DNA of 28,951 nucleotides, taken from a virus. Below the pieces are notes generated by a model that was not told the origin of the DNA, did not search any database, and saw only the letters and a program-made list of their open reading frames with translations. Every line of letters begins with the position of its first letter. Position 1 is the first letter of the stretch. The stretch covers positions 1-28,951 of IMG/VR virus record IMGVR_UViG_3300025889_000689. One strand, written 5' to 3'. This document shows positions 1 to 28,951 of this stretch, piece after piece. The position numbers were made by a program, and so were the translations under genes.

Positions 1-21
1 ACAAAAAGCGAGACCGTACCC

Positions 22-324
22 GTGGCTGACACGCCAGAGAAAAAAGTAAAGCGCAAGATTGTCGCAATACTTAAAGAGTATAACGCCTACTACTTCTATC
101 CTGTCACTGGAGGCTTCGGTGCCTCTGGTGTACCGGATGTAGTTGCTTGTGTGAACGGGCAATTCGTAGGGATAGAGGCTAAGGCTGACTTAAAAAAGAA
201 CAAGCCTACGGCTTTGCAGGAGAAAAACCTGCGAGAAATCAAAGGAGCTGGAGGGGTTTCGTTGGTAATCGATGCCAACAACCTTGATTTGTTAACAACA
301 ACATTGGAGAACTTAAAATGTTGA
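22..324 (+). CDS. VRR-NUC domain nuclease (start may lie upstream of the window)
   Basis: This is a small stand-alone VRR-NUC protein, a branch of the PD-(D/E)XK nuclease fold that in phages is taken to cut branched or flapped DNA during replication and recombination. Visible motifs are GVPD (Asp39), then GQFVGIEAK (Glu52, Lys54), which supply the metal-binding Asp/Glu and the catalytic Lys, and a downstream Gln66 typical of the family. At about 100 residues it has the usual length of single-domain phage members. The chosen start is a GTG without a clear ribosome-binding site. The frame stays open to base 1, so an earlier start outside the window is possible. Its last codons overlap the next gene (ATGTTGA), implying coupled translation. 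The fold is clear; the substrate is inferred. Confidence 0.85.
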   Translation: MADTPEKKVKRKIVAILKEYNAYYFYPVTGGFGASGVPDVVACVNGQFVGIEAKADLKKNKPTALQEKNLREIKGAGGVSLVIDANNLDLLTTTLENLKC

Positions 325-518
325 AACCTTTAATTGGCGCAATCGTCGCCGCAACCGTCATCGCACTAGGCGTGTACGCAGGTTTGCAGTACATGGGCTT
401 GCACAACGAAGTTGAGAAGGCTGTAGAAGCAGAAGCTCAAGCGATGGCACAAATCCAAAAAGATAAAATTGAAGCAGAGGTGAACAATGCGAAGGATGGG
501 GGAGAAGCATCCAAATAG
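318..518 (+). CDS. small single-TM protein with charged helical tail
   Basis: A 66-residue protein that I do not recognise. Residues about 4-27 form one hydrophobic helix (LIGAIVAATVIALGVYAGL). A strongly charged, Ala/Glu/Lys-rich helix follows, likely coiled coil, from about residue 30 to the end. The topology suggests an inner-membrane anchored protein with a short N-terminus. The ATG overlaps the stop of the preceding nuclease gene, and its own 3' end overlaps the start of the following HTH gene by about 30 bases, so all three are probably co-translated. Small membrane proteins in phage early regions may act on host membrane functions, but nothing here shows what this one does. Confidence 0.6.
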   Translation: MLKPLIGAIVAATVIALGVYAGLQYMGLHNEVEKAVEAEAQAMAQIQKDKIEAEVNNAKDGGEASK

Positions 519-705
519 TAAGTTCACCGCGTCAGTCATCCGGTCTATGCGCCGGATGTACTGGTGCAACAATATGATGCAGCGAGAGATAGCCGCCATA
601 TTCAACACTGCGCAGCCAACTGTCAGTGATATTGTGAACTACAAATATTGGGTAAACGTGGCTGACGATTTTCGCCCCGATGAAATAGTCAGACGCGACT
701 CATAA
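487..705 (+). CDS. small helix-turn-helix DNA-binding protein
   Basis: A 72-residue basic protein dominated by a helix-turn-helix. The stretch MMQREIAAIFNTAQPTVSDI (about residues 30-49) matches the pattern of HTH domains that accompany HNH homing endonucleases and resolvases (REIA..F..SQ.TVS.I), followed by an aromatic KYW. No nuclease domain is attached, so it is probably a stand-alone DNA-binding protein, either a regulator or a remnant of a homing-type gene. The ATG at 487 has an AGAGG ribosome-binding site about 7 bases upstream inside the preceding gene; a second in-frame ATG lies 9 bases further on. It sits immediately upstream of the polymerase gene. The HTH is clear; the target is unknown. 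Confidence 0.6.
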   Translation: MRRMGEKHPNSKFTASVIRSMRRMYWCNNMMQREIAAIFNTAQPTVSDIVNYKYWVNVADDFRPDEIVRRDS

Positions 706-725
706 AAAAATAATCAGGAACCGCC

Positions 726-2663
726 GTGCAAATCATCTACCTCGACTTTGAGACATTCTGGTCTCAGACCCATAGCTTGACGAAAATTCACCCTGTTGAA
801 TACGTCATGCACCCTGAAACAGAGATTCAATCTGTCGCCATCAAAGTCAATGGTGATGACCCTTTCGTAATTTTTGGTGAGAAGAACATTTCGGACTGGG
901 CGGCGGCAACTGATTTCTCAAATGCCTTACTCGTCGGGCACAACATGTCTGGCTTCGATGCCATGATCTGTGCGTGGCGATTCAATATAAAACCCAAAGC
1001 GTGGGGCTGTACGTTAGCTATGGCTCGCATCATGGGGTACGCCAAAACGGTTGGCGGCTCATTAAAAAAGGTAGCTAGTGACTTAGGTTTAGGCGAGAAG
1101 CTCAGCCTTGAAGCTACCAACACCAAAGGTAAGAAGCTCGCCGACTTCACCGAAGAAGAACTCAAGGCGATGGAAGAATACAACGTCGTCGACACTGAGC
1201 TGTGCGCCGGTATATTTAAGAAGTTAGCTCCAAAGGTTGGCACGCGTGAACTCAAGCTGATCGATGCCACAATTAAGATGTTAGTTGAGCCGCAGTTCGA
1301 GCTTGATATACCACTACTCAAGAACACTCTTGAAGAGATTAGGGAAACTCAACGCAAGGTGCTACTCAACGTAGCAGAGGAAGTGTCCGATGAACCACTT
1401 GGGCTTATGTCAGAAGACGAGCAAATTGAAGTCGCTAAGAAGGTCTTGGCGTCGGCTCCAAAGTTTGCAAAGTATCTACAATCACGAGGTGTGGAGGTGC
1501 CGAAGAAAGCGTCCCCTTCTAACCCCGAAAAGCTCATTCCGGCACTGGCTAAGACAGACGAAGCATTCCTCGCGCTACAAGAGCATGAAGACTTCAACGT
1601 CGCTGCGGCTGCATCTGCTCGTCTTAACGTTAAAAGCACAATCTTAGAATCACGCATCGGACAGTTCATAGCTTGTGGCGAAGCTATCGGTGGCAAGTTA
1701 CCAATCGCGTTGAACTACTACGGCGCCGATACCACTGGTAGATGGTCTGGCACGATGAAGATGAATCAACAAAACCTGCCACGAGTAAATCCGTACAAGC
1801 CATCACCATCAGATGCGTTGCGTAATTGTATACGTGCGCCAGAGGGATACAAGGTAGTTGTGGCTGACTTGTCAGGTATCGAGCTTCGCGTGAACCATTT
1901 CTTGTGGAAGGTGCCAAGCAGCATGGATTTGTTCAGAGCTGACCCTGAAAACGCTGACTTGTATAAAGACTTCGCATCGAAGCTGTATGAGAAAGATGTC
2001 AGCGAAGTCACCAAGCATGAGCGTCAGGTGGGCAAGGTTGCACACTTGGGACTCGGATTCGGTGCGGGAGCTAAGACCTTTCAGAAGGTAGCGAAGTTGA
2101 TGGGTGGCGTTGACTTGTCATTAGAAGAATCACAAGACGTTGTGTACAAATGGCGTGATGCCTACACCAAGATTCAGCTAGGTTGGCGTACCTGCCACGA
2201 TGCGTTATCCGACATCTACCACAAAGAGTACGGCACACAGATAGACCCTTGGGGACTGTGCCGCACTGCGGAAGGTGGCATTAAAACTCCGATGGGAATG
2301 ATTCGTTACCCACATCTACGTGAGGAGTTCAACGAAGAAGATGGTCGCCAAGAGTGGGTGTATGGTGAAGGTCGTCGCAAGGCACGCATCTACGCCGGAA
2401 AGGTAACGGAGAACATCGTGCAGCATCTAGCACGTGAGGTTATTTGCGATAACTTGTTAGAGATAGCCAAGACTCCGTTGGGCAAAAAGTACCCGCTTGC
2501 GCACACAGTTCACGACGAATTGATCTACGTTGTGAAAGACGAAGATGCGCAGCAAATGCTTGATACTGTTCAAGAAGTTATGCGAAATGGTGTGACATGG
2601 TGGCGTGAACTGATAACATGGAGTGAGGGTGATATTGCCCAAACCTATGGAGCTGCCAAGTAA
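726..2663 (+). CDS. polA: family A DNA polymerase with 3'-5' exonuclease
   Basis: This is the replicative DNA polymerase of the phage. The N-terminal DnaQ-type proofreading domain shows ExoI (DFE, Asp7/Glu9), ExoII (GHNMSGFD) and ExoIII (YNVVDTE). The C-terminal polymerase domain shows motif A (DLSGIELR, Asp381-Glu386), motif B/O-helix (Arg433, Lys437, then LGLGFG) and motif C (HDE, Asp597). The residue aligned with Phe762 of E. coli Pol I is Leu441, and the O-helix Tyr766 equivalent is Phe445. At 645 aa it is shorter than Pol I (928 aa) because the 5'-nuclease domain is absent. The start is GTG, with AGGA upstream; the next in-frame ATG would remove ExoI and an in-frame stop lies just upstream of the GTG. 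It overlaps the next gene (TAATG). Confidence 0.95.
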   Translation: MQIIYLDFETFWSQTHSLTKIHPVEYVMHPETEIQSVAIKVNGDDPFVIFGEKNISDWAAATDFSNALLVGHNMSGFDAMICAWRFNIKPKAWGCTLAMARIMGYAKTVGGSLKKVASDLGLGEKLSLEATNTKGKKLADFTEEELKAMEEYNVVDTELCAGIFKKLAPKVGTRELKLIDATIKMLVEPQFELDIPLLKNTLEEIRETQRKVLLNVAEEVSDEPLGLMSEDEQIEVAKKVLASAPKFAKYLQSRGVEVPKKASPSNPEKLIPALAKTDEAFLALQEHEDFNVAAAASARLNVKSTILESRIGQFIACGEAIGGKLPIALNYYGADTTGRWSGTMKMNQQNLPRVNPYKPSPSDALRNCIRAPEGYKVVVADLSGIELRVNHFLWKVPSSMDLFRADPENADLYKDFASKLYEKDVSEVTKHERQVGKVAHLGLGFGAGAKTFQKVAKLMGGVDLSLEESQDVVYKWRDAYTKIQLGWRTCHDALSDIYHKEYGTQIDPWGLCRTAEGGIKTPMGMIRYPHLREEFNEEDGRQEWVYGEGRRKARIYAGKVTENIVQHLAREVICDNLLEIAKTPLGKKYPLAHTVHDELIYVVKDEDAQQMLDTVQEVMRNGVTWWRELITWSEGDIAQTYGAAK

Positions 2664-3316
2664 TGCCTGCATGGTCATTTAGTGCGATGAAGCTGTATGA
2701 AACTTGTCCCCGCAAGTATCACGCAGAGAAAGTCGAGAAGTTATACCCGTTCACAGATACCCAAGCCACAATCTACGGAAAAGAAGTTCACCTAGCCGCT
2801 GAAGAATATATTCGCGATGGTAAGGAGCTTCCGGCAGGGCACCTAAAATTCAAACCAATGCTTGATAAGTTAAATGGTATGAAGGGTGAGAAACTTTGCG
2901 AAGAAAAGATGGCGCTCACCGCTGAGCTGCAACCCACCAAGTTCCTAGCCAAAGACGTATGGGTGCGAGGCATCGCTGACCTCATCATCGTCAACGGGGA
3001 AACCGCACGGGTAATAGACTACAAGACTGGCTCCGCTAAATACCCTGACGTAGGGCAGCTAGAGCTGATGGCGCTGATGGTAATGGCGTATTACCCAGAG
3101 GTGAACCACGTCAAAGCCGGTCTGCTATTCATGCTATACGACACGTTCATAACCGCTGATTACCATCGCGACGATCTGGACGAAATGTGGGCTAAGTGGA
3201 AGAATAAGTACGGCAAGCTCGCCGCCTCATACGAGCATGATAATTGGCCCCCTAACCCCAACGGACTCTGCCGCAAGTGGTGTCCTGTTGAACATTGTGA
3301 GTATTCTGGAGGCTGA
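2663..3316 (+). CDS. Cas4/RecB-like PD-(D/E)XK nuclease with probable Fe-S cluster
   Basis: A 217-aa nuclease of the RecB/Cas4/AddB group. The active-site series is visible: His43 (GKEVH), Asp106 (RGIAD), Asp119-Tyr-Lys121 (VIDYKTG) and Gln132 (GQLEL). Four cysteines are placed as in Cas4/AddB-type Fe-S nucleases: one near the N-terminus (Cys15 in ETCPRKY) and three clustered at the C-terminus (Cys203, Cys207, Cys212), expected to hold a 4Fe-4S cluster that clamps the DNA-end-binding fold. The family acts as an ssDNA exonuclease or end-processing enzyme in recombination. It is co-translated with the polymerase through TAATG, supporting a role in replication-linked end processing. No adjacent cas1/cas2 or CRISPR array exists, so an adaptation role is not implied. 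Confidence 0.85.
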   Translation: MPAWSFSAMKLYETCPRKYHAEKVEKLYPFTDTQATIYGKEVHLAAEEYIRDGKELPAGHLKFKPMLDKLNGMKGEKLCEEKMALTAELQPTKFLAKDVWVRGIADLIIVNGETARVIDYKTGSAKYPDVGQLELMALMVMAYYPEVNHVKAGLLFMLYDTFITADYHRDDLDEMWAKWKNKYGKLAASYEHDNWPPNPNGLCRKWCPVEHCEYSGG

Positions 3317-3317
3317 T

Positions 3318-3581
3318 ATGCCTAAGATATTAGATCGTTTAGTGAGCCAACTAAAAGCTAAAGGCGTAAAGAACCCCTACGCTGTGGCAACTTCCCAGTT
3401 GCAGAAAGCAGGCAACCTGAAGAAAGGTACCCAAGAGTTAACGGCGAAAGGCAAAAAACGTCAGGCTATGGGCGCTGAAGGTCGCGCAAAAGATAGAGCT
3501 GCCAAGGCTAGCGGGAAACCAAAATCCGCTTACAGTTACAGCAAACGCACTAACCGTGCGACTTTAAAAAAGGGTAAATGA
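3318..3581 (+). CDS. small basic phage protein of unknown function
   Basis: An 87-residue, very Lys/Arg/Ala-rich protein with no cysteines, no membrane segment and no enzyme motif. It begins MPKILDRLVSQLKAKG and has a long basic middle (KGKKRQAM, RAKDRAAK) and a tail TNRATLKKGK. Proteins with this layout are common hypothetical proteins in phages; I recall the type but know no function. High charge suggests nucleic-acid binding, for example to phage DNA. The ATG at 3318 is preferred because GGAGG lies about 5 bases upstream and it follows the nuclease stop by one base; the reading frame is open further upstream but that part overlaps the nuclease gene and would be a poor fit. It is directly followed by an HNH gene. 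Confidence 0.7.
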   Translation: MPKILDRLVSQLKAKGVKNPYAVATSQLQKAGNLKKGTQELTAKGKKRQAMGAEGRAKDRAAKASGKPKSAYSYSKRTNRATLKKGK

Positions 3582-3582
3582 T

Positions 3583-3840
3583 ATGCCACGCAATCCACGC
3601 GACTACCAGAAAGAACGCAAGTACGACGGCAAACCTGAAGTCAAAAAGAAACGTGCGCTACGCAATCAAGCGCGTCGCAAGTTGATGAAGGAAGGTGTCG
3701 TGCGTGTAGGTGACGGCAAAGACGTAGACCACAAGAAGCCAATGGCTAAAGGTGGCAGCAACGCTCGTAGTAACTTACGCGCTGTACCTGCATCAAAGAA
3801 CCGCTCATTCGCACGCACTAAAAAGGCGAAGATGAAGTAG
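3583..3840 (+). CDS. HNH endonuclease
   Basis: A compact 85-residue HNH protein. The beta-beta-alpha-metal motif is seen as VDHKKPMAKGGS (Asp49, His50), then Asn64 in RSNLRAV, with a final Asn73 (SKNRS) where many members have His or Asn. No CxxC zinc pair is present. The N-terminal half is very basic (KKKRALRNQARRKL), giving DNA affinity. In phages such small HNH proteins act as nicking or packaging-associated nucleases, or as selfish homing enzymes. This one sits inside the replication block one base after the previous stop, and not beside a terminase, so its role is open. The motif is clear; the biological role is inferred. Confidence 0.85.
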   Translation: MPRNPRDYQKERKYDGKPEVKKKRALRNQARRKLMKEGVVRVGDGKDVDHKKPMAKGGSNARSNLRAVPASKNRSFARTKKAKMK

Positions 3841-3846
3841 TTGCCA

Positions 3847-3879
3847 ACCACCCTGAACTAGCGCAGACTAGAGGGTGGT
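3847..3879 (+). promoter_or_regulatory. RNA hairpin after HNH gene
   Basis: An 8-bp perfect stem (ACCACCCT with AGGGTGGT) is continued, after a GAA bulge on the 5' side, by a 4-bp CTAG/CTAG stem around a 6-base loop (CGCAGA). It begins 6 bases after the HNH stop codon. It is followed by A residues and not by a T-run, so it does not have the form of an intrinsic terminator in either direction. It could stabilise or mark the 3' end of the upstream mRNA, or be a processing site. Confidence 0.5.
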
Positions 3880-3897
3880 AAAAACCGAATAATAAGT

Positions 3898-3913
3898 TTG
3901 TCTAATTAGACAA
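3898..3913. promoter_or_regulatory. 16-bp perfect palindrome, candidate operator
   Basis: TTGTCTAATTAGACAA is an exact 16-bp palindrome and lies 17 bases before the helicase start codon, just upstream of its AGAGGA ribosome-binding site. The next pair out is a mismatch and the one after it matches again. The size and dyad symmetry fit the half-sites of a dimeric HTH regulator. As RNA it could fold into a hairpin next to the ribosome-binding site. It lies in the only sizeable gap (90 bases) of the early region, where a promoter would be expected. Confidence 0.45.
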
Positions 3914-3930
3914 GCACATCAGAGGACAAG

Positions 3931-5484
3931 ATGGAAATCATTCAAGACCGTGGTCTTATGGTGCGTGTTCGCAACCCTGAGCGCGTCACCACCGCTATTC
4001 CACAAAGCAAGTACATTCAACAAGTTGGTGACGGCGCGCACGAAGTGCTCGTTAAATGGACGCTAGAAAACTCTCGCCGATTGGCTAACCTTGGCGTCTC
4101 AAAAGCGCCATCCCCAATCCTACGGGACTACGAGTGGACAGGTAGCTACGACCCCTTTGACCACCAGAAACAGACAGCCAGTTTCCTAACCGCTAACAGC
4201 CGAGCGTTCTGCTTCTCTGAGCAGGGTACAGGCAAGACGGGCGCTGTCATCTGGGCTGCTGACTACCTATTGTCTATCGGCGACATCAAGAAAGTTCTCG
4301 TGGTCTGCCCCCTGTCAATCATGCACTCAGCTTGGATGCAGGACATTTTCACTATCGCTATGCACCGCACGGCGGCTGTAGCTCACGGCTCAAAAGAAAC
4401 TCGTAAGAAGGTGATCAATGGAGATTACGACTTTACAATCATTAACTACGATGGTGTGCCTATTGTTGCTGATGATCTGGCTGGGAAGTTCGACCTAGTT
4501 GTGTGTGACGAGGCTAACTTCGTCAAGACCCCGACTACCCGCCGATGGAAGGCACTCAACAAAGTCATCACTCCCCAAACTAAGATTTGGATGTTAACTG
4601 GAACTCCCGCCGCGCAAAGCCCCGTAGATGCTTACGGGCTAGCCAAAATGTGCGTGCCTCAGCGAGTGCCACGGTACTTCACCGCATGGCGTGACAGCGT
4701 GATGACTAAGGTCAGCCAGTTCCGCTACATCCCGACACCCAACGCAACCAAGCTCGTCAACGCAGCTCTACAACCTGCTATCCGCTTCAGTAAGAAAGAC
4801 TGTCTGGACTTACCACCTGTGACCTACGTGACTCGTGAAATAGAAATGACAAGTCAACAGAAGAAGTTCTACAAAGAGCTGAAGAAGCAGATGTACGTCG
4901 AGGCTGCCGGTGAGCAGATCAGCGCTGTCCACGCAGCTGCCGGACTAAACAAGCTGTTGCAGCTCTCATGCGGTGCGGTCTATTCGGATACTGGTGAGGT
5001 GGTGCAGTTTGACGGCAAGAACCGACTCGACGAGGTGTCTAGCGTAGTTGGCGAGGCTGCTAACAAGGTCATCGTGTTTGTTCCGTTCCGACACGCCATC
5101 GAGATCGTGGCAGAAAGATTGCGGAAAGATGGCTTTTCGACGGAGATCATCAGCGGTTCCGTACCAATGAAGCAGCGCACCCAGATATTCAAAGACTTCC
5201 AACAATCGAAAGACCCTCACGTACTCGTAATACAGCCACAAAGTGCTGCGCACGGCGTAACACTAACTGCTGCTGACACAATAGTGTGGTTTGGTCCTAC
5301 TTCATCCGTAGAAACATGGCTACAAGCGAATGAACGTATAAACAGACCATCACAACAAAATAAAATGACCATAATAAAGATTTATGGCTCAGAGGTTGAA
5401 AAACGTGTATACAGTGCGCTAGAATCTAAAGAAGCTAACCAACGAGACTTGGTTAAGCTATACGAACAAGAATTACTTCGGTAA
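3931..5484 (+). CDS. SNF2/DEAD-like superfamily II helicase
   Basis: A 517-aa SF2 helicase of SNF2 type. Domain 1 has a Q-like region (FDHQKQTA), Walker A GTGKT (Lys102), DEAN as motif II (Asp193-Glu194) and motif III TGTPA (223-227). Domain 2 has the SNF2-type motif V/VI region: SAAHGVTLTAAD, then a QANERINRPSQQ series carrying the arginine finger. Phage members of this group are encoded with PolA-type polymerases and are thought to unwind or remodel forks or recombination intermediates, like T4 UvsW in role if not in sequence. It has AGAGGA ahead of its ATG and is the first gene after the 90-base gap with the palindrome, so it may head its own transcript. The fold is clear; the exact role is inferred. 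Confidence 0.9.
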   Translation: MEIIQDRGLMVRVRNPERVTTAIPQSKYIQQVGDGAHEVLVKWTLENSRRLANLGVSKAPSPILRDYEWTGSYDPFDHQKQTASFLTANSRAFCFSEQGTGKTGAVIWAADYLLSIGDIKKVLVVCPLSIMHSAWMQDIFTIAMHRTAAVAHGSKETRKKVINGDYDFTIINYDGVPIVADDLAGKFDLVVCDEANFVKTPTTRRWKALNKVITPQTKIWMLTGTPAAQSPVDAYGLAKMCVPQRVPRYFTAWRDSVMTKVSQFRYIPTPNATKLVNAALQPAIRFSKKDCLDLPPVTYVTREIEMTSQQKKFYKELKKQMYVEAAGEQISAVHAAAGLNKLLQLSCGAVYSDTGEVVQFDGKNRLDEVSSVVGEAANKVIVFVPFRHAIEIVAERLRKDGFSTEIISGSVPMKQRTQIFKDFQQSKDPHVLVIQPQSAAHGVTLTAADTIVWFGPTSSVETWLQANERINRPSQQNKMTIIKIYGSEVEKRVYSALESKEANQRDLVKLYEQELLR

Positions 5485-5499
5485 AACAAGGAAAACAAC

Positions 5500-5889
5500 A
5501 TGGAAACTGAAAAGCTTATTAAAGCTTATCTAAAGCTTAGAGACGCTCGCTCTGAATTAAAGCGGGAGTACGACGAGAAGGATAGCGAGCTGCTCGAAAA
5601 ACAAGATCGCATCGAAGCTGTTTTGCTTGAACATGCTAAAGCTAACAACATCGAAAGCATGAAGACCCGAGCTGGCACTGCATACCTACGCACCAAGACC
5701 CGCTACTGGGCGCCAGATTGGGAATCATTCACGAAGTTCCTCAGCGAGATAGGGCAAGACGGGTACAGCCTCGTCGAGCAGCGTATTCAGCAGAGTAACT
5801 TCAAACAATTTCTGGAAGAACATCCAGATGTCATACCGCCTGTCAATTCAGACAGCAAAATATCAGTGGTCGTAAGGAGAAGCTCGTGA
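5500..5889 (+). CDS. conserved phage protein of unknown function, coiled N-terminus
   Basis: A 129-residue protein. Residues about 5-50 are strongly charged and helical (probable coiled coil, with ELKREYDEKD). The remainder is a small globular domain with SMKTRAGTAYLRTKTRYWA followed by DWESFTKFL and a C-terminal VVVRR strand. I recall this layout (long helix, then KT..GTAY...T...DWD.F) from unannotated proteins in phage replication modules, but know of no assigned function. AAGGAAA lies ahead of the ATG. Its stop overlaps the next gene's GTG start (GTGA). Its position between helicase and candidate ssDNA-binding protein suggests a replication accessory protein. Confidence 0.65.
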   Translation: METEKLIKAYLKLRDARSELKREYDEKDSELLEKQDRIEAVLLEHAKANNIESMKTRAGTAYLRTKTRYWAPDWESFTKFLSEIGQDGYSLVEQRIQQSNFKQFLEEHPDVIPPVNSDSKISVVVRRSS

Positions 5890-6086
5890 CTGATTTAGGT
5901 TTACTGACTACCAAAGAGGCTGCTGAGCTTCTGCGGTTGTCACCCTCAGCTCTACAAAAGCTACGTAATGACGGACAAGTCCCATTCGTTAAGCTCGGCA
6001 AAAAAGTCTTTTATAAAAGAGACGCGTTGGTCAGATTTGTAGATGACCAACAATTAATCTATCCAACTTCAGAAGGAGATAAGTAA
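5886..6086 (+). CDS. excisionase/MerR-like HTH protein
   Basis: A 66-residue protein consisting almost wholly of one winged helix-turn-helix of the HTH_17/excisionase type: LLTTKEAAELLRLSPSALQK (about residues 6-25) followed by the wing VPFVKLGKKVFYKRDAL. Such small proteins are phage regulators or excisionases. No integrase is present in the window, so a regulatory role is more likely than excision. It starts at GTG overlapping the previous stop, and its own stop overlaps the next ATG (TAATG), where a strong ribosome-binding site (AGAAGGAGA) lies inside its 3' end. It could be the factor acting on the palindrome before the helicase gene, but that is inference. Confidence 0.8.
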   Translation: MTDLGLLTTKEAAELLRLSPSALQKLRNDGQVPFVKLGKKVFYKRDALVRFVDDQQLIYPTSEGDK

Positions 6087-6967
6087 TGAGCGAAGTGGCT
6101 CTATTTGAAGGCATGAAGGTGCCTGCACACCTGCAAGATGGTGAACTGTCTGACATCGCAAAGGCACTGGGTGCCAAGCAAGGCGGCGATGGTCTAAAAC
6201 GAATCAGCTTCCGTGGCGGCGTATTCCGCATGATGGTTGGCTCTAAAGAGATAGCTCAGAACGACGACCGTTCAATGAACGTGATCATCGTAAAAGCTGC
6301 ACCCGGTTACGCTCGTACCTACTACAACCAAGCGTACAAAGAAGGTGTAATCGTTTCACCTGCGTGTTGGTCAGATAACGGCGAGATCCCAAGCGTAAAC
6401 GTTGAAAGCCCACAGTCAAACATGTGTGCTAGCTGCCCACAGAACGTAAAAGGTTCAGGCAACGGCAACGCTAAGGCATGTAGCTACGCAGCTCGTTTGG
6501 CAGTAACTCTTGAAGGCGATCAGAAAGGCGACATCTACGGCGTTGCTTTCCCTGCTATGTCTATCTGGGGCGAAGTCGAAAGCGAGAAGTACGAGTCGCT
6601 GCAAAACTACGTTAAGAAGTTAGCAACATTCGGTTACGACGTAGCTAAGGTAGTTACTGAAATGCGCTTCGATACAAACTCAGCTGTACCTAAGTTGATG
6701 TTCCGTGCAGTGCGTCCGCTTGAAGAAGATGAGTACGCAACGGCTAAGTCTAAAGGCGCAAGCCCTGAAGCTTTATCTCATACTGGTGAGCGTAAGTTTG
6801 CTAAGCCAGAAGATGAAGGCAAGAAGCTTGAAGCTTTGTTTGATGGTAAAGCAGAAGCAACTGAAGAAGCAGAAGAAGCTCCAGTTAAAGTTGCTAAAAA
6901 GAAAGCTGAACCAGTTAAAGCTGACAAAGCAGTTGAAGACATCCTTGATGAGTGGGGCGATGATTGA
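6086..6967 (+). CDS. candidate zinc-binding ssDNA-binding protein with acidic tail
   Basis: A 293-aa protein, probably highly expressed given the strong AGAAGGAGA ribosome-binding site. The N-terminal 210 residues look globular and beta-rich and contain four cysteines (Cys94, Cys114, Cys117, Cys132) spaced C-x19-C-x2-C-x14-C, a plausible zinc site. Residues 211-285 are a charged, low-complexity Lys/Glu/Ala linker, and the end is acidic with aromatic residues (ILDEWGDD). A conserved globular core plus flexible acidic tail is the design of single-stranded DNA-binding proteins such as T7 gp2.5, and T4 gp32 also binds zinc. The position between helicase and primase fits. I see no diagnostic OB-fold motif, so this assignment is inference. 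Confidence 0.5.
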   Translation: MSEVALFEGMKVPAHLQDGELSDIAKALGAKQGGDGLKRISFRGGVFRMMVGSKEIAQNDDRSMNVIIVKAAPGYARTYYNQAYKEGVIVSPACWSDNGEIPSVNVESPQSNMCASCPQNVKGSGNGNAKACSYAARLAVTLEGDQKGDIYGVAFPAMSIWGEVESEKYESLQNYVKKLATFGYDVAKVVTEMRFDTNSAVPKLMFRAVRPLEEDEYATAKSKGASPEALSHTGERKFAKPEDEGKKLEALFDGKAEATEEAEEAPVKVAKKKAEPVKADKAVEDILDEWGDD

Positions 6968-7170
6968 TGGGTTATCGGCATCTCACTAACGAGGAGCTGA
7001 TAAATCAAGCTGCGGCAGAAATGCTCTCTGAGGACTCAAACCTGATAACAGTTCATAAGGATTTACTTAATGAGCTTGTCGACCGGTTTGGGAGAGTGCT
7101 AATGTCGAAACCTTCCCTCTTAGATCAGGGAAAGTACAGCAAAGACCCCAATCAGCTAGAGCTGTTTTAA
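6967..7170 (+). CDS. small protein with C-terminal clamp-binding-type motif
   Basis: A 67-residue protein with no recognised domain: a short helical N-terminal part (LTNEELINQAAAEML), a second helix (HKDLLNELVDRFGRVL) and a C-terminus ending exactly in NQLELF. QL(S/D/E)LF is the consensus by which proteins bind the bacterial beta sliding clamp (DnaN), and a free C-terminal location is typical of true clamp-binding peptides. The ATG at 6967 overlaps the previous stop (TGATG); a TTG one codon upstream is the less likely start. It lies between the candidate ssDNA-binding protein and the primase-helicase. It may tether replication proteins to the host clamp, since no phage clamp is seen. Confidence 0.6.
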   Translation: MGYRHLTNEELINQAAAEMLSEDSNLITVHKDLLNELVDRFGRVLMSKPSLLDQGKYSKDPNQLELF

Positions 7171-7177
7171 AAAAGAT

Positions 7178-7197
7178 GGGGGGCTGAAATGCCCCCC
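7178..7197 (+). promoter_or_regulatory. G/C hairpin before primase-helicase gene
   Basis: A 7-bp perfect stem GGGGGGC/GCCCCCC with a 6-base TGAAAT loop lies 7 bases after the stop of the 67-aa gene and 16 bases before the next start codon. There is no T-run after it, so read-through is expected. It may be an attenuator, pause site or mRNA-stability element between two replication genes. Confidence 0.45.
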
Positions 7198-7213
7198 GCA
7201 CCAAGGGAATAGA

Positions 7214-10096
7214 ATGATTACCGACTCAGATTTTCTGAGCGCAGTGCTGCCTCAAGAGGGTATGTATTGCGTCACAGCAATAGATAACAACGGAACAGTA
7301 AAGAACATATTTGTAAACGACGTAGAGTCGATACAGCAGCAAGGTCAAAAACTAGTAGCAGAAAAGACCAATGCGTTCTTTGCGTTAGCTTCGTATAAAC
7401 AAGATGAGCAAGGTCACTTACGCCGCAAACAAGAATACTCACACTGGTTAAAGTCGTTTTGGATTGACGTTGACTGTGGTGAAGGCAAAGACTACCCAGA
7501 TCAAGCAACTGGTCTTGATTCGCTCGACAAATTCTTAGATGACACCGGCTTACCATCGCCGTTCATCATTAACTCTGGCAACGGCATACACGTTTACTGG
7601 TTACTGCAAGATTATGTAACTGTAGATGAGTGGCGTCCGGTTGCGGGGCAACTAAAGGCAGCCTGCCGCAAGTACAACTTTAACGTTGACTTCTCAGTTA
7701 TGTCAGACACAGCTCGTGTTCTGCGCATCCCCGGCACCTGTAACTTTAAAGACTTAGATAACCCGAAGGCAGTTCAGATAAACAAGCGTGGCGACATGAC
7801 CACCCTGTCTGAGTTTGCCACGACGCTAGAATCATTGGACTTACCTAAAGCACGTCAACTAAAGCAACGTGTAGATATGAGTCAGCTCAGTGAAACAGCA
7901 AAAGCGTTGATGGGTAACAAGACATCTAAGTTCAACAAGATCGTTCGCAAGAGCGTTAAAGACAATGGCTGTGCGTTCATTAAGAAAGTAGCTATGGCTA
8001 GCGGCAATGTTAGCGAGCCTATGTGGCGTGCTGCGCTGTCAATTGCTTGGGCTTGTGAAGATGGTGAGAAAGCCATCCACATGATTTCTAAAGGTCACCC
8101 AGAGTACGACCCAGACGACACGTACGAGAAAGCTAGCCTTACAGTTGGTCCTCTAACTTGTGCCGTCATCAGTGCTGACATTGCACCTGACTTGTGTAAA
8201 GGGTGTACGCAAAACTGTACATCTCCAATTCAGTTAGGCACCGAGATTAAACGCGCACCAGATACGTCACTGTTCGATGCACCTGAAGAAGAGCCGGAAG
8301 CTGATGGCAGTCTAAATACTCAGACTGTTAAGAGTGCGTTGTACAAACCCCCATTCCCATACTTCCGTGGAGCGCAAGGTGGCATCTACCGTGAAGATGG
8401 TAGCGGCGACGAGAAGGTTGAAATACTGGTGTATGACTACGATCTATACCCAGTACAAAGATTGAATGACCCTAACGACGGCGAGTCAGTCCTCATGCGA
8501 TTACATCTGCCCCAAGATGGCGTGCGTGAGTTCATTATCCCCGCCAAGAAAATGATGGCGACTGATTCGTTTAGGGACATTCTTGGTCAAGAAGGCGTAA
8601 TTGCAGGTTCACAACAAATGAAAGAAATAATGAACTACACAATTAAGTTTACTAAGGAGTTGCAGAAGAAGCACAAAGCTCAGCAGGCTCACCTTCAATA
8701 TGGTTGGGATGAAGCGCGAGAGAAGATCATCATTGGTCCTTACGCTTACACAGACAAGGGAGTAGAAAGTAACCCTGCGTCTAGCACCACCGTCAATCTG
8801 CACGCTAAGTTTACCCCGACAGGCTCGCTAGATGATTGGAAGAAAGTCATGAACCTATATAAAGGTCCGGGCTTTGAAGAACTTCAGTTCACTATCGCGT
8901 CTGGCTTCGGCTCTTTGCTAATGCCGTTTACAGGTTTAGCAGGTGCAACTATTAACCTTATCAGTAACGAGTCAGGCACAGGTAAATCAACAGCGGGTTT
9001 GATTGCCGTGAGTATGTTTGCCGACATAAAACCACAAAGCGGTGTTGCTTTGGTTAAGAGCGATACTCCGCTCTCACGTTTACACCGTGTAGGTGTTATG
9101 AATAACTTACCAGTTATGTCTGACGAGATGACTGGACTAGAGCCGCACGAGTTATCTCAGTTGCTGTACTCAGTATCTCAAGGTCGAGCACGTCACCGCA
9201 TGGAGAAAGACGTTAACCGAGAGCGCACCAACTTAACTACTTGGCAGACTATATTCCTGTCTAACTCTAACTCATCATTTATGGCTGCGTTGTCAAAGAA
9301 CAAAGGTCGTCCTGACGGCGAGATGATGCGTCTTATGGAGATGCACGTTAATCGAGTGCAGCTTGAAGGCGCTGACGAGATCATATCGTTGCTTAACCAT
9401 AACTATGGTGTGGCGGGACCGGTATACGCACAGTGGTGTGTTAAGAACCGCGAAAAACTCACCAGTTTATTACAGCAACAGCGTGATCGCTTTAAGAGCA
9501 TGGGTCTAGAGCACCGCATGCAGGAGCGCTTCTGGACTAACCTTGGCGTTGTTAACTTAGCCGGTCTAAGAATCGGGTCTAAACTTGGGCTGTGTGAGTT
9601 TGATGTAGACCACTTGGAAGACTGGTTCATCAAGAAAGTTAGAAGTCTTCGCGAAGAAGTTAGCGCTGAGATCGTAGATGCAAGCACCCTTGTTGGTGAG
9701 TTCTTGATGGAGAATGCAAACGGCATATTGGCTGTAGGCACAAAGATCAACCCACGCTCAGGCGATAACATCTGGATGCCCGCACGTAGCGCAAAACTAG
9801 TCGCTCGCTTTGAGCTTGAGAACAACCTCATGTTTATCTCTAAGAAGTCGTTCCGTGAATACTGCGTTGCTCGTCAGTTCACCGAGAGCGAAGCTCTGAA
9901 AGACTGCATGAAGAAGGACGCTCCGTTCAAGTTTGTGAAGACGCACAAGAAACGCATGATGTCTGGCACCAACATAACTGCCCCTGCCGTACAGTGCCAC
10001 GTGTTTGAAATCTCACCTGAAGAGTCATCTGAAATCTTCAGCGCTATCGACGAAGCTGACATCAAGGACATCGTTAGTGGCGAAATGGAATCTTAA
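7214..10096 (+). CDS. primase-helicase fusion (AEP-type primase plus DUF927/P-loop ATPase)
   Basis: A 960-aa protein with two enzymatic parts. The N-terminal third resembles archaeo-eukaryotic (PrimPol-like) primases: WIDVDCG with Asp85/Asp87 as metal ligands, SGNGIHVYW with His126, then Asp159 and TARVLRIPGT. A four-Cys group follows (Cys316, Cys328, Cys331, Cys335), a likely zinc knuckle. The C-terminal half is a DUF927-type region followed by a P-loop ATPase: Walker A ESGTGKS (Lys591), Walker B VMSDE (Asp637/Glu638) and a polar sensor FLSNSNSS. Such fusions prime synthesis and unwind DNA as a hexameric helicase, replacing DnaG/DnaB. AAGGGA precedes the ATG. With the polymerase and SNF2 helicase it completes a replisome. 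Domains are clear; primer-type chemistry is inferred. Confidence 0.85.
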   Translation: MITDSDFLSAVLPQEGMYCVTAIDNNGTVKNIFVNDVESIQQQGQKLVAEKTNAFFALASYKQDEQGHLRRKQEYSHWLKSFWIDVDCGEGKDYPDQATGLDSLDKFLDDTGLPSPFIINSGNGIHVYWLLQDYVTVDEWRPVAGQLKAACRKYNFNVDFSVMSDTARVLRIPGTCNFKDLDNPKAVQINKRGDMTTLSEFATTLESLDLPKARQLKQRVDMSQLSETAKALMGNKTSKFNKIVRKSVKDNGCAFIKKVAMASGNVSEPMWRAALSIAWACEDGEKAIHMISKGHPEYDPDDTYEKASLTVGPLTCAVISADIAPDLCKGCTQNCTSPIQLGTEIKRAPDTSLFDAPEEEPEADGSLNTQTVKSALYKPPFPYFRGAQGGIYREDGSGDEKVEILVYDYDLYPVQRLNDPNDGESVLMRLHLPQDGVREFIIPAKKMMATDSFRDILGQEGVIAGSQQMKEIMNYTIKFTKELQKKHKAQQAHLQYGWDEAREKIIIGPYAYTDKGVESNPASSTTVNLHAKFTPTGSLDDWKKVMNLYKGPGFEELQFTIASGFGSLLMPFTGLAGATINLISNESGTGKSTAGLIAVSMFADIKPQSGVALVKSDTPLSRLHRVGVMNNLPVMSDEMTGLEPHELSQLLYSVSQGRARHRMEKDVNRERTNLTTWQTIFLSNSNSSFMAALSKNKGRPDGEMMRLMEMHVNRVQLEGADEIISLLNHNYGVAGPVYAQWCVKNREKLTSLLQQQRDRFKSMGLEHRMQERFWTNLGVVNLAGLRIGSKLGLCEFDVDHLEDWFIKKVRSLREEVSAEIVDASTLVGEFLMENANGILAVGTKINPRSGDNIWMPARSAKLVARFELENNLMFISKKSFREYCVARQFTESEALKDCMKKDAPFKFVKTHKKRMMSGTNITAPAVQCHVFEISPEESSEIFSAIDEADIKDIVSGEMES

Positions 10097-10112
10097 AGGA
10101 GTGCTTGGTGGC

Positions 10113-10268
10113 ATGCGGATAGGGGATAGCTTCTTCATCCCATGCCTCGAATGTAAGCGAGCAAAGTTCGAAATTCGCCTCCTAGCTAGGTCGTTCGGTA
10201 TCGAAGTCAAGATAAAAGAACGGACAGAAGAGTACGTAAAGGGTTTACGTACGTGGCGAATTAGGTAG
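10113..10268 (+). CDS. 51-aa phage protein of unknown function
   Basis: A short protein beginning MRIGDSFFIPCLE and ending GLRTWRIR. The pattern (GDSFF.P at the start, a middle helix, basic beta strands, then G.R.WR at the end) recurs in small hypothetical proteins of many phages; no function is known to me. It looks like a compact alpha/beta fold with two cysteines (CLEC). The ATG at 10113 is chosen because AAGGAG lies 11 bases upstream and the conserved-looking sequence starts there; a longer frame extends upstream but overlaps the primase gene. It is the last rightward gene, followed by a hairpin and a strong terminator. Confidence 0.6.
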   Translation: MRIGDSFFIPCLECKRAKFEIRLLARSFGIEVKIKERTEEYVKGLRTWRIR

Positions 10269-10271
10269 AAT

Positions 10272-10317
10272 CTTCAGCAGTAGCAAATCCCTATTCCCTT
10301 GTTACTGACCTCTGAAG
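10272..10317 (+). promoter_or_regulatory. imperfect hairpin between converging modules
   Basis: A 15-bp imperfect stem: CTTCAG (10272-10277) pairs with CTGAAG (10312-10317), and CAGTAGCAA (10278-10286) pairs with TTGTTACTG (10299-10307) with one G-U pair; a 4-base bulge (ACCT) separates the two right-hand arms. It starts 4 bases after the last rightward stop and sits just before the intrinsic terminator. Neither strand has a T-run after it. It may protect transcript 3' ends or slow leftward polymerases leaving the giant structural gene. Confidence 0.4.
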
Positions 10318-10319
10318 TT

Positions 10320-10350
10320 AACCCCGCATCCTCTGCGGGGTTCTTTTTTT
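10320..10350 (+). terminator. intrinsic terminator of the rightward replication operon
   Basis: A perfect 8-bp G/C-rich stem AACCCCGC/GCGGGGTT with a 7-base loop is followed by C and seven T residues. This is a canonical Rho-independent terminator for + strand transcription. The T-run overlaps the last two bases of the stop codon of the convergent giant gene. The opposite strand has no T-run after the stem, so leftward transcription is not stopped by this element in the classical way. Confidence 0.9.
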
Positions 10351-13300
10351 AATCGTATGCGATCTGTCTCATTCGGGCTATCTGGGAAGTTAGTCTAGCC
10401 TGACGTTCGCGTTCTGCATCTATAAGCGCTCGCTTCTGCTCACTGCTCATTCTGCTCGCTTGATACTTCTTAATCTTAGCGTTGCTGTCCTTGATCGTCT
10501 TATCAACAGCATTGATCTGTGTACGCAACTGGATAAGTTTTCTCTCGTCAGCATCACTAATAATATCTTTAGCGGCTTCGACATCACCCCTATCTAGCGC
10601 AGCTTTATAAGAACCATACACCTCACGCATGTCTTTACGTAGAGCATAGAAGTCTTGCTTGAAACCTGTCGCATAAGTTCTGGTAAACAAAGCTTTAGCA
10701 ACTGGATAGTCAGCTAGCTCGCGATCTGTGCGTTGGATGCCAAGAGCAGTCTCAGCGCCCAAGTCAGTAAGGGTCAATAGTGTGCCGCCTAGCGTACCAG
10801 TGAAGCCTTTGACTAAGTGGTCAACCATAATCGGAGAGACTAGACCTGACTTACCAATCAAACGTGCGAACTGAGATGTACTCTCGTTGTAGCGATCTTC
10901 CACCTTTTTGTTCATCATGCCCTGACTAATGATAGGCGCATCGGTAAACATGCTCTCGTTAAACGCAGCTTCAATTAGAGGCTTAGAGAACTGAGGTAGG
11001 GCGGATGGTCCAGCAACCGCTTCGTAGAATGCGTTGCCAACAAAACTAGCAATCTTCTTAGAGTCCGCTTTGTCACCTAACCCCATTGCAATTGCTTCAG
11101 GGATAGCCTTAAAGAAGAACCCTAGATCAGCAGGCATCGCCCACTTAACGCTCATACCGTCGCCAATCGGAACCTGCAAATAGCGTGACCGTATGTAGTC
11201 TGGCTGATTCTGATACTCATCGTCGTCTGCCATAGCCATTGCGTACATGAAGTTCAGCACGAACAGTTTTGTCATTGAACTCCAGAACAGAGGCATCAGC
11301 TTAGACTTTTGATCCTGCTGTAAGCCACGACCCATCATCGCCTTCAGTAAGACGTTCATACCTTGGAAGTATGCGTTTTGGAATGGAATCAACTGACGTA
11401 AAACAGATGCAGTTTTACCCGCACCGCGACGGTTGAAGTTGATTACCTCAGACGCACGCCAGAAAGCTAGCACTGGGTCATTGGTTTCCAAGAGGGTCTG
11501 GTCGTATACGGCTTTACGCTGCGCCAAGTCAGACGCTTCAGCATTGTGCTCACCGAAATCAATTAACTTCTTAAACACACCTTTACGTTTAGTTGGGTCG
11601 ATCTGCGCGTCGATAAGCTCTTTGTTGTGCTCAGAGGTCGCGTCATACATACCCTGTATGCCGTACTTGTTTAGGTTCTCATCACCAAAGTTACCATCCC
11701 ACAAGCTTTTACGAATCTTAGCGTAGCTGCTTGTAACCTTAGCCGCTGTCTTAAGTCCGTTCTTGGTGCCACCCATTGCATACGCACGGACAGAGTCTTG
11801 TTGCCACTGACCAATAATGAACTCAGGTGATAGGGTGATACCTTTACGCAACCAGTCAGTAGCGTTAGCCAACATGCGAAGTAGAGGCAGTGAGATTGTT
11901 TCGTTGCCACGGAAAGCAAAAGCGTCCAGATGGTCTTTAGTAGTGGCGTACTTAACCTTGCCGTCTTTGTAGTAGGTGATTAAACCTGCTTTTTCAGCTT
12001 CTGGCACTTGCTCTTGGTAATCGTAGAAACCTTGTATGCCATCAACGCCCTCGTCGCTCAAGCCACGGATTAACTCGTTAGCTGCGCGCACTCGCATGGC
12101 AGTCTGGGTCATCCACACAACTTTCTTGGTCATGTTGTCGAGGATGTTGTCTATCTCTAGCATGCTGCCTTGCAACGTGCCAAGTGAACCTACACGCATC
12201 AAACCAGTTGAGTGTGCGTCGTAACCGCCACCTTCACCGTCTTCCAGTAAGCGATTGAATGGCACGTAGCCAATAGCTTCTTTAAGCTCGGTAGCTTTAT
12301 TTTCGGAGAAGTACCCAACATCAACTAACGTATCAATCAGAGAATCTTTAGTGCTAAGGAAGTGGTTGTGAGCGCGGCGAAGCTCTGGGTACTGGTCAAA
12401 CTTAGCGACAATGCGCTTGTTCTCAGCATCACGAGCAGCTTGCCAAGCCTCATCCTTGCCGGGGTGCAGGTTTACAATCTTATCTTCCGCCGCTCTAGCG
12501 TCAGCCGCAGCGTTCTTACCGCCAGCTGCACGGATACGATCTGCTTGAGCCTGATACTTAACGTTGTTTGCTTCTATCTCAAGCTCGCGTTGAGCGATAG
12601 TTGCAGCGTGGAACAAGTCTTGCGCAGCATCAGCACCGATACGCTCACCAAGCGCTTTTAACTCGTTAAACACATCGTGCATAGACGAAACGCCATCTAC
12701 TTTGGCGGCTTCCCACAGACCATTCTCATCAACGCGGAGAGAGCCTGTACGCAGCACTTGCATCGCCATACCTTCAGCGCGGAGTGCCTGTACGTAAGGA
12801 ACCATTGGGTTAATAAACCCACCCTTAGCCATGGCGTTGTTGTAAGACTTCATCAGCTTGTCTTCAATCGTAGCCGCTGAGTCGAACATCATTACACGGA
12901 TGTAGTCCACACCACGACGAGCTGCACCAACAGCACCTCTACCACGGATAACCTCACGCAGCTTCGCAGCCATGCCTGTTGGTACAGGTGTAGGGCGTCC
13001 GCGAGACGCTATGATGTTCTTAGTATCTTGGTCTACTTCTTCAGAAGGTTTAACCGAAGGTCCACGAGAGAACACAGCCTTATCAATAAAGTCGTGATCA
13101 AGCTCCTGACCAAAAATCATATCTTCAGTGAGAGCCGGAACTTGGATGCTACCGTTAGCTACGCCTTTAATGTGTGCGCCAGCAGCACCCAGATCAAATC
13201 CACGGAAGCCCATATCCCAAGCACGCTGCATAGTGTGTGCAGCCATGTAGTCTTGACGCATGAAGCGACGATCACGGTTGATGTGCTTGCCACCCTGCAT

Positions 13301-16300
13301 GTGCATAGCAGCTTCGTGGATCAACTGGTCGATAGTTACGTCAGCTGGGTCAATGAAACCAAGACGAGCCATAGCACGGCGGAACGCCTGAACAGCATTG
13401 TTCCAAACACGGCGAATCGCACTATCAGTCAGTAGCTCTGTCTTTGCCTCGGCGATGTGCGCCAAGATTTCGCGAGCTTCAGTTTCTTCGCTGAGGTTGT
13501 AGTTGCCTTGCGGGTCTGTGTACATGCGCTTGATGTTTTCAAGCACAGCTTTGATTCTTGGGTTGGTGTTCTTGATGCTGTTGATTTGGTTCAACAGGTT
13601 ACGGAACGCGCCTTTATCAAGAATAGTTTCAAGACCTGCGTGACCAACAGTTTCGTGTGCCAGTACAGTTTCAACGTCAGCAAGTGGTGTGTTGTCAGCA
13701 ACAACGTATGCAACACCATTGTGGTAAACACCTTTAACGCCAGCAGGTGCGTTTATCTCAGCGGGGAGATCAGAGCGTGACTGGACGATCTTTACATCAA
13801 TAGTGCCACGCAAACGGCGAATCAATTTACCAACGGATTTCTCTAACTGAGCAACAGTTGAGTGCTTGTTGTCTTCAAAAGGTCCACGGCTGTACGGAAT
13901 CTCATCGTCAAAGTTCAGCTCTTGTTCTGAGCTAAGTGCTTCTTCAATGTCGCGCTCCATGCGGTCATTAGCTTCTTTAGTTACCTTACTAACTGTTGCG
14001 GTAGTCGCAGCGTTAATAGCCAGTGCAGCTTTAGGGTCTCCTTCGAAGAAGTTCTTGTCGCCCATGCGCTTAGCAATGGTGGCGATCAAACCCATACGGG
14101 TCTTCTTACCAATGCCAGATTCCTGACGGAACTTAATCGCTTCGTCTTTAGAGATCAGCTTCTGCTCTAACGCACCTAGGATAAACTCGCGGGTGTTCTC
14201 AACCGATGGGTCGAGCATCGCTGTGTCAAAAGATTCAATTATGTCAATAATTGGCTGCGCTAATGTAACTGGCTCTCCGACTGTTCCTCCAGTGTCTCCT
14301 CCAGTAACTCCAGTAGTGTCTCCCATGCCTCCTGACTTAGGTGGAGTAGGTGTCTCGGTGGTTGTGGGCTTAGTCTCTCCGGTAGACTCAACCACTTCCA
14401 CGCCTCGCTTACTTCCCGGCACGTTATCGTTTCGACGAACCCGTCTTGGAACTTTAGTTTCAGGTACGGCTGACTTTGCATCTTCTGCCTCCTTCGTAGC
14501 GCGGTCGGCTTCTTCTTCAGCAGCTGCGCGCTTAGCACGCTCAGCTTCCAAGGTCTTTTGAAGGGCTTTAATTAATTTAGCACGCTCTTTAGAAGTGGCG
14601 TCAACCAAAGTGTTTTCAACTTCTAGGTCAACTACGGCTCTGTCTTCGAAACGTCTTCTGTTTGCGTTCTTGCGTTCTTGCTCAACAAACATGTCCATTT
14701 GACCGCTTTCTGGTGCTACACCATCAATTTGGTCTCTCAGAGCTTTAGCTTTAGCACTACGCAACTTACTCAAGTTACCTTTGAGTTGACCCCAAGGCTT
14801 GTTGCCAATCAGCTGTTGACCTCGTGCGTTTATCTTAGCCGCTAGCTCTGTGTCACGAAGGTTATTCAACGCGTTGTCGTACTGGTTAAGTAAGTCAGCT
14901 GCTTGCACCTGCAAATCTTGTGGGACTTGAGGACCAACTTGCTCAGCAACGAAGTTATCAGCAACCAACTCAAATGGAGGTGGCACAGGTAGACCCAGTG
15001 ACTCACGGATGCGGATGTTTTCTTGGTACGCAATCTCAGGAGCAACTGCTTCTTGCTGCGCTACGCCTGCCTCAACACCCTCGGTGACTAACTGTTCAAG
15101 ATCAGCTTGGGCTTGGGCTTTATCTCTAGCAGCTTTTTGCTCAGCAGCGAGTGCGACAGGGTCAGTAGCAGCTAGGTTTTCAGTTACCTGTAGGCGACCA
15201 TTTAAATAAGAAGCTAGATTTGACGCCCATTTCTGAGGCATGTTCTCTAGGCTGGCTGCAATCTCACCGATGCGCGCACGATCTGCTTGACGTCCCAAGA
15301 ACAATCCAGACAGCTCGTCTTCGTATTGCTTGTAAATCGCAGAGTCTTTGCTAGGTAGACCGCCAAGTTCAAGATCACCACGGTTAAGAGCAGGTGGACC
15401 AAAGTCCAATGCGCCTTGAGTTTCAGGCACAGTAGGTGCTGTTTCTGGCGCTGCTTCAACAACAGGCTCTTGTGGTGGGAGAATCTCACCAAACAAATCA
15501 GGTTGTGCTTCGTTAAACGCGCTCTGCTCAGCTGCTTGCTGCGCACGTTCTGCATCCTGACGTTGCTGTAAAGTTTCTGAGCCTTTAGCCAAGATGCGCT
15601 TATTAATAGCAGCCATCTCTTTCTCGATGCCACGGCGAATCTCGCCACGCTCTCTGGGCTTGAACTGGTCTTTCGGATAGTTCTCGTCGAAGTTCTTCAG
15701 TTGGTCTTGCAACGCCACTAAACGCTCTTGGTCAGAACGTAAGTCGAGATCAAGCGGTAACTGACCTGCTTCAGCAGGTGTAGTTGTGTCAGGTGCTTCC
15801 TGTACTGGGATGCCAGCACCTGCGCCAATTTGTGGTGGACCTACTAGATCGCCAGCAACTTCAAAGCCGGGTAGCGGCAACTGACCTTCAACTGGTACAG
15901 ATGTGCCGACAGTAGCTAGTTGCTCAGCTTGAGCGTCCGCTGCGGCTTGAGCTTCTTTCTGCGCCTGAGCGTCTTTAACTGCTTGGTCTAGCACGCGCTG
16001 TTGCGCAGCTTCTTTTACGTCGCGTCCACCCTGAACGATGCCAGCTGGTAGACCGAATGCGCCACCTAGAGCAGCGCCAATACCGGCTTGAGTACCAACA
16101 CCCGCAAATGGGTCAACATCCGCACCGGCTTCAATCGCTGACAAGTTAGAAAGATAAGCACCTGAGCCTTCTTCAACGCCTTCTTGAGCCGCCTCACCCA
16201 GCATGCCTTTAGTTGCCGCGCGGGTGCGAGCCAGTTTCTTGAGTTCACCTGCCGCAGTGCGTGCAGATGTGCCACCAATCATAGCTTTTTCAACTGCTGC

Positions 16301-17074
16301 TGCGCCCGGAATTGCCATGGTAGTAGCTAGTGTAACAACACCCGCCAAAGCAGCATCTTCCTGAGCGGCTGCAAGTGCCATAGTGGCAGCTTCTTCTTCG
16401 TTAGCACCGCGCTGTATATACTCGTCGTATACACGGTCGTAAGTCTGCATACCGATGTCTGAACCCTGCATAACGGCAGCGGCAGTACCAGCACCAGCAA
16501 CACCTGCGGTGTTAAGAACTTTTTGGGTAGCTTTAGGTAGCGCAGCTTCAGCCAGTGCGCGAGCACCTTTACCGGCTTTAGCGATTGGTAGCAACTGAGG
16601 AATTTGCTCAGCAGCCATATCTATTAAGAGCGATGGGCTAGAGATTAGGCTGCCCACTGCTGTAGCAAACTCAGTGCCTACACCTTGACCTTGTGCAGCG
16701 GCTATTTCTTGCTGCATGAGCTTCTGACGAGCTTTCATTTCGTCAGACTTGAATTCGTCTAGCTTTTCTTGACCGCTACGGAATATATCCGAAACGCCCA
16801 TACCGGCTTCTTCGTTGCCAAACAGAGAAATAACATCGCCAGCGGTAGCGCCTAGACCAAGAACGCCTTTAGCGATACCTAAACCAGTATCAGAAATAGT
16901 TTCAAGAGGGTTGCGCCAACCTGAAGCCTGCTTCTCTAACGCAGCTTGTTCGGCATCCATTTGAGCCAAACGGTAGTTGGCTAGCTCTCTACCAACTTCC
17001 TCCGTGATTTGGTTCTCCGTGTCAAATTCAACAACACGTCCGTCATCACCGGCGACTCGGTATGAAAAAGCCAT
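10349..17074 (-). CDS. giant 2241-aa virion protein: putative metallopeptidase and LPD38-like regions
   Basis: Probably an internal (ejection) virion protein. Residues 1-360 hold several Gly/Ala-rich hydrophobic stretches, plausible membrane-active segments. Residues about 360-870 are coiled-coil and Pro/Gln-rich, then a Thr/Gly/Pro linker runs to about 945. A putative zinc peptidase module lies at about 1066-1334 with AHETVGHAG (His1140, Glu1141, His1145), a HExxxH form close to zincins found in phage polyvalent proteins. It is bracketed by YSRGP (Tyr1061) and FSRGP (Phe1335). Residues about 1360-2130 resemble LPD38 of large polyvalent proteins (SPEFIIGQW; LIPFQNAYFQGMN), and the end is a coiled coil. 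AGGAG lies 7 bases before the ATG. It is the last gene of the leftward module. Assignments rest on motif recall, not on a search. Confidence 0.7.
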   Translation of the reverse strand: MAFSYRVAGDDGRVVEFDTENQITEEVGRELANYRLAQMDAEQAALEKQASGWRNPLETISDTGLGIAKGVLGLGATAGDVISLFGNEEAGMGVSDIFRSGQEKLDEFKSDEMKARQKLMQQEIAAAQGQGVGTEFATAVGSLISSPSLLIDMAAEQIPQLLPIAKAGKGARALAEAALPKATQKVLNTAGVAGAGTAAAVMQGSDIGMQTYDRVYDEYIQRGANEEEAATMALAAAQEDAALAGVVTLATTMAIPGAAAVEKAMIGGTSARTAAGELKKLARTRAATKGMLGEAAQEGVEEGSGAYLSNLSAIEAGADVDPFAGVGTQAGIGAALGGAFGLPAGIVQGGRDVKEAAQQRVLDQAVKDAQAQKEAQAAADAQAEQLATVGTSVPVEGQLPLPGFEVAGDLVGPPQIGAGAGIPVQEAPDTTTPAEAGQLPLDLDLRSDQERLVALQDQLKNFDENYPKDQFKPRERGEIRRGIEKEMAAINKRILAKGSETLQQRQDAERAQQAAEQSAFNEAQPDLFGEILPPQEPVVEAAPETAPTVPETQGALDFGPPALNRGDLELGGLPSKDSAIYKQYEDELSGLFLGRQADRARIGEIAASLENMPQKWASNLASYLNGRLQVTENLAATDPVALAAEQKAARDKAQAQADLEQLVTEGVEAGVAQQEAVAPEIAYQENIRIRESLGLPVPPPFELVADNFVAEQVGPQVPQDLQVQAADLLNQYDNALNNLRDTELAAKINARGQQLIGNKPWGQLKGNLSKLRSAKAKALRDQIDGVAPESGQMDMFVEQERKNANRRRFEDRAVVDLEVENTLVDATSKERAKLIKALQKTLEAERAKRAAAEEEADRATKEAEDAKSAVPETKVPRRVRRNDNVPGSKRGVEVVESTGETKPTTTETPTPPKSGGMGDTTGVTGGDTGGTVGEPVTLAQPIIDIIESFDTAMLDPSVENTREFILGALEQKLISKDEAIKFRQESGIGKKTRMGLIATIAKRMGDKNFFEGDPKAALAINAATTATVSKVTKEANDRMERDIEEALSSEQELNFDDEIPYSRGPFEDNKHSTVAQLEKSVGKLIRRLRGTIDVKIVQSRSDLPAEINAPAGVKGVYHNGVAYVVADNTPLADVETVLAHETVGHAGLETILDKGAFRNLLNQINSIKNTNPRIKAVLENIKRMYTDPQGNYNLSEETEAREILAHIAEAKTELLTDSAIRRVWNNAVQAFRRAMARLGFIDPADVTIDQLIHEAAMHMQGGKHINRDRRFMRQDYMAAHTMQRAWDMGFRGFDLGAAGAHIKGVANGSIQVPALTEDMIFGQELDHDFIDKAVFSRGPSVKPSEEVDQDTKNIIASRGRPTPVPTGMAAKLREVIRGRGAVGAARRGVDYIRVMMFDSAATIEDKLMKSYNNAMAKGGFINPMVPYVQALRAEGMAMQVLRTGSLRVDENGLWEAAKVDGVSSMHDVFNELKALGERIGADAAQDLFHAATIAQRELEIEANNVKYQAQADRIRAAGGKNAAADARAAEDKIVNLHPGKDEAWQAARDAENKRIVAKFDQYPELRRAHNHFLSTKDSLIDTLVDVGYFSENKATELKEAIGYVPFNRLLEDGEGGGYDAHSTGLMRVGSLGTLQGSMLEIDNILDNMTKKVVWMTQTAMRVRAANELIRGLSDEGVDGIQGFYDYQEQVPEAEKAGLITYYKDGKVKYATTKDHLDAFAFRGNETISLPLLRMLANATDWLRKGITLSPEFIIGQWQQDSVRAYAMGGTKNGLKTAAKVTSSYAKIRKSLWDGNFGDENLNKYGIQGMYDATSEHNKELIDAQIDPTKRKGVFKKLIDFGEHNAEASDLAQRKAVYDQTLLETNDPVLAFWRASEVINFNRRGAGKTASVLRQLIPFQNAYFQGMNVLLKAMMGRGLQQDQKSKLMPLFWSSMTKLFVLNFMYAMAMADDDEYQNQPDYIRSRYLQVPIGDGMSVKWAMPADLGFFFKAIPEAIAMGLGDKADSKKIASFVGNAFYEAVAGPSALPQFSKPLIEAAFNESMFTDAPIISQGMMNKKVEDRYNESTSQFARLIGKSGLVSPIMVDHLVKGFTGTLGGTLLTLTDLGAETALGIQRTDRELADYPVAKALFTRTYATGFKQDFYALRKDMREVYGSYKAALDRGDVEAAKDIISDADERKLIQLRTQINAVDKTIKDSNAKIKKYQASRMSSEQKRALIDAERERQARLTSQIARMRQIAYD

Positions 17075-17087
17075 CTTAAGCTCCTAA

Positions 17088-19196
17088 TTATTTAAACGAT
17101 ACGCCAGCCGCCTGAGCTTGTTGGCTTAACCCGCCACTGTACGAAGGAAGGTTCATCAGTGCATTATACTGACTTTCAAGCTGTTTGATCTTTCTGTCAA
17201 TGCCTTGCTGCCAAACATCTGCATCCATACTTGCTGGTGGCATGCCCGGATTTGTTTTCAGGTCATCAATCATTTTACGGATGCCTTCAGCCTGTTGGTA
17301 ACGAGCGGTAACAGCTTTAGCACCTGACAGCTCACGAGCGCCAAGAAGTTTAGTCATTTCACTAAGTGAATCGCTACGCTGTTTAGCCGCTGCTTTCTTA
17401 GCTTCATCTAGACCAGAAATACCTTTACTCAAGCCAGAACCAGTTGCGCCTAAGAAACTACCAGTTTTAGAACCAGCTTCCATCATGCCAGCGCCGGTAC
17501 GCATCAAGAAGTCAGCCATATCAGGCCCGTTCTTTTTAGCGCGTTCAGCTTTAATTTCTTCGTACAACTGAGTCAGTGGGTCAGTAGCTGCCGCTTTTTC
17601 TGATTGGCTCTTACTTATGTACTTGTTTACTGCATCATCCGCAGCCGCTGCGTTCTTAGCTTTGGTCTCAGCAAAAGTCGTACCCACTTTTTTCTCAAAG
17701 CGACTTTGAGTTGTACCTGCAAACTGACCTACTGGTGGGCTTGCTAGTTGACCTTGTGGGTTAAAGTAAACGTTGGCTTCTGGGTTATAACGCCAACCTG
17801 TTTCACCTTCTACTGGCACTTCAACGCCAGACTGCCACTGCTTGTGGATACCCAGCAAACGTGCTTTCTCGGCAGGGTCTTCAGCAGCCATAGCAGATGC
17901 TTCATAAGGCATCATAGCTGTCATTGGGCCTGTGTCACCGTCGTCGAAACCGGGGCCAGATATAGGCTTGGGGGTAGACATAGCCATTTGCGCTTCAAGG
18001 CTTGGACCAGAGTCCAGTGAGTTTAAGTAGTCGCCGTACTCATTAGTTACTGGCTTCTCAACTAGCTCGTAGCCTTCAGCAGTTGCTGGCTCAGCAGCGT
18101 TTACAATCTTTTCACCTTCGAGCAAACCGCGTGGACGACCATACGGAGTCTTCGGCGCAAGTGCCATAAGACCTTTGTCGTCAGTGAACGCAGCTTTTTC
18201 GATTTCGGCACGCGCTTCAGGACTATTAGGCCAAACACTAGAACCGCCACCTGTGCCTGTGCCAGCCGAATCTTGTAGGTCGTACGCGCCTCCTTGGTCG
18301 TACGCTACGCCTGTATCATCGTAGGCAGTTCCGTCAATGACACGTAGGGGTGAAGTACCCGGAACGTTAGTCCAGTCAACAGGCTCGTTGTTTACGATGC
18401 TTCTTTCCGCTTCTTTCTCAGCATCTGCACCAGTCTGAGTAGGTAGAACTTGCGCAATGCCTTCAGCAGACTGAGTATCCAATCCGCGCTCTTTCATGAT
18501 CTGATTCTTCAACGCTTCAGACTTAGCAACGTAGTCTTCGGTAGCTGGACCGATCTTGTTTCTAGCGGTTCTGCCCGGACCTGCGTGGTATGCAGTGGTG
18601 GCTTTATCTTCGCCAAAACGATTAGCCATGGCAGTCTGATAACGATCTGCAAACTCGTTGTTAATCATTTCGTTAGCTAACAGAAGTTTAGCGGTTTCTT
18701 CGTCTCTCTTGCCGCCGTAGTTAACGCCAAGCTCTTCTGCCAAATCAAAAATGTTTGTAGCGCCGTACGCTTCATAGCCCGGCTTCATAGCAGTGCTAGG
18801 TAGAATCTGGTTAGCACCAACAGCCTTCTCACGCTTGCCAGCTACTTCAACTTCAGGACCAAGAATTAAGTTTCCTTCTTCATCGTACTGACGGTTGCCA
18901 GACTCAATCATACGACGAACTTCACTGTCTACTAAACGACCGCCAGCAAAACCAACAATACCGCCACTAGCCATAGCAACTTGTGGAGTCTGTGGCATGC
19001 CAGCCAGCCCCTGCACGGTTTCCTCGGCGACACTACTTGGCATCTGAGGTTTGCTGTTTGCTTCCTCACGCATCTTTTTACGACGCTGCATTTCACTCAG
19101 CACTAGATACTGCGGAGCCGAACCGGCTTGCATCGAGTCCAGTAGCTGCTTATCTGACAGGTCTTTAAGGTCGTTTTGAAGCTTTACAATATTCAC
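17088..19196 (-). CDS. internal virion protein with lytic transglycosylase-like domain
   Basis: A 702-aa protein with a short helical N-terminus, an ASGGIVGFAGG motif (about 76-86), and then a divergent SLT-type transglycosylase domain: IESGN with candidate catalytic Glu98, AVGANQILPSTA (about 125-136) and TAYHAGPGR (201-209). These match the three signature segments of Slt/gp16-type muramidases that open a local hole in peptidoglycan during DNA entry. An acidic insert lies between Glu98 and the second motif. The remaining 450 residues are low-complexity and then a long helical region (AKKAAAKQRSDSL onward) typical of ejection proteins. The start is GTG with GGTGGA upstream. It lies 13 bases upstream of the giant protein gene, and the two probably work together in genome entry. 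Confidence 0.75.
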   Translation of the reverse strand: MNIVKLQNDLKDLSDKQLLDSMQAGSAPQYLVLSEMQRRKKMREEANSKPQMPSSVAEETVQGLAGMPQTPQVAMASGGIVGFAGGRLVDSEVRRMIESGNRQYDEEGNLILGPEVEVAGKREKAVGANQILPSTAMKPGYEAYGATNIFDLAEELGVNYGGKRDEETAKLLLANEMINNEFADRYQTAMANRFGEDKATTAYHAGPGRTARNKIGPATEDYVAKSEALKNQIMKERGLDTQSAEGIAQVLPTQTGADAEKEAERSIVNNEPVDWTNVPGTSPLRVIDGTAYDDTGVAYDQGGAYDLQDSAGTGTGGGSSVWPNSPEARAEIEKAAFTDDKGLMALAPKTPYGRPRGLLEGEKIVNAAEPATAEGYELVEKPVTNEYGDYLNSLDSGPSLEAQMAMSTPKPISGPGFDDGDTGPMTAMMPYEASAMAAEDPAEKARLLGIHKQWQSGVEVPVEGETGWRYNPEANVYFNPQGQLASPPVGQFAGTTQSRFEKKVGTTFAETKAKNAAAADDAVNKYISKSQSEKAAATDPLTQLYEEIKAERAKKNGPDMADFLMRTGAGMMEAGSKTGSFLGATGSGLSKGISGLDEAKKAAAKQRSDSLSEMTKLLGARELSGAKAVTARYQQAEGIRKMIDDLKTNPGMPPASMDADVWQQGIDRKIKQLESQYNALMNLPSYSGGLSQQAQAAGVSFK

Positions 19197-19198
19197 TG

Positions 19199-20074
19199 TT
19201 ATCCACCAAATTTCTGGAACGCGCCTAAACCTGCAATACCTGCACCCACTGCTTGAGCGTATGGGTTAGTTGCGCTGTACGCGCTTGAGGTTGAAGTAGA
19301 GCCCATAGGAGTTCCACGTAGAACCGCATTCATGAACATGATGTTCTGACGGTCGTAGTCACGAGCACTTTCAAATCTTGCTTTAGCAGAATCAAGTTCT
19401 TTCTGAGCCTGAGCCTGCTGCTCCGCACCAACTGCGTTTTGCAACTTAAGAATCGCTTGATCCATTTCGCTTTGAGCTTGAGCAAGTTGAGCTTGGCTTT
19501 GTGCTTGCTGCTGTTTGATTTGAGCTTGCTGCTGTTGGAACAGCTGCTCTTGGTTAAACTGAGCCATGCCAGTTTGATACGCTTTCTGCTGACCTTCAGC
19601 CTGAACTTGAGCCATGCGGTCGAGCATCTCGTCTTGAGCTACAGCGCGCTGCGCGCCTTCACGACCACCACCAAACGCACCTGCTTTTACAGCTTGTGCC
19701 GCATTGACGTTCTCTTGTTTAGCGAAGTCTTTCTGAATCTCTGCTTTCTGTCGATCAACAACAGCCTGCATGTACGGGTCCATGAACTGCTGAGCAGTGC
19801 CAGCATCAAAAGTGCCCGCTGAGTAGTCAGCCATAGGAGAGTCAAGCATGTTCTGCGCTTTACCAAACCCAGTCGGAGTATCCAGCGCCAATATGTCTTT
19901 TTGCGCTTGCTCTTGACCAAAAGAGAATCCAGCTACGTCAGGACCGAAGTCTTGGTAAGGCTTAGTGATAGCCTCTTGAGCATTCTCAACGTTGGTAATT
20001 GTATAAGGTTTTAACCACTCAGGAATGTCTGTCTGAGTCACATTTGACTGCTGAGGTCCGCTACCGCCGCTCAT
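19199..20074 (-). CDS. Gln-rich coiled-coil internal virion protein
   Basis: A 291-aa protein without enzyme motifs. Residues about 120-245 are extremely rich in Gln, Ala and Glu (QQQQAQIKQQQAQSQAQL), a long helix or coiled coil. A Gly-rich spacer with GAFGGGREGAQR precedes it. The ends are Gly/Ser-rich and the C-terminus has an Ala/Gly hydrophobic segment (AVGAGIAGLGAF). Composition and position between a GNAT-like protein and the transglycosylase protein match internal or ejection proteins of podoviruses, such as P22 gp7/gp20-type helical proteins, in design though not visibly in sequence. GGAG lies 8 bases before the ATG, and the ATG overlaps the previous stop (ATGA). Function is inferred from context. 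Confidence 0.6.
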   Translation of the reverse strand: MSGGSGPQQSNVTQTDIPEWLKPYTITNVENAQEAITKPYQDFGPDVAGFSFGQEQAQKDILALDTPTGFGKAQNMLDSPMADYSAGTFDAGTAQQFMDPYMQAVVDRQKAEIQKDFAKQENVNAAQAVKAGAFGGGREGAQRAVAQDEMLDRMAQVQAEGQQKAYQTGMAQFNQEQLFQQQQAQIKQQQAQSQAQLAQAQSEMDQAILKLQNAVGAEQQAQAQKELDSAKARFESARDYDRQNIMFMNAVLRGTPMGSTSTSSAYSATNPYAQAVGAGIAGLGAFQKFGG

Positions 20075-20481
20075 AAGGCTGTCTCCACAATAGAGTATTT
20101 TTCTGCCATACCGTACTTAGATTCGTATAACCGCTTGGTTGACTCTCGTGCAGCGCCTTCTAATTTAGTTGCGCCGTAGTGTTTCAACAACTGTTTAAAG
20201 TTGTTAATTGTGTCAGAGTCGCTGATTAAGCGACCACCCATAGCAGTTACAAACGCGACTCTATCGTTCGGTCTGTTTTCAAAGTTTACTGTGCAAGCGC
20301 CTCTAATATCGCCAGATTCGTCAACAGCCACGAATAGATTCCATGTGCCATTGGCTAGGTATACTTTAGCATGTTCTGCGTTGTAGTCACCTTTTGAGAA
20401 TTCTAACGCTTTTGTTATGAACTTCTCAACAGAACTCCAGACTTGGCTGACGTTCTCTCTAAGCACAGGCTGCACGATCAT
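20071..20481 (-). CDS. GNAT-fold-like phage protein
   Basis: A 136-aa protein with the layout of a small GNAT acetyltransferase-like domain: an N-terminal helix pair, a beta strand pair (WNLFVAVDESGDIRGACTVNF), then VAFVTAMGGR where acetyl-CoA pyrophosphate loops lie in the family, then a helix (INNFKQLLKHYGATKLEGA) and a C-terminal YGMAEKYSIVE strand. I recall proteins of this kind embedded in podovirus structural operons; whether they acetylate anything is unknown, and the canonical Q/RxxGxG/A loop is only partly recognisable. Overlaps with both neighbours (ATGA at each end) bind it firmly into the virion operon, so it may be a minor virion or assembly component. Confidence 0.55.
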   Translation of the reverse strand: MIVQPVLRENVSQVWSSVEKFITKALEFSKGDYNAEHAKVYLANGTWNLFVAVDESGDIRGACTVNFENRPNDRVAFVTAMGGRLISDSDTINNFKQLLKHYGATKLEGAARESTKRLYESKYGMAEKYSIVETAL

Positions 20482-22064
20482 GCTGGTAGGTACTTATCCG
20501 CGTCTATTTCAGGTGCTTGCTTTTTAGTGCCAGTACGAGCCATACGAATGCGGTCTAGCATCATGTCTAAACGTTCAGCGCCAGCTTCAGACGAGCCGTT
20601 ACCAATGTGGCTAACCACGTCAGCAGGGACTACGTACTCGTTATTGCTCAACCAAGCGGGGTCAGTGCCGTCGATAGTAGCCGGAATGTCGTCGCTCATA
20701 CCGTCGCCGGGTCTACCGCCTTCTAGATAACCGCCACCAGCGTACTTGTCTGCGTTCTCACGTTTTGGCAAACGGTACTTTTCTGGTAGTTGGTCTTGCC
20801 ACCAATCGCTTAGCTGGTACGCATCTGGAATGTACTTAAAGAAGTCTGGAAGAGAGCTTTCTGGCTGATAGTCGGTGAACGACTTCTCTTTCTTAACTTC
20901 TTTGCCACCAGCATAACCAGTGGCTTGGTTAAAATTTCCGACTTGCCCTCCGGCAGCATACGGACTCCCGCCACGTGCTGGAGATGCGTCGTTTTCTTCG
21001 CGGTACTGGTCTAGCGCACGGCGCAAAGTCGCAGGGTCTCTAACATCCATAAGGTCTAGGATGCCGTAACCCATGCGGTCAACTGGGCCAGCCTCACGCA
21101 CCTGACGGTCGTACTTAGACTGAATCGCATCTTTAGCATTTTGTGAGTAATCTACGCCGCCGCCTTCTTTAAAGCTAACGCCATACTTACTAGCGTAGCT
21201 CTGCATGCCAGATGTTGGTGACTTGCCGTATTTGCCGTAGATGTCAGAGATTTTCTGCCAAGAACTTTGGTTCGCAGCGTAATCTTCTTCCTCTTTCTTT
21301 CTAAGCGCGTCTTTTTGTGCCGCTTCGTCTTCCAAAGCTGCCTGACCTGCCATACCCATACCACCAAGAGCGAGGTTGCCTTGGTTAGCTTTCAGGAACG
21401 CAGTTGTTTTGTCGGTGTTACTGAACACGTCTTTGGCGCCTGCCATGGTGTTACTAGCATTAGTGGTGAAATTGTCCATTGTTAGGTTATCTAAGGCTGA
21501 AGGCGCAGGTGCAGTAGGTGTTGGAGTAGGCATTGGCGTGCTACCCATCGCATCAACAGAATTAAACGCACCAAACTGTGGAGTTGGGGTAGGCGTTGGA
21601 GTAGGAACAGGTGGCGTAGTGCCAAACACTGGAGCGCCGCCGGTTGGTGTTGCTGGTAAAACCGGATTTACACTTGGAGTCACAGGAGCAGCTGAACCTG
21701 CGATTGCGTTTCCGGCTGCGTCAGTAGTGCCAGCGCCAATTTCCGCTAAGTTTCCACCGATTGCTGAACCTGCGCCTGCCATAGCTGCTGACATCAAACC
21801 TTGTTCTAATGAGCCAGTTTGAGCTGTTGTAGCAAGACCAGAACCAGCAGCTGCACCCCAAGGACCAGCGATCATACCACCTGCGATACCTGCTAGCGTT
21901 GGCACCAAGTTAAACGCCTCTGGGGCGCCTGTTACTGGGTTTGTGGTCAGTTGAGTTCCGTTAGCTCGTGCCAGAGCATTAAGACCTGCTACTTCTCGGT
22001 CCGATACGTGCATCAGCATGTTATCGCCGTTGCGTCCATATTTAGCTAGTTCTTGAATGCTCAT
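20478..22064 (-). CDS. Ala/Gly/Pro-rich virion protein with conserved C-terminal tail
   Basis: A 528-aa protein of uneven composition. Residues about 50-120 are Gly/Ala-rich and hydrophobic (LAGIAGGMIAGPWGAAAG). Two Thr-Pro repeat tracts follow. The middle is charged and helical. The C-terminal 80 residues contain YLEGGRPGDGMSDDIPATID, then WLSNNEYVVPADVVSHIGNG, then a basic helix and ADKYLPA. I recall this C-terminal segment (GPGDGMSD.IPA.I, then NEYVVPADVVS.LGNGS) as widely conserved in environmental podoviruses without known function. Several YAAGGQV/YAGGGYL stretches resemble the ASGGIVGFAGG of the transglycosylase protein. The gene precedes the ejection-type proteins, so a virion or ejection role is likely but inferred. 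Confidence 0.6.
   Translation of the reverse strand: MSIQELAKYGRNGDNMLMHVSDREVAGLNALARANGTQLTTNPVTGAPEAFNLVPTLAGIAGGMIAGPWGAAAGSGLATTAQTGSLEQGLMSAAMAGAGSAIGGNLAEIGAGTTDAAGNAIAGSAAPVTPSVNPVLPATPTGGAPVFGTTPPVPTPTPTPTPQFGAFNSVDAMGSTPMPTPTPTAPAPSALDNLTMDNFTTNASNTMAGAKDVFSNTDKTTAFLKANQGNLALGGMGMAGQAALEDEAAQKDALRKKEEEDYAANQSSWQKISDIYGKYGKSPTSGMQSYASKYGVSFKEGGGVDYSQNAKDAIQSKYDRQVREAGPVDRMGYGILDLMDVRDPATLRRALDQYREENDASPARGGSPYAAGGQVGNFNQATGYAGGKEVKKEKSFTDYQPESSLPDFFKYIPDAYQLSDWWQDQLPEKYRLPKRENADKYAGGGYLEGGRPGDGMSDDIPATIDGTDPAWLSNNEYVVPADVVSHIGNGSSEAGAERLDMMLDRIRMARTGTKKQAPEIDADKYLPA
21511..21615. repeat. Thr-Pro coding degenerate repeat
   Basis: Two clusters of a degenerate repeat around GTTGGAGTAGG (about 21519-21538 and 21580-21608) encode, on the opposite strand, alternating Thr-Pro tracts in the 528-aa virion protein. 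This is an extended, flexible linker between its hydrophobic N-terminal part and its helical middle. Such repeats may vary in copy number by slippage. Confidence 0.6.
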
Positions 22065-22068
22065 AGTC

Positions 22069-22395
22069 TTAATTCCGGTCGAATTCCAAGTACGATAGGT
22101 AGAAGTGTACCGTCGATTGGCTTGATTCTACAGTGATTTTGTCCCCAGCTTCCAGTACGCATGGTACTCCGTTAAACACGTCAATCGTGCCGTCTGGGGA
22201 TAATGGGTAATCTTTCAGCAGATAAGTCTGCGTTGCGCCCTCATATTGGGACACCGTGATCTCGGTATCTGACGCATTTCCGTTGGTCACACGAAGCGAA
22301 CGAGCCACAGAAGTATTGGCAGTTGGCACGGTATACATGTCGGTTTCGGTAGCCGCCGAAGGGATCAAATGCTGTCGAAAATACTTATTGCTCAT
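22069..22395 (-). CDS. small beta-rich virion protein
   Basis: A 108-aa protein composed of alternating polar and hydrophobic strands with no enzyme motif, signal peptide or membrane segment. It begins MSNKYFRQHLIPSAATETDM and carries VARSLRVTNGNAS and a closing FYLSYLEF. The pattern suggests an all-beta sandwich like small phage head-decoration, fibre-associated or head-tail accessory proteins. It overlaps the 3' end of the C1q-like gene by 11 bases and is followed after 4 bases by the 528-aa virion gene. It is therefore read with the tail genes, and a structural role is the most likely. No family is recognised with confidence. Confidence 0.55.
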   Translation of the reverse strand: MSNKYFRQHLIPSAATETDMYTVPTANTSVARSLRVTNGNASDTEITVSQYEGATQTYLLKDYPLSPDGTIDVFNGVPCVLEAGDKITVESSQSTVHFYLSYLEFDRN

Positions 22396-23059
22396 GGGTA
22401 ACGCTCGTAATTGTTAGGGTCACAGACGGAACCGCCGGACAAAACGTCTCAGCCGCATAGGCTTGTAGTGAGGTATCTAAATCGTCCACAGCCCACATTG
22501 CTTCCAAATAATCACCCGCATTCACCTGAAACATACCGGTACGAGCGACAGTTTTAGCTTCTCCGTTGTCATGCACCGTTATACGCATGGTAGAGCCAGC
22601 GACATCTGTACCGTTGATTCTAGGCCAGAACCAAAAAGTTTTAGCGTTTGCTGACTCTGAGTTTAGCTGCGCTGTGAACTCGATGCGGTATCTGCCGGGC
22701 TTTGAAAACACGATACGGCTAGATGGCGAGCCGATTGAGATGTGCTTAGCGTATGCAGTTGTGTTCCACGTGATGGCTTTGGCTGTATCAATTACTGTGT
22801 GCGTCTGATCGGTGTAATCAACAAAAGCACCGTACGCATACGTGCCACGATCTTCCAACGTCGAACGGCCTATCGGACCAACGGTGCCGGTCATCCAGTC
22901 TTCGATGCCACGGGTATTCTCCGTAGCTTGTGGTGTGTACGTCGTATTTAACTGGCGAACAATCTGCTGTACCGCTTCAAGCGTCTGGTTAAACGCAATC
23001 GGGTCTACTTCAGCGGCAAAGCCGGTATTCGGTAGACGGATGTTGGTTATCTTACTCAT
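22385..23059 (-). CDS. C1q/TNF-like jelly-roll tail or fibre protein
   Basis: A 224-aa protein. The N-terminal 60 residues (MSKITNIRLPNTGFAAEVDP and a following helix) look like an attachment segment. Residues about 75-224 resemble a C1q-like beta jelly roll: a GAFVDYTDQTHTV strand pair, then FSKPGRYRIEFTAQL, a motif typical of the family, then GTDVAGSTMRIT, GMFQVNAGDYLEAMW and VTLTITSV. In phages, such domains sit at the tips of tail fibres or spikes or as decoration and can bind cell surfaces. The start overlaps the upstream hub gene's stop (ATGA), supporting a tail-attached role. The jelly roll is fairly clear; receptor binding is inferred. Confidence 0.65.
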   Translation of the reverse strand: MSKITNIRLPNTGFAAEVDPIAFNQTLEAVQQIVRQLNTTYTPQATENTRGIEDWMTGTVGPIGRSTLEDRGTYAYGAFVDYTDQTHTVIDTAKAITWNTTAYAKHISIGSPSSRIVFSKPGRYRIEFTAQLNSESANAKTFWFWPRINGTDVAGSTMRITVHDNGEAKTVARTGMFQVNAGDYLEAMWAVDDLDTSLQAYAAETFCPAVPSVTLTITSVTHEQ

Positions 23060-25080
23060 CGGCGACCATCAGTGCGCTGGTCGATCTTAACCGAGCCGTA
23101 CTTCCAATAATCACCTACGTCATCGCTCTCAATGCGCAACGCCATGTTTCTAGCGCGAATGCGGGTGTTAATTTTCTGGGTTGTTGATGTCACGTTGCCG
23201 ATGGTCTCTTTAACTTCAGACGCCTGTGGGTACGCTTTAGTCTGCATTGAGATGTCCACGCTGCCAGTAATGAAGAAGTCTGGGATCGCACGGTGGATGT
23301 GCATCAGGCTGTCGCCTTCACCAATATCAAAATCACCTGACTGGATGTAAGCCACCATCGGACCACCATCCGCGTCATTACCAATTTCGTGCTGATAAAT
23401 GTAACCATCAGTGCCAACAGCCATTGGGTAATCAAGCACGCCGCTGTCAATCATCGCTGAACGCTCAAGTTTACCTTCCCACCAAATCTTATCTATAACG
23501 TTGTATGTTACATAATGGTAAGGCTCGTCGTTCCAAACACCTGAAGTGGTAGTTACGTCAGCGCCATCAGCATGGGTTGTAGCTGTTGTGCCGCTAGCTC
23601 CACGGGTAACACCAGTTAACGAGTAATCAGTTTTGCCGGTGTACGTAATTGTTTCGGTGTCAATATCTACTGAGCCGGATGAAGGCAGCGCTGCTGTGGT
23701 ATCTAAATAAATAGTTGTAGTTGTAGCGTTAATAGCGCCGTTCAAATGGCGCGCGCTAACGGAACTAGCTGGGTAGAACCAAGATATTTCGTTGTTCTTG
23801 CGATTAAGCACCGCAAACGTTTTAACCTTGTGTTCTATAGATAGACCGTCAAATACGTACTTCTGCATGGTGCATGGCAGCACATTGGTACCACCTTGAT
23901 AGATGTAAAACGCTCCGTCACCCATCCAGTAAATCACGTTGTTGTATGCCGCCCAAGCCTTAGACGATATAAGACCGGACGCTGTACCAGCTTTAGCGAA
24001 TGAAAACGTATACGGAGGTCCGACAAACTGCATCGACTCGACTGAGTCATCAGTCCAAATAATAGTTTGGTTCTCAACGTTTGCCACGCCCAGAATCTCT
24101 GTGCCGTTAGTTAAAAGTTTGTCGCCAGCCGTGTTGGTCGATGTAATCGTCCACGTTGTGTAGTCTTCTTGGTCGCACCAGCGGATATTCAAAGTATCCA
24201 AGTCAGTTGACGCGTTAGCAGTGCCGGGTGCATTACAACCAAAACAAACCAAGTGCCTATCATTAGTTACTGCGATGTGATTGACCTTATGTGGAGCTTC
24301 GGTAATTTGCGCAGCACGGGACAAAGGGCTGGTGGCGTCCCAGCTATAAACTGGACCACCGGGAAAGTTCATAACAACGTCTTCGCCCCAGTTAGCGAAG
24401 TTCCAAACTCTTGGGATTAGCGATACGCCAGCAGTTAAAGCTGGTTTGTTCCAACCACCACCGTTACGAGCACGGTTAAACGCACCGGCGCCCCAACCGT
24501 AAGAAGGCGTTGCCGAACATGGTCCGGGATTTACTTGGTATTCGGCAGAAACTGAAGCGCCACCGCCACCTGTGACACCAGATGTAGCTGGGGTCGTAAC
24601 AGTAATTGAATATGAGTCAGCGTCAATCAGCGTAATCTGGTGCTCAGCATTTAGCTCAGCCGCAGGGATGCCGTCAGTAATAGCAGCTCCAGAAATAGTC
24701 ACATACGAGCCGTCGTCCGCGCCGTGTGCAACGTCATTCACCACAACTGTGGTCGACGCGGCGGTAGTGTCAAAAGGGTTGCTTAGCGCTTGGGTCTCAC
24801 GAACTGGGGTAACATCGTAAAAAGTTCCGCCATTTTCGGCATAAACTTTAGTTGTCGAGCCATAAAACGTGTAAACGGTGCCGTCGAGTGTACGCACTGT
24901 ATGGATTGCACGTACGCAACCGTCTAGTTGAGTTGTTGAAAACTTCTGCCAACCGCCGATCTTTTCAGGGCGACCTGAGCGAAAACGAATTTTATCCGAC
25001 GAAACCCAGCCACCTTCGTTGGTGTACGGAGTGTCTTCTTTGTTTACACCCGGTTTGAAATCAAGTTTTAGCAGTGCCAC
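23056..25080 (-). CDS. P22 gp10-like tail hub / DNA stabilisation protein
   Basis: A 674-aa beta-rich protein. It begins LDFKPGVNKEDTPYTNEGGW, then IRFRSGRPEKIGGWQ, the opening I associate with P22 gp10-type packaged-DNA stabilisation (nozzle) proteins of podoviruses. The central part has propeller-like repeats (HLVCFGCNAPG; NQTIIWTDDSVESMQFVG; IYWMGDGAFYIYQGG). Two inserted beta domains are visible: residues about 93-185, with NAEHQITLIDADSYSIT, and about 445-500, with the common tail-module pattern IDTETITYTG and VTRGASGTT. The start is GTG, with GGGGG a few bases upstream that can pair with the anti-SD. The protein would plug the portal and connect to fibres. Its 5' end lies inside a 51-aa lipoprotein gene. 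Confidence 0.75.
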   Translation of the reverse strand: MALLKLDFKPGVNKEDTPYTNEGGWVSSDKIRFRSGRPEKIGGWQKFSTTQLDGCVRAIHTVRTLDGTVYTFYGSTTKVYAENGGTFYDVTPVRETQALSNPFDTTAASTTVVVNDVAHGADDGSYVTISGAAITDGIPAAELNAEHQITLIDADSYSITVTTPATSGVTGGGGASVSAEYQVNPGPCSATPSYGWGAGAFNRARNGGGWNKPALTAGVSLIPRVWNFANWGEDVVMNFPGGPVYSWDATSPLSRAAQITEAPHKVNHIAVTNDRHLVCFGCNAPGTANASTDLDTLNIRWCDQEDYTTWTITSTNTAGDKLLTNGTEILGVANVENQTIIWTDDSVESMQFVGPPYTFSFAKAGTASGLISSKAWAAYNNVIYWMGDGAFYIYQGGTNVLPCTMQKYVFDGLSIEHKVKTFAVLNRKNNEISWFYPASSVSARHLNGAINATTTTIYLDTTAALPSSGSVDIDTETITYTGKTDYSLTGVTRGASGTTATTHADGADVTTTSGVWNDEPYHYVTYNVIDKIWWEGKLERSAMIDSGVLDYPMAVGTDGYIYQHEIGNDADGGPMVAYIQSGDFDIGEGDSLMHIHRAIPDFFITGSVDISMQTKAYPQASEVKETIGNVTSTTQKINTRIRARNMALRIESDDVGDYWKYGSVKIDQRTDGRR

Positions 25081-25216
25081 TATGACCCCCGATAGGAATA
25101 CAGATAGGAACAGAGTTTAATGAGCATTCGCTCTCGTCGAGTTGACCTTCCACCCCCGATAGGGATGAGCATCCTGCTAGCAGCAATAATAGCGCTGATA
25201 GACCAACTCGTCTCAT
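25061..25216 (-). CDS. 51-aa lipoprotein, candidate o-spanin
   Basis: A short gene lying mostly in the apparent gap between the hub gene and the next upstream gene. The protein begins MRRVGLSALLLLLAGCSSLS: a basic n-region, a seven-residue hydrophobic core and a textbook lipobox (LAGC, Cys16) with Ser at +2, which predicts sorting to the outer membrane. The mature part has only 36 residues, with two further cysteines (Cys31, Cys39). The ATG overlaps the stop of the upstream membrane-protein gene (TAATG), so translation is coupled, and its last 20 bases overlap the hub gene. Size and lipobox fit an Rz1-like outer-membrane spanin. It lacks the Pro-rich composition common in those, so other envelope roles such as superinfection exclusion remain open. 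Confidence 0.7.
   Translation of the reverse strand: MRRVGLSALLLLLAGCSSLSGVEGQLDESECSLNSVPICIPIGGHSGTAKT
25085..25163. repeat. 12-bp direct repeat in lipoprotein gene
   Basis: ACCCCCGATAGG occurs at 25085-25096 and again at 25152-25163. On the coding (-) strand the copies read CCTATCGGGGGT; the hub-gene-proximal copy supplies the G-rich ribosome-binding region for the hub gene's GTG. The duplication may have arisen by local copying, or the second G-run may be coincidental. Confidence 0.4.
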
Positions 25217-25674
25217 TAACTCTTACCTAAGTAGAACGATCCAGCGGCAAGGATTGAAATCTTAAGCCATTCAAACGCGACTATAGCATTTTCTAAGCGG
25301 ACGAACTCAGTAGTTGTACCAGTTGTGTCGATCAGCCCAAGGAAGTTAAATCCAGTTTGCTTCTCCACAGGAACAACGATATCCAGTCCAGTCAGACCGC
25401 CCATCATCGCCCATGCCCCAAGACCAATCATCGAAAGCACAAAGATTCTCCGCGTCATCTTTGCGAAAGGATCGTTACCAACACGATTTGCAGCAGCGTC
25501 AGCAGATGCAGTGGCTCTTGCAGAGGAGGCGTCAGCTTCTTCGGTCTTAGCCTTCATCATCTGCATCATCATCTCATTCTGCGCTTTCTTGGCTTCCTGA
25601 GCTTTGTCGATCATTTTAAATACACCGCCAAGGGTCGCGCCCCCAGCCATGGTTAGCAGCTCTACAGGTATCAT
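25216..25674 (-). CDS. multi-TM membrane protein, holin-like topology
   Basis: A 152-aa protein. A short hydrophobic N-terminal helix (LLTMAGGATLGGVFKMI, about 6-22) is followed by a charged Met/Lys/Ala-rich helix (about 23-75). Two further hydrophobic helices follow (IFVLSMIGLGAWAMMGGLTGL, given here only as its first 20 or so residues, and ISILAAGSFYLG near the C-terminus). This N-terminal helix, charged spacer, two C-terminal TM layout resembles three-TM phage or gene-transfer-agent holins in topology only; I do not recognise the family. GAGGA lies just before the ATG, which overlaps the previous stop (ATGA), and its own stop overlaps the lipoprotein start. The company of other membrane genes supports a lysis or envelope role. 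Confidence 0.55.
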   Translation of the reverse strand: MIPVELLTMAGGATLGGVFKMIDKAQEAKKAQNEMMMQMMKAKTEEADASSARATASADAAANRVGNDPFAKMTRRIFVLSMIGLGAWAMMGGLTGLDIVVPVEKQTGFNFLGLIDTTGTTTEFVRLENAIVAFEWLKISILAAGSFYLGKS

Positions 25675-25826
25675 TTCTTCCTCTTTGACTCTTTAAGAGC
25701 CTTTGCAGTTGGGGCACCCTTACTACCGGGCTTGCGCATTTTCTCGCCTGAACCTGCTGCGATACGCTTGCGCTTAGCGTGAATATTGTCCCAGAGACCT
25801 TTTTTCTTAGTCGTCTTTTTTGCCAT
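25671..25826 (-). CDS. 51-aa very basic phage protein
   Basis: A Lys/Arg-rich protein starting MAKKTTKKKGLWDNIHAKRK and continuing IAAGSGEKMRKPGSKGAPTA. The pattern GLW.NI.AKR.RI..GSGE.MRKPG.KGAPT is familiar from short hypothetical proteins in very many phages (possibly the DUF5872 group; I am not certain). No enzyme motif or TM is present. The ATG at 25826 has AAGGA 8 bases upstream and opens the recognisable part; the same frame runs longer upstream only because it overlaps the EF-hand gene. It overlaps genes at both ends. Basic charge suggests nucleic-acid or protein-complex binding within the virion or the assembly process. Confidence 0.65.
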   Translation of the reverse strand: MAKKTTKKKGLWDNIHAKRKRIAAGSGEKMRKPGSKGAPTAKALKESKRKK

Positions 25827-26142
25827 CTTTCTTGTCCTTACCTTTGACGTAAGCATCAGCACCAAAGAAAGCGCCGACAACAACTGATACAGCCATGAAG
25901 TAGGTGGGTGCCATATCGCCAATTACGCCACTAGCGTTACTGAACCCCATAGCTTCGGTACCAAACACGAATAATGGGTATAAAAGCATACCGAAAAGAG
26001 CAAACCAAACCATTTTGCGTTGTTGGTCACGTTTAGCATCTTCGTCCTCCATCTCACGGCGCTTAGACTCAAGGTAAATCTCCATCTCCATCTTTGAGAT
26101 TTCGCCGTCGCCATCAAGGTCAATTTTTTCAAATTCAGTCAT
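25807..26142 (-). CDS. EF-hand calcium-binding two-TM membrane protein
   Basis: A 111-aa protein with a canonical EF-hand loop near its N-terminus: DLDGDGEISKME, with acidic or polar ligands at loop positions 1, 3, 5, 9 and Glu at 12, flanked by helices (MTEFEKI and MEMEIYLESKRREME). Two TM helices follow (WFALFGMLLYPLFVFG and YFMAVSVVVGAFFGADAY) with a Lys/Asp-rich tail. A single EF-hand joined to two TM helices suggests calcium-responsive membrane behaviour, and the TM pair plus charged tail is holin-like in form. The ATG at 26142, with AGGTGA upstream, is preferred over an in-frame TTG five codons earlier that overlaps the upstream stop. It sits between the oxygenase and the small basic gene. 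Function is inferred. Confidence 0.7.
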   Translation of the reverse strand: MTEFEKIDLDGDGEISKMEMEIYLESKRREMEDEDAKRDQQRKMVWFALFGMLLYPLFVFGTEAMGFSNASGVIGDMAPTYFMAVSVVVGAFFGADAYVKGKDKKDGKKDD

Positions 26143-26146
26143 TTTT

Positions 26147-26803
26147 TCACCTAGCAAAGTCTAAGCCGATGTTTCCAGCAATAGTTATTCTGGGCTCATC
26201 GGAAGTGTAGAATGGATATACCGTGTGGTACATAGCCGCGGGGAACAAGCACATCACGCCTTCCATGCTTTTATCTACGTCCACAGGTTGTGATCTTGTG
26301 CGCCCCAATGAGTCTTGGAACACGAACTCAAACCTAGATGCTCGTTTATCGTGGTCTTTAACCCCCGGAAACCTTGCGTCTTCATCAGCTAGTTCGTACG
26401 GAATCTTTAACCACATAACAAACGAAAACAGCCCGCTATGGTTGTGAATTGGGTTGAACTCGTGCTTATGCTGAACGTTTACCCACATGTTTTCTAAAAT
26501 TAACGGAATAAACCCGGTAGTGTCACGCTGAGTAGCCAGCCAGCTCCCCAATTCAGGAACAGTTCCAAGAAAATTAAAGTCTCGCTCGTAGACAGCAGCG
26601 CAGTTAAACAAGTACTCACTAACAAATTCAGGCACGTCATTGAGCCTGTACTCATCTTTCAGGTGCCCAGCTAAGTTGTTACAGAATAAATTACTTGGAT
26701 CGCCTATTTTTGCGTTGTCGTTCGCCCAGTTAAGGACGTCTTGGGGCAGCTTAAATAGGGAATATCCGGTGTTTGAAAACTGAAAGCTTTCTTGTTGAAC
26801 CAT
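26147..26803 (-). CDS. 2-oxoglutarate/Fe(II)-dependent oxygenase-like protein
   Basis: A 218-aa protein of the double-stranded beta-helix type. The metal-binding pattern is visible as NPIHNHSG (His120, His122), then the distal His193 (AMYHTVYPF), with Arg205 (EPRITIAGN) as the likely 2-oxoglutarate anchor. HxH in place of HxD is usual in the phage 2OG-FeII_Oxy_5-like group found in marine phages. Surrounding features (WLKIPYE after the first motif, CLFPAAMYH before the distal His) fit. The first 80 residues are a helical lead-in. Substrates in phages are unknown: protein hydroxylation or base modification are possibilities. It lies one base after a TM-coiled-coil gene and four bases before the EF-hand gene. 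Confidence 0.8.
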   Translation of the reverse strand: MVQQESFQFSNTGYSLFKLPQDVLNWANDNAKIGDPSNLFCNNLAGHLKDEYRLNDVPEFVSEYLFNCAAVYERDFNFLGTVPELGSWLATQRDTTGFIPLILENMWVNVQHKHEFNPIHNHSGLFSFVMWLKIPYELADEDARFPGVKDHDKRASRFEFVFQDSLGRTRSQPVDVDKSMEGVMCLFPAAMYHTVYPFYTSDEPRITIAGNIGLDFAR

Positions 26804-26804
26804 T

Positions 26805-27239
26805 TTAATTCGCCAGTGGGTTATCTAATGCCTTCTGGATTTTGTCTTCAAGTTCGGCCTTTGTGGCGTCCACCTTACTTTCAAACTTGTCCATCTTGCC
26901 TTCAAAGTAAACGACTTTATCGTTCACACGTTTTTCAATGTCGTACGTCAATTGCTTGGCGTCTCGCAAATTCTGTTCGATTGAGTCGAGCAGTTTCTCC
27001 TGTGTCTCAATCTTGTCGCTGGTCTGCTGCATCTGCTGGGCGTATGCGCCTAAGTCTAACGATGCGATCTCTTCAACCTTTTGGTACATAACGAAGCCGC
27101 CGTAAAGAGCACCAACAACACTGGAAACAAGACCGAGAGCAAGACCAAGCTGAGTAGGTGTAAACCGCAGCCCACCCACGCTGAGACGTTTGTCAGCCAA
27201 GCCTTCAATATCGTCAAGTTTTTCTCCGAGGTCTGTCAT
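26805..27239 (-). CDS. single-TM protein with long coiled coil, candidate i-spanin-like
   Basis: A 144-aa protein: about 28 N-terminal residues, one TM helix (LGLALGLVSSVVGALYGGFV, about 31-50), then about 90 residues of strongly predicted coiled coil (repeating Glu/Lys/Asp with hydrophobic heptads, QQTSDKIETQEKLLDSIEQN and onward). Single TM plus long extramembrane coiled coil is the topology of inner-membrane spanins (Rz), although the cytoplasmic leader here is longer than usual. A 51-aa lipoprotein that could be the partner lies about 1.6 kb further along the operon. Alternatively it is a virion or membrane-remodelling protein. The ATG has no strong ribosome-binding site. It is the first gene after a 124-base gap holding a large hairpin. 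Confidence 0.55.
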   Translation of the reverse strand: MTDLGEKLDDIEGLADKRLSVGGLRFTPTQLGLALGLVSSVVGALYGGFVMYQKVEEIASLDLGAYAQQMQQTSDKIETQEKLLDSIEQNLRDAKQLTYDIEKRVNDKVVYFEGKMDKFESKVDATKAELEDKIQKALDNPLAN

Positions 27240-27296
27240 GTCTATGTTTTGCGGACTATCTAAAATGTTTCAATGAGCGTACTGTTAACTCAGCGG

Positions 27297-27360
27297 TGTG
27301 GTGTTGCATTAGTTTACTTAACGTAAAACAAATCTTTCTTATTGGCATGCTCGCACCACA
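27297..27360 (-). promoter_or_regulatory. large cruciform/hairpin in 124-base intergenic gap
   Basis: Between the stop of one gene (27364) and the start of the next (27239), TGTGGTG (27297-27303) pairs with CACCACA (27354-27360), and GCAT (27306-27309) with ATGC (27347-27350). Enclosed is a second small hairpin TTTAC/GTAAA (27313-27327). On the coding (-) strand it begins 3 bases after the stop codon and has no following T-run. It could be an attenuator, an RNA-processing site between the secreted-protein genes and the lysis-like genes, or a regulator-binding cruciform. The gap is the longest in the leftward part of the window. I see no convincing -35/-10 pair. Confidence 0.5.
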
Positions 27361-27363
27361 TCG

Positions 27364-27795
27364 CTAATTATCAAATCCTTTCTGCAACCTGCGCAGGTTG
27401 TTTAGCTCTTCGCGCAGTTTCTGCACTTCTAACCTTCTACGCTGTAATTCTAGCTGATACAAGGTGTTACAGTTAATTCTTTCTTTGGGCGCATCTAGCG
27501 GAATTACAATCCGTGCGTACAAACCAATGTCCTTACTCTGCGGGTTTGTTGGGTCTTCGTTCTCAAACGGGCTGACTGCGTTGTTAACTATTCCGGTGAC
27601 ACCCAGTTCAAAATTCGTAGCGCCGCCAATGCTGTTACTACAATCAAGGTCCCCAGCTCGAATTGAGTCAGTTCCATAAGTTCCACCTGCGTTGGGGAGT
27701 TGAAGGTTAAGTGAGCTGCTGTCAGCCAAAACTCTAGCGGAGCCGATAACAATCAGCAGGTACCACCCAGCGACGATTAACGTATTTTTGAGCAT
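27364..27795 (-). CDS. secreted protein with C-terminal coiled coil
   Basis: A 143-aa protein with a Sec signal peptide (MLKNTLIVAGWYLLIVIGSA, predicted cleavage after VLA at about residue 24). The mature part has a beta-rich domain with GDLDCSNSIGGATNFELGVT and GLYARIVIPL, two cysteines (in LDCS and INCN) probably disulfide-bonded in the periplasm, and a basic C-terminal coiled coil (LYQLELQRRRLEVQKLREEL). I have the impression that related proteins occur in marine phage metagenomes, always unannotated. It overlaps the upstream secreted-protein gene by 19 bases. Export to periplasm is well supported; whether it acts in lysis, in envelope modification or on the virion is unknown. Confidence 0.65.
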   Translation of the reverse strand: MLKNTLIVAGWYLLIVIGSARVLADSSSLNLQLPNAGGTYGTDSIRAGDLDCSNSIGGATNFELGVTGIVNNAVSPFENEDPTNPQSKDIGLYARIVIPLDAPKERINCNTLYQLELQRRRLEVQKLREELNNLRRLQKGFDN

Positions 27796-28148
27796 ATCTT
27801 CGACGAAATCATTGGCTTGTTATTGGAGTTTTCCCGTAGCCTAGTCTCAGAACAGATGTATCTAGCTACAGGCACGTCAATCGCGTTGATATACACATCA
27901 AACTTGATCTTAGATAAGTGGTCCATACGGACCATTTTGTACTGTGAAACGAACGGAACGGGCTTCCAGTCTTCAGTAAAAACCCCAATCTCGTACCAAT
28001 TTACATCAGAGCGTTTGTTAAACAGCTCCATCTTAGCTTTGAATATGCCTTGCACGTGTGACACCTCCCATTTTGGGTACGTCGGCGTCATGTCGTGAGC
28101 TGTGGCAGATTGCCACAAACAAAACAAAAAGATTACTGAGCGATACAT
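27777..28148 (-). CDS. secreted single-domain Ig-like (PapD-like) protein
   Basis: A 123-aa protein with a short Sec signal peptide (MYRSVIFLFCLWQSATA, cleavage before HD). The roughly 105-residue mature protein is beta-rich: WEVSHVQGIFKAKMELFNK, then WYEIGVFTEDWKPVPF, then FDVYINAIDVPVARYICS, a strand order and NxR/S..Y-I-V pattern reminiscent of the N-terminal domain of PapD-family pilus chaperones. It is only half their usual two-domain length. Two cysteines (Cys in RYICS and KICS) lie near the end. It is translationally embedded between a pilin-like and another secreted gene, with 16- and 19-base overlaps. The chaperone idea comes from context plus weak resemblance. Confidence 0.5.
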   Translation of the reverse strand: MYRSVIFLFCLWQSATAHDMTPTYPKWEVSHVQGIFKAKMELFNKRSDVNWYEIGVFTEDWKPVPFVSQYKMVRMDHLSKIKFDVYINAIDVPVARYICSETRLRENSNNKPMISSKICSKIR

Positions 28149-28630
28149 TCAGCCTGCACCACTGCTCGGTAAGTGCCGCCGGGAAACGCCTTGTCACCAC
28201 CATTAGTCGCAGTTGAGCTAATCTTGAACCAAGTGCTGCCAGTAGCAGTCAGGTCGTACTCACGAGTCTCGTCGTAGGTCACAGAATCTGTTTGGTAGTC
28301 AGCCATTGCCGCGTCGCTAACAGCCTGCACGTCAACAGAACCCGTGAAGGTTACAGTGTCGTTGGATGATGGCGCCGCTGAAAAAGACGTTGGGTATGTA
28401 ATCTGCGCTTTATACGCATCAGCTAAAGTCACGTCGTAACGAACAACTGGAAGCACACCACCATCCGCTGGTGCTGTTGAGAGCGTATACGCATTAGGGT
28501 TACCGTAGGTGCCCGGAATGTCTGTCTGGATGATGCAACGTGATTGCACTGTACCTGTAATTGGCACGTCAACAGCATGTGCTGCACCAGAAAGTAGACA
28601 CAATGTAGCTACAATTTTGACACTATTCAT
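28133..28630 (-). CDS. secreted pilin / spore coat protein U-like subunit
   Basis: A 165-aa protein with a classical Sec signal peptide (MNSVKIVATLCLLSGAAHA, cleavage at about residue 19). The mature protein opens VDVPITGTVQSRCIIQ and closes GTYRAVVQAECIAQ. The early and late cysteines (Cys32, Cys162) and alternating strands resemble chaperone-usher pilin and spore-coat-U (SCPU) domains, whose first strand carries such a Cys after a GTV-type start. AGGAG lies 8 bases before the ATG, and the start overlaps the previous stop (ATGA). Followed by a PapD-like gene, it recalls a miniature chaperone-subunit pair, but no usher is visible. It could be a surface-coating or receptor-masking protein made late in infection. 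The secretion call is strong; the fold call is moderate. Confidence 0.6.
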   Translation of the reverse strand: MNSVKIVATLCLLSGAAHAVDVPITGTVQSRCIIQTDIPGTYGNPNAYTLSTAPADGGVLPVVRYDVTLADAYKAQITYPTSFSAAPSSNDTVTFTGSVDVQAVSDAAMADYQTDSVTYDETREYDLTATGSTWFKISSTATNGGDKAFPGGTYRAVVQAECIAQ

Positions 28631-28951
28631 CGATATTGCTCCTCGACCATCTCAGTGTGTAACTTTTGCTGCCCCAAACTGCGAAGCGCGCGTCGATTAT
28701 CCGGTATGTTTTTGTCTTGCAAAACAGTGACTTCTTGGTAAGAACCACCCGGAATATTGGCAGCGTAGTATGTGTTCAGGTTGGTTGCAACGTTCATCGC
28801 CTGTAACAGCGCGTTCTGAGTCATACCAACCCCGATTGTCAGTGCGTTATCAGACGCCGCCAGAGCCTTCTCAAGGCGTCCATCGTCTTCTTCCTCAGCG
28901 TCCTTGTCCTTTATCTCGTCGTCTTCGTACAGCTCGCGGTCTGTGGGTTCT
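28627..28951 (-). CDS. acidic protein of unknown function, 5' end beyond window
   Basis: Reading in from the right edge, the frame is open to the last base, so the true start lies outside. The visible 107 residues begin with a very acidic stretch (ELYEDDEIKDKDAEEEDDG), then a helix rich in Ala/Leu, and a C-terminal part LQDKNIPDNRRALRSLGQQK followed by HTEMVEEQYR. An internal ATG (28824) exists but would discard the acidic part, which continues without interruption. No enzyme motif is visible. Its stop overlaps the pilin-like gene's ATG (ATGA). An acidic segment next to likely structural genes could belong to a scaffold or minor virion protein; this is a guess from context. Confidence 0.55.
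   Translation of the reverse strand, partial: EPTDRELYEDDEIKDKDAEEEDDGRLEKALAASDNALTIGVGMTQNALLQAMNVATNLNTYYAANIPGGSYQEVTVLQDKNIPDNRRALRSLGQQKLHTEMVEEQYR

Follow-up and report, generated by a model that had tools for sequence, protein, structure and literature searches.

A conserved phage cassette of three exported proteins, with predicted pilin-like and PapD-like folds in two of them

The three genes and their export

The window analyzed here is the whole 28,951-base IMG/VR virus record IMGVR_UViG_3300025889_000689, a marine podovirus-like fragment. Three consecutive minus-strand open reading frames, called A, B and C, close a block of structural and lysis-like genes:

28133-28630, minus strand: gene A, exported and predicted to be a pilin-like subunit; 165 aa, signal peptide 1-19, mature protein 146 aa
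27777-28148, minus strand: gene B, exported and predicted to be a single-domain PapD-like protein; 123 aa, signal peptide 1-17, mature protein 106 aa
27364-27795, minus strand: gene C, exported, of a new family, with a C-terminal coiled coil; 143 aa, signal peptide 1-24, mature protein 119 aa

The initial annotation described these as consecutive genes with overlapping ends whose products all carry Sec signal peptides, and both statements were borne out. A and B overlap by 16 nt and B and C by 19 nt. The predicted signal peptides are MNSVKIVATLCLLSGAAHA for A, MYRSVIFLFCLWQSATA for B and MLKNTLIVAGWYLLIVIGSARVLA for C, with cleavage before VD, HD and DS, respectively, and none of the three contains a lipobox at these sites. 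A crude signal-peptide rule, applied to the homologues and to the remaining open reading frames of their loci, was positive for 70/70 A, 66/78 B and 78/78 C proteins, compared to 45/378 of the other open reading frames. Export of all three proteins to the periplasm by the Sec pathway is thus strongly indicated, and A, B and C almost certainly form an exported functional trio.

Conservation in marine relatives

A scan of IMG/VR with C returned 358 relatives, from which 80 loci were kept. The order A-B-C is found in 76 of these 80 loci as well as in the window and in Vibrio phage Brizo, and in the other four the sequence starts partway through the cassette. With a divergent C as the starting point, a second set of 79 loci was drawn, which shares some contigs with the first; it has A-B-C without exception. 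In this survey of related phages, which had been proposed as a check on the cassette, the trio stands together in every related locus with enough sequence. All three genes are under purifying selection, with median dN/dS values of 0.12 (A), 0.13 (B) and 0.09 (C).

C is absent from 368 of the 369 gammaproteobacterial genomes that were sampled. The search outside phages found it on four bacterial-genome contigs from metagenome bins and nowhere else; three of them carry A, B and C with X5- and X4-sized genes upstream. Because the trio is virtually absent from the 369 sampled genomes, we regard it as a phage system.

The marine group has the gene order X5, X4, A, B, C, X3. As X5, X4 and X3 are conserved around the trio in this group, the three genes first singled out are the core of a six-gene block. 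Two of the flanking genes lie in the window:

28627-28950, minus strand: X4, 3' end of an exported protein of about 290 aa, directly upstream of A, the remainder lying outside the window
26805-27239, minus strand: X3, membrane-anchored coiled-coil protein directly downstream of C

In 63 loci X4 (cluster 4) immediately precedes A; the others are contig-edge or Vibrio loci, and in the second set it lies beside the trio in every locus with enough sequence. By the same crude rule, signal peptides are present in 53/53 X4 and 50/50 X5 proteins. A search for X4 in the 369 gammaproteobacterial genomes, run without a positive control, gave no match. X3 is the next conserved gene past C in 72 of 77 loci, and in 79/79 of the second set; it gives weak matches to Rz-like spanin and phrog_1009.

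Several further observations concern these neighbors. X5 and X4 can be seen upstream of the trio at 28627-28950 of the window (the X4 end) and at L002:3804-5166. X5 (phrog_20531) also occurs without the trio, in pelagiphages (HTVC115P, HTVC202P, Mosig), roseophages and Achromobacter phage JWAlpha, and in HTVC115P the gene after X5 encodes a protein with an X4-resembling C-terminus. X3 has an N-terminal transmembrane segment and a coiled coil and ends in NPLAN; proteins ending in NPL(A/S/G) come after X5-like genes in pelagiphages and a roseophage, and one of them is annotated as a lysozyme.

Further along the window, 26147-26803 encodes a 2OG-Fe(II) oxygenase inside the late operon (PF13759 3.5e-11, phrog_81 1.2e-27), and 25807-26157 a small membrane protein that is kept in 23 relatives and whose single calcium motif is EF-hand-like (PF13202 7e-6, slightly short of the cut-off). 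A holin-like protein (GTA_holin_3TM, weak) is encoded at 25216-25674, and the next gene, at 25061-25216, specifies a 51-aa lipoprotein that has features of a spanin. The open reading frame at 10349-17074 spans 2241 aa, and the two large ones upstream of it in the same operon (17088-19196 and 20478-22064) have no PHROG match at E 0.01. The DNA polymerase at 726-2663 is nearest, at about 32 percent identity, to those of Pseudomonas phage Rollin, Rhizobium TM phages and KPP25-like phages.

Predicted folds of A and B

The initial annotation compared A to spore coat U (SCPU) and chaperone-usher pilin subunits, based on Cys32, Cys162 and the first strand. Both cysteines of the precursor, which are C13 and C143 of the mature protein, are invariant among the homologues, and the first strand reads ITGTVQSRC. 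The AlphaFold2 model of A, built on the alignment, has a pLDDT of 93.0 and a pTM of 0.84, and in a Foldseek search of the PDB the chaperone-usher pilins lead (FimF at 2.4e-3, CfaB, FimG, the PapGII pilin domain and Caf1). These pilin matches have probabilities near 1, but E-values of 2e-3 and TM-scores of only 0.4-0.5. In VIA-align, the highest Z values belong to non-pilin beta sandwiches (8.2 and below), with the PapG pilin domain at 5.8, and A could for this reason be a generic Ig-like sandwich. A belongs to no named family in Pfam, NCBIfam or PHROGs, and SCPU (PF05229) was absent from A and 40 homologues. Alignment with hhalign to 13 SCPU domains was not significant (P 0.25 local and 0.063 global, the global alignment not being colinear), and the profile-profile comparison with Fim pilins gave no significant match. 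Membership of A in SCPU is not supported at sequence level.

Two segments at the ends of mature A resemble the donor strand and the C-terminal beta-zipper strand of pilins, respectively:

28538-28573, minus strand: mature residues 1-12 of A, VDVPITGTVQSR, candidate donor strand; a low-confidence tail with V1-V3-I5-G7-V9 alternation before C13
28136-28177, minus strand: last 14 residues of A, GTYRAVVQAECIAQ, beta-zipper-like C-terminal strand of fixed length with Gly -14, Tyr -12 and Cys -4

Residues 1-10 are modelled at a pLDDT of 66, ahead of the first strand. Their spacing, V-x-V-x-I-x-G-x-V, can be set beside the V-x-I-x-V-x-G-x-V of the FimG donor strand (V3-I5-V7-G9-V11..C16), and the tail is shorter in one subgroup of A homologues. 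At the other end, Gly -14, Tyr -12 and Cys -4 are present in 78/78 homologues, and the model places a strand at 140-145. Gly -14 is common to A, FimA, FimI and FimF, and the penultimate residue of A is Ala, not Tyr.

For B, described initially as a single PapD-type Ig domain, the AlphaFold2 model on the alignment has a pLDDT of 90.7 and a pTM of 0.82. Among its 33 best Foldseek matches in the PDB, 32 are PapD/FimC-type periplasmic chaperones of which only the N-terminal domain is aligned; the matches include DraB (4.1e-4), SafB (8.7e-4), FaeE, FimC, PapD and Caf1M. VIA-align gives a Z of 10.8 to FimC over 97 residues at 3.0 Å, with the CsxA Ig domain tied, and the MSP domains of VAP/MOSPD2 are also matched at similar Z. 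A search of BFVD structures gave one nameless match at 1.5e-4. As judged from the model, B has the PapD N-terminal Ig fold. It consists of one domain, since the 106 mature residues align to FimC residues 1-114 only, and does not have the second domain of a two-domain chaperone. Its C82 and C102 (mature numbering) are invariant. The fold and the single domain of the original description are thus retained. At sequence level there is no match to PapD_N: neither Pfam (PF00345) in B and 43 homologues nor NCBIfam gave one, and the hhalign comparison of B with PapD_N was colinear and not significant (P 0.045). Profile searches of the PDB matched nothing relevant.

The F1-G1 loop is the flexible part of PapD-type chaperones, and B has a candidate for it in the corresponding place:

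27801-27839, minus strand: mature residues 87-99 of B, putative flexible loop in the position of the F1-G1 loop, with a drop in pLDDT ahead of the last strand

The pLDDT falls to 81 in residues 81-90 and to 68 in residues 91-100, between the strands 80-86 and 100-104. In PapD and FimC, a cleft with Arg8 and Lys112 anchors the pilin carboxylate. In an alignment of B to FimC made by eye, whose register is uncertain, there is no Arg at position 8, and Cys102 takes the place of Lys112.

Prediction of A and B as single proteins, followed by fold searches, yielded resemblance to the pilin and Ig-chaperone folds, respectively. We consider it very probable, on the strength of these models, that A and B are of pilin and PapD-like fold.

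Gene C

C, initially viewed as an exported beta domain with a basic coiled coil, carries a signal peptide and a C-terminal coiled coil. C28 and C85 of the mature protein are invariant and bracket two amphipathic segments, after which the coiled coil follows:

27493-27618, minus strand: mature residues 36-77 of C with the segments TNFELGVTGIVNN and IGLYARIVIPLD, candidate envelope-inserting hairpin, based on sequence pattern and conservation

Searches of Pfam, NCBIfam and PHROGs gave no named family for C. C represents a new family, in which a candidate disulfide-bracketed hairpin is combined with a coiled coil.

Two possible relationships of C were considered. The layout of two segments and a helix (S1-S2-helix) is similar to that of a TolC/OEP-like hairpin at motif level only. 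An Erwinia homologue of C matches OEP (PF02321) at a sub-threshold E of 0.0017 and 1/37 marine members does so at 0.056, and the hhalign comparison of C with OEP is not significant (P 0.032, on 14 columns only). A domain common to X5 and C was not accepted, the best hhalign P being 0.012, to the enterobacterial C.

Occurrence in other phage lineages

Among Vibrio phages, A-B-C is present in Demerecviridae (Brizo, pVp-1) and in phages of 83-kb, 60-kb and 59-kb types. Here the trio comes directly after large tail-fibre-like proteins without signal peptides, two of which have collagen-like stretches, and is followed by a small lipoprotein and then a protein of about 70 aa. Vibrio phage douglas 12A4 seems to have only the 3' half of C left, together with the lipoprotein and 67-aa genes (L099:5887-6495), in a decayed Vibrio cassette. 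In Thalassavirus, a holin and an endolysin come after the trio. In K251, the block is flanked by the genes for the major head protein and head-tail adaptor, which would be expected of a movable unit.

At the level of profiles, Klebsiella and Erwinia phages certainly encode homologues of C (hhalign 96.9 percent, E 1.5e-10), and a further one, in the Vibrio/Shewanella phage 1.081 (Schizotequatrovirus), was found from the Erwinia C (tblastn, E 9e-3). In these Klebsiella, Erwinia and Schizotequatrovirus phages, C is flanked by an exported protein of 109-123 aa upstream and one of 163-168 aa downstream, with cysteines positioned as in B and in A, respectively. Homology of the A-like and B-like proteins of the Klebsiella and Erwinia phages to A and B was not significant in hhalign; a permuted trio, B-C-A, in Klebsiella, Erwinia and Shewanella phages is for this reason something that we infer, from neighborhood, size, export and cysteine layout.

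Proposed mechanism and alternative explanations

The cassette can be explained as a phage-encoded counterpart, similar in design and without an usher, of the bacterial chaperone-usher system, and we give this explanation as a whole an even chance of being right. B would act as a one-domain chaperone that holds A by lending it a beta strand; the fold on which this binding depends is predicted, and a donor-strand pair of A and B, somewhat more probable than not, has indirect support from the alternation at the start of mature A, from its C-terminus of constant length and from the F1-G1-like loop in B. A would use its own N-terminal donor-strand segment and the C-terminal strand of fixed length to pair with another A or with C, and C, with its disulfide-closed hairpin and coiled coil, might be the acceptor or anchor in the envelope. 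The outcome would be an infected cell whose envelope is decorated with protein late in infection, an outcome for and against which we see the chances as balanced. Such decoration might most plausibly serve to mask the receptor that the phage itself uses or to block it, in the manner of Llp of T5, which is encoded beside the receptor-binding protein. Receptor blocking is our first guess because the Vibrio trio adjoins tail-fibre-like genes as T5 llp adjoins pb5, and by this analogy receptor blocking or superinfection exclusion by the trio is conceivable, if doubtful. The remodelling of the host surface proposed initially, as receptor masking, superinfection exclusion or aggregation, would fit the export of the proteins and their position beside tail-fibre-like genes in Vibrio phages.

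A more far-reaching form, which we think unlikely, is that the cassette builds a self-contained, usher-less donor-strand fibre or coat, in which A is the subunit, B a half-size chaperone and the hairpins of C an outer-membrane pore or anchor that replaces the usher, all travelling as a mobile A-B-C or B-C-A unit across unrelated lineages. C would then oligomerise through its coiled coil, with the disulfide-closed hairpins inserted in the outer membrane.

Alternatively, A and B could be exported Ig-fold proteins without donor-strand chemistry, A being a secreted ligand-binding or adhesin domain and B a PapD/MSP-like protein with another partner, so that the likeness to pili reflects no more than a shared Ig-like sandwich. 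The unrelated beta sandwiches at the highest VIA-align Z of A, the similar Z of B to VAP/MOSPD2 MSP domains and the CsxA Ig domain, and the non-significant hhalign results of A and B against pilin and PapD_N families would all agree with this. However, Foldseek puts chaperone-usher pilins first for A and chaperone-usher chaperones at 32 of the 33 top places for B, the genes for both folds adjoin in every locus, and A has the N- and C-terminal motifs described above; we therefore judge this explanation to have a small chance. A poorer prospect is that the products are adjuncts of the virion, meeting released particles at lysis or acting with the tail fibres as soluble adhesins or fibre decorations. 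The place of the trio directly after large tail-fibre-like proteins in Vibrio phages and of the block within the head-tail gene cluster in K251 would suit such a role, but the signal peptides send the products to the periplasm, which is not the site of virion assembly, and the neighbors in marine phages are exported proteins and lysis-like genes.

A role in lysis, with C and X3 together with the trio weakening the outer membrane in a spanin-like manner, appears similarly improbable. Genes for a holin-like protein (25216-25674) and for a lipoprotein resembling spanins (25061-25216) do lie close to the trio in the window, as does X3, with its transmembrane segment, coiled coil and weak Rz-spanin matches, and the Thalassavirus trio precedes holin and endolysin. 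Yet spanin lysis needs no pilin/chaperone pair, the window already encodes a separate pair of spanin-like proteins, and in jumbo, Vequinta- and Schizotequatro-type phages no lysis genes stand among the listed neighbors of the trio. Finally, B or A could poison chaperone-usher assembly in the host as a terminator or inhibitor and thereby remove the receptor of a competing phage. FimI-type inhibitors have the same fold, with 7b0w and 7b0x among the Foldseek matches of A and B; nevertheless, no PapD_N gene is present in the three bacterial genome bins with C, and PapD_N was found in only 9/114 sampled genomes of the gammaproteobacterial class, which leaves such sabotage highly improbable.

If the usher-less chaperone-subunit reading is correct, very different tailed phages have in common a reduced pilin-chaperone module with which the envelope of Gram-negative cells is remodelled in the course of infection. 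This would add a new type of interaction between phage and host surface and would provide a natural minimal model of donor-strand complementation, with one chaperone domain and no usher. Genes of the trio are present in cultured phages, namely the Vibrio phages pVp-1 and Thalassavirus and the Klebsiella phages Miami and FBKp24, in all of which they are annotated as hypothetical proteins; the idea can therefore be tested directly.

Comparison with known systems

Our literature search found no paper on a phage pilin-chaperone pair, and neither mass spectrometry or proteomics nor gp270-272 is mentioned in the main text of the phiKp24 structure paper. The trio is a real, conserved phage module that is undescribed as far as searchable papers show.

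Beta-sandwich subunits as in A are also found in the usher-less donor-strand fibres formed by the Pyrodictium cannula protein CanA and the Pyrobaculum bundling pilin, and CanA (9h8b) has the top TM-score for A, 0.56, among the Foldseek matches listed. Unlike the phage trio, these proteins are archaeal, and we know of no PapD-like partner gene for either. With the archaic pilins of the spore coat U/SCPU family (PF05229), A has in common the first-strand cysteine and a G-x-Y near the C-terminus, and differs from them in the missing Pfam match, the non-significant hhalign result and a last cysteine at -4.

The superinfection-exclusion lipoproteins Llp of T5 and Cor of T1 and phi80 resemble the trio in being phage-encoded exported envelope proteins. 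In T5, llp adjoins pb5, the gene for the receptor-binding protein, on its downstream side, and its product, Llp, acts from the periplasm to block the receptor (PMC9586334); in the T5-like Vibrio phages, tail-fibre-like genes are immediately followed, downstream, by the trio and the small lipoprotein. The trio differs from the exclusion proteins in that none of its members is a lipoprotein, in their larger size and different fold and in being multi-component.

The cassette can also be compared with the chaperone-usher pili (FimC/FimA, PapD, Caf1M/Caf1 and the archaic Csu). According to the models, it resembles them in a subunit of probable pilin fold with an alternating N-terminal segment and a Gly -14 strand and in a PapD-type N-terminal chaperone domain, and further likenesses are the adjoining genes, Sec export and disulfides. 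It differs by having no usher, one chaperone domain rather than two, no family match at sequence level and an unrelated third partner, C, and by being encoded by phages; in the by-eye alignment, B is without R8 and has a Cys at the place of K112. The absence of an usher, claimed from the outset, was confirmed in that PF00577 was detected in 0/12 cassette records, of which those of Brizo and pVp-1 are complete and several others perhaps fragments, with a positive E. coli control. Because there is no family match and no usher, B has one domain and Arg8/Lys112 are unconserved by eye, we do not class the cassette as a chaperone-usher system. It may nevertheless work like one.
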